Assembly (NCBI RefSeq): GCF_023008245.1
Contig: NZ_CP090145.1
Span: 620,001-684,000 of the forward strand
Length of the DNA: 64,000 nucleotides
From: Flavobacterium sediminilitoris
GTDB lineage: Bacteria; Bacteroidota; Bacteroidia; Flavobacteriales; Flavobacteriaceae
Direction of reading: 5' to 3'
Both the position numbers and the translations under genes were made by a program. Positions 1 to 64,000 of the stretch are shown here, piece after piece; position 1 is the stretch's first letter, and every line of letters starts with the position of its first letter. The notes below the pieces were generated by a model. It was not told where the DNA came from. It made no database searches and was given only the letters and a program-made list of their open reading frames with translations.

Positions 1-972
1 TTACAAGAGGAAGTTATAGATGAAGAAACTGGATTTGTTTGCCATCGCGGATTTAGTTATGGAAGAGGAGCATTCATGAAATGTCACGATGCTGGAATTT
101 CCAAACTCAACAATGGTATATACCAGTCTTGTAACACTTATTTTGCAAATGTTTTCAAAAGAAGTATTGACAAATACCCTAACCCTAGTATGAGCATAGA
201 TAAATGGGCTGAACATGTGAAAAGTTTTGGATTAGGAGAGTTTCTTGGAACTGATTTACCTATTGGAGCCAAAGGATTAATTCCAACATCTAAAACATAC
301 CAAAGAGCTTATCCAAATGGAGGGTGGAGAAGCACAACCATTATTTCAAATTCAATAGGACAAGGAGAAATATTAACAACCCCATTACAACTTGCAAACA
401 TGATGGCAGTTGTTGCCAACAAAGGATATTATTACACACCTCATATTGTAAAAAACATAAAAGGAAGTGAATTAGACAAGAAGTACACAACAAAACATGA
501 AAGCACCATTGATCCAAAATATTTTGAACCAATGATAGAAGGCTTAGCTAATGTTTACAACTCTCCTGGAGGAACAGCACGTACCCTTAAAGTAAAAGAC
601 ATGGAAATTTGCGGAAAGACAGGAACAGCCGAAAATAAAATAAGAGTTGCTGGGAAAACCTACCAATTAAAAGACCATTCTATTTTTGTGGCTTTTGCTC
701 CAAAAGAAAACCCAACAATTGCAATTGCTGTATTTGTAGAAAATGGATATTGGGGGACTAGATGGGCTGGCCCTATTGCTACATTAATGGTTGAAAAATA
801 TATAAACAAAAAAATTACTAGAAAAGATTTAGAAACAAGAATGCTAAATGGTTCTTTACAAGATGAGTATAAAAAAATTGAAAACATTATTCGTCAACGT
901 TTTCCCGAACCTTCAAAAGTAGAAGATTCAACAACAAAAACTATAGCTAGAAAAGAAGAGGTAGTAAATTAA
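1..972 (+). CDS. mrdA: Penicillin-binding protein 2, C-terminal part (5' end outside window)
   Basis: Peptidoglycan transpeptidase of the elongation machinery, partner of RodA. The reading frame is open from base 1 (LQEEVIDEETGF...), so the ATG at 76 is internal and the N-terminal part, with the active-site SxxK, lies left of the window. Visible are the SxN motif (SCN in YQSCNTYF) and the KTG motif (CGKTGTAENK), followed by the usual strand FVAFAPKENPTIAIAVFVENG. The stop at 970-972 is one base before the rodA ATG, so the two genes are co-transcribed and probably translationally coupled. Identification is from family motifs and the rodA neighbour; it is confident. Confidence 0.95.
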   Translation, partial: LQEEVIDEETGFVCHRGFSYGRGAFMKCHDAGISKLNNGIYQSCNTYFANVFKRSIDKYPNPSMSIDKWAEHVKSFGLGEFLGTDLPIGAKGLIPTSKTYQRAYPNGGWRSTTIISNSIGQGEILTTPLQLANMMAVVANKGYYYTPHIVKNIKGSELDKKYTTKHESTIDPKYFEPMIEGLANVYNSPGGTARTLKVKDMEICGKTGTAENKIRVAGKTYQLKDHSIFVAFAPKENPTIAIAVFVENGYWGTRWAGPIATLMVEKYINKKITRKDLETRMLNGSLQDEYKKIENIIRQRFPEPSKVEDSTTKTIARKEEVVN

Positions 973-973
973 G

Positions 974-2233
974 ATGAGAAATCAAAGCATAGGAAATAGT
1001 ATCGATTGGATTACAATATTACTTTACATAACATTAGTAATAATGGGCTGGATGACTATTTATTCGGCTTCATTGCCGCTTGAAGAAACATCCATTTTTG
1101 ACACCAGTCAAACATACGGAAGACAAATGCTTTTTATCATTTTAAGTGTTCCACTTATCTTTATTTTATTGTTTATAGATGCTAAAATATTTGAGCGACT
1201 CTCTTTTGTTTTTTATGGACTTGGAATTGTCCTTTTATTAGGATTATTCGTTTTTGGTTCTACTATAAAAGGACAAACGAATTGGTATAAATTTGGCGGA
1301 TTTGGTTTTCAACCTTCAGAGTTTGTCAAAACAGGTACGGCACTTCTATTAGCGAAATATTTGAGTTACTCACAGATAAATTTAAAATACACAAAGCATC
1401 AATTCATTGCATTAGGCATTATAATATTGCCTATTTTTTTAATTTTACTTCAACCTGATGCAGGAAGTGCTATGATTTTTTTATCTCTTATTTTTGTTTT
1501 AAATAGAGAAGGTCTTCCTAGTTGGTATTTATTTTCAGGATTTTCTGCCATTGTATTATTCTTTGTTGCATTATTAATTCCTCCCATTTATATTGTAATA
1601 GGTATCTCTGTTTTAATGATTCTTCATTATTTAAAGAACAAAAGAATAAGTAGAAATCCCATTCTTTATACTTTCTTATTTATTATTATTTCTGGTTTCG
1701 TTTTCTCTGTAAACTACGTTTATAATAATGTATTAGAACCACATCAAAAAGACCGAATTGATGTACTTATAGGAGGAGATAATGTAGATCTTAAAAAAGA
1801 AGGTTATAATTTAAACCAATCCATGATTGCTATTGGCTCTGGTGGATTAACAGGCAAAGGTTATTTAGAAGGCACTCAAACAAAAGGTGGTTTTGTTCCA
1901 GAGCAACATACTGATTATATTTTTACAACTGTAGGAGAAGAATGGGGTTTTGTAGGATGTACAGTGGTTATTATCTTATTTGTAATTTTATTATTAAGAA
2001 TCCTTTTTCTAGCAGAAAAACAAAAAACGAAGTTTAGTCGGGTTTATGGCTATTGCGTTGCGACTTATTTATTTACCCATTTTTTTGTAAATATAGCCAT
2101 GCTAATTAAGCTTTTCCCTACAATAGGTGTTCCACTTCCTTTTTTCTCTTATGGAGGCTCTAGTTTATGGGCTTTTACAATTATGCTATTTGTATTTATT
2201 AAGTTAGACGCTAATAAAGTAAATGAGTGGTAA
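974..2233 (+). CDS. rodA: Rod shape-determining SEDS glycosyltransferase RodA
   Basis: SEDS-family peptidoglycan polymerase of the inner membrane, working with PBP2 in lateral wall synthesis. The 419-residue product has about ten hydrophobic helices, the family motif around GFQPSEFVK (about residue 112) and the C-terminal PLPFFSYGGSS loop (about residue 392) typical of RodA/FtsW. The length is normal. It starts directly after the mrdA stop. Position after PBP2 favours RodA over FtsW. Confidence 0.95.
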   Translation: MRNQSIGNSIDWITILLYITLVIMGWMTIYSASLPLEETSIFDTSQTYGRQMLFIILSVPLIFILLFIDAKIFERLSFVFYGLGIVLLLGLFVFGSTIKGQTNWYKFGGFGFQPSEFVKTGTALLLAKYLSYSQINLKYTKHQFIALGIIILPIFLILLQPDAGSAMIFLSLIFVLNREGLPSWYLFSGFSAIVLFFVALLIPPIYIVIGISVLMILHYLKNKRISRNPILYTFLFIIISGFVFSVNYVYNNVLEPHQKDRIDVLIGGDNVDLKKEGYNLNQSMIAIGSGGLTGKGYLEGTQTKGGFVPEQHTDYIFTTVGEEWGFVGCTVVIILFVILLLRILFLAEKQKTKFSRVYGYCVATYLFTHFFVNIAMLIKLFPTIGVPLPFFSYGGSSLWAFTIMLFVFIKLDANKVNEW

Positions 2234-2243
2234 ATATTATTGT

Positions 2244-3215
2244 TTATTTGTATAATAATATTTTATACCCTATAGGCACTTTTAATCTTTTATTAATTGT
2301 TTCTTTATTTTTATTCCTAAAATTATAATCATCTATAGTGTGCCAATTCTTTGAATTTGAAAATTCATATCTTAAATATGAAATATCACTTTCTGTTTCT
2401 TCTAAAGGCAATAAAGGCATTAAGTTTTTTGATATTTTTTTAACTTCACCATTATAATTAACTATTTCATAAGGCAATTCTAGAATTAAATTTTTATATT
2501 CATCAACTCTTCCTATAAATTTAATACTAACAAATAAACCTCCATTTGGCAAAGGAATAGGGTCTTGAAAATCAATTTCAAAACTATCTTTCCTCAATTC
2601 ATTTGAATTAATAATTTTATACATTGACATTTCTTTTAGTTCTTCAAAAGGCTTCCCGTTTATCACACTATACACCGTTATTTTTAGCAAATTATTAAAA
2701 TCTTTCACCATTAATTTTTGCTTTTTATCTTTAAACTCAAAACTTGTATTTATATAAGGAACTTGTATTGATTTTAATACAATATCAAATGTTTCTTTAT
2801 TCTCCAAATAAAAACAAACTTCAAGACCCATTGAAGGAACTATAGATTTTTGATAGTCACTGTGATTATTACACTTTTTTATTTTCTCTTTTCCAATTTT
2901 AGCTATTTTATTTTTTTTAACAACAAAAACTTCGTCTAAAAAATTTTCTTTCAGTTCTAAAAAAATTGTATCCTTTATTTCATTCTTAATTAATGTTTGC
3001 GACTTATAGTTTAAATGTGATACCATAAATTTTTCAGGCAAAATAACATAATCAATATATCCATCTTCACCTGAATAAATACCATATCCATTCAAAAAAT
3101 CTATAGACGCATACTCTATTGGTAATTTGTCATTCTTATCACATAAAACAACCATAGTTGATTGAGTAAACAATAAATTACTAAACATCAATAAAAATAC
3201 TATAACTAATTTCAT
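2244..3215 (-). CDS. Exported protein with carboxypeptidase-regulatory-like domain, unknown function
   Basis: 323 residues with an N-terminal signal peptide (MKLVIVFLLMFSNLLFTQS). Residues about 20-105 look like the beta-sandwich 'carboxypeptidase D regulatory-like' fold common in Bacteroidota exported proteins (DKNDKLPIEYASIDF..GIYSGEDGYIDY..VSHLNYKSQ..). The remainder matches no family I recognise. The next gene upstream (3221-4078) has the same plan (signal peptide, this domain, GGLFVSIKF/KGVFVIIDF-like strands), so the two look like diverged paralogues. They lie 5 bases apart downstream of a peptide precursor and the exporter genes, so they could be co-expressed with the island; the functional link is inference. 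Confidence 0.6.
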   Translation of the reverse strand: MKLVIVFLLMFSNLLFTQSTMVVLCDKNDKLPIEYASIDFLNGYGIYSGEDGYIDYVILPEKFMVSHLNYKSQTLIKNEIKDTIFLELKENFLDEVFVVKKNKIAKIGKEKIKKCNNHSDYQKSIVPSMGLEVCFYLENKETFDIVLKSIQVPYINTSFEFKDKKQKLMVKDFNNLLKITVYSVINGKPFEELKEMSMYKIINSNELRKDSFEIDFQDPIPLPNGGLFVSIKFIGRVDEYKNLILELPYEIVNYNGEVKKISKNLMPLLPLEETESDISYLRYEFSNSKNWHTIDDYNFRNKNKETINKRLKVPIGYKILLYK

Positions 3216-3220
3216 ATTTT

Positions 3221-4078
3221 CTATTTAAAATAAATGTTTAATTTCAAAATCTGCTTATTTTTTTTACTATAGATTGGCTCAAACCATTCACTAAACTCTT
3301 TATTATTTTGTGTTCTATATCGGAGAATTTCCTTTAACTGAAGTTTCTTTTTAACATTAACAGCTTTAAATTTAGGTTTAATAATGTTCTTGGATCCCAA
3401 ACTCACCTTATTTAGAAAGTCTATTATAACAAATACACCCTTCTCATCAAACAAAATCTCTTCATCTTTTAAAAATACTTTTATTTTTTTTGAAAATTTT
3501 TGATTAATTACTATTTCTTTAGTATTAAGCTTTTGAAAAGGAAGTAATAAACTATCAGCATTCCAAATCTCAACATTAAAACTTATTGAATCACTCTCTT
3601 TGACGTTTTTATTAACTAATTCAAAGAGAATACTCGATATCTTTAAATTAAAATCATCAGCATTATTTGGCAAATAAATACCTACCTGAAATTTCTCTGG
3701 ATAAGAAACTCCTGTATTAAAATTAATTCCTCTTCTATCATTTAAAGAATATTTAAAAGATTTAGGATTTGATTTTACAATTACTTCTTTTAAGTTAATA
3801 GAATTAGGTTGAAGAAAAACCACTAATGAATCTCTAATCATTTTTTTACAAATAATAACCTTAGACTTATAACCTATATGCGAAATAATCATAGTAGACT
3901 TTTCTTTGTCTGTTTTAATTATAACCTTACCATTTCCATCTGAAATAGAGACTTTATTTTCTTCATTAATTAAATGTACCCCTTCAATTGGACTAAAAGT
4001 AATACTATCTCTTATTATAAAAAAATCTTGACAAAAAAGTGATGAATAAAAAAATAAAAAAAATATTAATATTTTCAT
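3221..4078 (-). CDS. Exported protein with carboxypeptidase-regulatory-like domain, unknown function
   Basis: 285 residues, signal peptide MKILIFFLFFYSSLFCQ, then a regulatory-like beta-sandwich (RDSITFSPIEGVHLINEENK..SISDGNGKVIIK..ISHIGYKSK) at residues about 18-100. The C-terminal part is basic and of unknown function. It is a paralogue of the gene at 2244-3215, and the two are separated by only 5 bases. It follows the precursor gene at 4125-4370 after a hairpin at 4088-4120. Whether it belongs to the peptide system (for example as an immunity or surface protein) cannot be told from sequence. Confidence 0.6.
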   Translation of the reverse strand: MKILIFFLFFYSSLFCQDFFIIRDSITFSPIEGVHLINEENKVSISDGNGKVIIKTDKEKSTMIISHIGYKSKVIICKKMIRDSLVVFLQPNSINLKEVIVKSNPKSFKYSLNDRRGINFNTGVSYPEKFQVGIYLPNNADDFNLKISSILFELVNKNVKESDSISFNVEIWNADSLLLPFQKLNTKEIVINQKFSKKIKVFLKDEEILFDEKGVFVIIDFLNKVSLGSKNIIKPKFKAVNVKKKLQLKEILRYRTQNNKEFSEWFEPIYSKKNKQILKLNIYFK

Positions 4079-4087
4079 AGAAAAAGA

Positions 4088-4120
4088 TTGTAGTAGCTAT
4101 ATATAGCTACTACAATTAAA
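4088..4120 (-). terminator. Perfect palindrome, likely terminator/attenuator after precursor gene
   Basis: A 28-bp perfect palindrome (4088-4115; half-site TTGTAGTAGCTATA) sits between the stop of the precursor at 4125 and the gene at 4078. On the minus strand it is followed by TCTTTTTC, as in an intrinsic terminator. It may let the short precursor mRNA accumulate more than the downstream genes. Confidence 0.6.
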
Positions 4121-4124
4121 AATT

Positions 4125-4370
4125 TTATACACATCCAAATTCTGCACCAACTGGACAAGGACCTGTTGTCTGTTCCCAACTACCAACACCAATGCCTAAA
4201 AATGTTGGTCTAACTTCCCAAGTACACTCAAAAGCAGTAACTCCTCCGTTATACTCCATAATATTCCCTGTACACTGTACATTTCTAACTTTAATTCCAG
4301 CAACTACATTCTTTTGTTCAATTTTAGTTAAAACTTGAACTCCTTCTAAATCTAAAATTTGTTTTTTCAT
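4125..4370 (-). CDS. Secreted peptide precursor with AG-type leader, 4-Cys core
   Basis: 81 residues from the ATG at 4370; a longer frame to 4403 exists, but the shared leader MKKQILDLEGVQVLTK begins at 4370. The leader matches the seven other precursors in the island (KK.ILNL.G, then L.K.EQ). The processing site reads VVAG rather than GG, so cleavage after Ala-Gly is expected. The core of about 56 residues holds four cysteines (VQC, FEC, GPC, GCV) and is larger and more aromatic than its relatives. It lies directly downstream of the HlyD and ABC exporter genes. Function as a bacteriocin-like or signalling peptide is inferred from leader and context. Confidence 0.75.
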   Translation of the reverse strand: MKKQILDLEGVQVLTKIEQKNVVAGIKVRNVQCTGNIMEYNGGVTAFECTWEVRPTFLGIGVGSWEQTTGPCPVGAEFGCV

Positions 4371-4406
4371 GTTTATTTGTAATAAAAATTTAAAAATACT
4401 CAATCA

Positions 4407-4430
4407 TTTATACCAGTTGAGTCTCTGGCA
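4407..4430 (-). promoter_or_regulatory. Diverged copy of the precursor promoter box
   Basis: Upstream of the precursor at 4370 is an inverted repeat CCAGTTGAGTCTCTGG (4413-4428), followed on the minus strand by TATAAATGATTGAGTATT. It sits about where the AGTCA..TGACT boxes sit before other precursors, but only the inner part is similar. Weakest member of the set. Confidence 0.4.
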
Positions 4431-4490
4431 TTTAATACTTAAACGCAAATCAACATCTCTTATTGCCTACATAATAACAAATAACAATTA

Positions 4491-5837
4491 CTACTCATCC
4501 TTAACCACCTTAGATTTTCTTCCAAATACATCTCTAAACTGATAGAAGAATCGTTCTATTAATCGTAAATCTTCTGTTACAATGTCTGCTGTTCCTGTCA
4601 TTTCTTGCTGAAATATTATTTTCTTATCATAAGAAGTATCTAATCCGTTAGGTAGTGAAACATCAATTAATAAATTCCCTTCATTATCTGGTGTTGCCGA
4701 AATATTATGCACTTCTCCTTTTATGATTCCAAACTCTCTATCTGGAAAATTTGCTAGTCTAATATTTACAGGTTGACCTACTTTAATCTTTCCAGAATTT
4801 TGAGCTAACGCTTTAACCTTGCCTACATATACATTTTGCTCTACTGGCACAACAGAAAAAACTTGATCTCCAGCATTCACTGTTTGATTTTCTGCCCATA
4901 ATTGCAAAAAGGAAACCTTCCCTTTTATTGAAGTTCTTAATACATAATTTAATTCCCAATCTTTAATTGCTTTTTTCAATTGAAAAAAAGATTGAATTAC
5001 ATTTCGTTCTAAGTTAATAGCGTCTTTTGTAGAGTTAATAACTGTTGTTTGACTATTTCTATTTAACTCATTAAGAGATGACTTTAATTGAGATATTGAG
5101 CTTAATAAGTTTTTATAGTTTTTTTGTGACTGCAAGTATGCTAATTTTTGCTTTTCAAATTCTTGAGCAGCAATAACTCCTTTTTTATAGAGCTTTTCAT
5201 AACGATCCATATCGCTTTTTTGAAGCTCTAATTCCGATTGATTAATACTACTTTGTGATTCTAACAAAGATAAACGCTCACTTAATTGTCTAGCTTCAAA
5301 ACTTTGTGCTGATGTTTCAACCTGATAAGGTTTTAATTTTTTCTGTAATTCATCTGCACTATATTCCTTCTGAAAAATTGAATATTGACTTTCAATATCT
5401 CCTAATTGAGAAAATTTAATCTTCTCAAAAGGAAAAGGAGTTGTATTAATGTTTATGGTATCCATAATACTCTTCAGTACAAAAACATCTTTATAATTAG
5501 CCGAGTTTTCAATTACTGCTAATGGTGCGTGTTTTTCAAGAATATCATTGTCTTTTACTAAAATGGCTTCAATTCTTCCAGAAGTACGAGCCATTAATTT
5601 TTCTGGTGGTACTAATGTTGTAATTGTTATTTGAGTTGAATTAATATCTGGATATTTTATAAAATATGAAAACAACAATACTAGTAATAGGATTATTAGT
5701 ATTACCAAATTTCCCCATCTTATCATCCAATGTGGAATTCTAGTAAGAATTTCTTGCACTTGTTCACTTCTCAATTCCACTTCTTGGATTGGAAGGTTTG
5801 CATCTGAAGGTTGAGTATCTAAATTACTATTTGGCAT
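4491..5837 (-). CDS. HlyD-family membrane fusion protein of the peptide exporter
   Basis: 448 residues. Adaptor linking an inner-membrane ABC exporter to the outer membrane. One transmembrane helix at about residues 40-62 (WGNLVILIILLLVLLFSYF), a lipoyl-like half (SGRIEAILVKDNDILEKHAPLAVIEN), a long coiled-coil hairpin at about 160-270 (QLSERLSLLE..YEKLYKKGVIAAQEFEKQKLAYLQSQ) and the C-terminal beta-barrel (VYVGKVKALAQNSGKIKVGQPVNIRL). It lies 72 bases downstream of the C39 ABC transporter and is the natural partner of that protein. No outer-membrane TolC-like gene is visible in the island. Confidence 0.9.
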   Translation of the reverse strand: MPNSNLDTQPSDANLPIQEVELRSEQVQEILTRIPHWMIRWGNLVILIILLLVLLFSYFIKYPDINSTQITITTLVPPEKLMARTSGRIEAILVKDNDILEKHAPLAVIENSANYKDVFVLKSIMDTININTTPFPFEKIKFSQLGDIESQYSIFQKEYSADELQKKLKPYQVETSAQSFEARQLSERLSLLESQSSINQSELELQKSDMDRYEKLYKKGVIAAQEFEKQKLAYLQSQKNYKNLLSSISQLKSSLNELNRNSQTTVINSTKDAINLERNVIQSFFQLKKAIKDWELNYVLRTSIKGKVSFLQLWAENQTVNAGDQVFSVVPVEQNVYVGKVKALAQNSGKIKVGQPVNIRLANFPDREFGIIKGEVHNISATPDNEGNLLIDVSLPNGLDTSYDKKIIFQQEMTGTADIVTEDLRLIERFFYQFRDVFGRKSKVVKDE

Positions 5838-5909
5838 TTTATTTTTTTAATTTTTAAGAAATACTTTCAAAAAGCGTTGGCTATTAGCAATAAAAAGAAT
5901 TTACAATAT

Positions 5910-8102
5910 TTATGTTCCCAACTGCAATTGATTTTTCACCAATTCAAAGTAACTTCCTTTTTTAGCAATTAATTCTTGATGATTCCCTGTCTCAATGATC
6001 TTTCCTTTTTCTAAAACTACAATTTGGTCTGCATTTATTACCGTACTTAGACGATGCGCAATTACAATTACGGTTTTATCTTTAAAGAAAATATTTAGTT
6101 TTTCCATTATTTCTTTTTCATTATTTGAATCTAAAGCACTAGTGGCTTCGTCAAAAAACAACATTTCAGGATTTTTATAAACGGCTCTTGCTATTAAAAG
6201 TCTTTGTTTTTGACCTGTACTTATTCCTATTCCTTCTGTACCAATTTTTGTATTGTATCGAAGTGGATAATCATCAATAAAATCTTTAATATTGGCTACA
6301 TTTGCAGCATAATTTAATCGATCTTTATCAATTATATCAACGCCAATAGCAATATTATTTGCAATTGAATCGCTAAAGATAAATCCTTCTTGCATAACCG
6401 AACCTACATGATTTCTCCATGCTTTCTGAGATAGATTATTCAGAGACGACTTTCCTAATAGAATATCACCCTCACTAGGTTCATAGAATTTCAACAATAG
6501 TTTCATAAGAGTAGTTTTCCCACTACCACTTGTCCCTACAATTGCTGTGATCTTTTTTGCAGGAATAGTCATATTCAGCTCATGTAATACATTGGTATCT
6601 GATCCCATGTATCTAAATGACAAATCTTTTATAATAATATCTTCATCATTTGTAACTTCTGTCATTTTCTCTCTTTCATCTTGAACCTCATCGTCCATAT
6701 CGTGAATTTCTGACAGCCTAGCTAATGATATTTTAGCATCTTGCAATTCTCTAATAAAACTTATTAATTGAACAATTGGTCCATTTAAACTACCAACGAT
6801 ACTTGTTATCGCCATCATTTCCCCTATTGACAAATCGCCATTAATTACTGAAATTGCAGACAAGAAAATAATGAAAATATTTTTAAGCTCGTTTATAAAG
6901 TTTGAACCGATACTTTGTGTTTGTTCTAGCACTAATCCTTTTAAAGATACTTTAAAAAGTCGAGCTTGAATATATTCCCAACCCCATCTTTTTTGCTTTT
7001 CTGCATTATGAAGTTTTATTTCTTGCATTCCATTAATAAGTTCAATTACTTTACTTTGCTCTTGACTTACTTCTGAAAATCGTTTATAATCGAGAATTTC
7101 CCTTTGTTTTAAAAATAAAATTACCCAAAGAAAATACAAAAAACTTCCTACAAAAAACACTGCAAAAATACTCAAGTTATAATAGGCTAAAACTCCTCCC
7201 ATTATAATCATATTTATAAAAGAGAATAACACACTCAAAGACGAAGTGGTTAAAATTCTTTCTATTCTATGGTGATCATTTATCCTTTGCATAATATCTC
7301 CTGTCATTTTCACATCAAAATAAGAAATAGGGAGATTCATTAATTTGATGAAGAAATCAGAAATTAATGAAATATTAATACGGGTTGATAAATGGAGTAA
7401 TATCCAACTTCTAATAAGCTCTAATGCGGTTTTACCAAAAAACAAAAATAATTGCGCTAAAAGCACTAGATATATAAAGTGAATATTTTGATTTTGGATT
7501 CCAACGTCAACAACACTCTGCGTTAAAAATGGAAAGATAAGTTGTAACAAACTACCTGCAAATAATCCTATCGCAAGTTGAACAATAAATGATTTATACT
7601 TTAAGACATATTTTGATAATATCCCGAAACCGTATGCTTTCTTTTCTTCTAAATCAAATTCAGATTCAAAGAAATTAGGAGTTGTTTCTAATAATAAAGC
7701 AATCCCTTCTTCTGTTTTTCTATCTGCATTATTCCCTATCCAAAATTTTAGAAATTCTTTTTCGGTATATTCTATTAATCCTATTGCTGGATCAGAAACA
7801 TAGTACTTCCCTTTTTTAATTTTGTATAATACTACATAATGATTATTGTTCCAATGTAATATACAAGGTAATGGCGCTTCTTCTATCTTCTCAAGAGATA
7901 TTTTAACGCCTAATGAGCGAAAACCAATTTGTTCAGAAGCATCACTAAGAGTAAGTAAATTACTCCCTTCTCGTGTGGTTTCTGAAAGTTCTCGTAATTT
8001 TTGAGTATTAAGTGTTCTACCGTAATGTTTAGCTATTATCTTTAAGCATGTAGGCCCACAGTCTTTGCTTTCTGTCTGTGTATAATGAGGAAATTTTTTC
8101 AA
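5910..8102 (-). CDS. Peptidase-containing ABC transporter (C39 domain) for GG-leader peptides
   Basis: 730 residues in the classical three-part order. Residues 1-135 are a C39 cysteine peptidase with catalytic Cys15 (DCGPTC), His88 (NNHYVV) and Asp104 (SDPA). Residues about 165-440 form the membrane domain. Residues about 490-730 are the ATPase with Walker A GTSGSGKT (523-530), signature ISTGQ (627-631, a variant of LSGGQ), Walker B LFFDE (to 652) and H-loop His683. Such proteins cut the leader after a double glycine while exporting the peptide. All catalytic residues are present. The eight GG/AG precursors in the island are the obvious substrates. Confidence 0.95.
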   Translation of the reverse strand: MKKFPHYTQTESKDCGPTCLKIIAKHYGRTLNTQKLRELSETTREGSNLLTLSDASEQIGFRSLGVKISLEKIEEAPLPCILHWNNNHYVVLYKIKKGKYYVSDPAIGLIEYTEKEFLKFWIGNNADRKTEEGIALLLETTPNFFESEFDLEEKKAYGFGILSKYVLKYKSFIVQLAIGLFAGSLLQLIFPFLTQSVVDVGIQNQNIHFIYLVLLAQLFLFFGKTALELIRSWILLHLSTRINISLISDFFIKLMNLPISYFDVKMTGDIMQRINDHHRIERILTTSSLSVLFSFINMIIMGGVLAYYNLSIFAVFFVGSFLYFLWVILFLKQREILDYKRFSEVSQEQSKVIELINGMQEIKLHNAEKQKRWGWEYIQARLFKVSLKGLVLEQTQSIGSNFINELKNIFIIFLSAISVINGDLSIGEMMAITSIVGSLNGPIVQLISFIRELQDAKISLARLSEIHDMDDEVQDEREKMTEVTNDEDIIIKDLSFRYMGSDTNVLHELNMTIPAKKITAIVGTSGSGKTTLMKLLLKFYEPSEGDILLGKSSLNNLSQKAWRNHVGSVMQEGFIFSDSIANNIAIGVDIIDKDRLNYAANVANIKDFIDDYPLRYNTKIGTEGIGISTGQKQRLLIARAVYKNPEMLFFDEATSALDSNNEKEIMEKLNIFFKDKTVIVIAHRLSTVINADQIVVLEKGKIIETGNHQELIAKKGSYFELVKNQLQLGT

Positions 8103-8141
8103 AATTTGTTTATAGTTTTTACAAAAATAATTAAAAAAAGC

Positions 8142-9824
8142 TTAATTAACTCCTATATCTTTTAACAATAATTCTTTGTTTTCTTTATTTTTAATAACAA
8201 GAAAAAAATTACCTTTAGGAACATCCACAATAACTTTAGAACCTACAACTTTTTTTATTCTACTTATAATTGGGATGCTTCTTGAACTATATTTATAGTA
8301 CTCTTTTGCATCATAAAAATTCATAAGTACTTCTTGCCCTTCTACTTCTTTAAGAACAAGATCGCTTATTGTAATTTCAGTTAAATTGGAAAATTCAGAA
8401 AAAGAAGGTTTTATATTATTAATCAAAAAATAGTCAACATTACAGTTAACCTTTTCAACATCGAGAAATATTTTTGATTCAAAAAACAAAAGTTCATTAG
8501 GTATATCTGAAACAATTTCAACTTGATCAATCGTTAAAGGGTCTATCCCTGTTTTTTCTTTAAAAAAAGCAGCCATTCTTTTAGTTGAAATACTATCTCC
8601 TTTTTCTAAAATATGATCTATTCCTGCGTAAACAAAAACTTTTGCAGAAGAATCTCGATCAATTATATGTTTCAAATTTTCAGCTTGCGTTTCTTCTCTA
8701 TTTATACTTTCAAAATCGTCATAGCCTACTATTTTAAATCCTAGAGCACATGCCTCCCTAATAAAGTTACTAAAAAAAGGCTCCCTTGTATAGTAGCCCG
8801 AAGTCTTTATTGCAAATTTCCTACTGTTTATTAAGCTATCTTGCCCTTTATCTAAGGCCTCAATAGCTAAATGAGTATATCCGTTTTCCTTCAAAGGTTT
8901 TAACAAACTAGTAGCAAACACTCTATGTTCAGGTTTCCAATGCATTTCATTGAGCATTAAAACCTTATAATTTTTAGAAGCTTCAGCTATCATGCTTATT
9001 ACAGCTTCCTTTTTTTGATTATCCTCTCTTTTTAATAAGCTGTTTTTTTTATCTTTTAATAAATCATTAAAAAAAATGCTTCTCTTACTTTCAAATTTTT
9101 TAATTAATTCTTTGTACCTATAATATTCTGTATCGAATGACAAAATTGTAGTTAATAATTGAAATTTTGTCCATTCATTTTTTGGATCTTTACTAATGGG
9201 AGCGCTATCAAGCTTATTCATTACAAATAAATAGTTATCATCATTTTTATATGAATTAAATATATCCATATAATTTGGAGTATTCTTTTCATGAATACTA
9301 AATTCCATTGAGTCAACTATACTTTTACCATCTTGCAAGATCGATTTATTTGATTTGTGTTTTCCAATACTTTTAATGGCTACAAAAAATGATTGAATAC
9401 CATTAGATTTTTCATATAAAACTAAATTATTACTTGTATCATCTACTAATAATTTAGTTGTTACTTGTGAAGGTTTATCCTTCAATTTAGATTTCTTTTT
9501 TTTAAAAAAAACATACAATTGATAAAGAGGACTTTCAGTTGTCTTACCATAAACTAATAAATCTTTATCCCGAAGTTTATAAAATGCTAAAACAGAAGAG
9601 ACCTCATCCATTTGATCTACTTCATTTGTTTCGTAATACTTAACATCACCAAAAAAATGTCCGCTAACATTTAAAGGGTAATTATAAAATTCTGTGCCAC
9701 TAAAATAATTAAACTTTCTGTTCTTTTTAACTGTGTTACACGATAATATTAAAGTACACACAACAAGAACCAATATACTATTTCCAAGTGTTTGTTTTAG
9801 GGTCATAACTACATAGGCTTTCAT
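8142..9824 (-). CDS. Lipoprotein with ChaN/Tiki-like domain, role in island unknown
   Basis: About 560 residues. The frame is open to 9896, but the lipoprotein signal (SILVLVVCTLILSC) fits a start at 9824 or 9806 better. The middle part holds LNEMHWKPEHRVFATSLL, THLAIEALDKGQ, GFKIVGYDDFES and VFVYAGIDHILEKG. Their order and spacing of Glu/His/Asp resemble the EreA/ChaN/Tiki superfamily (metal- or haem-binding proteins, some of them proteases or esterases). The assignment is by eye and tentative. The N-terminal 250 residues are of unknown type. The gene sits 40 bases upstream of the exporter and downstream of a thioredoxin-like lipoprotein, so a periplasmic role in peptide maturation or self-protection is possible. 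Confidence 0.5.
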   Translation of the reverse strand: MKAYVVMTLKQTLGNSILVLVVCTLILSCNTVKKNRKFNYFSGTEFYNYPLNVSGHFFGDVKYYETNEVDQMDEVSSVLAFYKLRDKDLLVYGKTTESPLYQLYVFFKKKKSKLKDKPSQVTTKLLVDDTSNNLVLYEKSNGIQSFFVAIKSIGKHKSNKSILQDGKSIVDSMEFSIHEKNTPNYMDIFNSYKNDDNYLFVMNKLDSAPISKDPKNEWTKFQLLTTILSFDTEYYRYKELIKKFESKRSIFFNDLLKDKKNSLLKREDNQKKEAVISMIAEASKNYKVLMLNEMHWKPEHRVFATSLLKPLKENGYTHLAIEALDKGQDSLINSRKFAIKTSGYYTREPFFSNFIREACALGFKIVGYDDFESINREETQAENLKHIIDRDSSAKVFVYAGIDHILEKGDSISTKRMAAFFKEKTGIDPLTIDQVEIVSDIPNELLFFESKIFLDVEKVNCNVDYFLINNIKPSFSEFSNLTEITISDLVLKEVEGQEVLMNFYDAKEYYKYSSRSIPIISRIKKVVGSKVIVDVPKGNFFLVIKNKENKELLLKDIGVN

Positions 9825-10109
9825 GAAAATACTTCTCATCCTTTTGAACAGGAATTCTATTATCAGGACAAATATATCTAAATTCGCAAAAATCATCCAG
9901 ATTAATCACTAAATCATTAATACTCCTAATTTGCCCTAACAAAAATTCATTACAATTACCTAAATAAAAATTAATCTATTGGTTATTAGAAATTATTTCT
10001 TTAAAAGCAGGTTTGTAAAAGTTCTTAAATCTCATTTTCTGAATTTGATAGGAATCTAGAATTACAAGAATTAAATTAATATTTTTTATAGATTGACTTA
10101 ACGTTCAAA

Positions 10110-11603
10110 TTAATCTTCAAGATATTTATTTAATTCCTTAATTATTTCATCGCTATCTGGACCTGGTGCATTACTATTAACCAACTCTCCTTTTTTATTA
10201 TAAATCAAATACCTTGGAATTGTCTTAAGTGCCTTTTCCTTATAAAAATTAGCTTCTGGGTAATTGATTGCTAAAAAGCTATTCTCACTTACACCTTCTT
10301 TATTCATAGCTTTTTGCCAAGCTTCAAAACTATTATCTATACTTATATATAGAAATACAACTTCTTTACTTTTATATTGTTCTTTTATTTTCTTTGAAGC
10401 AGGCATTGCTTTTCTACATGGAGCACACCAACTTGCCCAAAAATCTATATATATAACCTTATTTCTATTTTCAATTAATAATTTATCAAGATTAACTTTT
10501 AATTTCATAGGGTCTGATAATTCTACTTCACTTGAATTCTTATCATTTTTTTTCAAAAAATAATCTTTCTCTATTTTCGAAATATATAAATCATAATTAG
10601 TATTAATCTTATTTTTTTTATAATTATTAATTAATTCATTAATTGACTCTTTACTATGTCCTTCATCTATAGCTGCTTTTATACAAACAATTTGAGAAAA
10701 TGCTAAATTATCCCCTTTAAAATAATTTGGCAAAAGGGACATCGCTTTTTTATAATCAATAATAATTTTATGTCCTAATGATTTTTTTTTATTTTCTAAC
10801 AATATTGAATTTATTAATCTATAAATAATTTGATAACTATAGTTATCCTCAAAAAGTCCTTCATTAATAAACCTATTTGAAATCAAAAACTTTTTAGCTT
10901 CATCATTCAATGAGAAATTATAAATAGTAATAGCTTCAGAAAAACAATCTATTTTTAGATTTTCCTTCAATTGTTCAATATAGTTTCTTTTTAAAGGCTT
11001 TTTTTCTGCTATAGAATCATAATAGCGATAACCATTAATCAAATCATTTTTAATTACCTCTATCAAATTATTAACTCCATTAACGTCCGTTTTTATTTTA
11101 TTAAAATCTACTTTAACTGGATATAGAGGTTTTCTTTTTTCATATTCACTAGGTTCAATTTCTAAAGGATAATCTTTAGACACCTCTATATAGTTTAATT
11201 TTAACTCATTTATTTTATTCGTTTTTTTATACTTTTTTATATCAAACAAATTTTTATTAGAAGAAATTTCGTTCTTTTCATTCTTTAAATCTATAAAAAT
11301 AGTGTCTCCATTAGCTACAAAAACAGTATCACGGTAATTATATTTTGTACAAAAATATAATTGTTTTCCTTTACCTACATTAAGCCTAATAGTATCATTT
11401 TCTTTATCTGTAAAATAGTGATTCTTATTATTCAAATTATTAGATGTTAAATCTTCAAATATTGAAGTAATAATATTTGTTTTATTTTCTTTTACTATAA
11501 AAACAGCATATTCTGTATTTTGTTTTTCTAGATTTTGAACTCTTAATTCTTTTTTTTCCTTACAAGAATTAAATACTAAAATTAAGATTAAGAAGTAGCG
11601 CAT
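10110..11603 (-). CDS. TlpA-like thioredoxin-domain lipoprotein
   Basis: 497 residues with a lipoprotein signal (MRYFLILILVFNSCKEKK). The C-terminal about 130 residues are a TlpA/ResA-type thioredoxin fold with the active site FWASWCAPC (Cys393, Cys396) and cis-Pro region KTIPRYLIY. The preceding about 350 residues are alpha-helical and Lys/Asn-rich and match nothing I recognise. Probably faces the periplasm as a disulfide reductase or isomerase. It lies between a Cys-containing precursor (11670) and the exporter, which suggests quality control of peptide disulfides; that link is inference. Confidence 0.85.
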   Translation of the reverse strand: MRYFLILILVFNSCKEKKELRVQNLEKQNTEYAVFIVKENKTNIITSIFEDLTSNNLNNKNHYFTDKENDTIRLNVGKGKQLYFCTKYNYRDTVFVANGDTIFIDLKNEKNEISSNKNLFDIKKYKKTNKINELKLNYIEVSKDYPLEIEPSEYEKRKPLYPVKVDFNKIKTDVNGVNNLIEVIKNDLINGYRYYDSIAEKKPLKRNYIEQLKENLKIDCFSEAITIYNFSLNDEAKKFLISNRFINEGLFEDNYSYQIIYRLINSILLENKKKSLGHKIIIDYKKAMSLLPNYFKGDNLAFSQIVCIKAAIDEGHSKESINELINNYKKNKINTNYDLYISKIEKDYFLKKNDKNSSEVELSDPMKLKVNLDKLLIENRNKVIYIDFWASWCAPCRKAMPASKKIKEQYKSKEVVFLYISIDNSFEAWQKAMNKEGVSENSFLAINYPEANFYKEKALKTIPRYLIYNKKGELVNSNAPGPDSDEIIKELNKYLED

Positions 11604-11620
11604 TATTTTAATTAAGTATT

Positions 11621-11648
11621 AAAAAAGCTCTATTCTAAGATAGAGCTT
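11621..11648 (-). terminator. Intrinsic terminator after precursor 11670-11906
   Basis: Stem AAGCTCTAT / ATAGAGCTT with a 6-base loop, followed on the minus strand by a run of T (11621-11626). It lies between the precursor and the thioredoxin-like gene. Confidence 0.8.
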
Positions 11649-11669
11649 CTAGTTAGATTTATTTATAAG

Positions 11670-11906
11670 TTAAGAAGCACAGCTTGAACAGCAATATCCT
11701 GAAGCATAACTTCCATCATTATACACAAATCCATTCCATTGTGACTGGGCTTGTTCTAAAGACACATTTACAGACCAGTATCCTGGACCTCCTCCTGCTG
11801 GTCTTATGTAAAGCCTACAAGGTTCTGCTTTTCCTCCAATAACATTTCTTTGTTGTTCTTTTGCTAAAGCAACAACCCCTTCTAAATTTAAAATTGTTTT
11901 TTTCAT
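11670..11906 (-). CDS. GG-leader secreted peptide precursor, 4-Cys core
   Basis: 78 residues. Leader MKKTILNLEGVVALAKEQQ ends NVIGG at residue 25. The core of 53 residues (KAEPCRLYIRPAGGGPGYW...) has four cysteines, three of them in a cluster near the C-terminus (CCSSC). It has its own upstream box (11946-11992) and a terminator (11621-11648), so it is a one-gene transcription unit, as expected for an abundant small peptide. It is predicted to be cut and exported by the C39 transporter. Biological activity is unknown. Confidence 0.85.
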   Translation of the reverse strand: MKKTILNLEGVVALAKEQQRNVIGGKAEPCRLYIRPAGGGPGYWSVNVSLEQAQSQWNGFVYNDGSYASGYCCSSCAS

Positions 11907-11945
11907 TTTTAAAAAAATTAATACTAATAATTAATTATCCAAACC

Positions 11946-11992
11946 TTTTAAGTCAGTTGAATTTCTGACTACTCCTGCAAGAATATTTTAAT
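11946..11992 (-). promoter_or_regulatory. Conserved precursor promoter box
   Basis: Inverted repeat AGTCAGTTGAATTTCTGACT (11951-11970) with flanks matching the boxes at 12646 and 17643: on the minus strand an AATATT-N-TTG block, then TAGTCA..., then TGACTTAAAA. It ends about 40 bases before the precursor ATG at 11906. Probably a promoter with an overlapping activator or repressor site. Confidence 0.65.
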
Positions 11993-12137
11993 TGTGAATT
12001 TAAATTCCAAAACATCTATTTCAGAATATTTCTGTTTTTTAACAAAAAATACAATAAAACAATAATACAAAAAAATACACTACTTGTATTACAGTTTTTC
12101 TGCCGTTATTGTTAAATAAATAATCTGGAATAGAAAA

Positions 12138-12162
12138 AATTAGGGAGAAAATCTCCCTAATT
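12138..12162 (-). terminator. Intrinsic terminator after precursor 12171-12347
   Basis: Perfect stem AATTAGGGAGA / TCTCCCTAATT with a 3-base loop, then TTTTTC on the minus strand, 9 bases past the precursor stop codon. Confidence 0.85.
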
Positions 12163-12170
12163 AAGATAAT

Positions 12171-12347
12171 CTAGAACAATGGCTCTATTTCAATGAATCT
12201 ACAATATAACTGTGCGCAATGTCTGCCTACTTGTTCGCAAACTTTATCACCGTTAACGTCACAATTGTACAATCCTCCTTTTATAGATTTTTGTTCATTT
12301 TTTGATAATTCTTGAGCTCCGCTCAAAGTTAAAATTGATTGTTTCAT
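12171..12347 (-). CDS. GG-leader secreted peptide precursor, 58 residues, 4-Cys core
   Basis: Found by reading the minus strand from the ATG at 12345-12347. Leader MKQSILTLSGAQELSK then NEQKSIKGG (cut after residue 25). The core of 33 residues starts LYNCDVNGDKVCEQVG and ends at a TAG at 12171; it has four cysteines. It is followed at once by a terminator, and an inverted repeat TTGTCAATTGTTTTGACAA lies upstream. Clearly a paralogue of the other precursors by its leader. Confidence 0.85.
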   Translation of the reverse strand: MKQSILTLSGAQELSKNEQKSIKGGLYNCDVNGDKVCEQVGRHCAQLYCRFIEIEPLF

Positions 12348-12386
12348 GTTATATTTATTTTAATTGTTTTTATTTCTACTACGTTT

Positions 12387-12405
12387 TTGTCAATTGTTTT
12401 GACAA
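12387..12405 (-). promoter_or_regulatory. Precursor promoter box (core only)
   Basis: Inverted repeat TTGTCAATTGTTTTGACAA, sharing the GTCAA..TTGAC core with the boxes before the precursors at 11906, 12610 and 17603. It is about 40 bases upstream of the ATG at 12347. Confidence 0.5.
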
Positions 12406-12421
12406 ATTTGTTGCTTATAGA

Positions 12422-12610
12422 TTAATATCCTCTATCGCAAGCTGCCCAACTACATCTTCCCCATTGATTTCTACATGTATTGAAACCACAACCATCTTCT
12501 CCTGGTCCATCTCCTCCACCTGGATTAAATACTTTTCCACCCGCAGTTTCTTTAAGCTCTTCTTTTGTTAAAATTTGAGCTCCTTTTAAATTTAAAATTG
12601 ATTTTTTCAT
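12422..12610 (-). CDS. GG-leader secreted peptide precursor, 4-Cys core
   Basis: 62 residues. Leader MKKSILNLKGAQILTK then EELKETAGG; cleavage predicted after residue 25. The core of 37 residues begins with a Gly/Pro-rich stretch (KVFNPGGGDGPGEDGC) and has four cysteines. Well-matched box upstream at 12646-12693, which begins right at the stop codon of the VKOR-thioredoxin gene. Confidence 0.85.
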   Translation of the reverse strand: MKKSILNLKGAQILTKEELKETAGGKVFNPGGGDGPGEDGCGFNTCRNQWGRCSWAACDRGY

Positions 12611-12645
12611 AATAAATCGGTTTTTGAATTGTTTCTACTACAAGC

Positions 12646-12693
12646 GTTTTTAAGTCAATTGTAGTTTTTGACTATTATTGCAATAATATTTTT
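12646..12693 (-). promoter_or_regulatory. Conserved precursor promoter box
   Basis: AGTCAATTGTAGTTTTTGACT (12653-12673) flanked on the minus strand by an AATATTATTGCAATAA block before it and TTAAAAACG after it. About 40 bases upstream of the ATG at 12610 and touching the stop codon of the upstream gene (12692-12694). Confidence 0.65.
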
Positions 12694-14227
12694 AAACCAA
12701 AATAGGTTGTAATTCTTCTTCTAATTCTGAAATAAAATACTTTACTTCTTCAATATCATATTCGCCTGGAAATAATTTGCTGTTCAATAATTTTACAGGT
12801 GTATAATTAAAATTATTATCTGAGCACCATTCGTATTGTTCTCTAATTATTTGTACTATATTAGAATCTTTCTTTTTTTGTTCCCATTTTTCTTTCCAGT
12901 CTTCTAAACTCATCTTTTTTATGTGCCAATCGGAAATAGCTTCCACTATTTTTTCTGGCATATTTTCATTAATTTGAAGAATGCTTTCAACAATTGAGAG
13001 GTAAGGATTATCTTTATTATCTGGATTTAAATTGAAAAACACTGTCAATCTTACCTTATTTAAACTTGAGTTTACTAATTCTAATCCGTTTTCAAATGCT
13101 GTATGGCAAAAAGAACAACTTGGACTTAAAATCAAGGTTAGGTTTACAGATGCATTTTTATTTCCTATTTCAACTTTTGTTAAGGCCTTTAATCTTTGTT
13201 CGTTCACGATCTCTTTTTGCAATGATTTAAAAACAGTATAGTTTCTTTTAAATTTAATAAGCTCAATATTTTTCTTTTGCAATTCTACTCTTTTAAATAA
13301 TATTGGTTTCCAAAAAAACCAAATAGGAACCATTACTAAAAGCACATTTGTTATTGACAACAAATTCCATGTTAGTGGTTGATTAACAATAAAAAACAAA
13401 GCAGCTTGTATTATTAATAAGGATGAAATACCCAAGCATAGAACACACCATTTTTTCAATTTACTTTGTTGAAGCCAAATGGAGTATAGAATAATAGGAA
13501 GAGAAAGAACACTTAAAAAATTAATTAGTTTTAAATTACTTTCATCTATTACAATAAGAAGAGCACTAACACTAAAAAACAAAATTGGTAAATCTGAAAA
13601 GTCTAACCATTTTGTGATTTTCGCATTCTTAGATTTTATTACAGAATCACAAGATGTCTTTTCGCTAAAAGAGCAAATTTTTGAGATAGCTCCGTCTAAT
13701 GTATTTAATTTTTCATCGACTATAAGCACACTGATTAAAACTCCTATTAATATAATTCCAAAATTAAATATGGAAATTAGTCCATTCATTTGTTCCATTT
13801 TAATCACAAAAAGAGAAAACAAAATTAAAACGAGTAAAACATATTTACTTTTAAATAGGCTTAATCTCTTTCTTTCTAGTTTAACACCTTGTTCAATAGC
13901 AATTACAACACCATTCCATTTGTTCAAGAAATCATCTGTAGATACTTTCTTTTTTCCTTCTTTTTCTTTCTCAACTGCGATTTCATTATTCTGCTTTGTA
14001 ACTAAGGTTATGTCATCATTAAATACTGCTAAAAATGAGTTAGGCAATTCTGGAAATTGTTCTTTTGGAACTTTAGCTGCTACATTTTCTATAGAAAGCA
14101 TGTCTAATGTATCCGTTATTGCAAATAAGCTTGGATAATTAGGGTGAGATAAAAACAAATTTTCAAAATCATTTTGCTTTTTATCGTAGTTATTAATCTT
14201 TAAATACTTTTTAATAATTGCCTTCAT
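12692..14227 (-). CDS. VKOR-thioredoxin fusion with inactive C39-like N-terminal domain
   Basis: 511 residues. Residues about 1-115 resemble a C39 peptidase fold (PSLFAITDTLDML..IENVAAKV..NSFLAVFNDDITLV) but have no cysteine and so no protease activity. Residues about 125-310 are a membrane vitamin K epoxide reductase domain: four or more helices, loop cysteines Cys185 and Cys193 (CSFSEKTSC) and the active CxxC WCVLC (261/264). Residues about 360-511 are a DsbA/thioredoxin-like domain with CSFC (371/374). Such fusions make disulfide bonds de novo using quinone. Placed among eight precursors with even Cys counts, it is the likely oxidase for the exported peptides. The C39-like part might hold leaders as a substrate-binding module (inference). 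Confidence 0.88.
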   Translation of the reverse strand: MKAIIKKYLKINNYDKKQNDFENLFLSHPNYPSLFAITDTLDMLSIENVAAKVPKEQFPELPNSFLAVFNDDITLVTKQNNEIAVEKEKEGKKKVSTDDFLNKWNGVVIAIEQGVKLERKRLSLFKSKYVLLVLILFSLFVIKMEQMNGLISIFNFGIILIGVLISVLIVDEKLNTLDGAISKICSFSEKTSCDSVIKSKNAKITKWLDFSDLPILFFSVSALLIVIDESNLKLINFLSVLSLPIILYSIWLQQSKLKKWCVLCLGISSLLIIQAALFFIVNQPLTWNLLSITNVLLVMVPIWFFWKPILFKRVELQKKNIELIKFKRNYTVFKSLQKEIVNEQRLKALTKVEIGNKNASVNLTLILSPSCSFCHTAFENGLELVNSSLNKVRLTVFFNLNPDNKDNPYLSIVESILQINENMPEKIVEAISDWHIKKMSLEDWKEKWEQKKKDSNIVQIIREQYEWCSDNNFNYTPVKLLNSKLFPGEYDIEEVKYFISELEEELQPILV

Positions 14228-14494
14228 ATAATAAAAAATGAACTAATCATTTGATTAATTTGATAAGACAAATATGGAAGTAAAAAAGAGTTAAAAAAAA
14301 GGGGTTTACATATAATTTATAAATTATAACATAAACAATTTATAAATTATGAAAGGCAAAAAATACATTCAACAGACTAAAAAACAACCCATTAAACGTT
14401 AATTAATATTTATTAGTATCAAAAAATGAAATACCCTTCTTAGAGCTAAAAATAAAAGTAACTTTGATACTTATTAACTATAAAAACATATTTT
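14228..14494. other. Intergenic region between divergent genes
   Basis: AT-rich 267 bases between the VKOR fusion (minus) and a small plus-strand peptide gene. Contains two copies of AATTTATAAATTAT (around 14310 and 14337) that could pair. No clear -7/-33 promoter pair was found by eye. Confidence 0.4.
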
Positions 14495-14695
14495 ATGAAA
14501 ATTCAACCTTTTTTTTTAGATCAATTTATAGCAGACAAAATCCCTTCTCATCAATTAATTAAAATTATAGGAATGGGTGATCCTAGGCCTCCTAAAAAAC
14601 CAATTCTTACAGATACTGTATCTAGTGAAGATAATGGTGATGGTAAACCTAAAGATGATGATATTATTATTTTAGATACTATTATTTTAGACTAA
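14495..14695 (+). CDS. Small peptide gene, possible RiPP precursor with PFFLDQF leader
   Basis: 66 residues, the only plus-strand gene in the island. It begins MKIQPFFLDQFIADKIPSHQ and ends with an acidic, Thr/Ser/Asp-rich tail (ILTDTVSSEDNGDG..DDDIIILDTIILD) with no cysteine. The PFFL..F start recalls the PFFARFLE leader motif of microviridin-type (graspetide) precursors, and the acidic hydroxy-rich tail could suit ester cross-links. No ATP-grasp ligase is visible in the window, so this is a weak suggestion. The last 9 bases overlap the convergent regulator gene. Could also be a non-RiPP small protein. Confidence 0.45.
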   Translation: MKIQPFFLDQFIADKIPSHQLIKIIGMGDPRPPKKPILTDTVSSEDNGDGKPKDDDIIILDTIILD

Positions 14696-16417
14696 TTCGT
14701 CTTTCTCTATTTTTTTAATAAATTGAACAGGTGTAACGCCTGTTCTTTTATTAAAAGATTTTGCAAAGGAAACAGCATTTTTAAATCCTACTGTTTCAGC
14801 AATAGCTTGTGTGGAGTATTTTCTAAAGGTAGCATTTGTTATCATTTGTTCTATAGCATAATTTATTTTCAATTCATTTGAATATTCGCTAAATGATTTT
14901 TCAAACCTTTTATTAACGACATACGATAAATAAGTAGTATTTGTTTTTATCTTTTTTGCAGTGCTTTGCAGATTAAAGTCTTCTCTTAAAAAATAATTTG
15001 CTTTTTCAAGTTGAATTAATTTTGCCACTATTTCATTTTCTTTCTCTTCATCGATACTCAGTGAATTATTGTTTATTACAACCTCCTCACTATCTTTTTC
15101 ATCATTAACAACTATTGAATCTTTCTTTTGTTTAAACTCTTCTATAAGTTTATTCACTTTTATATGAGCTGCTTTTTTTGCTTTATAATTTTTATATAAA
15201 AAATAAATCAATCCACAGAAAATAGATACAATTAAAACCTTTGAAAACAAAAGAAGGGACTTCTTTTGCTTAATTTCATTTTTAAGAATATTTAAATCTT
15301 CTTTTATTTCTGCATTTGCAATAATATTATTGACTTTAAGTGTTTCTTCTGCTATTAAATTCTCATTTTCTTTAAACTTGTCTTTATAAATGGCTAAATA
15401 TTTTTCTGCTTTACCGTAATCATCATATTCGTTATGAATTTTAGCCAAATAGTACATAGAATTTGTAAGTTCTATTTTATTGGTTTCATGATTGGATAAT
15501 GAATCTACTTTATTGAAATAAATTAGAGCTTTGTCATATTTTCTTTTCCCATAATTAACATAGCCTAGGTTATAGTATAATGTAGTTATAGGAGTTGTAA
15601 AGTTGTTTTGTTGCGCCAGTACTAAAGACGCTAAATATTGTTTCTCTGCACTAATTAAATCTGATTTTTTTACATAGATATTTCCTAAATTAATCTGAGC
15701 TTTTAATTTTCTATCTAATAAGTTTTTAGAGTAAATAATCGTTTTTTTATAATATAACTCTGAGGAATCTAATAAGGTTGGCTTTTTATTAACACTATAA
15801 TAGGCTTCATAAAAAGAGCCTAACTTCATGTATACACTGCTTTTTGCTTTTAAAAAACTCTCTTTTTCGTATAAGTATTTTATCTTGTCTGTAATACTAT
15901 CTGATTCTTTTACAGATTTAATGGCTAATTCAAAATTACCAACTTGAGCTAATATTAGTGCCATATTGTTTGAGCATTTTACTGCTAAAACTTTATCATC
16001 AACCTCAATGGCTAGCCTTTTAGCTTCCTTATAGGCATTAATAGCATCGCTTAATTTTTTCCTTTTCCAATTTATCAATCCTTTAAAATTAAGCAGTTTA
16101 CTTTTTGCTTTCTTTTTTACAAATGGAGCATTAATTTTATCTAAATATAAGAGTGAAGTTTCAAAAGAATTATTAGAATTTAAAGTATCTGAATATTCTT
16201 TTAATTGATATAAATAAGCTTCAGATGCAAATGCGTAAGTAAGTTGTTCTGCTTCTTTTGATAATTTTATTTTATTTACATAATAAAAAGCACTGTCTAG
16301 ATTTCCGTTTATATGAAAACTTACTTTATCTTGATATTTCAAGAAATCATCATTACTAAGTTTCTGTGCAACAACTGCTTGAACTACAAAAAAAATCAAA
16401 AAAAGTATTTTATTCAT
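14687..16417 (-). CDS. Membrane-anchored TPR protein with C-terminal AraC-type DNA-binding domain
   Basis: 576 residues from the ATG at 16417, which begins a good signal peptide (MNKILFLIFFVVQAVVAQ); an in-frame ATG at 16438 is less likely. TPR-like helices fill residues about 25-365, followed by one membrane helix (LLLFSKVLIVSIFCGLIYFLY), a charged linker and an AraC/XylS HTH pair (STQAIAETVGFKNAVSFAKSFNKRTGVTPVQFIKKI). This plan (periplasmic TPRs, cytoplasmic AraC domain) is common in flavobacteria for sensing exported or external signals. Similar to the gene at 23644-25338. It lies between two groups of precursors and may control them. Confidence 0.85.
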   Translation of the reverse strand: MNKILFLIFFVVQAVVAQKLSNDDFLKYQDKVSFHINGNLDSAFYYVNKIKLSKEAEQLTYAFASEAYLYQLKEYSDTLNSNNSFETSLLYLDKINAPFVKKKAKSKLLNFKGLINWKRKKLSDAINAYKEAKRLAIEVDDKVLAVKCSNNMALILAQVGNFELAIKSVKESDSITDKIKYLYEKESFLKAKSSVYMKLGSFYEAYYSVNKKPTLLDSSELYYKKTIIYSKNLLDRKLKAQINLGNIYVKKSDLISAEKQYLASLVLAQQNNFTTPITTLYYNLGYVNYGKRKYDKALIYFNKVDSLSNHETNKIELTNSMYYLAKIHNEYDDYGKAEKYLAIYKDKFKENENLIAEETLKVNNIIANAEIKEDLNILKNEIKQKKSLLLFSKVLIVSIFCGLIYFLYKNYKAKKAAHIKVNKLIEEFKQKKDSIVVNDEKDSEEVVINNNSLSIDEEKENEIVAKLIQLEKANYFLREDFNLQSTAKKIKTNTTYLSYVVNKRFEKSFSEYSNELKINYAIEQMITNATFRKYSTQAIAETVGFKNAVSFAKSFNKRTGVTPVQFIKKIEKDELV

Positions 16418-16462
16418 ATTAATCTTATATGCTCTCAAAGGTATAATATAAATTAAAACTAC

Positions 16463-16513
16463 AAAAAAAAGATGCTCTCAAAAAACCAATCAAATGATTT
16501 TCTAAAAGCATCT
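16463..16513 (-). terminator. Intrinsic terminator after precursor 16546-16704
   Basis: Outer arms AGATGCT / AGCATCT enclose a longer imperfect stem (AAAATCATTTGATTGGTTTT); followed on the minus strand by TTTTTTTT. Separates the precursor array from the regulator at 16417. Confidence 0.75.
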
Positions 16514-16545
16514 AAAAATTAATACGATCCTTATTTATAACTAAA

Positions 16546-16704
16546 CTAAACCCAATCTGGATCTTTTTTACATCCTACTTTTGTGCAAAATAATCCTGGA
16601 GGACAACCATCTATTGCACAAACGTGTATTCCACCTTTAATGGTTTTTTGTTCTTTTTGAGATAATACTTGTACATCTCTCAAATTTAATATTGATTTTT
16701 TCAT
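16546..16704 (-). CDS. GG-leader secreted peptide precursor, 52 residues, 4-Cys core
   Basis: Read from the ATG at 16702-16704. Leader MKKSILNLRDVQVLSQ then KEQKTIKGG (25 residues). The 27-residue core begins IHVCAIDGCPPGLFC and ends KKDPDWV; four cysteines. It starts 8 bases after the stop of the precursor at 16713 and ends before the terminator at 16463-16513, so it is the last gene of a three- or four-precursor transcript. The smallest member of the family. Confidence 0.85.
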   Translation of the reverse strand: MKKSILNLRDVQVLSQKEQKTIKGGIHVCAIDGCPPGLFCTKVGCKKDPDWV

Positions 16705-16712
16705 CTCATTTT

Positions 16713-16907
16713 TTATACTGGATAAATTTCACACAAATGTCCAAGAGTTCCTATTCTATAGCATATTCCGCCTGAACAACATTCATTAGAACCACAACCA
16801 TAATTTGGCAAACTTAAAACACAAACTCTTTTTCCTCCATTAATGGTTCTTTGCTCTTTTTTAGTTAGCTGTTGAGCTCCTACTAAATTTAAAATTGATT
16901 TTTTCAT
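16713..16907 (-). CDS. GG-leader secreted peptide precursor, 6-Cys core
   Basis: 64 residues. Leader MKKSILNLVGAQQLTK then KEQRTINGG; cut after residue 25. The core KRVCVLSLPNYGCGSNECCS... has six cysteines (C, C, CC, C, C), the pattern of a compact disulfide knot. Lies 20 bases downstream of the precursor at 16928 and 8 bases before the one at 16704. Confidence 0.88.
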   Translation of the reverse strand: MKKSILNLVGAQQLTKKEQRTINGGKRVCVLSLPNYGCGSNECCSGGICYRIGTLGHLCEIYPV

Positions 16908-16927
16908 AATTTATATGATGTTAAATT

Positions 16928-17140
16928 TTAACAATTATCACCAATTACAGAACATTTTCTAGTAGCAGGATTCCATATTGGGTCGTATCCTACCAAGCTT
17001 AAGCACTGAGACTCTGTAGAGTTGAAAACTAAAGCGCCACATAAGTTGCTTAAGTCTGGAATTTTACCACCCTGTATCATTTTTTGCTCTGATTGAGACA
17101 ATTTTTGAGTTCCTGATAAATTTAAAATTTTATTTTTCAT
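16928..17140 (-). CDS. GG-leader secreted peptide precursor, 4-Cys core
   Basis: 70 residues. Leader MKNKILNLSGTQKLSQ then SEQKMIQGG. The 45-residue core has four widely spaced cysteines (LC, QC, KC and a terminal C). First gene of the three-gene precursor run 17140-16546. A partial GTCAA..TTGTC element lies about 25-50 bases upstream (17166-17190), weaker than the other boxes. Confidence 0.85.
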   Translation of the reverse strand: MKNKILNLSGTQKLSQSEQKMIQGGKIPDLSNLCGALVFNSTESQCLSLVGYDPIWNPATRKCSVIGDNC

Positions 17141-17420
17141 GATCTATTTTTATTTTTTTATTTGTTGTCAATTTTAGAACATTTTTGTCCCCTAAATTTT
17201 ATATTAAACGATGTATTCGATGTGAAAAAATCTGATTCAGAGTAACCCATTGAATGAAATTATTTAAAAACATCAGGCCGAGTGTTTTTTTGCACAGTAA
17301 AATGGAACAAAACTTCTCAACACATTTCAAAACTTTACATTTTAACAAAAAGACATTGAATATAAATAATTTAATACTTTTTTATATCGAACTCGTTTTT
17401 TTAGATTTCACCTCCAATTA

Positions 17421-17603
17421 TTAAAGCCCACATGCACTTACACAGCACTGTACTGTATCGCAATTTTTCTTAAAAACGCCATTACAATAACATGGAAAAG
17501 AAGCTCCTATAGGATCTGTTACTCTTAGTCCTCCTACAATTTCTTTCTGTGTTTTCTTTGACAATTCCTGAGCTCCTACTAAATTTAAAATTGATTTTTT
17601 CAT
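17421..17603 (-). CDS. GG-leader secreted peptide precursor, 6-Cys core
   Basis: 60 residues. Leader MKKSILNLVGAQELSK then KTQKEIVGG. The 35-residue core LRVTDPIGASFPCYC... has six cysteines with CYC and QCC pairs near the C-terminus. One of the best promoter boxes of the set lies upstream (17643-17690). It is separated from the precursor run at 17140 by 280 bases of AT-rich DNA, so it probably has its own transcript. Confidence 0.88.
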   Translation of the reverse strand: MKKSILNLVGAQELSKKTQKEIVGGLRVTDPIGASFPCYCNGVFKKNCDTVQCCVSACGL

Positions 17604-17642
17604 GATGCTAATAATTTAAAAAATGATTATTATCCCAAGATT

Positions 17643-17690
17643 TTTTAAGTCAACTGAGATTTCTTGACTATTGCTACAACAATATTTTTT
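17643..17690 (-). promoter_or_regulatory. Conserved precursor promoter box
   Basis: AGTCAACTGAGATTTCTTGACT region (17648-17669), flanked on the minus strand by an AATATTGTTGTAGCAATAG block before it and TTAAAAAATCTTGGGATAAT after it. About 40 bases upstream of the ATG at 17603. Together with 11946-11992 and 12646-12693 it defines a box of about 45 bases. Confidence 0.65.
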
Positions 17691-18083
17691 ATTCTAATTT
17701 TTAACTCTATAAAAAACCGTCAGTTTCGAGTATTTTCACTTTATTTTATAAAGCAAAAATGCGAGAAGAACGTTTAACCATTTTCATTTATCTTATCACA
17801 ATTCTTTAAAAGAATTACTCGAATTGACGAAAATTATAACTAAAAAAATTCAAGTATCCAACATATTATCTATTGGTAATCTACTTGTTTTTGTTGTAAA
17901 AATGTTCTTTTAACTAACTTTAAAAAAGAAATACAACGTTCACAATACTACAAAAAATATCTGACTCACAATTACAACTTTGTTGCCGAAATTGTTAAAA
18001 TAACAGAACAATAATCTAAATATTAATCATTTTAATGTTAAAAACACCAAATTAAAGTTATTCTTATAAAAATAAAAACTTAC
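17691..18083. other. Gene-free region with degraded palindromic repeat
   Basis: 393 AT-rich bases between the dehydratase C-terminal gene and the 6-Cys precursor's promoter box. At about 17718-17835 it has a worn copy of the dispersed repeat (CAGTTTCGAGTATTTTC ... TTACTCGAATTGACG). Nothing else recognised. Confidence 0.45.
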
Positions 18084-18944
18084 CTAATTCTTTGTTTCAG
18101 CCTTATAATAGCACGTTTTATAATACCTGAACAAATGATCGTAAACCAGTAACTCATACTCTCTTTGCCTAGAAGTATATTGTCTATTTAGCATCATGTG
18201 AACATGACTGTTTAGAAACGAAGGCAAAGAACTGTTAAACGAGATATTAATTGCTGAAATACATTTTTCTATCTTTTCTTTCTTTTGATCTATTTCATTA
18301 TACAGTGCCTTATTTTTAGCTTCATTTTTTCTCGTTAAAAACACATTTATTTCTTGCTCTTTGCTTCGATAGTGTTTATCAAATTCTTTTTTCAGATTTT
18401 TATATGCGTTAAATTCCTTTTTGAAAGCACTTTGCAAATGATCTAAAAAAACTAGCTTTTCATGTGCTGTAAGATTAAAAACACTTAAAAAACTATCTAT
18501 TGCCAAACAGCTAAAAAGCAGAGGTGTTATTGGGTTCTCAAATTGTTGTTGTAGTGTTATATAATTTAAAATCATTTCACTATCAGCTTGAAAAATAGAT
18601 TCTGTTACAGCATAAGGAATAATGTTATAACGTTCTATTTCTCTTTCATAAGTATCTAGTTGTGTTTTCCATATTAAATTTTGTTCCTGTAACGGATTAA
18701 AAATTTCTTGCATGGCATTTATAACCACCATTAAATTATTTGGATTTGTTATTTGAAATCGCAACCGTAAATGTGACTCTGGATCATGGTATCGAATGAA
18801 AAACCATTTTTGAATGATTCCCTTTGCTTTTAATGTTTCTATTTTTTCTGCTAAGTGATCTTGTAATATAAAATTGGCTGTTTTTACTCCACAATAAATT
18901 TTGTAATACAACCATTCACTTCCTAAATTAAACGTTCTTTTCAT
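18084..18944 (-). CDS. Lanthipeptide dehydratase C-terminal (elimination) domain protein
   Basis: 286 residues of the SpaB_C / 'thiopeptide-type bacteriocin biosynthesis' family. The start EWLYYKIYCGVKTANFIL and the HDPESHLRLRF motif (His and Arg residues for glutamate elimination) are typical. In class I lanthipeptide systems this half removes glutamate from glutamylated Ser/Thr to give dehydro residues. Here it is a separate gene, 5 bases after the stop of the N-terminal half, as is usual in Bacteroidota split LanB systems. Co-translated with it. Confidence 0.88.
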   Translation of the reverse strand: MKRTFNLGSEWLYYKIYCGVKTANFILQDHLAEKIETLKAKGIIQKWFFIRYHDPESHLRLRFQITNPNNLMVVINAMQEIFNPLQEQNLIWKTQLDTYEREIERYNIIPYAVTESIFQADSEMILNYITLQQQFENPITPLLFSCLAIDSFLSVFNLTAHEKLVFLDHLQSAFKKEFNAYKNLKKEFDKHYRSKEQEINVFLTRKNEAKNKALYNEIDQKKEKIEKCISAINISFNSSLPSFLNSHVHMMLNRQYTSRQREYELLVYDHLFRYYKTCYYKAETKN

Positions 18945-18949
18945 TTTTC

Positions 18950-21124
18950 CTATTTTACTTTTTCTTTAAAAAATGAAAGTATCACTTGGTTCGTATACTG
19001 ATTTTCTGCTATGTCTTGCACCACATTGTTTGTTGCAAATAAAAATTCTTCTAAAACAACTTTATTTTTTGTTTTAGCCGTTTTCACAAGAATATCAAAA
19101 CTTATTTCTTTTTCTAAATCTAGTAATAGTGTGTTATCACCACTTACAATAGTTATATATTTTGGTATTTTGTTTTTTTGCTTCCAATTTTCAAAGTCGC
19201 TATTAAATTGTTGGTTTTTTAAATCATCATAATACACATACCATCTGGCTTTAGCCAAAATGACATCTTTATAGCGCACTTGCGGAAAATAATTATAATG
19301 TCCTTTTAAAACACCCCAATTAAAACGATACACCGGATGTATTGCTTGCCCTTGCAAATCGCACAAAAACTGATAAATAGGCAATGAGCTGTTTGTATAA
19401 TTGTGAGCATTTGAAAGACAAGGAATAATTCTCTTATTGAGTCGTTTTGATTTTAAAACTATTGTATTTTGCACTATCGAAATATACAAATCATCTAGTG
19501 CAATTTGATTTTCTTTTTCCATATTACTGTTTGCTAAATATGGAATCTCATAGTCTCTTAGTACAGGTCTTTTTAGTATGTTACCGGTTCTAGATTCGGG
19601 TATGTGTGCTATTTCTGCTAAAACAGCATCTTCATTTAATTCTTTTTCTTTGGCTATAATTTCTTTAGCCAGTTTGTGAATGTTTTCATTTCCATTACAA
19701 AATCGGCCTATTAATTTTGCTGCACTAAAATTGCCTAACGATTCTAAAACAATCATTTCTCTTTCTTCTATGTTAATTATTTCAATCATAGCCGAAAAAG
19801 TAGCAGGTAATGTACCAGAATAGGCTTCAAAGTCTTTAACATCATCATCATTTAGTATCAGTATTCTTTCCTCTTTTGCTAAACAAGTTTGTACTTTTTC
19901 TTCTAGCGTATAACTCCATTTAGTCCATAATTCAGAAACTGCTATTTCTTTTGTTTCTTTCGCTATCGTAAATAAGTCTAAAATAGGATGTGAATCTTTT
20001 TCATTGCTGTTTTGAAGATAGCCTATTCCTATTTCAACGTCTAACACCATACTTAAAGGCATTTCTTTCGTTTCATATCGTTTTAGAAATGCTTTTTTAA
20101 ACTGTTCTAAATTTCGGTTTGCACTATATTGTTGTGTTTTAGCCAAAAAAGCTATGGCTTGTTTTAATTTTTGAACATTCTTTTTGTTTACCGTATTGGT
20201 TGTGGTGTGCGTATAAAGATCGGTTTGCAATAAATACTTGGCATCATATTCTTTTGTTACTTTTTCTATTTGGTTTTGCACATTTTTTAATACGCTAACA
20301 TCATAATTTGCTGTTAGTGTGTGTATCGCTTTTTTTATAGCTCTTGTTTTTTCTGCCACTTCGGGTATAGCTTCTAATAGGGCTATAACTCGTTGCATTT
20401 CCATATCTCCTATAATAGTAGCTTCCAAATTACTCACTAGTATTTGATTGTCTATAAGCTTATTTACAAATATTGTTGCTTCTTCTTTTTCTAGGTCACT
20501 TTCTATTATTTCCGCTACTAATGCTTCTATTGTGCATCCTTGTTGTGCTTTTTCTAATATTCGTGTTACGCTTTCATTTTTGCGTATGGCTGCTATACTA
20601 TGCTCTCGTTTTTTATTGGTATAAGTATATTCTGTGTATCTATAAAAAGAACCCACACTATACAAACTCGTATTAGGAAAATAGTGCAACTGGCTTTTGA
20701 TTTCTTCATCTTTGGCTAATGTTTGCAAAAGCGCAATCCAAAATTGCATATCAAACTGATTGTGTGTACTATAACAATCTTTAGATGCTAATTCTATTTT
20801 GGTTTCCTTTCCCAGTGTTCCTGTTGTGCATCCTGCAAATAACCCAAAAGGAGTAGAACGAGAACACATTCTGGCAATATATTTTAAAAGCGATTGTTCT
20901 AAATGTTTCCCTTTCTCTACTGTGAATTTCTCAGGGTTTTGGTTGTATTTTTCTATCTGACTTAACAGTTCTGGTGTTGCCAATGCTATTGCATTTTTCA
21001 CATGCTTATCCCTTATTGTTTCAAATAGTTTTTCTCTACTATAATTTTGCAATAGCGCTATATAATAGTTTACAGGATATACTGGTGTACGCAATATTGT
21101 AGTTTGAAATGCTGAAAAATTCAT
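18950..21124 (-). CDS. Lanthipeptide dehydratase N-terminal (glutamylation) domain protein
   Basis: 724 residues of the LanB N-terminal family: ILRTPVYPVNYYIALLQ at the start, then LLKYIARMCSRSTPFGLFAGCTTGTLG at about residue 90-115, and the late motif YFPQVRYKDVILAKARWYV. It transfers glutamate from charged tRNA(Glu) to Ser/Thr in a precursor. Length fits a split LanB without the elimination domain, which is the next gene. The nearest plausible substrate is the precursor at 23283-23507. No LanC cyclase gene is found in the window. Confidence 0.9.
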   Translation of the reverse strand: MNFSAFQTTILRTPVYPVNYYIALLQNYSREKLFETIRDKHVKNAIALATPELLSQIEKYNQNPEKFTVEKGKHLEQSLLKYIARMCSRSTPFGLFAGCTTGTLGKETKIELASKDCYSTHNQFDMQFWIALLQTLAKDEEIKSQLHYFPNTSLYSVGSFYRYTEYTYTNKKREHSIAAIRKNESVTRILEKAQQGCTIEALVAEIIESDLEKEEATIFVNKLIDNQILVSNLEATIIGDMEMQRVIALLEAIPEVAEKTRAIKKAIHTLTANYDVSVLKNVQNQIEKVTKEYDAKYLLQTDLYTHTTTNTVNKKNVQKLKQAIAFLAKTQQYSANRNLEQFKKAFLKRYETKEMPLSMVLDVEIGIGYLQNSNEKDSHPILDLFTIAKETKEIAVSELWTKWSYTLEEKVQTCLAKEERILILNDDDVKDFEAYSGTLPATFSAMIEIINIEEREMIVLESLGNFSAAKLIGRFCNGNENIHKLAKEIIAKEKELNEDAVLAEIAHIPESRTGNILKRPVLRDYEIPYLANSNMEKENQIALDDLYISIVQNTIVLKSKRLNKRIIPCLSNAHNYTNSSLPIYQFLCDLQGQAIHPVYRFNWGVLKGHYNYFPQVRYKDVILAKARWYVYYDDLKNQQFNSDFENWKQKNKIPKYITIVSGDNTLLLDLEKEISFDILVKTAKTKNKVVLEEFLFATNNVVQDIAENQYTNQVILSFFKEKVK

Positions 21125-21600
21125 TTTTTTTGTAACTATAGAATTAAACTATTTTTTCTTAAAAACAAGAATAGAAAGCCCTTACCGACTTTCTCGGATG
21201 CTTTTTATTCATAATAAAAAGGGGAGCATCACTTCGAGTATGCAGCGTATCGAGAAGTTTTATTTTATTTCATAAATAGCACTCGAACAGAGGGAATACA
21301 AACAAAAAACTAATTTATAACATAATTATTAACCATTAAATTCCACAATCTTATCATGCTGTAAGCATCCCATTTGCAGCTCAATAATACGGAGTTTCTA
21401 ATGCGACCCTTACAGCATGACAAGTTTGTGGTTCTCGATACTCGTCACTTCGAGTGCGAAGCGTATCGAGAAGTATTCCTATAATTATAAAGTTCTCGAT
21501 ACATTTTTTACGAAATTGCTGTTCGCATTTCATAAAAAAAACTCGAACTGACGTAGATTGTCTTAAAAACTAATTACACCCAAAAGGTATTATTTAATAT
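21125..21600. repeat. Cluster of dispersed palindromic repeats, no gene
   Basis: Contains the CACTTCGAGTGCGAAGCGTA..GAGAAG element (21445-21472, and a variant at 21229-21258), the GTTCTCGATACATTTTT..GCTGTTCGCATTTCATAAA element (21491-21548) and the CATGCTGTAAGCATCCCAT / CTTACAGCATGACAAG inverted pair (21355-21425). About 138 bases (21288-21425) are nearly identical to 30170-30308. Confidence 0.75.
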
Positions 21601-23271
21601 TTATTTTTTTCTTTTACTTACTTCTTCTGCCATTTTCATAGCATTATAAGTATTGAGTATTTTACCCGTTTTACATAATTCAGAAAAATGAACCATTTCA
21701 TCTTTTGTTCCAGGTTTAATGACCATCTTATCAACAGTAACCCCTGATTCTAGAATAATATTCTTTACTTCAGCAACCGTAAGGTTAGGATAATACAACC
21801 ATATTAAAGCAGATGTTCCTGAAACCATAGGAGCTGCTAAAGATGTTCCTGAATCATATTTATACTTATTATCTGGAATGGCTACATAAATTTCTTCCCC
21901 AGGTGCAAAAATATCCACATTGTTTTTGCCATAATTTGAAAAAGAAGTAACCATAGTACTATCTTCTCGTTTTGAAACAGAACCAACATTGATAAAATTA
22001 TCAACTACTTCTTTCTCTTCTTTATAATTATAATCGTCTGGATAATACGAATATTTATCAATATCTTTTTTTAAATTGCCTGAACAATGAACAATTAATA
22101 CATTTTTATCCTCCGCATATTTTAATGCATTGGTTACCCATATTTTATTTAATGAAAATTCTTTACCAAAAGACATATTAATTATTTTAGCTCCATTATC
22201 AACAGCATAATAAATAGCCATAGCAATATCTTTATCATGTTCGTCTCCCGAAACAGAGATACTTAGCGGCATTATCTTAATATTATCATGAAATCCTTTA
22301 GTCCCTTTATCATTTTTACGATTGGCAGCTATTATACTTGAAACTTCTGTACTATGATATTGCAAATCTTTGAATGAATTAACTATATTATTTCCATATC
22401 CTTTTTCTAATATATTTGGATTATCTCTTATAAATTTTCTATCATCAAAATCAATATTTAGATTTTGCATGATTATAGAATCCATTTGTATTCTTGTATG
22501 AATAATATCATTTAAATTTTTATCATTTTGTTCATAACAAACAATCATACAATCTATTAAGGCTCCTAAATCTTTATCGTTATTATCTACTCTTTCCCTA
22601 TAAGATTTATCATTAGTTTTATATAATTGATATAGACTATCTAAATCTTTTAGCGTGTAATTTTCATTAGGAAAGAAGTATCGTAATGTATCTTTGGCTA
22701 ATGGATAGGTTTCAATCTTATATGATAAAGATTTTCGCCAGTTATTATAATAACTTAAATAGTATTCTGAATATGATTTTGCATAATTATACTCTTCAAA
22801 AACATCATATAACTCTTTAGAAATATCTTCTTTTTCTTTATTCTTAAAAATATTATCCCATTTTTGAATAATTCTTGTGTATTCAAAATTTCCATATATA
22901 AAATATCCTCCATCTGGTTTTCCTACAAAGTTCCAACCATTTATATCATCTATATAGCCATTAGAGTCGTCATCAATATTATTGTTAGGTATTTCGCTTT
23001 TATTAATCCAAAGTTGTCCTTCTAAATCTTCATGGTTTAAATCAATTTGTGTATCTAAAACAGCAACAATAACTTCATTGTTTATTTTATCAATATTTTC
23101 ATTGTGCCATTTCTCTAAAGATATACCATAGACATTATCTGATATATAATCTTTATGGCTCCAAAAATCAATTGGATCGTTTAATAATCCAATTGATTTT
23201 TTTTTCATCCTATCAAAAGTTGAACAGCAAACGAAAAAAACTGTTAATGTTAAAAAAAAAGCTTTCTTCAT
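21601..23271 (-). CDS. S8 subtilisin-like serine protease lipoprotein, candidate leader peptidase
   Basis: 556 residues with a lipoprotein signal (AFFLTLTVFFVCCSTF). The catalytic triad is Asp73 (AVLDTQIDLNHEDL), His306 (YHSTEVSSIIAANR) and Ser477 (SGTSLAAPMVSG), with oxyanion Asn399 (HCSGN). About 230 residues lie between Asp and His, a large insert seen in other Bacteroidota S8 lipoproteins. It starts 11 bases after the stop of the lanthipeptide-type precursor and precedes the dehydratase genes by 476 bases, so it is a candidate LanP-like maturation protease. It may instead be a general periplasmic or surface protease. Confidence 0.85.
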   Translation of the reverse strand: MKKAFFLTLTVFFVCCSTFDRMKKKSIGLLNDPIDFWSHKDYISDNVYGISLEKWHNENIDKINNEVIVAVLDTQIDLNHEDLEGQLWINKSEIPNNNIDDDSNGYIDDINGWNFVGKPDGGYFIYGNFEYTRIIQKWDNIFKNKEKEDISKELYDVFEEYNYAKSYSEYYLSYYNNWRKSLSYKIETYPLAKDTLRYFFPNENYTLKDLDSLYQLYKTNDKSYRERVDNNDKDLGALIDCMIVCYEQNDKNLNDIIHTRIQMDSIIMQNLNIDFDDRKFIRDNPNILEKGYGNNIVNSFKDLQYHSTEVSSIIAANRKNDKGTKGFHDNIKIMPLSISVSGDEHDKDIAMAIYYAVDNGAKIINMSFGKEFSLNKIWVTNALKYAEDKNVLIVHCSGNLKKDIDKYSYYPDDYNYKEEKEVVDNFINVGSVSKREDSTMVTSFSNYGKNNVDIFAPGEEIYVAIPDNKYKYDSGTSLAAPMVSGTSALIWLYYPNLTVAEVKNIILESGVTVDKMVIKPGTKDEMVHFSELCKTGKILNTYNAMKMAEEVSKRKK

Positions 23272-23282
23272 TAATAATTAAT

Positions 23283-23507
23283 TTAAGGATTATTTGTTCT
23301 ATTTGGAATATTAGGAATATTAGGAGCAGGTTGTCTCGGATCATGTCTTGGGTCTCTACACTCTCTTGAAGAGTCTGGGTCATTTGTGTTAGTTGTTGTA
23401 CAAATAACAGAAGATCCATCGTCACCACCATTAATAGTTCGCATAATATTTAACTTAGCGATTTCAAATTTTTCTAAAGTAAACTTTCCTTTTGTTTCTT
23501 TTTTCAT
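23283..23507 (-). CDS. Class I lanthipeptide-type precursor
   Basis: 74 residues. Leader MKKETKGKFTLEKFEIAKLN then IMRTINGG. The KFTLEKFEIAKLN segment is the kind of leader seen in Bacteroidota class I lanthipeptides and differs from the KKSILNL leader of the other precursors. The core begins DDGSSVICTTTNTNDPDSS, with eight or more Ser/Thr and two cysteines in total, and ends in a Pro/Asn/Arg-rich tail (PNIPNIPNRTNNP). The same operon encodes an S8 protease, followed by the split dehydratase. That the Ser/Thr residues are dehydrated is inference. Confidence 0.75.
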   Translation of the reverse strand: MKKETKGKFTLEKFEIAKLNIMRTINGGDDGSSVICTTTNTNDPDSSRECRDPRHDPRQPAPNIPNIPNRTNNP

Positions 23508-23584
23508 GTTGTTTATGTTTTAAATTGTTGTGTAGCAAATATAGTTTTCAATTGTAAAAACCACCTCATAAAATAGCAAGTAGT

Positions 23585-23608
23585 ACACGGAATTCATGAA
23601 TTCCGTGT
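23585..23608. repeat. 24-bp perfect palindrome downstream of regulator
   Basis: Half-site ACACGGAATTCA. It shares the core GGAATTCATGAATTCC with the 46-bp palindrome at 25411-25456. The two flank the regulator gene 23644-25338. There is no T-run, so it is not a classical terminator. Confidence 0.7.
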
Positions 23609-23643
23609 GCAAAATAAAACCTAAATCATTAAAAAACAACACA

Positions 23644-25338
23644 TTAACTCTCTATTAATTTTTTTATAAAATACGATGGTTTTATCCCTGTTCGCTTAAA
23701 AAACGCACTCGAAAAAGCTTCTGCATTGTTAAAACCTGCTTCTTCGGCTATGGCCTTAATGGTGTATTTTCGCATTCCTTCATTACTTTTTAATTCAAAA
23801 ACAATATAGTCAATACGCAAATCATTAATATAGCGTACAAAAGGTTTTTCTTTTTTAGTATTGATTATAGTAGATAAATATTTCGGATTGGTTCCAAAAT
23901 CTTGGGCTATATTGTTCAGGGTAATATTAGGCTTTAAAAACTGTTTCTTTTTTTCAAAAGCAACAAGTTGCTTTAATATGTTATTAGCGGTTTCTTCAAC
24001 AATGCCTAAATCATTGTCTTTTATTTCCTCTATCGTTTCAATCTCAATTTTAGTATTATCGCCTTCTTCTTTTGTTTGCATTAAAGCTTCAAAGCGTTTT
24101 TTATACGCTTTCTTTTGCTGAGTTTGTCGCATTACAAGAAACAAACTAATCATAATAATACCTCCTAAAGCAATCATTATCCCATGATTGCTTTTTTTAT
24201 CTTGATGTAGCCCTTCAATAATATTCTCTTTCTCCTGCATTAAATTTGGAATATCATATTCTTTTTTAAATTTTCTAGTCAATTCCTTATAGTTAACTTG
24301 TAAAACACTATCTATACTCATTAAGGTGTTGAGATAATACAATTGTTTTTCTTTTTCTCCTTTATTCTTGTAATATTTAATTAAGTAATGATATCCATGA
24401 ACAAACTCAGGTGTTATATATTTTAGTTTTTTATAAACACTATCAACCTTTTCATAATATTTAACAGTCTTATCTACTTTGTTTAAACCGTTAAACGATT
24501 TTGCATAATAATAGTAGGACGCTATTTGATTCATTTGTTCATCATATTCTATCATTATCGGAAGTGCCTTATCAATACTATCTATTGCACTTTTATAATT
24601 TCCTTTTAAACATTGAGTTGCTCCTTCATTCAAAATAAAAAACCCTTTTAATCTTTCATTTTTAAATTCAGTCGATTCTAACTCTCTATAGCCTAATCGA
24701 TTATAATATGATGAAGAATCTAACTGATGTAATGCTCTATGTGCATCTGCAATTGCAAAAATTGTACTCACATAACTGTTATAGTATCTAACTTCTTTTC
24801 CTTTATTTTTTCCATAAAACTTATAACATTGTCTATATAACTCTAAAGCTTCCGAAATTTCTCCCATATCCTCAGATTTAATAATTGCGATTGCTAATCT
24901 AGCCCTAAAAATGTAATCTAAATCATTATTCTTTTTTGCCCAGCTTTCCGCTTGAATATAATTCTCTATAGCCAATTTAAAATCTCTTTTTGCATCTAAC
25001 TTTCTTGCTCTTTCATAATATGCAACCATTGGAAACTTATCATTACTTTCTTTTTCAGCATATATAGTAACACTATCTAAATACTTAATAGCATCATAAA
25101 AATTATGAATATTTGACATCATGTAATAGCCTTTAGCTATTCTTAAATCTTTTTTTTCTTTTTTTGCTTTTAATAGATAAGCATTTGCATATTTTTTTTG
25201 TAGTTCAAAATTATTTTCGATTTTAGCAAAACCCGCAAGTAATTCTTCGTATGTTTTGTTACTTAATTCATTTTTATCGGTTTGTGCAGTGGTTAAAAAA
25301 GATAAAAAGGCAAATAAATAGATAAAAAGTTCCTTCAT
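23644..25338 (-). CDS. Membrane-anchored TPR protein with AraC-type DNA-binding domain
   Basis: 564 residues from the ATG at 25338, which opens a signal peptide (MKELFIYLFAFLSFLTTAQT); the frame runs on to 25446 but that part overlaps a palindrome and is unlikely to be coding. TPR helices occupy residues about 40-350, one membrane helix follows (IMIALGGIIMISLFLVM), and the C-terminus is an AraC HTH pair (TIKAIAEEAGFNNAEAFSSAFFKRTGIKPSYF). Same architecture as 14687-16417. It lies directly upstream (137 bases) of the lanthipeptide-type precursor and so is a candidate regulator of it. Confidence 0.85.
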   Translation of the reverse strand: MKELFIYLFAFLSFLTTAQTDKNELSNKTYEELLAGFAKIENNFELQKKYANAYLLKAKKEKKDLRIAKGYYMMSNIHNFYDAIKYLDSVTIYAEKESNDKFPMVAYYERARKLDAKRDFKLAIENYIQAESWAKKNNDLDYIFRARLAIAIIKSEDMGEISEALELYRQCYKFYGKNKGKEVRYYNSYVSTIFAIADAHRALHQLDSSSYYNRLGYRELESTEFKNERLKGFFILNEGATQCLKGNYKSAIDSIDKALPIMIEYDEQMNQIASYYYYAKSFNGLNKVDKTVKYYEKVDSVYKKLKYITPEFVHGYHYLIKYYKNKGEKEKQLYYLNTLMSIDSVLQVNYKELTRKFKKEYDIPNLMQEKENIIEGLHQDKKSNHGIMIALGGIIMISLFLVMRQTQQKKAYKKRFEALMQTKEEGDNTKIEIETIEEIKDNDLGIVEETANNILKQLVAFEKKKQFLKPNITLNNIAQDFGTNPKYLSTIINTKKEKPFVRYINDLRIDYIVFELKSNEGMRKYTIKAIAEEAGFNNAEAFSSAFFKRTGIKPSYFIKKLIES

Positions 25339-25410
25339 ATTTGTTTGTATATTGTTTGTTTCAAAAATAGTATATTCTGTTGTTATTCGGGCAATTTCAC
25401 ACTTGGAATT

Positions 25411-25456
25411 CAAGTAAAGCTTGTCGGAATTCATGAATTCCGACAAGCTTTACTTG
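25411..25456. repeat. 46-bp perfect palindrome upstream of regulator
   Basis: Perfect dyad with centre at 25433/25434 (TCATGA) and half-site starting CAAGTAAAGCTTGTCGGAA. A smaller dyad ACTTGGAATTC(AAGT) overlaps its left edge. It would form a very strong cruciform or hairpin about 75-120 bases upstream of the regulator's ATG at 25338. Related by its core to 23585-23608. Confidence 0.85.
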
Positions 25457-25866
25457 CATAAACTTAAAAAGCCTAGTAGTTTTGGATCAAGAAATAAAGG
25501 CATTCCCTTTTTAAATTCTATTATACGTTCTTTTACAAAATCATAGTTTGTTTTTATAGTTTACAACTATTGTTTTTTATTTGTTTGGTCTACCACATAA
25601 GCATTTTAAAAAAGTCTATGTGGTTTATTCCAAATATAAAAACATAATTTTTTAATCAGTTGGGTGAAATTATTTAAAACGGAAGAAAGCTTCTCGATAC
25701 GCTGCGCACTCGAAGTGACGTTGATTGCGTTAAACCATTTGTGTCGTCAGTTCGCGTGGTTTTAGGAAATGCGAACAGCAATTTCAGAAAAATGTATTGA
25801 GAACCATTACAACCAACAGATTCTTTTTATTAAAGAACCATATTGTGCCATGTAAAAAAACAATCC
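25457..25866. other. Gene-free region with one dispersed repeat copy
   Basis: AT-rich. 25684-25806 holds the repeat elements: CTTCTCGATACGCTGCGCAC / TCGAAGTGACG at 25691-25721 and GAAATGCGAACAGCAATTTC at 25768-25787. A 'GTTGGGTGAAATTATTT' piece at 25658-25674 is like the arms of the element at 34718-34899. Confidence 0.6.
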
Positions 25867-25989
25867 ATGATGAATACTACAATACTATTGCAAGTTATTT
25901 TGATTATAACAATACCTATTATTTTATTTTACCTAATAAAATTGTTTAGGAAAATTTTAAAACTAATGGATAAGCATTACAACGAATAA
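25867..25989 (+). CDS. Small one-helix membrane protein, 40 residues
   Basis: MMNTTILLQVILIITIPIIL... then FYLIKLFRKILKLMDKHYNE: one hydrophobic helix and a basic amphipathic tail. It resembles three other tiny proteins at 27814, 27995 and 28535 (ILLQ-hydrophobic-YLIK/YFIIK-basic). Toxin-like, exporter-related or structural roles are all possible. Being real is supported by the repeated design, not by any known family. Confidence 0.5.
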   Translation: MMNTTILLQVILIITIPIILFYLIKLFRKILKLMDKHYNE

Positions 25990-26043
25990 GTCTTTGCTAA
26001 TGAGAAATGGAAAACGATTACTGCTATTCTTGTTTTCTTATGA

Positions 26044-26061
26044 TATAGTTGGCCAACTATA
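26044..26061. promoter_or_regulatory. 18-bp palindrome, possible operator
   Basis: TATAGTTGGCCAACTATA is a perfect dyad 167 bases upstream of the lipoprotein gene at 26228, in otherwise structureless AT-rich DNA. Confidence 0.35.
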
Positions 26062-26227
26062 AGGAGGTGTCAGTTTCCTAAAAAAATAATACTGACAAGC
26101 AAAAGTAAAAGAGAAAGTTGGCTTTGCTGTTGTTTTTAGAAAATCCAACTAAAGAAAAAAACAGCCATACTAAAAAAATGTTTTGGCGAACACAAGTATG
26201 ACTGTTAATTAATTAAAACACAAAAAT

Positions 26228-27742
26228 ATGAAAAATTTTAAATTATTACTATATAGCTCTTTGGTTCTTTTTTTCGCAAGTTGCGAAAAAGAAGAAACTA
26301 ATCCTACTATAAAAAATGAAAAAAGCAACACAAGTATTACTTCAAAAAAAATAACATTCAATCAATTAAAACAAAAAACTCCAGTAGCCTTTAATAAAAT
26401 TAATTCAATTAATCAATTAAATAGAGATTCCCATTTAAATAAAGGAATCTATGACAGTACTAATGATTTTTATATAGATACTTCTACTATACTAAATATT
26501 CAAATGAATAATTACGACTCTTATACTTTTAAAATATTTCGTGAAAATGATAATCTTTCAATTGAAAATCTAATAATTTCTGAAACATTAAATGGAAATT
26601 ATAAAACAGGGATTATAAAATATAATCTAACGGAAGAAGAAAGAAACAAAATAAATAACAATGAATATGTTGATTTAAAATCAAAAATGAGTTTTACAGA
26701 AATTGATTTTAATACACTTCAAAATTTAAACATCCAGTCCAAAATAGAGTGTTATGATGAAGAACGAACTGTTTGGGTAACTTGTAGCGAAGGAGTTCAC
26801 GATTCTAGTAATATTCCTGTTTGGCATCAATGCACAGCAGAAGTTCCACCTACTATGTATATTACAATTTCAACTGTTTGTGAAAGTACTGGAGGAAGTG
26901 GAGGAAGCATAGGAAGTGGAGATATCGATTTAAGTGGAAGTGGAGGAAGCAACACAGCGCCAAACAATCAAAACACAGACACAAATTCAACAAATCCAAA
27001 CAATAACAACAACAATGCATCTGTAAGCGAATTTGAAGATGTTATAACAAAGCCTATATTAGTAACCAGAACACCTATTGAAGCCTTTGTGAACAATTTA
27101 ACTCTAGAACAATCACAATGGTGGCAAAATGCTAGTTCAGAAACTAAAAACCAGATTATAAATTTTCTTAATGAGAATACTATTAATAGCAATATAAATC
27201 CTGATGCTTTGCAAGTTGTAAATGAAATGATTAGCTTAACAGCTCAAAATGGAGGTAGCTTTAGTTTTAATAACCTAATTGACCCTAATAACTCTTTGAG
27301 TTTTGAAAACACCCAAGAGTTAAAAGATCATATCAACGATTTAATTAATTCAAATGTATTTTCTATTGAATCATATCCTAATGAAACCCTTGAAACATCA
27401 CAAAATGGAAAAACAAAGTTAGCCAAAAGGAAAGTAAAATTATTAAGCTATGATGCAGGAATCTATATTTATATAAAATTTAAAACAAATAGTGATGATA
27501 AAGTCATTGAAATTTTAGATGTTAGTACTACTGAATACGGGTTCTCTGTCGGGGAATGGGAACAAACTAATGATTTTTACAATCCTAATGGCAGTAATTT
27601 TAATATTGAACTTTTTGGAGGATACGTATACGATTATACAATTAATGGCTGGGGAATTACTTATACAACTAACTACCATATTATGTTAAACCTAAATGAA
27701 AATGGAGAAATCATAGGCATAGGATTAATCCCTTTATTTTAA
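26228..27742 (+). CDS. Lipoprotein of unknown function
   Basis: 504 residues with a clear lipoprotein signal (LLLYSSLVLFFASCEKEE). Three regions are visible: an N-terminal part (about 20-225) with four cysteines in ECYDEERTVWVTCSEG..WHQCTAEV..STVCES, a Gly/Ser/Asn linker (about 222-262), and a C-terminal domain (about 275-504) beginning PIEAFVNNLTLEQSQWWQNAS. I do not recognise the family. Two tiny membrane proteins follow on the same strand. Base use is as AT-rich as the peptide island. Confidence 0.75.
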   Translation: MKNFKLLLYSSLVLFFASCEKEETNPTIKNEKSNTSITSKKITFNQLKQKTPVAFNKINSINQLNRDSHLNKGIYDSTNDFYIDTSTILNIQMNNYDSYTFKIFRENDNLSIENLIISETLNGNYKTGIIKYNLTEEERNKINNNEYVDLKSKMSFTEIDFNTLQNLNIQSKIECYDEERTVWVTCSEGVHDSSNIPVWHQCTAEVPPTMYITISTVCESTGGSGGSIGSGDIDLSGSGGSNTAPNNQNTDTNSTNPNNNNNNASVSEFEDVITKPILVTRTPIEAFVNNLTLEQSQWWQNASSETKNQIINFLNENTINSNINPDALQVVNEMISLTAQNGGSFSFNNLIDPNNSLSFENTQELKDHINDLINSNVFSIESYPNETLETSQNGKTKLAKRKVKLLSYDAGIYIYIKFKTNSDDKVIEILDVSTTEYGFSVGEWEQTNDFYNPNGSNFNIELFGGYVYDYTINGWGITYTTNYHIMLNLNENGEIIGIGLIPLF

Positions 27743-27813
27743 AAAAACGATTTATTTGCAACACTAATTTTAAAAATTGGTGTTGCATTTTTAATAATAG
27801 AAATAATAAACAA

Positions 27814-27981
27814 ATGAAAAATCAAGTAACAGAAATTCAAGAAAACTTTAGTCTATATCATTATGTATTAGACTTTTTATTAAACTTTATGCCGCTTATA
27901 ATTAGCCTTATTTTTCTTTATCTTATGATAAAATTTTATATAAAAGCTATGAAATGCATGAATAAATATTTGAACAGCTAA
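27814..27981 (+). CDS. Small membrane protein, 55 residues
   Basis: Starts MKNQVTEIQENFSLYHYVLD, then a hydrophobic helix (FMPLIISLIFLYLMIKF) and a basic end (YIKAMKCMNKYLNS). Same strand as the lipoprotein, 71 bases after it, and 13 bases before the next small gene. No known family; similar in design to 25867, 27995 and 28535. Confidence 0.5.
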   Translation: MKNQVTEIQENFSLYHYVLDFLLNFMPLIISLIFLYLMIKFYIKAMKCMNKYLNS

Positions 27982-27994
27982 TAAACAAACAAAT

Positions 27995-28159
27995 ATGAAA
28001 AATTTAATTATTACTCAATCTATGAGTACAACCGTTATTTTACAAATCTTATTATTAATTGCTTTTCTCATTGTAAGTTACTTTATTATTAAGATTTTAG
28101 TAAAACTTTACCAAAAAGTATCTGCTTATCTTGATGAAAAGAAAAAGTTAGATTCTTAA
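27995..28159 (+). CDS. Small one-helix membrane protein, 54 residues
   Basis: Starts MKNLIITQSMSTTVILQILL, helix LLLIAFLIVSYFIIKILV, tail KLYQKVSAYLDEKKKLDS. The ILQ-helix-YFIIK-basic-acidic order repeats in 25867 and 28535. It ends right before a block of dispersed repeats (28168 on). Confidence 0.5.
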   Translation: MKNLIITQSMSTTVILQILLLIAFLIVSYFIIKILVKLYQKVSAYLDEKKKLDS

Positions 28160-28167
28160 AATTTTAA

Positions 28168-28503
28168 AAAACTTCTTGATACACTGCGTACTCGAAGTGA
28201 CGTTGATTGTGTCGTCAGTTTGAGTATTTTTAGGAAATGCGAACAGCAATTTCAGAAAAATGTATCGAGAACCATTGCAAGAATAAAACTTCTCGATACA
28301 CTGCGTACTCGAAGTGACGAGTATCGAGAACCACAAACTTGTCATGCTGTAAGCATCCCATTAGCAACACCATAATACTATACATTAGTTCGAGTGGTTT
28401 TGTGAAATGCGAACAGCAATTTCAGAAAAATGTATTGAGAACCATTGCAAGAATAAAACTTCTCGATACGCTGCGCACTCGAAGTGACGAGTATCGAGAA
28501 CCG
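28168..28503. repeat. Cluster of dispersed palindromic repeats
   Basis: Three copies of the CTTCTTGATACACTGCGTAC / TCGAAGTGACG type element (28172, 28289, 28459), two of the GAAATGCGAACAGCAATTTC element (28236, 28406) and one CTTGTCATGCTGTAAGCATC arm (28338). The cluster sits between two tiny membrane protein genes. Confidence 0.75.
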
Positions 28504-28534
28504 TTTAAATCATCAACTATAACCTATTTAAAAA

Positions 28535-28669
28535 ATGGATTTATATTTTACACTACAAATCATTTTAGTATTTGCCTTAGTTATTATCATCTATTATCTG
28601 ATACGTCTCATTTTAAAAATCATCAAACATTTAGAGAAAATAAACAAAAAATCAAATTCTAAATTTTAA
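28535..28669 (+). CDS. Small one-helix membrane protein, 44 residues
   Basis: MDLYFTLQIILVFALVIIIY then YLIRLILKIIKHLEKINKKSNSKF. Fourth member of the tiny one-helix series. The stop overlaps the end of the convergent nuclease gene by four bases. Small and unsupported by a known family, but its layout matches its neighbours. Confidence 0.45.
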   Translation: MDLYFTLQIILVFALVIIIYYLIRLILKIIKHLEKINKKSNSKF

Positions 28670-29448
28670 AATATCCATCCTGTATAGTCTGTTTTCGCTT
28701 CTAATTCATCTTCAATAGCATCCTCTAATGCTGGAAAGAAATCAATACCTGTAAGCTGTTCTATTTTGTCTACCGAAGTAATAAAGCTATATAATGGTTT
28801 TTCAGAAGCTTCATTTGGTACTAAAAACCCAATCATATTTTTTTGATCTTTAGACAATAGTATTTTATAAAAATATTTAGGTACAGCAACATTTTCAAAA
28901 CCAATAGTTTCCAAATCAGGCGTTAAAACACCGCCTGTAACCACATATAAGCTATCTTGTCCTTTTGCCCAATAGCGCACTTTTTGCTCTAGTCTATTCC
29001 ATATTCCTGCATTAAAATCGTACTTTTGAGGCGCTATATTTGACGTTAAAAACGTTTCTTCATAATCCTCATAACTCCCTCTTCTATCTCCTGCTGGGCA
29101 CAAATGCCCCTTATTATACCCCGATCTTTTATAGTTTCGCCAGTGAGCCGCTCCCGTTAATATTTCTGGATCTATTTCGAAATAAGGACGCTTATAATCT
29201 GTATTTTTTATATCACTCTCCTTTAACACATAAGCCACCCACTCTGCTTGCTCATATTCTTCAGCATAAGAAAGAGTATACGTTTTATGCTTATAAACAG
29301 CTCCTGTAGTATTTGAAGGTAAGTAATCAAATACTGTTATTTCGTTATTTTGTGTTCCAAATTCATTATTTTGTGTTGTCCTATTCTGGTTACATGCCCC
29401 CATAAGCACTGTCATAATCAACAAAATAGCCATTTTATTTTTGCACAT
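28666..29448 (-). CDS. DNA/RNA non-specific endonuclease, exported lipoprotein
   Basis: 260 residues with a lipoprotein signal (MAILLIMTVLMGACNQ). NUC1/NucA family: the catalytic region reads GYNKGHLCPAGDRRGS (NKGH in place of the usual DRGH), followed by FLTSNIAPQKYDFNAGIWNRLEQKVR, where the Asn residues bind the metal. It degrades nucleic acids outside the cytoplasm. Length is normal. The promoter regions of this gene and the divergent gene at 29498 overlap. Confidence 0.9.
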   Translation of the reverse strand: MCKNKMAILLIMTVLMGACNQNRTTQNNEFGTQNNEITVFDYLPSNTTGAVYKHKTYTLSYAEEYEQAEWVAYVLKESDIKNTDYKRPYFEIDPEILTGAAHWRNYKRSGYNKGHLCPAGDRRGSYEDYEETFLTSNIAPQKYDFNAGIWNRLEQKVRYWAKGQDSLYVVTGGVLTPDLETIGFENVAVPKYFYKILLSKDQKNMIGFLVPNEASEKPLYSFITSVDKIEQLTGIDFFPALEDAIEDELEAKTDYTGWIF

Positions 29449-29472
29449 ATTGTATACATTTATCTATCTTTG
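29441..29472 (+). promoter_or_regulatory. Bacteroidota-type promoter for coiled-coil protein
   Basis: TTG at 29441-29443 (-33 element) and TATCTTTG at 29465-29472 (-7 element, consensus TAnnTTTG), 21 bases apart. The -7 element lies 25 bases before the ATG at 29498. Confidence 0.6.
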
Positions 29473-29497
29473 TAAAGATAACTTTAAAAAAAAAAGT

Positions 29498-30055
29498 ATG
29501 AAAATTAAACTTATGTTATTATTGGTTGTTCTTGGTTTCCAATTTTCAAACGGACAGGAAATTATAACAGATAGTGTTACTGCTGCTAAACTGAAAACAG
29601 AGCAAGAAGTTGCAAAAGAGAAAGAAGCCATTAAACAAGAAAAAGAAAGGATTAAAGCAGAAGAGAAACAAAAGAAAGAATTAGCAAAGGCTGAAAAGGA
29701 AAAAGTAAAAGCAGAGAAAGAAGCTCAAAAGGCAGAGAAAGAGAGAGCCAAAGCAGAAAAAGAGAGAGAAAAAGCGGCTAAAAAAAGAGAGAAAGAAGCT
29801 AAAAAAGCGGAAAAAGAAAAAGAAAAAGCTGAGAAAGCACGAAAAGATGTTTCAAAAAGAAGAGACAAAATAGCGGAACATCAGAAAGAAATTGAAAAGG
29901 ATAAAGCGAAATTTGAAAAGCTTAAAATAAAAGGAAAATTAAGTCCTAATGATGAGCTAAAATGGAGAGAAAAAATTCTTAAAAAAGAAGATAAATTAAG
30001 AGATTATCAAGCTGATTTAGACAAAGCACAAAGAAAAGCGGATAAACTAAATTAA
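29498..30055 (+). CDS. Exported Lys/Glu-rich coiled-coil protein
   Basis: 185 residues from the ATG at 29498, which begins a signal peptide (MKIKLMLLLVVLGFQFSNGQ); a frame from 29441 runs over the promoter and is rejected. Residues about 35-150 are an almost unbroken charged helix of KAEKE/KAEKERAKAEKE repeats, followed by KRRDKIAEHQKEIEKDKAKFEKLK. Probably a periplasmic or surface coiled coil; low complexity prevents a reliable family call. Confidence 0.75.
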   Translation: MKIKLMLLLVVLGFQFSNGQEIITDSVTAAKLKTEQEVAKEKEAIKQEKERIKAEEKQKKELAKAEKEKVKAEKEAQKAEKERAKAEKEREKAAKKREKEAKKAEKEKEKAEKARKDVSKRRDKIAEHQKEIEKDKAKFEKLKIKGKLSPNDELKWREKILKKEDKLRDYQADLDKAQRKADKLN

Positions 30056-30120
30056 ACGATAATTTTGACACTGTTCTAAAGAAACAAGAGGGTTTAACTT
30101 TAATTAAAGTTGAACCCTTT

Positions 30121-31037
30121 TTTTTCGATACATTTTTGTGAAATTGCTGTTCGCATTTCATAAAATCACTCGAACAGCGAGAATACAAACAAAAAACTAA
30201 TTTATAACATAATTATTAACCATTAAATTCCACAATCTTGTCATGCTGTAAGCATCCCATTTGCATCTCAATAATACGGAGTTTCTAATGCGACCCTTAC
30301 AGGGTGACAATTTTCGTTTTAGTGGAAAGTTTTAAAGTTTAACAAAACAAAAGAAATCTACAATGCTCATTCAAATAAAGAACTCAAAGGTTTATTAAAT
30401 CTTCGGTATAAATACTCTGAAAACTATATAGATATTTTAATAAAACCTTTAAAGGAGTGCGAAGCGTATCGAGAAGTTTTACTATAATTAAAAAAGTTCT
30501 CGATACATTTATATGAAACTGCTGTTCTCATTTCATAAAAATACTCGAACTGACGACACAAACGGTTTAACACAATCTACGTCACTTCGAGTGCGAAGCG
30601 TATCGAGAAGTTTTACAAAGACTCAACATTTTTTTTATAAAAATACCCAAACTAATGTATAATATTACTGAGTTCCTAATGGGATGCTTACAGCATGACA
30701 AGTTTGTGGTTCTCGATACATTTTTGTGAAATTGCTGTTCGCATTTTATAAAAATACTCGAACTGACGACACAAACGGTTTAACACAATCTACGTCACTT
30801 CGAGTGCGAAGCGTATCGAGAAGTTTTACAAAGACTCAACATTTTTTTCATAAAAATACCCAAACTAATGTATAATATTACGGAGTTCCTAATGGGATGC
30901 TTACAGCATGACAAGTTTGTGGTTCTCGATACATTTATATGAAACTGCTGTTCGCATTTCATAAAAATACTCGAACTGACGACACAAACGGTTTAACGCA
31001 ATCTACGTCACTTCGAGTGCGAAGCGTATCGAGAAGC
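30121..31037. repeat. Large cluster of dispersed repeats, no gene
   Basis: Fills most of the 1132-base gap between 30055 and 31188. 30170-30308 nearly duplicates 21288-21425. The rest is made of the ACTTCGAGTGCGAAGCGTAT..GAGAAG element, the GATACATTTTTGTGAAATTG / CTGTTCGCATTTCATAAAA element and the GGGATGCTTACAGCATGACAAG arm, in alternating order. No coding frame of interest. Confidence 0.85.
30496..31037. repeat. 213-bp tandem direct repeat, 2.5 copies
   Basis: Units start at GTTCTCGATACATT: 30496, 30709 and 30922, exactly 213 bases apart; the third is cut after about 115 bases. Copies differ at a few positions (for example ATTTATATGAAACTG against ATTTTTGTGAAATTG), so the duplication is not brand new. 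Confidence 0.9.
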
Positions 31038-31187
31038 ATTATTCTATTTTTAAAATAACAACTCTAGTAAATCTATTACTGTAACTATTACACTTTTAAC
31101 ACCTTATAATTTTAACATTAAATAAAATAATTATATTTACACCTAACTTACTGAAAAAAATAATATTCTTACAAACAATTAATTATT

Positions 31188-34100
31188 ATGAGTAAATTTT
31201 ACATACCATTACTATTTTGCTTTAATTTTTTTAGTTTTGCTCAAGTCGGTTTCCAACCACACACAGTAATTGACTCCTCCTATGGTTATTCTCAACCACA
31301 AAAGATAACTATAGCCGACATCGATGGGGATTCTTTTCCTGATGTTGTTGTAGGTAGTTCAGGCAAAATTTCGTGGCAAAAAAACCTTGATGGTACAGGT
31401 AATTTTTCTAAAACGAAAACCGTCGCTAATAATACATATTCTATTAATAGTATAGCAGTTGCAGAAATTGATGGTGATGGTTTTCAGGATGTTGTTTATA
31501 GTATTTGGAATGGAAGTCAATCCTTAGCCTTTTGGGTAAAAAACATAGATGGTTTAGGTACTTTTAGTTCTCCAACAGCCATAACAACTACTGGTAGTTA
31601 TGGTTCACAGTTACAAGTGGTTGATTGGGACAACGATAATGATATGGATGTAATTTGTAGCTCTTCAAGTGGTATTTCTTTATTTAAAAATAACGGCACT
31701 GGAACCTTTACAACATCTACCATTTTAAGTAATAGTTCGGCTTTTCATATCACAGATCTCAATAATGATAACCTAATGGATATTGTTCGAGTAAATGGCT
31801 ATTTACTTCAGGCATACGAGCAAAATACAAACGGAACACTTAGCCTCTTAGAAACTATGGACAGTTTTGCACAAACAAGTCGAATATTTAGTGGTGACGT
31901 AGATGGAGATGGCGATATTGATATTCTTACCATATTTGAAAATGGAGGTTCAGAAAGACGAATAAAATGGTATCAAAATACAAATGGTTTAGGAACCTTT
32001 GCTAATAATGTAATCTTGGTCAATTTACCTAATTTAACGGTAACTTCTAGTAATGATCAAAAAAAATTAGAAATGACCGATTTGGATGGTGATAATAAAT
32101 TAGATATTCTTTTTATGGAATCCAATACCACCAAAATTGCATGGTACAAAAATATGACTGGAACAACCTTCGGTTCCGAACAAATCATATCTACAAATGC
32201 CGAATCGGTTTGGGACATTGCTTCAATTGATCTAAATAATAATGGAACTAAAGACATCCTTGCTGCAACTTATAAAAATGGTGATATTTCTTTATACAAA
32301 AACACGAATAATCTAGGCAGTTTTAGTGCACCAACTAGAATTTCTTACTATGTTCTTTTTCCTAATAATGTTGATGTTGGCGATATTGATGGTGACGGAA
32401 TTAAGGATATTCTCTCTTCTTCTAATGGAGATAATAAGTTAGCATGGTATAAAAATGTTTCAGGAACTGGAACCTTTACACAACCACAACAAATCATTTC
32501 CAATACGACCACACAAGCAAGAAATGGATATTTACGCGATATGGATGGTGATGGAGACTTAGATGTTGTTGCAACTTATTTTTTTGATGATACTATTGAT
32601 GTATATAAAATTTTATGGTTTAAAAACGATGGAAATGGTGTTTTTACAACCGAAAACATAATATACACAGGAACAGCAGATTTGTATTATATAACTCCTG
32701 TTGATATTGATAGCGATGGAGATATTGATATCGTAGCCGTTTTAAATACAACAAACCTTATGGTGCTTCGAAATAATGGCAACGGAACCTTTCAATCACA
32801 GCAATTGTATAACTTTCCAACAGCAAGTTTTAGTTATATAACAATTGATGATATAGATGGTGATGGCGATTTAGATGTAATTAATACAAATAGCAATAAA
32901 TTTGGTTGGTATGAAAACACCAATGGATTAGGTAATTTTACCATAGAACACATCATTCCAGAAACGTCGAGCTTTACAAAAAGGATTTATACTAGCGATC
33001 TTGATGGCGATGGTGATAAAGATATTGTGTACATCTATCGAGGTCAAAACAAAATAGGATGGTATGAAAATACTGACGGACAAGGTACATTTGGTCCAGC
33101 TACCGTTATTGCAACAGTTACTAAAGCATTATCTCTTACAATGTATGATGTAGATGGTGATGGTGATAATGATATTGTTTGCGATGCTGAACAAGGAGAC
33201 CGATTGCGTTGGTTTAAAAACAACGGTGATGGAACTTTTGAAACGCCTTTTGCTATTACCAATGAATTGTTACGTATGAGCAGCATTGTTGTTGCTGATA
33301 TGAATGCAGATGGTCTTTTGGATTTTGTAACTTCATCATTTGACGATTCTAAAATAGCTTGGTTTGAAAACCTTGGTCTTTTACAAAATAAAATTCAAGG
33401 CACAGTTCGCACTGATATTGCTGCCAATGGTTGCACTAACAATGCAACAATAGTACCTAATTTATTGGTTTCTACAACAAAAGGATCTACTACATTTTCA
33501 ACTTTTACAAACAATGATGGAAATTATTTATTGTACGCTAATGAAGATGAATACACCACAACAATTGAATCGCCATTATTACAATATGAACCGAATCCAT
33601 TAAGCCATGTTACTAATTTTGTAGGTATCAATCAAACAGAGCAGCTTAATTTTTGCATGCAACCAACAACGCTTTTTGATGAATTAGAGATCAACATGTA
33701 CAAATTGGATGAAGCACGTCCAGGATTTCAAGCAAAGTATCGCATACATATAAAAAACAATGGTACAACCTCTGGAACAGGAACACTGTCAGTTACTTAC
33801 AACAATGGAAAATTTAGTTTTATTACTGCAAGTCAATCCATTGAATCACAAACTGCAAACACTTTAACCTTTGCTTTTAATAATGTGCTACCGTTTCAAA
33901 CAACAACAATAGATCTTACCTTTTTAGTAGCAACAATTCCTTCCGTTACAATTGGCGAAAGTGTATCTTTTATTACTAATATTAATGGAAACACAAATGA
34001 TATTGTGCAATCTAACAACACATATACATTACAACAAACCATTGTGGGCTCTTATGACCCTAATGACATTACAGTGTTAGAAGGTTCACAAATTCCAGTT

Positions 34101-34718
34101 GAAAATATTGACGAATATTTACACTATATCATCCGATACCAAAATACTGGAAACTTTTATGCTGAACGTGTTCGGGTAGAAAACATCTTAGACGATAAAT
34201 TAGATTGGAGCACATTTCAATTAGAAAGTTTTAGTCATTCAAACCGTGTTGAAATAAAAGATGGTAATCAAGTAAGTTTTATTTTTAATGCTATATTCTT
34301 GCCAAGTAGTGATGTAGACGAAGAAGGTTCAAAAGGCTATATTGCCTACAAAATTAAACCCAAATCAACAGCAGCACTTGGTGATATTTTTAATAACACA
34401 GCTAATATTTTCTTTGATTTTAATCCTCCTATAGTAACCAACACTGTTACTACAGAAGTAGTTGATACTACATTGCAAACTCCAGATTTTTCAGTAGATG
34501 ACATAAAAATATTTCCAAATCCAACAAAAAGTATAGTAACAATAAACACCGACCAAATGGTGACAAAAGTGGAAATTTACAATCAAGTAGGACAGGTTGT
34601 ATTTAATGGCAATGCTGTTTATGAAATTAACGTATCAAACTTTATGAATGGTATTTACTTTTTACGTATCACTAATAACTACAATCAAGTGATTACTAAA
34701 AAGATAGTAAAAAACTAA
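31188..34718 (+). CDS. Secreted FG-GAP/VCBS repeat protein with type IX sorting tail
   Basis: 1176 residues with a signal peptide (FYIPLLFCFNFFSFAQ). Residues about 35-735 hold about a dozen FG-GAP/VCBS-type repeats with the Ca-binding pattern D-DGD-D (DIDGDGIKDIL, DMDGDGDLDVV, DVDGDGDNDIV), likely a beta-propeller. Then come a carboxypeptidase-regulatory-like segment, a DUF11-like beta domain (YDPNDITVLEGSQIP.. YIIRYQNTGN) and a C-terminal type A sorting domain for the type IX system (IKIFPNPTKSIVTINTDQ ... NGIYFLRITNN..ITKKIVKN). Expected at the surface or secreted, in adhesion or binding. Confidence 0.92.
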   Translation: MSKFYIPLLFCFNFFSFAQVGFQPHTVIDSSYGYSQPQKITIADIDGDSFPDVVVGSSGKISWQKNLDGTGNFSKTKTVANNTYSINSIAVAEIDGDGFQDVVYSIWNGSQSLAFWVKNIDGLGTFSSPTAITTTGSYGSQLQVVDWDNDNDMDVICSSSSGISLFKNNGTGTFTTSTILSNSSAFHITDLNNDNLMDIVRVNGYLLQAYEQNTNGTLSLLETMDSFAQTSRIFSGDVDGDGDIDILTIFENGGSERRIKWYQNTNGLGTFANNVILVNLPNLTVTSSNDQKKLEMTDLDGDNKLDILFMESNTTKIAWYKNMTGTTFGSEQIISTNAESVWDIASIDLNNNGTKDILAATYKNGDISLYKNTNNLGSFSAPTRISYYVLFPNNVDVGDIDGDGIKDILSSSNGDNKLAWYKNVSGTGTFTQPQQIISNTTTQARNGYLRDMDGDGDLDVVATYFFDDTIDVYKILWFKNDGNGVFTTENIIYTGTADLYYITPVDIDSDGDIDIVAVLNTTNLMVLRNNGNGTFQSQQLYNFPTASFSYITIDDIDGDGDLDVINTNSNKFGWYENTNGLGNFTIEHIIPETSSFTKRIYTSDLDGDGDKDIVYIYRGQNKIGWYENTDGQGTFGPATVIATVTKALSLTMYDVDGDGDNDIVCDAEQGDRLRWFKNNGDGTFETPFAITNELLRMSSIVVADMNADGLLDFVTSSFDDSKIAWFENLGLLQNKIQGTVRTDIAANGCTNNATIVPNLLVSTTKGSTTFSTFTNNDGNYLLYANEDEYTTTIESPLLQYEPNPLSHVTNFVGINQTEQLNFCMQPTTLFDELEINMYKLDEARPGFQAKYRIHIKNNGTTSGTGTLSVTYNNGKFSFITASQSIESQTANTLTFAFNNVLPFQTTTIDLTFLVATIPSVTIGESVSFITNINGNTNDIVQSNNTYTLQQTIVGSYDPNDITVLEGSQIPVENIDEYLHYIIRYQNTGNFYAERVRVENILDDKLDWSTFQLESFSHSNRVEIKDGNQVSFIFNAIFLPSSDVDEEGSKGYIAYKIKPKSTAALGDIFNNTANIFFDFNPPIVTNTVTTEVVDTTLQTPDFSVDDIKIFPNPTKSIVTINTDQMVTKVEIYNQVGQVVFNGNAVYEINVSNFMNGIYFLRITNNYNQVITKKIVKN

Positions 34719-34899
34719 ACCCGTTGGGTGTAATTAATTTTTGATGATTTTTTTTGTCAGTTCGAGTGTTTTTCGATAGAAAATCGTATCGAGAACAAGA
34801 AAAATTTCATTAAAAACGGTTCTCGATACATTTTTTGTTCCGTTTTACTGCACAAAAAACACTCGAATTGACGTTTTTAATAATTGCACCCAACGGGTT
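34718..34899. repeat. Nested inverted-repeat element after the secreted protein gene
   Basis: Outer arms AACCCGTTGGGTG (34718-34730) and CACCCAACGGGTT (34887-34899) enclose inner arms of the dispersed repeat type: CAGTTCGAGTGTTTTTCGAT near 34755 and AAACACTCGAATTGACG ending near 34873, with GTATCGAGAAC / GTTCTCGATAC further in. The left arm overlaps the stop codon of the gene at 31188. Looks like one intact copy of a composite non-coding element about 182 bases long. Confidence 0.8.
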
Positions 34900-34921
34900 A
34901 AAAACTAAATAAAAGCCAAAT

Positions 34922-34963
34922 ATAAAAGAGTCGGACTATATAGTATAGGTCCGACTCTTTTAT
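34922..34963. terminator. Bidirectional intrinsic terminator
   Basis: Stem ATAAAAGAGTCGGAC / GTCCGACTCTTTTAT with A/T runs on both sides, between the secreted protein gene (plus) and the XRE regulator (minus). Confidence 0.85.
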
Positions 34964-35054
34964 ATTTTAAAACCAATGTGATACAATCTTTAAAGTAGCG
35001 TACAATGAAAAAGGAGAAACACTAAAACAGGTTAAAACATTTAAATTGATAGTG

Positions 35055-35582
35055 CTATAAAACACGCTGCAAAGCCTCTTTCAAATATTTTTCATAATCT
35101 TCTAAAGTTCTCTTTTTCAACTTATACTTTTCTTGTAATTGGTATCCATTTTGTCCCATTTCTTTAATAGCTTCTACCTCCATTAATTTTAAATGAGCAT
35201 CAATTAAAGAGTCTTTATCATTCATTTTTTTCAAATAAGCAACAAACTTTAACTTAGCAATATTATCCTCATATTTCTTTTCAACTCGACTTATTTTCTT
35301 TTCTAAAATTAATTGCCTATGCTTATTTATAAGGATTTCTCCTTCTAAATATCGCTTCATTTTTTTATTTTCTTCTTTTAAATAAGCTGCTGTTTCTATA
35401 GAACTGTTCTTCACCTTTCGTACAAAAATTACCATATCTGCTAACTTCAAAAGAACATCACTAGGCAAATCTCGTCTGCCTGTTTCATACATAGCCAATT
35501 GAGTTTTACTTACTTTTAATACTATAGCTAAATCTGATTGTGAAACACCTAGTTCTTCTCTTATTGTTCCTTTCTTATCCAT
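35055..35582 (-). CDS. XRE-family HTH regulator with coiled-coil C-terminus
   Basis: 175 residues from the ATG at 35582; an upstream in-frame TTG at 35621 lies inside the operator array and is unlikely. The XRE/Cro helix-turn-helix spans residues about 5-58 (EELGVSQSDLAIVLKVSKTQLAMYETGRRDLP). The rest is helical and charged (about 75-175), probably for oligomerisation. Three inverted repeats lie directly in front of it, so self-regulation is likely. Target genes are unknown. Confidence 0.8.
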   Translation of the reverse strand: MDKKGTIREELGVSQSDLAIVLKVSKTQLAMYETGRRDLPSDVLLKLADMVIFVRKVKNSSIETAAYLKEENKKMKRYLEGEILINKHRQLILEKKISRVEKKYEDNIAKLKFVAYLKKMNDKDSLIDAHLKLMEVEAIKEMGQNGYQLQEKYKLKKRTLEDYEKYLKEALQRVL

Positions 35583-35604
35583 TTTTTTTAACCAAATTAA
35601 TCTT

Positions 35605-35719
35605 GTGATTTTTTTTTTCAAAAGTAAAATAAAATCACGAAGTCTGTAATCTTTTTTTCAAAAAGAAAATTAAATTACAAGATTGGTAATTTTTTTTTCA
35701 AAATGAAAAAAAAAATCAC
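35605..35719 (-). promoter_or_regulatory. Array of three inverted repeats, operator-like
   Basis: Three similar dyads: 35605-35638 (GTGATTTT..AAAATCAC), 35646-35678 (GTAAT..ATTAC) and 35686-35719 (GTAATTTT..AAAATCAC). Starts are 41 and 40 bases apart, about four helical turns, so all three face the same side of DNA. Each has a central T-run then CAAAA. They sit 23-137 bases upstream of the XRE gene's ATG. Confidence 0.7.
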
Positions 35720-35767
35720 AACTCTAAATCTTTTATAAAAAAAGCTTATATAGTATGGTATAAGCAT

Positions 35768-35800
35768 AAAAAAAACCAGCAGTTACTGCTGGTTTTTTTT
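35768..35800 (-). terminator. Terminator of the rplU-rpmA operon
   Basis: Stem ACCAGCAG / CTGCTGGT with a 3-base loop and runs of A and T on both sides, 19 bases past the rpmA stop. Confidence 0.9.
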
Positions 35801-35818
35801 ATGTAATAATCTTAATTA

Positions 35819-36079
35819 CTAAGCTTCAAAAGGAGCTATAGAAACGTATGATTTATTATCTTTTTTCTTTTGAAATTGAACAACACCATCAACTTTAGCA
35901 TGTAAAGTATGATCTTTACCCATGTAAACGTTTTCACCTGGGTTGTGTTTAGAACCTCTTTGTCTAACAATGATGTTACCAGCAATTGCAGCTTGACCAC
36001 CATAAATCTTAACGCCTAAACGTTTCGATTCTGATTCTCTACCATTCTTAGAACTACCGACACCTTTCTTGTGAGCCAT
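35819..36079 (-). CDS. rpmA: 50S ribosomal protein L27
   Basis: 86 residues. [20 protein letters not shown], then [38 protein letters not shown]: textbook bL27, with the N-terminal tail that reaches the peptidyl transferase centre. Lies 33 bases after rplU in the usual order. Confidence 0.98.
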
Positions 36080-36112
36080 GACGTTTTAAGTTTTAATTGT
36101 TAATATTAATAA

Positions 36113-36766
36113 TTAAACAGCTTTACCACCGTTTAATTCGTCTTGTAATTTTTGTAATTCATCCCAGTTACCATCAGCAGCTAATTGAGCTTGTTGCGCC
36201 CAAGTAGTTGGATCTAAATGAGAAAGTTTTGAAGTTGACGCGTCTAAAACTTCTTTTACAGATTCTGCACTAGCTTTAGCTAATTTAGCAAATGTATCAA
36301 TTCCAGCAGCAACTAAAGCCTCAGCAGCTTTAGGTCCTATTCCTTCAATCTTTTTTAAATCATCACCTTTTTTAGTAGCTTTTGCTTTTGGAGCTGCTTT
36401 CTCTGCTTTAGGAGCTGTTTCTTTTTTAGGAGCAGCCGTTTTCTTAGTTGCACCAGAAGCTACAATTCCTTCAATGATAATTTGAGTTAACGATTGTCTA
36501 TGACCGTTTTTCTTTTTGTATCCTTTTCTTCTTTTCTTTTTGAAAACGATTACTTTGTCACCTTTAAGGTGTCTTAAAACTTTCGCTTCTACTGAAGCTC
36601 CATCTATAGCTGGGGCGCCTAGAGTTACTGCACCATTATCGTCTAACAAAAGAACTTTGTCAAAAGAAACATTGTTTCCTTCTTCTTCTGGTAAACGGTG
36701 TACATAAACCTTTTGGTCTTTGCTTACTTTAAATTGTTGCCCTGCTATCTCTACGATTGCATACAT
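36113..36766 (-). CDS. rplU: 50S ribosomal protein L21 with C-terminal HhH extension
   Basis: 217 residues, about twice the usual bL21. Residues 1-103 are L21 (MYAIVEIAGQQFKVSKDQKVY ... FKKKRRKGYKKKNGHRQSLTQI). Then comes a Lys/Ala/Pro linker (about 110-135) and a helix-hairpin-helix domain (DDLKKIEGIGPKAAEALVAAGIDTFAKLAKAS, about 136-175) with a helical tail. Similar extensions are seen in flavobacterial L21 proteins. The added domain could touch rRNA or DNA; its job is unknown to me. Confidence 0.96.
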   Translation of the reverse strand: MYAIVEIAGQQFKVSKDQKVYVHRLPEEEGNNVSFDKVLLLDDNGAVTLGAPAIDGASVEAKVLRHLKGDKVIVFKKKRRKGYKKKNGHRQSLTQIIIEGIVASGATKKTAAPKKETAPKAEKAAPKAKATKKGDDLKKIEGIGPKAAEALVAAGIDTFAKLAKASAESVKEVLDASTSKLSHLDPTTWAQQAQLAADGNWDELQKLQDELNGGKAV

Positions 36767-36799
36767 ACGAATATGAATTTAGTTAATTTTTCAAGTGTG

Positions 36800-36829
36800 C
36801 AAATATACAACAATTTATCAATCAAGCAA
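36800..36829 (-). promoter_or_regulatory. Promoter of rplU-rpmA
   Basis: On the minus strand TTG (36827-36829) then TATATTTG (36800-36807), a good TTG / TAnnTTTG pair with 19 bases between, ending 34 bases before the rplU ATG. Confidence 0.65.
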
Positions 36830-36965
36830 CAAGTGTCTTTAAAAATTATCCTTAAAGTTTTAATAAATACTGTTTCTTCAAAAAAAAGTACTTTAAATCT
36901 TCCATGAGGTGTAACAAAATTTAATAAATCACGACTTATGGAGAAAATAACTCAAATATTAACTT

Positions 36966-38291
36966 ATGAAAAAATCTTTAATGGCTTTAAGTACAGCACT
37001 TTTGTTAGGTGGAGCAACTTACGCCCAAAAAGTAACATTTGAAGAATATGATTTAGCAAACGGACTACATGTTGTGCTACATCAAGACAATTCAGCTCCT
37101 GTAGTAATCACATCTGTAATGTATCATGTGGGAGCAAAAGACGAACAACCTAATAGAACTGGTTTTGCTCACTTTTTTGAACACCTTTTATTTGAAGGTA
37201 CAAAAAATATAGAGCGTGGAGAATGGTTTAAATTAGTAACAGCTAATGGGGGTAACAACAATGCAAACACTACAGACGACAGAACGTATTACTATGAGGT
37301 TTTCCCTTCTAACAACTTAGAATTAGCTTTATGGATGGAATCGGAAAGATTAATGCATCCTGTAATTAACCAAATAGGAGTTGATACTCAAAACGAAGTT
37401 GTAAAAGAAGAAAAACGTTTAAGAGTAGACAATCAACCTTATGGTAGTATTTTTAAAGCAGTAAAACAAAACATGTTTAAAACACACCCATATAGATGGA
37501 CTACTATAGGTGAAATGGAACATTTAGATGCTGCTACTTTAGAAGAATTCCAAGCTTTTAATAAAAAATTCTACATTCCTAATAATGCTGTTTTAGTTGT
37601 TGCAGGACAATTTGAAACAGAAACAGCTAAAAAATGGATAGAGCAATATTTTGGCGCTATTAAAAAAGGACCAGCTATAGAACGTAAAACTTTTACAGAA
37701 GAACCTATAACTAAAGAATTTAGAACAACTTGGGAAGATCCAAACGTTCAACTTCCTATGGTTTTAGCAACTTATAGAACGCCATCTATGAAAACAAGAG
37801 ATGCTAGAGTTTTAGATATGATTTCTTCTTACTTATCAGATGGTAAAAGTTCTAAATTATACAAGAAAATTGTTGACGACAAAAAAATGGCACTACAAAT
37901 AGGAGCTTTTAACAATAGTCAAGAAGATTATGGTATGTATTTAATTTACGGAATACCAATGCAGGGCAAAACTTCTGATGATTTAATTAAAGAAATTGAC
38001 GAAGAAATTGTTAAGGTTCAAACAGAATTAATTTCTGAAAAAGATTTTCAAAAATTACAAAACAAATTTGAAAATCAATATGTAAACAGTAATGCTAGTG
38101 TAGAAGGAATTGCTAATAACTTAGCTACTTACTACTTATTATATGGTGATATTAATTTAATTAATACAGAGATTGACATTTATCGTTCTATTACAAGAGA
38201 AGAAATTAAAGAGGTAGCTAATAAATATTTAAATTCAAACCAAAGAATGATTTTAGATTATATTCCAGCTAAAGAAAAAACTCAAAACTAA
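36966..38291 (+). CDS. M16 zinc peptidase, active-type subunit
   Basis: 441 residues with a signal peptide (MKKSLMALSTALLLGGATYAQ). Insulinase/pitrilysin family with the inverted zinc motif HFFEH (HxxEH) at about residue 66-70 and the distal Glu in NEVVKEEKR. Periplasmic; forms a two-chain peptidase with the next gene, which lacks the zinc motif. The two genes are nearly adjacent (8 bases), as is usual in Bacteroidota. Confidence 0.93.
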   Translation: MKKSLMALSTALLLGGATYAQKVTFEEYDLANGLHVVLHQDNSAPVVITSVMYHVGAKDEQPNRTGFAHFFEHLLFEGTKNIERGEWFKLVTANGGNNNANTTDDRTYYYEVFPSNNLELALWMESERLMHPVINQIGVDTQNEVVKEEKRLRVDNQPYGSIFKAVKQNMFKTHPYRWTTIGEMEHLDAATLEEFQAFNKKFYIPNNAVLVVAGQFETETAKKWIEQYFGAIKKGPAIERKTFTEEPITKEFRTTWEDPNVQLPMVLATYRTPSMKTRDARVLDMISSYLSDGKSSKLYKKIVDDKKMALQIGAFNNSQEDYGMYLIYGIPMQGKTSDDLIKEIDEEIVKVQTELISEKDFQKLQNKFENQYVNSNASVEGIANNLATYYLLYGDINLINTEIDIYRSITREEIKEVANKYLNSNQRMILDYIPAKEKTQN

Positions 38292-38299
38292 AATTGAAC

Positions 38300-40354
38300 A
38301 TGAAAAAAATTGTATATATAGCCGCTAGTTTATTTTTAACAATAACAATGCAAGCACAAGATAGACCGCAACCTAAACCAGGACCAGCTCCTTCTATAAA
38401 CATAAACAAACCAGAAAGTTTTACACTTAAAAATGGTTTAAAAGTTTTAATTGTAGAAAATCATAAACTTCCTAGAGTTTCGTATACTTTAACAATGGAC
38501 AACCCTCCATATGCTGAAGGAAACAAAAAAGGAGTTTCAGATCTTTTAAGTGCTATGATAGGAAATGGAACAGAAACTGTTTCTAAGGATGCATTTAATG
38601 AAGAAATTGATTTCTTAGGTGCTAACATCAACTTTTGGTCTAGTGGAGCTTCTGCAAATGGTCTTTCAAGATATTCTAGCCGATTATTAGAATTAATGGC
38701 AGACGGAGCACTAAACCCTTTATTTGACGAAAAAGAGTTTGAAAAAGAAAAATCAAAACTTATCGAAGGGTTAAAAGCTGATGAAAAAAGCGTTACTGCA
38801 ATTGCAAAAAGAGTTGAAGACCTTCTTACTTATGGTAAAGATCACTATAATGGTGAATATGTAAGTGAAGAAACTTTAAAAAATGTAACATTGAAAGATG
38901 TTGAATTAAACTACAACACTTATTTTGTTCCTGGAAATGCATACTTAGTAATTGTAGGAGATGTAGATTACAAAAAAACCAAAAAAGAGGTTGAAAAACT
39001 TTTTGGTAAATGGAAAAAAGCTACTGCACCGCAACTTACTTATTCTAATCCTACAGATGTTCAATACAGCCAAATTAATTTTATAGACACTCCAAATGCT
39101 GTTCAATCTGAAATTGCAGTTGTGAATCTTTCAAAATTAAAAATGACTGATAAAGACTATTTTGCTGCTATCTTAGCTAACCAAATTCTTGGTGGTGGCG
39201 GAGAAGGTAGATTGTTCTTAAATTTACGTGAAGCTCACGGATGGACTTACGGATCTTACTCTTCTTTAGGTTCTGGAAAATATATCAATAAATTTCGTTC
39301 TGGAGCGGCTGTAAGAAATGCAGTTACTGACAGTGCTGTTGTTGAAATTTTCAACGAATTAAAAAGAATGAGAAATGATTTAGTTTCTGCGGAAGAATTA
39401 AAAAATGCAAAAGCTAAATATGTTGGAAATTTTGTAATGCAAATTGAAAAACCAGCTACTATTGCTCGTTATGCATTAAACAAAGAAACTCAAAATTTAC
39501 CTAATGATTTTTATGAGAACTACATTAAAAATATTAATGCAGTAACTGCTGAAGATATTAAAAATGTAGCTCAAAAATATTTCTTAGCTGATAACTCTAG
39601 AGTTGTAATTGTAGGAAAAGCTTCTGAAGTATTACCTTCATTAGAAGCAATGAGTAATAAAGAAAAATTACCTATTTTCTATTTTGACAAATTTGGAAAC
39701 AAAGCTGAAAAACCAGTTGTTAAAAAAGAAATTCCAGCAGGTGTAACCACTGAAACAGTATTAAAAAAATACATTGACGCTATAGGTGGAGAAAAAGCAT
39801 TGAAAAATGTTAAAACTTTAGCTAGTTTCTCTAATGGAACTATACAAGGACAAAATTTAGATTTAGTAGTAAAATCTAGCTCTTCTAAGAAAATGTCATT
39901 AGAAATGAAAGCTATGGGAATGACTGTAATGAAGCAAGTTGTTAACGACAAAGGAGCTTACATGGAAGCACAAGGTCAAAAACAAGAAATCACAGGTGAT
40001 GAATTAAAATCGTTACAAGAAACTGTTGATACATTTATTGAGCTTAGTTTATTAAACGATAAAGAAGCTACATTAGCAGGTATTGAAACAATCAACAATG
40101 AAGATGCTTACGCTATTAAAAAAGGAAAAGTTACTTATTATTATAATGTAAAATCTGGATACAAAGTAGGACAAGCTGTAGAATTAGAGCAAGGTGGTCA
40201 AAAAATGACTCAAGCTACTTACTACCAAGACTACAAAGATGTAAAAGGAATTAAATTTCCATACAAAACAACTATAAATATGGGAGTTGACATTGAATTA
40301 ACTACTTCTGAGGTAAAAATCAACGAAGGTGTTACTGATGCTGATTTTCAATAA
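38300..40354 (+). CDS. M16 peptidase-like partner subunit
   Basis: 684 residues from the ATG at 38300 (a TTG two codons earlier is in frame but the signal peptide MKKIVYIAASLFLTITMQAQ begins at 38300). M16 fold over residues about 35-460, but the HxxEH position reads GVSDLLSAMIGNG, so no zinc is held and the subunit is non-catalytic. An extra C-terminal domain of about 200 residues (YIDAIGGEKALKNVKTLAS ...) resembles outer-membrane-lipoprotein-sorting-like folds. Paired with the active chain upstream. Confidence 0.92.
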   Translation: MKKIVYIAASLFLTITMQAQDRPQPKPGPAPSININKPESFTLKNGLKVLIVENHKLPRVSYTLTMDNPPYAEGNKKGVSDLLSAMIGNGTETVSKDAFNEEIDFLGANINFWSSGASANGLSRYSSRLLELMADGALNPLFDEKEFEKEKSKLIEGLKADEKSVTAIAKRVEDLLTYGKDHYNGEYVSEETLKNVTLKDVELNYNTYFVPGNAYLVIVGDVDYKKTKKEVEKLFGKWKKATAPQLTYSNPTDVQYSQINFIDTPNAVQSEIAVVNLSKLKMTDKDYFAAILANQILGGGGEGRLFLNLREAHGWTYGSYSSLGSGKYINKFRSGAAVRNAVTDSAVVEIFNELKRMRNDLVSAEELKNAKAKYVGNFVMQIEKPATIARYALNKETQNLPNDFYENYIKNINAVTAEDIKNVAQKYFLADNSRVVIVGKASEVLPSLEAMSNKEKLPIFYFDKFGNKAEKPVVKKEIPAGVTTETVLKKYIDAIGGEKALKNVKTLASFSNGTIQGQNLDLVVKSSSSKKMSLEMKAMGMTVMKQVVNDKGAYMEAQGQKQEITGDELKSLQETVDTFIELSLLNDKEATLAGIETINNEDAYAIKKGKVTYYYNVKSGYKVGQAVELEQGGQKMTQATYYQDYKDVKGIKFPYKTTINMGVDIELTTSEVKINEGVTDADFQ

Positions 40355-40376
40355 TTAGTGATATAAAATCAAAAGT

Positions 40377-40406
40377 AAAAAGCTCTCATAACTGAGAGCT
40401 TTTTTA
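40377..40406. terminator. Bidirectional intrinsic terminator
   Basis: AAAAAGCTCTCA / TGAGAGCTTTTTT with a TAAC loop, between the M16 gene and the convergent EamA gene. Confidence 0.9.
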
Positions 40407-41276
40407 TTGTTTTCTACTTGAAAAATAAACACCTAATAAAATCACAAAAGCACCTATTGCCTGAATTAGATTTAAACTTTCATTCATGAAAAAGTAACCT
40501 AACAAAATAGCCACAACAGGAATTATATAAGTTACAGAAGCTGCAAAAACAGGCGAAGACAATTGTATTAATTTAAAAAATAAAATATTAGACAATCCTG
40601 TTCCAATTATCCCAAGGATAGCAATATACCCTAAAGATGTTTGCACTTTTTCTTCACCAACAATTTCAAAAAAACCAGCAAAATAAAGCACTATTAATGC
40701 AGGGACAAACAAGATTACAAAATTTCCTGTACTAATTGTAAGTGGCTTTAAATCGGAAAGGTATTTCTTTATTAGGTTTACATTTATACCGTAAAACAAA
40801 GATGCTAATAAAATTAAAAAAGCATAATAATAATTTTCTGTTGTATTTTCTCCATCACTAAACAAAACCAACAACACACATCCTAAAAATCCTAAAATCA
40901 CACCAAACACCTGCCTTCTTTGTACTCCCATTCCAAAAAACAGAATCCCTACAATTAATGTACTTAAAGGTGTTAATGAATTTAATATAGAACTTACTGA
41001 TCCATCTATTTTAGATAAAGCTAATGCAAATAAATACACTGGTAAAAATGTTCCAAACAAAGCTGTTATAGCTATATATTTCCATTTATAGACTGGAATT
41101 TTTGGAATATACCTAAATCCAACAATGATTAAAAAAAGAGCCGCGAAGAGAATTCTTAAACTCCCCATTTGAATAGAATTTACCCCTTTTAAACCTAGTT
41201 GCATTAAAATAAAGGAACTTCCCCATACACAACCTAAAAATCCTAACAAATACCATTTAGTATTATTATTTTCCAT
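40404..41276 (-). CDS. EamA-family (DMT) transporter
   Basis: 290 residues, ten hydrophobic helices in two repeated EamA halves (about 5-135 and 150-290): GFLGCVWGSSFILMQLG starts the first, ILLASLFYGINVNLIKKYL the second. Inner-membrane drug/metabolite exporter type; substrate cannot be told. Confidence 0.9.
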   Translation of the reverse strand: MENNNTKWYLLGFLGCVWGSSFILMQLGLKGVNSIQMGSLRILFAALFLIIVGFRYIPKIPVYKWKYIAITALFGTFLPVYLFALALSKIDGSVSSILNSLTPLSTLIVGILFFGMGVQRRQVFGVILGFLGCVLLVLFSDGENTTENYYYAFLILLASLFYGINVNLIKKYLSDLKPLTISTGNFVILFVPALIVLYFAGFFEIVGEEKVQTSLGYIAILGIIGTGLSNILFFKLIQLSSPVFAASVTYIIPVVAILLGYFFMNESLNLIQAIGAFVILLGVYFSSRKQ

Positions 41277-41338
41277 ACGATAATTTATAAGACTCCAAAA
41301 TTCAGACTTTATTTTTACTTAACCTTTCTTTTTTTATA

Positions 41339-41346
41339 TAAATTTG
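41339..41346 (+). promoter_or_regulatory. Possible -7 element before HMA gene
   Basis: TAAATTTG, a match to TAnnTTTG, 37 bases before the ATG at 41384. No convincing TTG at -33. Confidence 0.4.
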
Positions 41347-41383
41347 TAATTAATTAATAGAATTTATTTATAAAAACAATATC

Positions 41384-41893
41384 ATGAAAAATTTAAAAAC
41401 AGCAGCATTAATTGCTTTAATATCTATAGCTTTTGTTAGTTGTAAGAAAGAAAACACTGAAACAACCGAAAACGAAACAACCCCTGAAACTTCAACAACT
41501 GAAATGGCTGCTAATTTAGAAACAGCTTCTTTTCATATTGAAGGAATGACTTGCGAAATAGGTTGCGCTAAATTAATTGAAGATAAATTATCTGGATTAA
41601 AAGGGGTTAGCAAAGCTAAAGTAGATTTTGAGAAGAAAACAGCTACTGTAACTTTTGAAAACGGAAAACAAACTCCTGAAACATTAGTTGAAACTGTTGA
41701 AGCAATTGCTGGCGGAGATCTTTACAAAGTTTCTGATGTAAAATCTTCTGGAAACAAAGCTTTTTTTAACGGAAAAGAAAAAGAAAAAAAGAAGAAAAAA
41801 GAAGGAAAAACTGAAACGAAAACTGAAACAAAAAAATCTTGTTGCAGTGGAAAATCTTCATGTGGTGAAAAGAAAGAAAGCGGAACTTTATAG
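41384..41893 (+). CDS. HMA-domain lipoprotein with Cys-rich tail
   Basis: 169 residues. Lipoprotein signal (LIALISIAFVSCKKEN), a Thr/Glu linker, a heavy-metal-associated domain at about 45-115 with GMTCEIGC in place of the usual GMTCxxC (three residues instead of two between the cysteines), then a Lys-rich stretch and a tail KKSCCSGKSSCGEKK. Probably binds copper or a similar metal in the cell envelope. The altered spacing and extra cysteines are unusual. Confidence 0.85.
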   Translation: MKNLKTAALIALISIAFVSCKKENTETTENETTPETSTTEMAANLETASFHIEGMTCEIGCAKLIEDKLSGLKGVSKAKVDFEKKTATVTFENGKQTPETLVETVEAIAGGDLYKVSDVKSSGNKAFFNGKEKEKKKKKEGKTETKTETKKSCCSGKSSCGEKKESGTL

Positions 41894-41914
41894 TAGTTTT
41901 TCTTTTTAAACAAC

Positions 41915-41951
41915 AAAAAAAGGGAATGTTTTAAAAACATTCCCTTTTTTT
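41915..41951. terminator. Bidirectional intrinsic terminator
   Basis: AGGGAATGTTTT / AAAACATTCCCT with A and T runs, between the HMA gene and gldD. Confidence 0.9.
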
Positions 41952-42498
41952 ATTTCCATTTTACTGTTTCCATTATTTTTCTAATATCGTTTTTGATATA
42001 ACTTGCTGCTGGCAATATTGAATCATAGTTTGGCTTGGCATAAAAATACAAACTTCCCACCATGAAATGCTTTGTACTATCTGTTAAGTAAAACTGAGCA
42101 TTTGTTGCTGCATTTCCACCCACTTCATAAAACATACCATACACTTTTTTTTCTTTATCTATAAAAGGCTGCTCCATAATATCATCGGCCTTTATAACAT
42201 GATCATACGTTAATTTTTGAGCGTCTCTTAACAAATCCTCAATATCACGATCTACTTTTTTGTACGTCAAATATACTGTTGCTTTCATTTTTGGATAATG
42301 CAATTCAAAAGAACAAGTATCTTTTTCTTTTAATTTCACAACATCATTTATCTCAAAAACATAAGGACAATCATTTGATAGCTCATAATATTTTGCTGTT
42401 GGATATTCTAATCGAAGTTGTCCTTTCGGTTTTGGTAAAATTTCATCTCCACAAGAAACTAAACACAACGCTAGTACTATAAAAAATATTTTTTGCAT
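41950..42498 (-). CDS. gldD: Gliding motility lipoprotein GldD
   Basis: 182 residues with a lipoprotein signal (FFIVLALCLVSCGDE) and the GldD pattern KPKGQLRLEYPTAKYY..CPYVFEIND. Needed for gliding and type IX secretion in flavobacteria, though its exact job is unclear. Nine bases after gldE, as in other flavobacteria. Confidence 0.93.
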   Translation of the reverse strand: MQKIFFIVLALCLVSCGDEILPKPKGQLRLEYPTAKYYELSNDCPYVFEINDVVKLKEKDTCSFELHYPKMKATVYLTYKKVDRDIEDLLRDAQKLTYDHVIKADDIMEQPFIDKEKKVYGMFYEVGGNAATNAQFYLTDSTKHFMVGSLYFYAKPNYDSILPAASYIKNDIRKIMETVKWK

Positions 42499-42507
42499 CT
42501 CTCTTTT

Positions 42508-43800
42508 TTAACTTAACGTAACTTTTATTTGTTTTATTCTTCTATTATCTAAACTTTCCACAGTAAAAACATAACTATCAAAAGATATCTTTTGATTTTT
42601 CTTAGGAAAATTACCCGATATTTCTAAGACAAACCCTGCTAACGTTTCCGCTTCTCCTTTCTTATCTTCAAAAAGAGAACCGTTAATATCTATAATTCTA
42701 TAAAAATCTTTTAAACTAATTTTTCCTTCAAAGAGGTAGTTTTTATCATCAATTTGAGAGTAAATAATATTTTCATCATCAAACTCATCACTTATATCTC
42801 CTACAATTTCTTCTAAAATATCCTCTAAAGAAACTAGTCCCGATGTTCCTCCATATTCATCAACTACAATAGCCAAGTGATTTTTCATCCCTTGAAATTC
42901 TTTAAGAAGATTGTCTAATTTTTTATTTTCAGGAATAAAGAAAGGCTTTCTAATAAGCTTTTGCCAATCAAAATCTTTTTCGTCTATATAAGGGATCAAA
43001 TCTTTAATAAACAACACACCTTCTATATGATCAATACTTTCATGATAAACAGGAATTCTCGAATAGCCTTTCTCTACAATTTTTGGCATGATCTCAGCGA
43101 AAGTTTCTTCTTTTTCTAGCGCAAAAATATCAATACGAGGACTCATTACTTGCCTCACTTCTGTGTTTCCAAAAGTAACAATTCCTTCTAATATTTTTTG
43201 CTCTTCTTGTGTAGTTTCAGACTGATTTGTCAATTCTAATGCTTGTGATAATTGATCTACAGAAAAACTTGTTTTTTGCACGCTAAACTTCTTTTCCACA
43301 TACAAAATAATATTGCGCATAGGAATTGTAACAGGCGCAAGAACTCTATCTAATATAGAAATAGGCAATGAAACCATTTTTGAAAATGCTACGTTATTAC
43401 GATTTGCATATATTTTAGGCAATACTTCTCCAAAAAGCAAAATAAGAAACGTAACCACCACTACCTCTACCACAAACCGAATAATTCCTGTTTTTATAGA
43501 GCTAAAAAGTGCTTCACTAATGGATGAAAACAAAATAACAATAGCAATATTTATAAAATTATTAGCCACTAAAATAGTAGCCAACAATTTTTTTGGTCGT
43601 TCTAATAATTTTGAAATTAAAGTACCTGTATTATAATCTTCAACTGATAAGTCATCAATATCTTTTTGCGACAATGAAAATAATGCAACCTCTGAACCCG
43701 AAATAAATGCAGAGCAGATAAGAAGTAAAAAAACGATTACTAAACTAATTAGCAATTCGAAATCTATTGTATTTATGTAACTGGAAGGATCTGGATCCAA
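42508..43800 (-). CDS. gldE: Gliding motility protein GldE (CNNM/CBS)
   Basis: 430 residues. N-terminal CNNM-type membrane domain (about 15-190), a CBS pair (about 205-330: VMSPRIDIFALEKEETFAEI..IPVYHESIDHIEGVLFIKDLI..VVDEYGGTSGLVSLEDILEEIVG) and a CorC/HlyC end domain. Resembles Mg/Co efflux proteins, but the gldD neighbour identifies it as GldE, which supports GldD function. Confidence 0.93.
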   Translation of the reverse strand: MDPDPSSYINTIDFELLISLVIVFLLLICSAFISGSEVALFSLSQKDIDDLSVEDYNTGTLISKLLERPKKLLATILVANNFINIAIVILFSSISEALFSSIKTGIIRFVVEVVVVTFLILLFGEVLPKIYANRNNVAFSKMVSLPISILDRVLAPVTIPMRNIILYVEKKFSVQKTSFSVDQLSQALELTNQSETTQEEQKILEGIVTFGNTEVRQVMSPRIDIFALEKEETFAEIMPKIVEKGYSRIPVYHESIDHIEGVLFIKDLIPYIDEKDFDWQKLIRKPFFIPENKKLDNLLKEFQGMKNHLAIVVDEYGGTSGLVSLEDILEEIVGDISDEFDDENIIYSQIDDKNYLFEGKISLKDFYRIIDINGSLFEDKKGEAETLAGFVLEISGNFPKKNQKISFDSYVFTVESLDNRRIKQIKVTLS

Positions 43801-43823
43801 TTTTATATGGTATTAGTTAAACA

Positions 43824-44276
43824 TTAAAAAGGCAAATCATCATTTTCTGACATACCTTTTGAAGCGTCAAAATTAGTGTTTTTTGATGATTCAGAACTGT
43901 CTGATTTAAAATTTTGCTTATTACTTGATTCTGTCTCTTTTTTAGTAGATAAGAATGTAAATTCGGTAACTTGAATTTCAGTTGTATATTTAGTACTACC
44001 GTCTTCTGCTTGCCATTGTCTGGATTTTATTCTTCCTTCAATGTATATTTTATCTCCTTTAGAAAGATACTTCTCGCAGATTTCAGCCGCTTTATTTCGA
44101 ACTACAATATTATGCCATTCTGTAGAAGTAATTTTTTCTCCTGTTGTCTTATTTATATACACTTCATTTGTTGCCAAAGGAAACCTACCAATACAATTCC
44201 CTCCATCAAAATAATGCATTTTAACCTCATCTCCTAGATGTCCTATTAAAAGAACTTTGTTTAGTGTACCGTTCAT
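43824..44276 (-). CDS. ssb: Single-stranded DNA-binding protein
   Basis: 150 residues. OB fold at 1-110 (NKVLLIGHLGDEVKMHYFDGGN..FPLATNE..WHNIVVRNKAAEICEKYLSKGDKIYIEGRIKSRQWQ) and a flexible tail ending DDLPF, the usual partner-binding tip. In the conserved mutY-ssb-gldE-gldD order. Confidence 0.97.
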   Translation of the reverse strand: MNGTLNKVLLIGHLGDEVKMHYFDGGNCIGRFPLATNEVYINKTTGEKITSTEWHNIVVRNKAAEICEKYLSKGDKIYIEGRIKSRQWQAEDGSTKYTTEIQVTEFTFLSTKKETESSNKQNFKSDSSESSKNTNFDASKGMSENDDLPF

Positions 44277-44323
44277 GGCGTGTATGATTTTTTAGTACAC
44301 CAAATATAGTGTTTTTCGATGTA

Positions 44324-45352
44324 TTACAAATAATTTGATTCAATAAAATTATGAATAACAATAGGAAATGGCAATTTTATTAATTCACTAATTGGAACTG
44401 CTTTTTCAATACTATTATCAAATTTCAATTCAAAAAAATGAATATACAAATGTTGATGTGATAATTTATGAATAATTTCTTCCGTATTTTTTAATAAAAC
44501 TGATTGAGGTTTAAACTTCGTTTTAATTTCCGCTACAACATCTTCTAATTTCTTCTTATCATCACTTTCAAGTAGTTCAAACTGATATAAATTAAACCAA
44601 ATTCCCTTATCTTCTCTTTTTTCAACGACAAAATTATTATCTTTATCAATAATAATCAAATAGTTAAAATACCTATTTCGTACTTTTACTTTTTTCTGTT
44701 TTACAGGTAACTTATCTACTATTTTTTTTTGAAGCGCCAAACATTTAGAATTAAACACACACACTTCACAGTTAGGACTTTTTGGCACACATTGCAATGC
44801 TCCAAACTCCATTATTGCCTGATTAAAGCTAGCAGCATTATCTATCGGCAACAATTCTTGCGCTAATTTTTGAAATTCCTTTTTAGTTTTAGGAATTGCG
44901 ATATCACTAGAAATATTAAAAATTCTAGCTAAAACCCTAAAAACATTCCCATCTACCACAGCAACAGGTTCATTATAAGAAAACGAAGCAATTGCAGCAG
45001 CCGTATAATCACCTACTCCTTTCAGTTCTAATAACTCTTTGTATGTTGATGGAAAAACTCCGTTTAACTCATTCACAATATATTTTGCAGCAGCATGCAA
45101 ATTCCTTGCTCTAGAATAATAACCTAGTCCTTGCCATAATTTCAACACTTCTTCTTCTGAAGCACTTGCCAAATCTAAAACTGTAGGAAAATTTCTTATA
45201 AAAGCCTCAAAATAAGGCATTCCTTGGGCCACTCTTGTTTGTTGAAGAATGATTTCAGACAACCAAATTTGATATGGATCATTTGTATTTCTCCAAGGTA
45301 AATTTCGTTTATTTTGTAAATACCAATCAATTAATGAGTTAGAAAATTCCAT
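44324..45352 (-). CDS. mutY: A/G-specific adenine glycosylase
   Basis: 342 residues. Removes A opposite 8-oxoG. Start of domain RNLPWRNTNDPYQIWLSEIILQQT, helix-hairpin-helix LKGVGDYTAAAIASFSYNE with catalytic Asp in VVDGNVFRV, and the iron-sulfur cysteines in CVPKSPNCEVCVFNSKC; C-terminal Nudix-like domain. First gene of the minus-strand operon, divergent from the HU-family gene. Confidence 0.96.
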   Translation of the reverse strand: MEFSNSLIDWYLQNKRNLPWRNTNDPYQIWLSEIILQQTRVAQGMPYFEAFIRNFPTVLDLASASEEEVLKLWQGLGYYSRARNLHAAAKYIVNELNGVFPSTYKELLELKGVGDYTAAAIASFSYNEPVAVVDGNVFRVLARIFNISSDIAIPKTKKEFQKLAQELLPIDNAASFNQAIMEFGALQCVPKSPNCEVCVFNSKCLALQKKIVDKLPVKQKKVKVRNRYFNYLIIIDKDNNFVVEKREDKGIWFNLYQFELLESDDKKKLEDVVAEIKTKFKPQSVLLKNTEEIIHKLSHQHLYIHFFELKFDNSIEKAVPISELIKLPFPIVIHNFIESNYL

Positions 45353-45411
45353 TGTTATAGTTTGAAAAGCAAAAATAAAAAGATTAGTAGTTAAAATTTA
45401 ATTAATTAAGA

Positions 45412-45443
45412 TTGATTAATTGTTTTTTTAATTCGTATATTTG
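45412..45443 (+). promoter_or_regulatory. Promoter of the HU-family gene
   Basis: TTG at 45412-45414 and TATATTTG at 45436-45443, 21 bases apart, 41 bases upstream of the ATG. Confidence 0.65.
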
Positions 45444-45484
45444 CAAACTCAAAAAAAGAACATAAAATATTAATACGAAAGAAA

Positions 45485-45778
45485 ATGACGAAAGCAGACA
45501 TTGTAGCTAAAATTTCTGAAAAATTAGGTCTTGAAAAAGCTGATGTTCAAGCAACTGTAGAGTCTTTTATGGAAGAAGTAAAAAACTCATTAGAAACAGG
45601 TGATAATGTTTATTTAAGAGGTTTTGGAAGTTTTATTATTAAAACAAGAGCAGAAAAAACTGGAAGAAACATTTCAAAAAACACAACCATTAAAATACCT
45701 GCTCACAACATTCCAGCATTCAAGCCTGCTAAAGTTTTTGTTGAGAGCGTAAAAACTAAAACTGAAATAGCAGTATAA
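45485..45778 (+). CDS. HU/IHF-family DNA-binding protein
   Basis: 97 residues: MTKADIVAKISEKLGLEKAD ... VYLRGFGSFIIKTRAEKTGRN ... IKIPAHNIPAFKPAKVF, the full HU/IHF fold with the DNA-bending Pro (KIPAHN). Nucleoid-associated. Cannot separate HU from IHF-beta-like by eye. Followed by a tiny basic protein and rng. Confidence 0.95.
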   Translation: MTKADIVAKISEKLGLEKADVQATVESFMEEVKNSLETGDNVYLRGFGSFIIKTRAEKTGRNISKNTTIKIPAHNIPAFKPAKVFVESVKTKTEIAV

Positions 45779-45807
45779 ATCATTTATTAATCTAAACCAA
45801 CAACGTT

Positions 45808-45900
45808 ATGCCAAGTGGTAAAAAGAGAAAAAGACATAAGGTAGCGACTCACAAACGCAAGAAGAGAGCAAGAGCTAACCGTCATAAAAAGAAAAAGTAG
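45808..45900 (+). CDS. 30-residue very basic protein, possible ribosomal protein
   Basis: Starts MPSGKKRKRHKVATHKRKKR and ends RANRHKKKK: 18 of 30 residues are Lys or Arg and four are His. It lies 29 bases after the HU-family gene, before a terminator that overlaps its end. The composition is that of tiny ribosomal or rRNA-binding proteins; small basic ribosomal proteins special to Bacteroidota exist, and this may be one. I cannot give it a name. Confidence 0.7.
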   Translation: MPSGKKRKRHKVATHKRKKRARANRHKKKK

Positions 45901-45924
45901 TTTAATACTACTTTTCTTTTTTTA
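45891..45924 (+). terminator. Intrinsic terminator overlapping the small basic gene
   Basis: Stem AAAAAGTAGT / ACTACTTTT followed by CTTTTTTT. The left arm includes the stop codon of the gene at 45808. Confidence 0.75.
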
Positions 45925-46100
45925 AAGTTCTTTGAAATTAATCAGTTAATGTACTGATTATCGGGTTAAAACCTGTAAAATATTGTTTAATCCATCTGTA
46001 CTAAAGCAGTAATTAGTAACTAGTAACTAGTAATTGGCATTTATATTTTTGACTAATTACTAACAACTAATCACTAATCACTAAAAAAGTATAGATAAAA

Positions 46101-47651
46101 ATGTACAGCGTGAACAAAGAGTTAATTATTAGATCGGGTTCAGAAGCAGTAGATTTTGCCTTATTAAAAGATGGAAAACTAATTGAATTACACAAAGAAG
46201 AAGAAAAAGGGAATAACTTTAGTGTTGGTGATATTTTTATTGCCAAAATAAGAAAACCAGTTGCAGGTTTAAATGCAGCATTCGTTAATTTAGGTTACGA
46301 AAAAGACGCTTTCTTACACTATCATGATTTAGGTCCAAACCTTCCTTCTTTGATGAAATTTATTAAACTTGTAAGCGCAGGTAAACTAAAAGATTATTCA
46401 CTCAAAAATTTTCCTTTTGAAGCTGAAATCAATAAAGATGGCGTAATAACTGATATTCTCAGCGCCAATCAATCGATTTTAGTACAAGTAGTAAAAGAAC
46501 CTATCTCTACTAAAGGACCCAGAATTAGTTCTGAAATTTCTTTAGCAGGACGATATGTAGTTTTAGTTCCTTTTTCAGATCGTGTTTCAATTTCACAAAA
46601 AATTGATTCTAAAGAAGAAAAAGATAGACTAAAAAGACTTGTTCTTTCTATTAAACCAAAAGGTTTTGGAGTTATTGTGAGAACAGTAGCTGAAGGCAAA
46701 AAAGTAGCTGAACTAGACAAAGACCTACAACTTTTATTAGACAGATGGTCTGCCATGAGTAAAAGGCTACAAAATGCTCATCATCCATCTAAAGTATTAG
46801 GTGAACTCAACAAAGCATCTTCAATATTAAGAGATGTTTTTAATGATACTTTTACCAGTATTAATATAGATGATGAAGAATTATATATTCAAACGAAGGA
46901 CTATTTGCAAGAAATAGCTCCTGACAAGGTGTCTATCGTAAAACACTATCAGTCAAAAGATCTTCCTCTTTTTGAGAAATATCATATTGAAAGACAAATT
47001 AAAACTTCTTTCGGAAAAACAGTCTCAATGAGCAAAGGTGCTTATTTGATTATTGAACACACAGAAGCGTTACATGTAATTGATGTAAACAGTGGAAATC
47101 GTTCAAATAAAGCTTTAAACCAAGAGGATACTGCTTTAGAAGTAAACATGATTGCAGCCGCTGAGATAGCGAGACAATTACGTTTACGAGACATGGGAGG
47201 AATCATTGTTGTTGATTTTATTGATATGCAGAATGCAGAAAATAGAAAACAATTATATGATTTCTTAAGAGAAGAAATGAGTGACGATAAGGCCAAGCAC
47301 AAGATCTTGCCTCCTAGCAAATTTGGATTGATTCAAATTACTAGACAAAGAGTTAGACCGGAAGTTAATATTAAAACGAGAGAAGAAGATCCAAATGAAA
47401 ATGGTGAAATTGAAGCTCCAATATTAATTATTGACAAAATAACGGCTGACCTAGAAAGAATTTTAAAAGTCCATAAAAAAGTGGTATTAAACGCCCACCC
47501 TTTCGTGGCAGCATACCTTGAAAAAGGTTTTCCATCAATACGTTCAAAATGGTTTTTTGAACATAAAAAATGGGTGAAAATTATACCTCGTGACGCTTAC
47601 ACGTATCTTGAATATCACTTTTTTGATAAACAAGGAAACCAAATTAAATAA
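46101..47651 (+). CDS. rng: Ribonuclease E/G family endoribonuclease
   Basis: 516 residues. S1 domain near the N-terminus (about 35-125: VGDIFIAKIRKPVAGLNAAFVNLGYEKDAFLHYHDL), then the RNase E/G catalytic core with metal-binding Asp in HVIDVNSGNRS and IVVDFIDM (about residues 330-375). The length fits RNase G. It processes rRNA and mRNA. The last 20 codons and the terminator have been multiplied downstream (see tandem repeat). Confidence 0.95.
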   Translation: MYSVNKELIIRSGSEAVDFALLKDGKLIELHKEEEKGNNFSVGDIFIAKIRKPVAGLNAAFVNLGYEKDAFLHYHDLGPNLPSLMKFIKLVSAGKLKDYSLKNFPFEAEINKDGVITDILSANQSILVQVVKEPISTKGPRISSEISLAGRYVVLVPFSDRVSISQKIDSKEEKDRLKRLVLSIKPKGFGVIVRTVAEGKKVAELDKDLQLLLDRWSAMSKRLQNAHHPSKVLGELNKASSILRDVFNDTFTSINIDDEELYIQTKDYLQEIAPDKVSIVKHYQSKDLPLFEKYHIERQIKTSFGKTVSMSKGAYLIIEHTEALHVIDVNSGNRSNKALNQEDTALEVNMIAAAEIARQLRLRDMGGIIVVDFIDMQNAENRKQLYDFLREEMSDDKAKHKILPPSKFGLIQITRQRVRPEVNIKTREEDPNENGEIEAPILIIDKITADLERILKVHKKVVLNAHPFVAAYLEKGFPSIRSKWFFEHKKWVKIIPRDAYTYLEYHFFDKQGNQIK

Positions 47652-48381
47652 CAAAAACCGCCTCTCATAAAAGATGGGCGGTTTTTTTATAAAAATACCT
47701 GAAGCCTACCAGGCTTCCTCCTCTTAATATCAAATCTCGTGACGCTTACACGTATCTTGAATATCACTTTTTTGATAAACAAGGAAACCAAATTAAATAA
47801 CAAAAACCACCTCTCATAAAAGATGGGCGGTTTTTTTATAAAAATACCTGAAGCCTACCAGGCTTCCTCCTCTTAATATCAAATCTCGTGACGCTTACAC
47901 GTATCTTGAATATCACTTTTTTGATAAACAAGGAAACCAAATTAAATAACAAAAACCGCCTCTCATAAAAGATGGGCGGTTTTTTTTTATAAAAATACCT
48001 GAAGCCTACCAGGCTTCCTCCTCTTAATATCAAATCTCGTGACGCTTACACCTATCTTGAATATCACTTTTTTGATAAACAAGGAAACCAAATTAAATAA
48101 CAAAAACCGCCTCTCATAAAAGATGGGCGGTTTTTTTTTATAAAAATACCTGAAGCCTACCAGGCTTCCTCCTCTTAATATCAAATCTCGTGACGCTTAC
48201 ACCTATCTTGAATATCACTTTTTTGATAAACAAGGAAACCAAATTAAATAACAAAAACCGCCTCTCATAAAAGATGGGCGGTTTTTTTTTATAAAAATAC
48301 CTGAAGCCTATCAGGCTTCCTCCTCTTAATATCAAATCTCGTGACGCTTACACCTATCTTGAATATCACTTTTTTGATAAC
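47589..48381 (+). repeat. 149/151-bp tandem repeat built from the rng 3' end and terminator
   Basis: Units begin CGTGACGCTTACAC at 47589, 47738, 47887, 48038, 48189 and 48340: five full copies and a 42-base partial one. Each holds the last 21 codons of rng including stop (RDAYTYLEYHFFDKQGNQIK), the terminator hairpin, and a second hairpin GAAGCCTACCAGGCTTC. Copies 1-2 have a 7-T run (149 bases), 3-5 a 9-T run (151). Copies 4-6 share ACCTATC in place of ACGTATC. Copy 2 has CCACC in the terminator arm. No start codon in the extra copies. Confidence 0.97.
47653..47689 (+). terminator. rng terminator (first of five copies)
   Basis: CCGCC / GGCGG stem with CTCAT..AGATG inside, flanked by A- and T-runs. 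Copies follow at about 47802, 47951, 48102 and 48253. Confidence 0.9.
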
Positions 48382-48383
48382 AT

Positions 48384-48464
48384 CTTCATTGGTTCGAGTG
48401 ATTTTTAATAGAAAACCGCATTAAGAACAAAAAAGTCATTAAAAAGCGCTCGAACTTACGTTTT
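48384..48464. repeat. Diverged copy of the dispersed palindromic repeat
   Basis: GGTTCGAGTGATTTTTAATA ... AAAAAGCGCTCGAACTTACG: arms TTCGAG / CTCGAA and the internal GAAAACCGCATTAAGAAC recall the element at 34718-34899. It joins the last partial tandem unit to the pbpC stop. Confidence 0.6.
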
Positions 48465-48466
48465 TA

Positions 48467-50836
48467 CTAATTACTTTCTATTTTAACTTTTCTTTTAATT
48501 TCTATCCCTAATTCATCTACAACGGTTATTATATGAGTTCCCGTTGACGCTACTAATTGCATTTCATGGAATGTTTTAGTGCTGCCTAAATACTTTTCAT
48601 CTAAATACCAAAAAAGTTCCATTTCAGAGTTGGAATGTGCGACTTTTAAAATAACAGGTTGTAACTCTCCTTCAAAATCTTTAGTTAGCATAATTTTAAT
48701 ATTAGCACTTGGATATATAAAATCCATCTTCTTATCTTGATTGTTATCTACACAACCCTCTTTATATGGTGGTAACATTTTATAATTGACATGCTTACTT
48801 TTATAATACCACTCTATAACTGGAGGCAATACAAACCATGATTTTGTTACAATATTGTCCATTACTTCACAATTATTATTTACTCTAAATTGTTCGCTTT
48901 TATCTACATGGATTAGCTTATGGTAAGGGCAGCTTTCTGTTTTTTTAGCTGTTTTAGGAATCCATTGTAAACTGGCATCACAATTCTCCTGAGCCATATA
49001 TCCTGACTGATTACAAATTAATTTTTCTTCCAAATCATTGTATGGTGCTTGAAACCAATTTGTTTTTGGAAACAATCTAAAAACATCAAATAAAATAGGA
49101 GCAGCACTCTCTACCCCTGTTAATAAAGGCCTTCCTTCTCCTGTTGCGTTTCCTACCCAAACACCTACAACATAATCTTTTGTAATTCCAACTGCCCAAG
49201 CATCTCTTCCTCCAAAACTTGTTCCTGTTTTCCAAGCTATCTCTAGTGATGAATCATAAAACCGCCATGCTTCATCGCCATGTGGCCTATTCACTTCTTT
49301 CATAGCATTAAATGTTTGCCAAATAGCTCCTGCACTAAACACATTTTTCTCTCTCTTGGGCTTACCAAAATCTGTTTTAAACGCACTATTATAATTCAAA
49401 GTTGCTAATTCATTACTTCTAAATTCATCTTGTGTTTGAGTGTAGTTTGTTAATGTTCCAGACATATATGCATAAGCTTTACATAAATCCCAAAGGTTGG
49501 CTTCCGCTCCACCAAGAATTAATGACAATCCATAATTTGAAGGATGCCTATTAACATCTCTTAATTTTAATTTTTGAAGTTGTTCATAAAATCTAGTTAC
49601 TGAATATTCTTGTAACATTAAAACAGATGGAATATTTAACGAACGAGCTAATGCTCTACTAGCAGGAACAGCTCCGTCATAAGCCAAATCGTAATTTTGA
49701 GGAGAATATCCCGAAATTTGAGTTGGTACATCTGGAATTAAAGTATTGGGCAATATTTCACCATCATCAAGCATTGCAGTATATAAAAAAGGTTTTAAAA
49801 TACTTCCTGTGCTTCGTGGTGCCTCAATAATATCAACGTCTTTTTGATGTTCTATATCTGTTGGGCTATTTCCCACATAAGAAACTATATTTCTAGTTTT
49901 AACATCTACTACTAAAACTGCTATATTGTGAACTTGATTTTGTTTGTATAGATTATAATATTGACTTACAATATCATTTACTCTTTCTTGGATTCCAACT
50001 TTAATAGTTGTTTTTACTTTTTTTCCTTTATGTTCTTTTGCTACTTTCTGTAATAAATGTGGTGCAATTTGTGGAACTGAAAATGGTTTTTGAGGTAACG
50101 GCTCCAACAAAGCTAATTCATAAGTATCCTTATCAATCGTTTTATCTAGGTATAGTTTTTTTAATAATCTGTTCCTTTTTTCCAGTAATTTTTGTTGATT
50201 TTTTCCAGGATATATTAGACTTGGAGCGTTTGGCAAAACAGCTAAAGTTGCCGCTTCCGCCCATGATAATTGATACGGTTGCAAGCCAAAATAGCGCCAA
50301 GATGCCATTTCTAAACCTACCACATTACTTCCGAAAGGAGCATGAGCAGCATATAATTGTAATATTTTATCCTTTGAATGACGAAATTCTAATCGGGTAG
50401 ACAAAATCACTTCTATCCCTTTCTCAAAATAGGATCTTTTTTTACCATCTCTATGTAAACGTATTACTTGCTGGGTAATAGTACTTCCGCCTCTAACTAT
50501 TCTGTTTGCTTTTTTATTTTGCAAAAAAGCATGATACATTGAAATAGGATTAAAACCAAAATGTTTATAAAAATATTGATCTTCAAAAGCAACAATACAT
50601 TGTTGGAACTTATAAGGCACACTATCATTTTCTGGAAATCTCCATTGTCCATCATCTGCTATTTTTGCCCCTATGAATTGCCCATCAGCACTTTCAATTA
50701 CTGTAGTGTAATTTGATTTAAAAAGAGTTTGAGGCAATGAAAAATAATAAACTACTATAAGTATACAGCCTATAGTAGTTTTAATTTTATGCTTTTTTAT
50801 TTTATCAATTACATTTAAAGAAAAAATATTTTTCAT
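48467..50836 (-). CDS. pbpC: Penicillin-binding protein 1C
   Basis: 789 residues. One N-terminal helix (IGCILIVVYYFSLPQTLF), GT51 glycosyltransferase (about 65-230: FEDQYFYKHFGFNP, RGGSTITQQVIRL), transpeptidase (about 290-560) with SILK in STGSILKPF and KTGTS in AWKTGTSFGGRDAW, then the PBP1C-type C-terminal domain (CDASLQWIPKTAKKTESCPYHKLI...). Lies 49 bases after the alpha-2-macroglobulin gene, the same pairing as in E. coli yfhM-pbpC, where the two are thought to act in envelope defence and repair. Confidence 0.95.
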   Translation of the reverse strand: MKNIFSLNVIDKIKKHKIKTTIGCILIVVYYFSLPQTLFKSNYTTVIESADGQFIGAKIADDGQWRFPENDSVPYKFQQCIVAFEDQYFYKHFGFNPISMYHAFLQNKKANRIVRGGSTITQQVIRLHRDGKKRSYFEKGIEVILSTRLEFRHSKDKILQLYAAHAPFGSNVVGLEMASWRYFGLQPYQLSWAEAATLAVLPNAPSLIYPGKNQQKLLEKRNRLLKKLYLDKTIDKDTYELALLEPLPQKPFSVPQIAPHLLQKVAKEHKGKKVKTTIKVGIQERVNDIVSQYYNLYKQNQVHNIAVLVVDVKTRNIVSYVGNSPTDIEHQKDVDIIEAPRSTGSILKPFLYTAMLDDGEILPNTLIPDVPTQISGYSPQNYDLAYDGAVPASRALARSLNIPSVLMLQEYSVTRFYEQLQKLKLRDVNRHPSNYGLSLILGGAEANLWDLCKAYAYMSGTLTNYTQTQDEFRSNELATLNYNSAFKTDFGKPKREKNVFSAGAIWQTFNAMKEVNRPHGDEAWRFYDSSLEIAWKTGTSFGGRDAWAVGITKDYVVGVWVGNATGEGRPLLTGVESAAPILFDVFRLFPKTNWFQAPYNDLEEKLICNQSGYMAQENCDASLQWIPKTAKKTESCPYHKLIHVDKSEQFRVNNNCEVMDNIVTKSWFVLPPVIEWYYKSKHVNYKMLPPYKEGCVDNNQDKKMDFIYPSANIKIMLTKDFEGELQPVILKVAHSNSEMELFWYLDEKYLGSTKTFHEMQLVASTGTHIITVVDELGIEIKRKVKIESN

Positions 50837-50849
50837 AACAATATGAAAA

Positions 50850-50882
50850 CCAGATAGCTTTTAAAAAAACTATCTGATTTTT
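50850..50882 (-). terminator. Hairpin between alpha-2-macroglobulin and pbpC
   Basis: ATCAGATAGTTTTTTT / AAAAGCTATCTGG on the minus strand then TTTTC. Weak terminator or attenuator within the pair. Confidence 0.5.
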
Positions 50883-50885
50883 GTT

Positions 50886-53800
50886 TTATTCTTTTATTAT
50901 TTTTATCCATTGCCCTTTATTTCTTACCACATAACTATCATCATACATGGCTTCGCATTGAATTCCTGGTAAATAGTAATCTCCTAAATAAGATGCATTT
51001 AATGCTATTGTAAATGTTCGAGATTCATTTGATTTTAAACTAAAATAGAAATTTGTTCTATCATCACGAATATCAATATAATCTGCTTTATTTTCTGCAA
51101 CACTTCCAAAATCGGTATAGCGATAATTCATAATTTCAAACCCAGAAGGAATTATTTGCGTAAGTGCTACATTTTCAATTCTCTCACTAGAATTATTTCT
51201 AATTGTTACTTGAGCTATAATCTCCGTACCTTGATAAATAGCATTAAAATTAATTGCAGCTCCTGATTTTGCTTTATATGAAATAACAGCCAATAAATTT
51301 TTCTGCATTTCTTTTTCTTGTCCTATAGGCAATACTCCACTATTAAGTACTCTTACATAAATAGTATTACTATTGTTATTTTTAATTGATACTGAATATT
51401 TCCCTTGCTTAACAGACAAACTCTTATCTATAATTGATTTTTGAGTTACTAAATTATCTGATTTTCCATTAAAACTCACTACTGTATTAACTCCTTTACC
51501 TCCGTTTTTAACTGCAAATTTTGACATTGCATATAAAGAATATGCTGTAGTTTGCGTACTCATATATTGATTTGAGGAAAGGCTTTTAGCTAATCTATTT
51601 GCTAACTCGAATGCTTTTGTTTTATTATCTACTAATAAATACGTTTCCAATAGCATTGCTCTACTTCTATCTTCTGATCCGTAATAATAATAGTTTCGTT
51701 TTGTATTAAAATCAAATGATGATACTTCATTAATTAATTTTAATGCTGCATTTTTCTGTCCAACAATAGCATAAGTAGCAGCCAGACGTAATTTAGACTC
51801 ATCTGAAATACCTACTGTTTCTCTTAATCTATTCATAGATGCTAAATCGGCAGAACCAGCAAGAGCTAAAGTATATAATCGATATGCTTGAGCAAAATCA
51901 TTATAATAGCCTCCATTATATCTCCACTGTTTTGATTGTCTTTGTTGATATGAAATCCATTTTTGCTTAAATCCTACTGGTAGGACATATCCTTTTTTCT
52001 CTGCTTCTATCATAAAATGTCCTGCATAAGACGTTCCCCAATCATCTGAATAAGCACTTCCTTGCCAATATGGTAATCCTCCGTTTGAGATTTGGAATCT
52101 TCCTAATCTTTGAATTCCATCGTTTACATTTCTTTGAATATCTTGTTTTTTTGCATCGTCAATTGCAACTACATCTGTTAAATATAATTGTGGAAAAACA
52201 CTTGACGTAGTTTGCTCAACACAACCATGAGGATATTGAATTAAAAACTTCAATCTTCTATTGAAATCGATTGTAGGGAAAGACGAAATTTCTAACTGAG
52301 CCTTATTTGTCCCTGTTATTCCAAATGTTTCCCAATTAACTGATTTTGTTGTATTAGGTTCTAAAACAATATCTACAAAATCTGTTGTCTCTGGATTTGG
52401 ATTTACAATATCAATCTCTACTGGGAAAGATGCTTTTTCAAAACCAGAAGTAGCAATTACTTCTATTTTACCTATTCCAGTTACATCACCAACTTCTAAA
52501 TTGAAATATAACATTTTCTCATCAGGTGAACTAAAACTAATTTGTTGTTTAGCTGATTCTAATATTCTAATTCCATTATTTGTTTTTACTTGCACTGTTA
52601 CATTTTTAATGTTGTTTTCCATTGCAAAAACAGTAACTGGTAGTGTTATTTTTTCATTTGGAGAAATTTTCCTAGGAACAGATGCTAAAACCATTAAAGG
52701 ATTTCTTACTGGTGTAGTTTTTTCGGCGCTACCATAGGCATTTGTTTTTGCATCTCCTGCTACAATCATTGTACGAACAGAACCTACATAGTTTGGCAAA
52801 GTAATAGTATGTGATTTTGTTTGTCCTTTCTCTAATTTATATGGCCCTAAATATATAACTACTGGCTTAAATCTATTGGCTTTTTTAGCATTACTTCCTC
52901 CTAAATCTTCATCTCCACCAATACTAAAAATCTGATTAATTTTTCCTCCATAAGCTCCTATTACGTCATCATAAACATCCCATGTTTTCACTCCTAAAGC
53001 TTGTTTAGAATAGAATTTATCCCATGCATTTGGAGTTTTAAAACGTGTTAAATCTAACAATCCTTCATCTACAATTGCAACGGTATAGGTCATTTCTTTT
53101 CCACTTTTTTCACTTACTTTTAGCGTTGCCTTTTGTTCTGGACGAAGCACTTGAGGCATTGAAACTTGAGGCTCTAAAACTGTATTTTTATCAATTACTT
53201 CTATAGGAATAATTCCATACATACGTATTGGTGTATCATTCAAAGTAGAACCATGTGGTTTTAGCAATGTTATGTTCACATAAACATTTGGAGCCATTTC
53301 TGGTGTAACTGGAATTTCTACTTTTGTTTCTCCTTTAGAGGTATTTGCCCAAAATGTTTTAACCACTTTTGATCCATTTTCTAATGATAATAAGGCTCTT
53401 CCTCCAGCACTAGAAGGGAACGATATTATTGCTTTTTCTCCTACAGCATATTTTTCTTTATCCGAAGCAAAAACCAACATATTTGCAGTTGACCCATCGC
53501 CTGATTTCGTTTTTCCTGACCAATAAGGCCAATCAATAATAGAAGTTATACTTGTAGCATGTCCGTCATTTGGATCTACCACACGTATTAAATAACGCCC
53601 CCAATCATCCTCAGGAACAGAAAATTGAAAACTTCCTTTTCCACTACTATTTGTGGTGATATTGAAATTTTTATAAGCAGTTGTTGCGTTATCTGAATTA
53701 TATCTTGCTAAGTCGTCCCCATCAGAGTTCCACCACCATCTCCATTCTACTTTATACACTCTTACTTCTAAATTTCGAACTGCTTTTGGTCTACCATTTT

Positions 53801-56393
53801 CAGAAAGTGTAACTACATCAAAGCGATTTACTTTTCCTGTTTCAAGCATTCCATATTTGTTTGGTTCAGGGCTTTTTAATCCAACATAGGTTTTATAAGG
53901 TGAAAAACTTGCCGTAACAACATCTGTACTAAAGTCTCCTCCATTTTCGAATGCTTTAGTTTGCATTACTATTTTTAATTTCCCTGGTGCTTGATTAGTT
54001 ATTTCTGGTTTAAGTGTTACATCTGTTTTTCCACTTTCATCTACTTTCCCAGAAAAAACATTTACTTCTTCTGTATAAAATTTTCTTACATCATCATCAA
54101 AATCATAATTTGAATATCCTTTAAATGTTGTCTGTTGTTCCATGAATTTGGCTTGCATTTCTACTTTCAAATTTTTAGCAACAGCACCATGTAACCAATT
54201 GACTTCTATTTCCCCTTTATTCAAGTTGTTTCCTGAAATTTGAGCATCTGCAAAACTGTTTTTAATTTTTAAACGGTTTGGTTTAATTGTTTCAATTTTT
54301 ATAGACTTAAAGAAACTAGCTCCTCCAACTGAGACTTTTGCTTCCCAATTTCCTGTAATATCTGAATCTTTTGTTACTATTTTAAATTTATAATGATTGT
54401 TTTCATTGTATTTCTGAACGGATTGATACATTAATTTTCCTCTTGGATCAGATAGCTTAAATTTGATAGGGTGCGATTTTTCCAATTTACTTTCATTATC
54501 ATTCAACATGAAAGCAATATGCAATGTATCACCTGGCCTCCAAACACCTCTTTCTCCATAAATATATCCTTTCAATCCTTTTTGTAGCGTTTCACCACTA
54601 ACTTCAAAATTACTAACCGATAATGATTGCCCTTCATCTAATCGAACATACGTTGTGTTTTTGTCTTTAGTTACAATAGCGAAATAGGCATATTTTTTAA
54701 CATCAATTGTAGCAATTCCTTCTGCGTCTGTTGAGACTGAAGCTAATTTTTGTTGTTGAAAATCATACAATTCTATTGTTGCTCCAGAAACTGGATTAGT
54801 TGAAATGATATCATTAACAGCAAATAAGTAAGATCCATTTTCTCCTCTTTTTGCAATTACACCTAAATCGGTTGCAATTACATTTGTTGAAATGGTATTG
54901 CGGTAATAATATGATTTTGTACAAGGATCTTCTCTTTCATACCAATCGTAATCGTCATAATAATAGTCGTCATAATAATAATCATTATTACTACGAACTT
55001 CATCTTTATCAAAGTTATCTTCGTCTTCTTCTATAATTTCTTCTTCTTGAGAAGCAGAACATTTATATAATGAATATTTTTTCTTGAAATTAATTTCTAC
55101 ACGATAAATAGCACCTGGTTCTGGTTCAATAATTTTGGATAAGTCTAACGCATAAGCACCCCATTTACTATAATTAATTAGACTATTCTTTTTTAATACT
55201 ATTTTCTGTTTTGCAATAGGTGATGCTACTTTTCTTAAATTTTGACTTCCATTTATTTGATTATCTTGAAGAAACTGTAGTATATTATTCTTGTGTATTT
55301 TATATATTTTTACATCAACCGCGCTTAAATTTACAGCTTCAAAGTTTATTTTTAAATTATTTGAACTTGGTAAAATTGTTCCACTTTTTATAAATTTAAT
55401 TGCTGGTTTTATCTGTTCAAATGAAACTTTTTGAGAGAAATTTTGTTTCATTTTAAAACCATCTTCACTTTGAATTCCTTGAAATACTTCAACTAACAAT
55501 TCTCCTTTCAAAGGTTCAGAAAAGATTATTTTAAGTAAATTTCCTGCTGTTGAAAATTTTAAATTTGATGCTGATTCTACATCTATAAGTCCATCAAAGT
55601 TTTGTCCTTTTTTTAACGGATCTGAAAAATTTAATAATAAAACCTGATTATTATCTTCTTGAACTTCTGCGCTTATTATTTTAAAGTTATTTTTACCCGG
55701 AATTTCATATTCTAATGTTCCCGCTTGATCAATTCCTACATCTTTACCATTCCATTTAATGGTAATTTTGCTATCTTCTTCAAAACGTTGAATACTATCT
55801 ATAACTATTTTAAATTCTTTTTCTGTACTTAGTTCTTTATCTATTTTAACTTTTAATTGTTTTCCGTTTTGTTCTACTTTAACTAACTTGTTTGCAGTTT
55901 CTAAATCTAAGTTATCGCTTGTTGCAATTATTCCATTCAAATACAAATATTCTTTGCTATATGATTGTAAATCTAATGTTGAAACAATAAAATCCTGCTT
56001 AATTGTTTTAATTGAAAAATTAAAATCTTTTAGTTCTTTTGGAACATCTTTAATTTCAGAAAGATGCAATGAAATTTGATATTCTTTATTAGATTCCAAT
56101 GGCTTATTTGGAACAAATGCAAGTGTATTTGTAGAAAGTGCAATTACTTTTCCTTCTACACTTGGGGTAATTGTAAAAAAATCGTCATCTAATTCTTTTT
56201 TTGGTGTCCAATCTGCATTATCAAATGCTAATACGACTCTAACATCACTTTTTGCTGAAACTAATCCTGAACTAAAATTCAAAATATGTTCTTTAAAAAG
56301 AGAATAATCAGAATTAAATTTTTTGTTTTCTTTAGAACAAGAAACAATCATAACTAAGATTAAAAACAACCTTAAAAAACGAGAACTTTTCAT
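50886..56393 (-). CDS. Bacterial alpha-2-macroglobulin lipoprotein
   Basis: 1835 residues with a lipoprotein signal (FLILVMIVSCSKENKK). Many MG-type beta domains up to about residue 1350, with GERGVWRPGDTLHIAF (MG3-type) around 615-630, then the thioester domain with the intact CxEQ motif (PHGCVEQTTS, about 1395), an alpha-toroid (TSYAGHFMIEAEKKGY ...) and a final receptor-like domain. Traps foreign proteases in the periplasm. A short Tyr/Asp-rich insert (NDYYYDDYYYDDYDWYERED, about 470) is unusual. Paired with pbpC. Confidence 0.95.
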   Translation of the reverse strand: MKSSRFLRLFLILVMIVSCSKENKKFNSDYSLFKEHILNFSSGLVSAKSDVRVVLAFDNADWTPKKELDDDFFTITPSVEGKVIALSTNTLAFVPNKPLESNKEYQISLHLSEIKDVPKELKDFNFSIKTIKQDFIVSTLDLQSYSKEYLYLNGIIATSDNLDLETANKLVKVEQNGKQLKVKIDKELSTEKEFKIVIDSIQRFEEDSKITIKWNGKDVGIDQAGTLEYEIPGKNNFKIISAEVQEDNNQVLLLNFSDPLKKGQNFDGLIDVESASNLKFSTAGNLLKIIFSEPLKGELLVEVFQGIQSEDGFKMKQNFSQKVSFEQIKPAIKFIKSGTILPSSNNLKINFEAVNLSAVDVKIYKIHKNNILQFLQDNQINGSQNLRKVASPIAKQKIVLKKNSLINYSKWGAYALDLSKIIEPEPGAIYRVEINFKKKYSLYKCSASQEEEIIEEDEDNFDKDEVRSNNDYYYDDYYYDDYDWYEREDPCTKSYYYRNTISTNVIATDLGVIAKRGENGSYLFAVNDIISTNPVSGATIELYDFQQQKLASVSTDAEGIATIDVKKYAYFAIVTKDKNTTYVRLDEGQSLSVSNFEVSGETLQKGLKGYIYGERGVWRPGDTLHIAFMLNDNESKLEKSHPIKFKLSDPRGKLMYQSVQKYNENNHYKFKIVTKDSDITGNWEAKVSVGGASFFKSIKIETIKPNRLKIKNSFADAQISGNNLNKGEIEVNWLHGAVAKNLKVEMQAKFMEQQTTFKGYSNYDFDDDVRKFYTEEVNVFSGKVDESGKTDVTLKPEITNQAPGKLKIVMQTKAFENGGDFSTDVVTASFSPYKTYVGLKSPEPNKYGMLETGKVNRFDVVTLSENGRPKAVRNLEVRVYKVEWRWWWNSDGDDLARYNSDNATTAYKNFNITTNSSGKGSFQFSVPEDDWGRYLIRVVDPNDGHATSITSIIDWPYWSGKTKSGDGSTANMLVFASDKEKYAVGEKAIISFPSSAGGRALLSLENGSKVVKTFWANTSKGETKVEIPVTPEMAPNVYVNITLLKPHGSTLNDTPIRMYGIIPIEVIDKNTVLEPQVSMPQVLRPEQKATLKVSEKSGKEMTYTVAIVDEGLLDLTRFKTPNAWDKFYSKQALGVKTWDVYDDVIGAYGGKINQIFSIGGDEDLGGSNAKKANRFKPVVIYLGPYKLEKGQTKSHTITLPNYVGSVRTMIVAGDAKTNAYGSAEKTTPVRNPLMVLASVPRKISPNEKITLPVTVFAMENNIKNVTVQVKTNNGIRILESAKQQISFSSPDEKMLYFNLEVGDVTGIGKIEVIATSGFEKASFPVEIDIVNPNPETTDFVDIVLEPNTTKSVNWETFGITGTNKAQLEISSFPTIDFNRRLKFLIQYPHGCVEQTTSSVFPQLYLTDVVAIDDAKKQDIQRNVNDGIQRLGRFQISNGGLPYWQGSAYSDDWGTSYAGHFMIEAEKKGYVLPVGFKQKWISYQQRQSKQWRYNGGYYNDFAQAYRLYTLALAGSADLASMNRLRETVGISDESKLRLAATYAIVGQKNAALKLINEVSSFDFNTKRNYYYYGSEDRSRAMLLETYLLVDNKTKAFELANRLAKSLSSNQYMSTQTTAYSLYAMSKFAVKNGGKGVNTVVSFNGKSDNLVTQKSIIDKSLSVKQGKYSVSIKNNNSNTIYVRVLNSGVLPIGQEKEMQKNLLAVISYKAKSGAAINFNAIYQGTEIIAQVTIRNNSSERIENVALTQIIPSGFEIMNYRYTDFGSVAENKADYIDIRDDRTNFYFSLKSNESRTFTIALNASYLGDYYLPGIQCEAMYDDSYVVRNKGQWIKIIKE

Positions 56394-56490
56394 AAAATAC
56401 GAATTTAAAAAGATAAAAATAAAATGCAGATTTCTATTACAAAATATTCTTTAAAGGTACTATATTTTTTAATACAGGAGATAGGATTTT

Positions 56491-56931
56491 TTATCGTTTT
56501 GTTCTAAAAAAAGCTTTCATTAATATAGCGCATTCTTTTTCAAGAACTCCCGAGACTACTTTTGTTTTAGGATGCAATTGAGTTCCCATTTTCAAGAATC
56601 CTCTATTTTCATCTGACGCACCAAAAACAATTTTAGAAATTTGACTCCAATATAAAGCTCCTGCACACATTTGACAAGGCTCTAATGTTACGTATAACGT
56701 GCAGTCTTTCAAATATTTCCCTCCTAAATAATTAGCCGCACTTGTAATAGCTTGCATCTCTGCATGCGCTGTAACATCGTGCAATAATTCTGTTAAATTA
56801 TGACTTCTAGCAATTACTTTATTATCTATTACAATAACTGCTCCAACGGGAATTTCTCCTTTTTCAAAAGCAATTTCAGCCTCAATTAAGGCTTTTTTCA
56901 TAAAATATTCGTCAGTAAAAATATTTTCCAT
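56491..56931 (-). CDS. tadA: tRNA-specific adenosine deaminase
   Basis: 146 residues. Zinc deaminase with HAE (TAHAEMQAI) and PCxxC (LEPCQMCAGAL); VIVIDNKVIARSHNLTE and NRGFLKMG fit TadA, which makes inosine at tRNA-Arg position 34. Single gene. Confidence 0.93.
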   Translation of the reverse strand: MENIFTDEYFMKKALIEAEIAFEKGEIPVGAVIVIDNKVIARSHNLTELLHDVTAHAEMQAITSAANYLGGKYLKDCTLYVTLEPCQMCAGALYWSQISKIVFGASDENRGFLKMGTQLHPKTKVVSGVLEKECAILMKAFFRTKR

Positions 56932-57142
56932 TTTTCAAAATTACGAAATCTAGATACAATTCTTATTGTATTAAACAAAAAGGCTTTCAGTAGAAACAAA
57001 AAATTCTGAAACTCAAAAAATCTATTATAAAAACCGAAGCGAATACATCATAAGAAATTGAAAAGCAAAAGTTAAATATTTTATCCAATATGAATAAAAC
57101 TAGACTAATACAAAACAAAAGTTTAAATTTGCTTTTTTTATA

Positions 57143-58921
57143 ATGGAAAGCAACATACTAAATACAATTAATTCCCCAAAAGATTTAAGAACACTTTCTG
57201 AAAATCAATTACCACAGCTTGCACAAGAATTGAGGGATTTTATTATTGATATTATATCTCAAAAAGGAGGTCATTTAGGCGCCAGTTTAGGTGTAGTAGA
57301 ACTTACTATAGCTTTACATTATGTTTTCAATACACCAGAAGATCAATTAGTTTGGGATGTAGGACATCAAGCGTATGGTCATAAAATCTTAACAAAAAGA
57401 AAAAATATTTTCCATACTAATAGGGAATTAAATGGTATATCTGGTTTTCCAAAAAGAAGTGAGAGTATTTATGACACTTTTGGAGTAGGACATTCTTCTA
57501 CTTCAATTTCAGCAGCATTAGGAATGGCTTTAGCTTCTCAATTAAAAAAAGAAACTGAAAAACACCATATCGCTATAATTGGAGATGCTTCGATAGCAAG
57601 TGGAATGGCTTTCGAAGGGTTAAATCATGCTGGTGTTACAGACGCTAATTTATTAGTTATTTTAAATGATAATGCTATAGGAATTGATCCAAGTATAGGT
57701 GCTCTAAAAAATTACCTTACCGCTGTAAAGGAAGGCAAAAACCCAAAAGGAAACAATATCATTAAGTCTTTAAATTTTGACTATTCCGGTCCAATAGACG
57801 GTCATGATTTACCAAAACTAATTTCAGAATTAAATAGATTAAAAAAAGTAAAAGGACCTAAGTTCCTTCATATTATTACCACAAAAGGAAAAGGACTACA
57901 ATTGGCTGAAGAATACCAAGTAAAATATCATGCTCCAGGGAAATTTGAGGCTAAGACAGGGAAAATACACCCAAAAAATGAAGACGGACTACCTCCTAAA
58001 TTTCAAGATGTTTTTGGACACACACTTGTTGAGTTAGCAAAACGAAATGAAAAAATAATAGGCATAACTCCTGCGATGCCAACTGGAAGCTCCATGAAGT
58101 TTATGATGGAAGAATTTCCAGAAAGAGCTTTTGATGTAGGAATTGCCGAACAGCATGCTGTTACTTTAGCAGCAGGAATGACAACACAAGGAATGATTGT
58201 TTTTTGCAATATTTACTCTACCTTTCTACAACGTGCTTATGATCAGATAATTCATGATGTAGCTTTACAGAAACTCCCTGTTATTTTTTGCTTAGATAGA
58301 GCAGGACTAGTTGGTGAAGACGGAGCTACTCATCATGGTGTTTTTGATATTTCTTATTTAAATTGTATTCCTAATTTAATCATTTTTGCCCCTATTAATG
58401 AAATTGAGTTACGAAATATCATGTATACTGCCCAACTTGGTTTAGATTATCCGATTGCCATTCGTTATCCTAGAGGACGAGGAGAAATAACAACTTGGCA
58501 AGAACCATTTCAAAAAATTAAAATAGGAGATGCCAAATGTCTTAAAAAAGGAAGTGAAATAGCATTCCTTTCTACTGGTACAATAGGTACGAATGTAGAA
58601 AAGGCAATAATTAAATGTAATAATCCAGATTTAATTTCTCATTATCATTTTCCATTTATCAAGCCAATAGATCAAAAAACCTTGGCTGAAATTAGCACTA
58701 AATATAAAACCATCATAACAATTGAAGATGGCTCTATAATAGGCGGTTTTGGTTCTTTAGTAAATCAATATATTACGGAAAACAATATTCCCATTAAAGT
58801 CTTAAATTTAGGAATTCCTGACCAATTTATAGAACACGGAAGCATTGAAGAATTACAACATATCTGCAAAATAAACGTTACAACTATTATTAACCAACTA
58901 AATTTTTTAATTCAATCATGA
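57143..58921 (+). CDS. dxs: 1-deoxy-D-xylulose-5-phosphate synthase
   Basis: 592 residues. First step of the MEP isoprenoid pathway. Thiamine diphosphate site GDASIASGMAFEGLNHAG..LVILNDNAIGI, early His in KGGHLGASLGVVELT, transketolase pyrimidine domain with FDVGIAEQHAVTLAAG and CDRAGLVGEDGATHHG-type loop, C-terminal IEDGSIIGGFGS. The stop overlaps the next ATG (ATGA). Confidence 0.97.
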   Translation: MESNILNTINSPKDLRTLSENQLPQLAQELRDFIIDIISQKGGHLGASLGVVELTIALHYVFNTPEDQLVWDVGHQAYGHKILTKRKNIFHTNRELNGISGFPKRSESIYDTFGVGHSSTSISAALGMALASQLKKETEKHHIAIIGDASIASGMAFEGLNHAGVTDANLLVILNDNAIGIDPSIGALKNYLTAVKEGKNPKGNNIIKSLNFDYSGPIDGHDLPKLISELNRLKKVKGPKFLHIITTKGKGLQLAEEYQVKYHAPGKFEAKTGKIHPKNEDGLPPKFQDVFGHTLVELAKRNEKIIGITPAMPTGSSMKFMMEEFPERAFDVGIAEQHAVTLAAGMTTQGMIVFCNIYSTFLQRAYDQIIHDVALQKLPVIFCLDRAGLVGEDGATHHGVFDISYLNCIPNLIIFAPINEIELRNIMYTAQLGLDYPIAIRYPRGRGEITTWQEPFQKIKIGDAKCLKKGSEIAFLSTGTIGTNVEKAIIKCNNPDLISHYHFPFIKPIDQKTLAEISTKYKTIITIEDGSIIGGFGSLVNQYITENNIPIKVLNLGIPDQFIEHGSIEELQHICKINVTTIINQLNFLIQS

Positions 58922-59862
58922 GAAAAGCCTACCTACTAGGATTTCTATTATTTACCTTACAACAAAATTTTGCCCAAATAATTAGAACAGAACTCCCTGA
59001 TACAATATCATATTGGAAAAAATCAAATAAAATTGGATTAGACATCTCTCAAATCACTTTCGTAAACTGGAATGCTGGAGGAAACAACTCAGTATCAGGC
59101 TTATTTAAAGGGAACTTCATAAGAGAATATTCTAAAAAAAATCTAAATTGGAAGAATGAACTAATTTTCCGTTATGGAATAAACAAACAAGAAGGAAGAG
59201 AAGTAAGAAAAACAGATGATCAAATTCAAATAAATTCAACCATAGGCTTCAGAAAGGATACTGTTTCTAATTGGTTTTACAGTGGAAAGTTTAATTTCAA
59301 CACACAATTTGCAAATGGTTATTCTTATCCGAATACAGAATTTGCAATCTCTAAACCGTTTGCTCCAGCATATTTTTTTATTGGTATTGGTAGTGAATAC
59401 TCTAGAAAAGATCTTAATTTAAACGTTTATTTATCACCTTTAACTCAGAAAACCACCCTTGTTTTAGACAGGAGATTAGCTAATCAAGGAGCTTTTGGAG
59501 TAGATGCTGCAATTTATGACGAAGTAACAGGAGAGTTGCTTCAAAATGGAAGGAAATCGCGAACAGAAATTGGAATTTTAATTACGAATCAATGGGAAAA
59601 AGAAATATTCAAGAATATAAATTTAGAACATCGTGCTAGTTTATACTCTGATTATTTGAATAATTTTGGAAATATTGATATTGATTGGCAATTACAATTG
59701 AACATGACCATAAATGAATATGTTAGAGCAAATATTGGCACTCATTTAGTTTATGATGATGATGTAAAAGCAAAAGAAGAAAAAGAAGGAGAACAAATAA
59801 TTGTAGGACCAAAAGTTCAATTAAAACAATTATTAGGTGTTGGCTTAGTATACACGTTCTAA
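58918..59862 (+). CDS. DUF3078-like exported protein
   Basis: 314 residues, signal peptide AYLLGFLLFTLQQNFAQ, then WKKSNKIGLDISQITFVNWNAGGNNSVSGL, the pattern of the DUF3078 family of Bacteroidota. Repeating beta strands with aromatic ends (FRYGINKQEG.. FNFNTQFANGY) suggest an outer-membrane barrel. Function unknown. Overlaps dxs by four bases. Confidence 0.85.
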   Translation: MRKAYLLGFLLFTLQQNFAQIIRTELPDTISYWKKSNKIGLDISQITFVNWNAGGNNSVSGLFKGNFIREYSKKNLNWKNELIFRYGINKQEGREVRKTDDQIQINSTIGFRKDTVSNWFYSGKFNFNTQFANGYSYPNTEFAISKPFAPAYFFIGIGSEYSRKDLNLNVYLSPLTQKTTLVLDRRLANQGAFGVDAAIYDEVTGELLQNGRKSRTEIGILITNQWEKEIFKNINLEHRASLYSDYLNNFGNIDIDWQLQLNMTINEYVRANIGTHLVYDDDVKAKEEKEGEQIIVGPKVQLKQLLGVGLVYTF

Positions 59863-59883
59863 TAATCCTTCACTTATAAAACC

Positions 59884-59921
59884 AAAAAAGCCTATAAATA
59901 AATATTTATAGGCTTTTTTTA
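59884..59921 (+). terminator. Terminator after the dxs operon
   Basis: AAGCCTATAAATA / TATTTATAGGCTT stem, A-run before and T-run after; could also end transcription coming from tRNA-Val on the other strand. Confidence 0.85.
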
Positions 59922-59926
59922 TTAAG

Positions 59927-60001
59927 TGGGCGATGAGGGGTTCGAACCCCCGACCCCCTCGGTGTAAACGAGGTGCTCTGAACCAGCTGAGCTAATCGCC
60001 C
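59927..60001 (-). tRNA. tRNA-Val (anticodon TAC)
   Basis: On the minus strand: acceptor GGGCGAT / ATCGCCC, D-arm TAGCTCAGCTGGTTCAGAGC, anticodon stem CCTCG / CGAGG with loop TTTACAC (anticodon TAC), T-loop GGTTCGAACC, discriminator A. CCA is not encoded. Confidence 0.97.
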
Positions 60002-60080
60002 CAATAAATTGCTTTACTTCCGTATTGCGAGTGCAAATATAGTGTAGAATTTAGAATTTGCAAACATTTTTTGAAAAAAA

Positions 60081-61295
60081 TTACACAATTTCTGCTACAA
60101 CAAAAGTACTTCCTCCTATATAGATAAAATCAGTTTTTGAAGACAAACTCAGCGCTACTTCATAAGCCTCTGAAACAGAATTATATGTGTCTCCAAATAA
60201 AGAATATTCACCAGCTTTTTTTTGTAAAGAGGCAGAAGAAAGTCCTCTAGAAATATTTGGCTTACAAAAATAATATTTCGCTTTTTTAGGAAATAAAGGC
60301 AGAATACTGTCTAAATCTTTATCATTAACCACCCCCAACACAATATGTAATTGATTTATTTCTTCTTTTTTTATCTGATCTAATACTATTTTTAACCCAT
60401 GCGAATTATGAGCTGTATCACATACTACTTTTGGGTGCAAATTAAGAATTTGCCATCGTCCTAATAACCCTGTATTAGAAACAACCTTTAAAAAACCTTT
60501 TGATATGGCTTTTTCACTTATAGAAAAATAATTTTTAAGAATTTCTAATACTGCTAAAACTGTTTTTTTATTTTGCTTTTGATAATCTCCTAACAATTCA
60601 CAAGGAAGGTCTTCAAAATATAAATCTTGCGCAAAAGTAATTGGCGCATTGTTTTTATCTGCTAATTCTTGAAATACTTTTTTAGTTTCAAGAACATATT
60701 CTCCAATAACAATAGGCGTTCCTAATTTTATTATTCCTGCTTTCTCTATTGCAATTTTCTCTAAAGTATCTCCTAAAAACTGTGTATGATCTAACCCTAT
60801 ATTCGTAATAACAGACACTAGTGGATTAACAATATTAGTAGCATCCAAGCGTCCTCCCATACCAACCTCAACGATTGCTACATCTACTCCTTCTTTTGAA
60901 AAGTAGTCAAAAGCCATTCCAACAGTCATTTCAAAAAAGCTAAGCTTATTGGCTTCAAAAAAAGGTTTATTATTGGCAACAAAATTAATCACAAACTCTT
61001 CTGTAATCATTTCGCCATTTATTTTTATACGCTCCCTAAAATCCTTTAGATGTGGAGAAGTATATAACCCTACTTTATAACCTGCTTCTTGTAATACCGA
61101 TGCCAATAGAGAAGAAGTTGAGCCTTTCCCATTAGTACCAGCAATATGGATTGTTTTAAATTTTTTATGTGGATTTTTTAAATAATCATCAAGCAAAATA
61201 ACATTAGACAAGTTATCTTTATAAGCAGAAGCTCCTTGATTTTGAAACATAGGGAGTTGACTAAAAAGCCACTCTGTTGTTTCTTTGTAATTCAT
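60081..61295 (-). CDS. folC: Folylpolyglutamate synthase / dihydrofolate synthase
   Basis: 404 residues. Mur-ligase-type ATPase with P-loop AGTNGKGSTSSLLAS and VEVGMGGRLDATNIV..SVITNIGLDHTQFLGDT; C-terminal domain CDTAHNSHGLKIVLD. Adds glutamate to folates. Lies 17 bases downstream of a TonB-type gene. Confidence 0.95.
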   Translation of the reverse strand: MNYKETTEWLFSQLPMFQNQGASAYKDNLSNVILLDDYLKNPHKKFKTIHIAGTNGKGSTSSLLASVLQEAGYKVGLYTSPHLKDFRERIKINGEMITEEFVINFVANNKPFFEANKLSFFEMTVGMAFDYFSKEGVDVAIVEVGMGGRLDATNIVNPLVSVITNIGLDHTQFLGDTLEKIAIEKAGIIKLGTPIVIGEYVLETKKVFQELADKNNAPITFAQDLYFEDLPCELLGDYQKQNKKTVLAVLEILKNYFSISEKAISKGFLKVVSNTGLLGRWQILNLHPKVVCDTAHNSHGLKIVLDQIKKEEINQLHIVLGVVNDKDLDSILPLFPKKAKYYFCKPNISRGLSSASLQKKAGEYSLFGDTYNSVSEAYEVALSLSSKTDFIYIGGSTFVVAEIV

Positions 61296-61312
61296 AAAAT
61301 AGCTTTTAAAAT

Positions 61313-62110
61313 TTATTCTCCCAATTTGAAGTTAACAACAACAAAACCTATTTGAGTTTCAGGAGCGTTTGGATCTGCTTGCCATTTAAAAGTTTTTGCT
61401 GTTTCAATTGCAGGATTAACTAAACAAGGGTTTGTATTGGTAGTTCCTTGTGAACGCTCTGCTTTAATAACATTTCCGTTTCTATTCACCCAAATTTTAA
61501 CAACAACGGTACCTGATTCATTACAATCTTGCACTTTTTTATTGTTCCCAGCTAATTTTCTACCAGCTAATCCCCAGCCAGTTCCGTTTCCTGAACCATT
61601 TCCTGAACCGCTTCCATAGAAACTATTAGCATAGATACTTCCATTTGGATCACCCTTATCTCCTGCCAAACCATCATCTCCATGACCACCTTGTGATGTT
61701 CCTTCTGACGGTTTTCCATTTAATATACTATTTAAAGCACTATTTGTTTGCTGCGAAGGCTTAGGTGATGGTTTTGTAACTGGTTTAGTTTCTGTAGGTG
61801 TTTTTGGTTTCTGAGTAGTCTTCTTTGGCTGAACCACAACAGGAGAATCATTATCATCTGTCAAGACATCCTCTTTCTGGCTTGTTTCAGGTTGAGATTG
61901 TGTGTTTTGTGGAGCAGATTGTATTGGTTCTGTAGGTTGTATTTCACCTTGACCAACATCACTTGTTCCAAAATTTATTGCGATTCCATTTTCAGGTGGA
62001 GGATCTAAGGAAGTTAGTCCAAAGAAAATACAAAATAATAAAATTGCAAGAAGTATTACACTTGATATTACAAATGATTTTTTTTCTTCTTCTGTTTCTA
62101 AAAATTTCAT
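61313..62110 (-). CDS. TonB-like energy transducer
   Basis: 265 residues: one N-terminal helix (FVISSVILLAILLFCIFFGL), a long Pro/Gln/Thr/Lys linker (about 45-130), a Gly/Ser/Asn-rich stretch (NSFYGSGSGNGSGNGTGWGL) and a TonB-type C-terminal domain (GTVVVKIWVNRNGNVIKAERSQG..AIETAKTFKW). Works with the ExbB and ExbD genes just upstream to power outer-membrane receptors, or as a TolA-like protein. Confidence 0.88.
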   Translation of the reverse strand: MKFLETEEEKKSFVISSVILLAILLFCIFFGLTSLDPPPENGIAINFGTSDVGQGEIQPTEPIQSAPQNTQSQPETSQKEDVLTDDNDSPVVVQPKKTTQKPKTPTETKPVTKPSPKPSQQTNSALNSILNGKPSEGTSQGGHGDDGLAGDKGDPNGSIYANSFYGSGSGNGSGNGTGWGLAGRKLAGNNKKVQDCNESGTVVVKIWVNRNGNVIKAERSQGTTNTNPCLVNPAIETAKTFKWQADPNAPETQIGFVVVNFKLGE

Positions 62111-62116
62111 ATTTAT

Positions 62117-62512
62117 CTATTTTGGACTAACTGCCACGACCATCTTAATTCCATTTCTATATGCAATATCCATTACATATACTACTTTTTCATGAGGAAC
62201 AGATTTTTCAGCTCTTAAGACTATTGCTTTATTTTCAGCATTCGCTACCAATGCTAACAACTGGGTTTCCAATTGGGTTTCATCAATTTTATCTTTATCA
62301 ATATAAAATGACAAATCCTTATCTATACTCACAGAAATACTTTTATTACTATCGGTTTTCCCTTTTCCTTTTGGTAGTACTAAGTCTAAAGCATTAGTTG
62401 TAACCATTGTAGAAGTAAGCATAAAAAATATCAATAATAGAAATACAATATCTGTCATTGAAGACATATTGAATTCTGTAGATACTTTATTTTTATTTTT
62501 ACCTAACTTCAT
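62117..62512 (-). CDS. exbD: ExbD/TolR-family protein
   Basis: 131 residues, one N-terminal helix (SSMTDIVFLLLIFFMLTSTM) with the proton-path Asp in MTDIVF, then the periplasmic domain (ALDLVLPKGKGK ... IVLRAEKSVPHEKVVYVMD). Its start overlaps the ExbB stop by one base. Confidence 0.93.
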   Translation of the reverse strand: MKLGKNKNKVSTEFNMSSMTDIVFLLLIFFMLTSTMVTTNALDLVLPKGKGKTDSNKSISVSIDKDLSFYIDKDKIDETQLETQLLALVANAENKAIVLRAEKSVPHEKVVYVMDIAYRNGIKMVVAVSPK

Positions 62513-63216
62513 TATACTGGTTCATTTAATAGATCTAAAAACTCAACTGCATTTGCTTCCATTTGATTAACCACTTTATTTGTTTTCACAACTAAGTGAT
62601 TATATCCCATATATGCTACAATACCCACAATAAGACCTATAACTGTAGTTGTCATTGCTGTATAAATTCCTTCTGCTAAAGAACCTACTTCAATTTGTCC
62701 GCCACCACTTGCCATCTTGTGAAAAGCAAGAATCATACCAAGCACTGTTCCTAAGAAACCAATCATTGGTCCAGCACCAGATATAGTAGCCAACATACTT
62801 GTATTTTTTTCCAATTTATACAACTCTAAATTACCTGCATTTTCAATAGCTGTATTGATATCTTCAAGTGGTTTTCCAATACGAGAAATTCCTTTTTCAA
62901 TTAGCCTTGCAACAGGTGAATTTGTTTGAGCACACAACATCTTAGCTGAATCTATTTTTCCTGATAAGATATTCATCTTAATATTATTCATAAAACTTGA
63001 ATCAATCTTACTTGCTTTATTTATTGCCATCAATCTTTCAAAATATAGAAAAAGAGCTAAAAAAAGTAAAATAAATAAGACTAAGATAATGGCTTGACCA
63101 CCTATTCCTCCACTTGTTAATAATTCCCATATTGAAAGTGTCTTTTCTACGGGCTGATCTTCTGCCATAACTTGACTGGCAACTGCTAAACTATCTACTT
63201 GAAGAAATATACTCAT
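62512..63216 (-). CDS. exbB: ExbB/TolQ/MotA-family proton channel protein
   Basis: 234 residues, three helices: FILLFLALFLYFERLM, LATISGAGPMIGFLGTVLGMILAF (the family's signature region) and AMTTTVIGLIVGIVAYMGYN. Builds the proton-driven motor with ExbD and TonB. Confidence 0.93.
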   Translation of the reverse strand: MSIFLQVDSLAVASQVMAEDQPVEKTLSIWELLTSGGIGGQAIILVLFILLFLALFLYFERLMAINKASKIDSSFMNNIKMNILSGKIDSAKMLCAQTNSPVARLIEKGISRIGKPLEDINTAIENAGNLELYKLEKNTSMLATISGAGPMIGFLGTVLGMILAFHKMASGGGQIEVGSLAEGIYTAMTTTVIGLIVGIVAYMGYNHLVVKTNKVVNQMEANAVEFLDLLNEPV

Positions 63217-63268
63217 ATTCTAATTTTATATAATAACGTCTATTAATTAAAAAAATTGTCTTGTTAAC

Positions 63269-64000
63269 TTATGATGCATTCAAAAGAAAGTCTCTCAAAA
63301 TAATAAACCCAACAGAACCTGCTAAAAACCCAACAAGTGCCAACCAACCTATTTTTTTAAGATACCAAAAGAAATCTATTTTTTCCATTCCCATTGCAAC
63401 AACTCCAGCAGCAGAACCAATTATTAATATACTTCCTCCTGTTCCTGCTGAATATGCGATAAAATGCCAAGCTGGTTCGTCCATTCCAATTTGAAACATT
63501 CCTATACTTGCCGCAACTAAAGGCACATTATCTATAATTGCAGAACCTGCTCCTAATAGCAAGACTACTAAATCTGAAATTTTTGTTGAATGATGTTCTG
63601 TACCAAGATATGGCACACTATTTTCTAATATTCCTGCAAAATCAAATAACATTCCTAATGATTCTAAAGCAGCAACAGCCATTAAAATACCTAAGAAAAA
63701 TAAAATACTTGGCATTTCAATTTTAGACAATGATTTATGAACGGGACTATGATGTACTGAACCTTCACCAGCAGTTGCTCCTCCCACACTAAACTTCCTA
63801 TTACTTAATACTTCTGCTACAGCAGCTACAACAGCTAATGATAACATCATTCCAACATAAGGAGGTAAATGTGTAGCTGTTTTAAAAATTGGAACAAATA
63901 AAATGGAACCTAAGCCTAAATAAAACATTAAAGAGCTATAAGGAGGGCTAACTTCGTCAACCTCAACTTCTGCTTCAATATTTCCTTTAAAAATTTTCAT
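63269..64000 (-). CDS. nhaD: NhaD-type sodium/proton antiporter, C-terminal part (5' end outside window)
   Basis: 244 residues visible. The ATG at the window edge is probably internal, since NhaD proteins are about twice this length. Helices YSSLMFYLGLGSILFVPIF, PSILFFLGILMAVAALESL, VLLLGAGSAIIDNVPLVAASI and FIAYSAGTGGSILIIGSAAGVVAMG match the ion transporter / NhaD pattern. Exports sodium in exchange for protons. Upstream of the ExbB gene by 52 bases. Confidence 0.88.
   Translation of the reverse strand: MKIFKGNIEAEVEVDEVSPPYSSLMFYLGLGSILFVPIFKTATHLPPYVGMMLSLAVVAAVAEVLSNRKFSVGGATAGEGSVHHSPVHKSLSKIEMPSILFFLGILMAVAALESLGMLFDFAGILENSVPYLGTEHHSTKISDLVVLLLGAGSAIIDNVPLVAASIGMFQIGMDEPAWHFIAYSAGTGGSILIIGSAAGVVAMGMEKIDFFWYLKKIGWLALVGFLAGSVGFIILRDFLLNAS

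What the first reader, a model, noticed from the sequence alone, without database searches (positions are those of the whole stretch)
4125..17603. Eight-member family of exported Cys peptides around one C39 exporter
Seen: eight short genes (4125, 11670, 12171, 12422, 16546, 16713, 16928, 17421) share a leader of about 25 residues (KK.ILNL.GAQ.L.K, then EQK.I.GG) but have unrelated cores. Known: C39 ABC transporters cut after GG and export. Inference: a toolkit of bacteriocin-like or signalling peptides served by one exporter (5910-8102) and one HlyD (4491-5837), with diversification of cores and conservation of leaders.
Basis: partly seen in the sequence, partly recalled or inferred. Interest (0 to 1): 0.75.

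Follow-up and report, generated by a model that had tools for sequence, protein, structure and literature searches.

The report
Exported cysteine-peptide arrays with RNA knot
A Flavobacterium chromosome carries a set of small, probably exported and disulfide-bridged peptides that share a secretion leader, an exporter and a fused disulfide-making enzyme, and many such peptide genes begin with a conserved RNA pseudoknot that may tie the scattered genes into one regulated set.

Summary
The eight leader-sharing peptide genes are real, and all eight cores have an even number of Cys. The genome holds 17 more orphans of the kind, so "eight" undercounts. One relative has 22 such peptides in one locus. 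The split LanB beside the window's array is not part of the module (1 of 86 loci). Two further findings. (1) Many of the peptide genes carry an H-type RNA pseudoknot ending mostly 25-29 nt before the start codon, with strong compensatory changes and no Rfam match; whole-genome hits in other genera precede a GG-leader peptide in 20 of 22. (2) In 64 of 68 loci holding both genes, a Cys-free GG peptide lies antisense between the fusion gene and a membrane TPR-AraC regulator, often in tandem copies: a candidate pheromone and receptor. Export and disulfides are inferred; antimicrobial activity, the pseudoknot's effector and the pheromone role are untested. Closest known system: bacteroidetocins.

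The parts
4125..4370 (-). Leader + Cys-core peptide 1 (4 Cys)
4491..5837 (-). HlyD-type membrane fusion protein
   Evidence: Pfam PF13437 over cut-off
5910..8102 (-). C39 peptidase-ABC exporter (DCG and HW..H motifs present)
   Evidence: Pfam; motif count
10110..11603 (-). Thioredoxin-like protein (lipoprotein by eye), possible accessory; relatives in 6 of 86 loci including this one
11670..11906 (-). Leader + Cys-core peptide 2 (4 Cys)
11925..11972 (-). H-type RNA pseudoknot before peptide 2
   Evidence: model R1; covariation (this copy is one of the 77 sequences)
12171..12347 (-). Leader + Cys-core peptide 3 (4 Cys, no Ser/Thr in core)
12422..12610 (-). Leader + Cys-core peptide 4 (4 Cys)
12626..12675 (-). 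H-type RNA pseudoknot before peptide 4
   Evidence: model R1, (training copy)
12692..14227 (-). Fusion: C39-like domain without catalytic motifs + VKOR + DsbA-like; six conserved redox Cys
   Evidence: Pfam C39 21.7 bits (cut-off 22), 23.9; VKOR and Thioredoxin_4 over cut-off
14495..14695 (+). 66-aa Cys-free divergent ORF in the slot of the antisense GG peptide (this copy has GMG, not GG, and is not found by the profile)
14687..16438 (-). TPR - membrane helix - AraC HTH regulator
16546..16704 (-). Leader + Cys-core peptide 5 (4 Cys)
16713..16907 (-). Leader + Cys-core peptide 6 (6 Cys)
16928..17140 (-). Leader + Cys-core peptide 7 (4 Cys)
17421..17603 (-). Leader + Cys-core peptide 8 (6 Cys)
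17621..17671 (-). H-type RNA pseudoknot before peptide 8
   Evidence: model R1, (training copy)

Best explanation
A secretion locus for a diversified family of disulfide-bridged peptides. Precursors carry a ~25-residue GG leader. The C39 exporter with HlyD cuts after GG and exports the core (inferred from catalytic motifs and linkage). A fusion protein whose dead C39 domain probably grips the leader in the cytoplasm carries a VKOR and a DsbA domain that oxidise the even-numbered Cys of the core (inferred from architecture and Cys parity). Many of the peptide genes, in arrays and as orphans, begin with a shared H-type RNA pseudoknot in the 5' UTR that most likely serves as a common post-transcriptional operator (structure supported by covariation; transcript and effector not shown). 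In most of the Flavobacterium loci a Cys-free GG peptide made on the opposite strand next to a membrane TPR-AraC regulator is probably a pheromone read by that regulator's TPR domain (inferred). The Cys peptides are most likely competition peptides of bacteroidetocin-like use (inferred, weakest step).
Confidence: 0.68

Rival explanations
1. The peptides are class I lanthipeptide precursors modified by the split LanB at 18084-21124.
For: LanB N and C halves lie about 480 bp from the array; cores contain Cys and most some Ser/Thr; weak L1b leader similarity of one peptide (E 0.77). One other-genus locus also has a LanB pair beside the fusion (L227).
Against: LanB pair in 1 of 86 loci of the first set and 1 of 20 other-genus loci. 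The genome's only two LanC genes lie elsewhere, beside their own full-length LanB and precursors that pass the L1a leader cut-off. One window core and 13 of 299 cores have no Ser/Thr. None of the eight window peptides passes any NCBIfam cut-off.
Confidence: 0.07
2. The conserved upstream element is a DNA operator (two interleaved inverted repeats bound by a protein, perhaps the TPR-AraC regulator), not an RNA pseudoknot.
For: Stem 1 is a perfect dyad; it sits close to a possible -7 box; a shared regulator is in most Flavobacterium loci.
Against: The element, which is asymmetric through stem 2, points with the gene in 105 of 105 R1 hits in the 81 loci (77 of its copies trained the model). G-U pairs are common in stem 2, which a DNA repeat would not favour. 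It occurs in other-genus loci where no regulator was found; the antisense peptides beside the regulator lack it (0 of 177 by the dyad pattern; 5 of 177 by the strict descriptor).
Confidence: 0.15
3. The antisense Cys-free peptides are not signals but a second class of exported effector or an immunity/decoy peptide.
For: They share the leader class and so probably the exporter; tandem copies, up to 7; NCBI calls one relative 'rSAM-modified peptide'.
Against: Fixed place between fusion and regulator; no relative of the genome's two radical-SAM-like proteins in the 86 loci; correlation with the regulator's periplasmic part.
Confidence: 0.3

Closest known systems
Bacteroidetocins (class IIf bacteriocins, Coyne et al. 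2019, PMC6671954; passages read)
   Same: Bacteroidetes GG-leader peptides with 4 Cys, a GG-peptidase ABC exporter and a thiol oxidoreductase in one locus; activity and leader removal shown there.
   Different: Leaders there 15-16 aa and four-gene regions with a separate oxidoreductase; here ~25 aa leaders, 1-22 peptides per locus, a dead-C39/VKOR/DsbA fusion, a pseudoknot, and in Flavobacterium an antisense peptide and TPR-AraC regulator.
Class II microcins and other PCAT substrates (recalled; PCAT1 and ComA peptidase folds met)
   Same: GG leader, C39 peptidase-ABC exporter, HlyD partner.
   Different: Dedicated disulfide fusion and RNA element; activity untested.
Bacteroidales RiPP clusters of Fernandez-Cantos et al. 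2023 (PMC10352776; passages read)
   Same: Most clusters there have C39 transporters and GG precursors; TPR-domain genes lie in two clusters and the authors already suggest regulation after pheromone binding.
   Different: Those clusters are rich in radical-SAM enzymes; no relative of the genome's two radical-SAM-like proteins was found in the loci here; no divergent Cys-free peptide, VKOR fusion or RNA element is mentioned in the passages I saw.
RRNPP peptide-pheromone receptors (Rap, NprR)
   Same: TPR superhelix linked to gene control with a short peptide gene beside it (fold matches; family knowledge recalled).
   Different: Here the TPR part is predicted outside the inner membrane (signal-like start and later membrane helix, by eye), joined to an AraC-type HTH; the peptide has a GG leader.
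preQ1-I / SAM-II type H-pseudoknot riboswitches (recalled)
   Same: Small 5' UTR H-type pseudoknot with an A-rich third loop.
   Different: No Rfam match on the element in the three searches run; different genes; ligand unknown.

Membership tests
C39/PCAT-exported double-glycine peptides | Conserved leader ending in GG or similar | tested here: met
   (seven of eight end GG, one AG); in the 81 loci the leader as cut by the profile ends GG in 210 of 299, then NG 20, KG 14, LG 13, AG 9 and others
C39/PCAT-exported double-glycine peptides | Exporter in the locus with C39 catalytic motifs | tested here: met
   Cys motif 72 of 73, His motif 73 of 73
C39/PCAT-exported double-glycine peptides | Cleavage after GG and secretion | not testable with these tools
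   needs mass spectrometry
Bacteroidetocins | 15-16 aa leader | tested here: not met
   leaders 25 aa; length of theirs from passages
Bacteroidetocins | four-gene region with separate TM protein and thiol oxidoreductase | tested here: not met
   oxidoreductase is one fusion protein; their region as described
Bacteroidetocins | antibacterial activity | not testable with these tools
Class I lanthipeptides | LanB and LanC in the cluster | tested here: not met
   LanB pair adjacent but the genome's only two LanC hits lie at 2.31 and 2.81 Mb; LanB in 1 of 86 loci
Class I lanthipeptides | Ser/Thr and Cys in every core | tested here: not met
   13 of 299 cores without Ser/Thr; window peptide 12171
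TIGR04149 rSAM-modified RiPP | score over cut-off and a radical SAM enzyme in the locus | tested here: not met
   scores below cut-off; no relative of two radical-SAM-like proteins of the same genome in 86 loci (a different radical SAM could be missed)
Any Rfam 15 RNA family | covariance-model match on the element | tested here: not met
   window 3000-19000 at E<=5 (4 matches, none on the element); L065 and L086 at E<=1 (0); four other-genus loci at gathering (0)
RRNPP receptors | cytoplasmic TPR receptor of re-imported peptide | tested here: inconclusive
   TPR fold found; sequence has a signal-like N-terminal helix and a later hydrophobic stretch by eye; topology not measured

The most novel reading that the evidence does not exclude
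A new class of small cis-acting RNA (an H-type pseudoknot near the mRNA 5' end, possibly a riboswitch or a protein-bound operator) coordinates a genome-wide regulon of exported disulfide peptides across Flavobacteriaceae, and in Flavobacterium this arsenal is further gated by a peptide pheromone sensed outside the inner membrane by a one-piece TPR-AraC receptor. I found no description of the RNA or of such a receptor in the searches; a TPR-pheromone link in Bacteroidales RiPP clusters has been suggested in print (PMC10352776).
Probability: 0.4. Interest if true: 0.88.

Novelty: new variant of a known kind. Interest (0 to 1): 0.74.

Why it matters
It gives a large, mostly unnamed family of small secreted Cys peptides a shared leader, exporter, disulfide machine and RNA signature, so they can be found in Flavobacteriaceae genomes and tested. 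If the pseudoknot is a regulated element it is a new RNA class with a very clean gene association; if the antisense peptide is a pheromone, it is a directly testable quorum-sensing system in a phylum where, to my knowledge, few are known.

Tried and rejected
Lanthipeptide reading: rejected as above. Radical-SAM modification: no relative of the genome's two radical-SAM-like proteins in the 86 loci. First reading of the upstream element as a simple operator dyad: a pattern search of the own genome gave 5 hits against 0 for the reversed pattern; three precede GG peptides and two lie inside other ORFs; this led to the pseudoknot. In the 81 loci the dyad occurs 92 times in 1.64 Mb and its reversed form 80 times, but upstream of same-strand peptides 78 against 1. 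By eye a variant pseudoknot may precede peptide 4125 (around 4399-4429, minus strand), but R1 with filters off does not report it at E<=10, so it is not claimed. Upstream -7 box: exact TAnnTTTG in 2 of 77, TA-N3-TTG ending 7-9 nt before stem 1 in 19 (consensus from passages of PMC9723704): weak. Nearest NCBIfam models (leader_Chryseo, lant_leader_L1b, TIGR04149, lactococcin G types) stay below cut-off. Literature listings that showed no paper on this locus, fusion or RNA: (0 papers); passages read only in PMC6671954, PMC10352776, PMC9248904 and PMC9723704.

Limits of counts: the search for related loci kept 80 of 130 confirmed relatives (78 loci); with the window and seven other loci this is 86, of which five duplicates (told by equal contig lengths) were dropped, leaving 81. 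Contig or flank ends cut some loci, so absence of regulator or exporter there may be artefact. The 105 R1 hits in the 81 loci include the training sequences. The other-genus set was found with a model that scores stem-2 pairing, so its pairing percentage leans upward. In one search I gave 20 of the 40 fusion-bearing genomes and 20 of the 259 without a fusion match.

Full report
Setting. The window is 620001-684000 of a 3.91-Mb single-contig genome.

Observation. The eight ORFs, their strand, the exporter and HlyD are as described. The leader is conserved (7 invariant of 25 columns) and the cores are not (mean identity 59% and 27%). The leader start pattern occurs 5 times in the window and never in 100 shuffles. 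In the whole genome the leader profile, built from the eight, returns them and 20 further hits at E<=1; reading the ORFs gives 17 further leader-plus-Cys peptides at scattered places, some in small groups. Dropped were L026, L033 and the lanthipeptide precursor L034 (3 Cys). The 25 cores kept have an even number of Cys (8 of 8 and 17 of 17).

The module. I collected 86 loci: the window, seven from relatives and 78 found by the fusion protein; five are duplicates, leaving 81. Relatives of the exporter are in 78, HlyD in 75, the fusion in 86 (the selection) and the TPR-AraC regulator in 73 of 86; split LanB only in the window. An iterated leader model gives 522 ORFs at E<=1e-3 and none in reversed ORFs. 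In the 81 loci these split by strand: 299 on the strand of the fusion, present in 81 of 81 loci, with even Cys in 294; and 177 on the other strand in 61 loci, Cys-free in 175. After removing similar cores the even count is 152 of 156; spurious ORFs with two or more Cys give 261 of 388. One relative carries 22 same-strand peptides. The fusion occurs in 40 of 299 family genomes, 37 of 236 genera. Twenty loci from other genera show at least one leader peptide in 20 of 20, exporter in 16, HlyD in 15, LanB pair in 1 and no regulator hit; 43 of their 50 profile hits have even Cys, seven odd (counted).

The pseudoknot. Upstream of peptide genes the dyad AGWCA-N9..13-TGWCT stands in 78 of 299 same-strand and 0 of 177 antisense genes; four altered patterns gave 0 to 4 of 299. 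Bases inside its loop pair with a stretch behind it. A strict descriptor is met by 96 of 299 same-strand and 5 of 177 antisense upstream regions, against 0, 2, 9 and 1, 0, 0 in three block shuffles each; stem 2 ends mostly 25-29 nt before the ATG. It is found mainly where the gap to the previous peptide gene is long: 61 of 121 genes with more than 250 nt or no upstream peptide gene, 21 of 42 at 90-250, 13 of 74 at 60-90, 1 of 62 below 60. In 77 sequences chosen by stem 1 alone, stem 2 is 93.9% paired with changes on both sides in 6 of 7 pairs; 0 of 500 shuffles reach the observed cells paired, cells changed on both sides, pair types or score (19 of 500 reach the number of pairs changed); slid partners pair 21-43%. 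A model of it (R1) finds 6 places in the own genome at E<=10, each directly before a GG-leader peptide, one of them Cys-free; three are window training copies, three are not. In 101 Flavobacterium genomes 16 have hits, 42 in all. I read 32 of these 42 and the weak sixth own-genome hit: 31 of 33 are followed by a leader-bearing ORF (one, L179, lacks GG), one stretch ends there (L178) and one shows no such ORF (L186) (several are training copies). In the 20 other-genus loci, not used for training, 25 hits at E<=1: 22 precede a leader-bearing ORF (20 with GG, one GQG, one AG), two precede decayed copies and one only a short ORF. Stem 2 there has other sequences and is 97.1% paired in 24 sequences, 5 of 6 pairs changed on both sides (leaning upward, as R1 scores that stem). 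Genome-wide, 8 of 20 chosen genomes with the fusion and 0 of 20 without have hits; 20 of 22 hits precede a GG peptide with Cys, one a decayed copy, one an M56-like ORF (name by eye) (some places repeat). Rfam 15 has no match on the element. R1 marks 46 of 81 loci and 3 of the window's 8 peptides. Stem 1, loop 1 and the A-rich loop 3 are conserved while stem 2 varies, so recognition probably lies there (inference).

Verdict.

Noticed in passing
window 18084-21124 (-): Split lanthipeptide dehydratase (C and N halves as two genes) with no LanC near; its substrate is unclear. In L227 a LanB pair lies beside the fusion with a LanC-like ORF near (name by eye).
   Followed up: partly
G000:C1 2.31 Mb (L002/L034) and 2.81 Mb (L001): Two class I lanthipeptide loci of the same genome: L1a leaders, LanC and full-length LanB.
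   Followed up: partly
L073 (G000:C1:2665000-2684900): Second C39 exporter beside two ORFs with radical-SAM-like CxxxCxxC starts (by eye): probably a separate peptide system.
   Followed up: no
L155 (G000:C1:415180-415228, -): The best-scoring pseudoknot of the genome precedes a Cys-free 83-aa GG peptide unlike the array members.
   Followed up: partly
L074 (G000:C1:3888000-3907900): Second C39-like/VKOR/DsbA fusion with a thioredoxin-like ORF but no C39 exporter beside it.
   Followed up: partly
window 8142-9896 (-): 584-aa ORF, lipoprotein-like by eye, without Pfam match; relatives in 3 other loci (L085, L087, L144).
   Followed up: no
window 76-2233: A penicillin-binding-protein-like and a RodA/FtsW-like ORF flank the locus; similar ORFs flank L221. 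The seven relatives' loci instead lie beside an acyl-CoA-dehydrogenase-like ORF (names by eye).
   Followed up: no
window 21229-21270 and 21445-21486: Direct repeat of a TCGAGAAGT-type sequence near the LanB pair.
   Followed up: no
L071, L103, L107: Antisense Cys-free peptides in five or six tandem, closely similar copies.
   Followed up: partly
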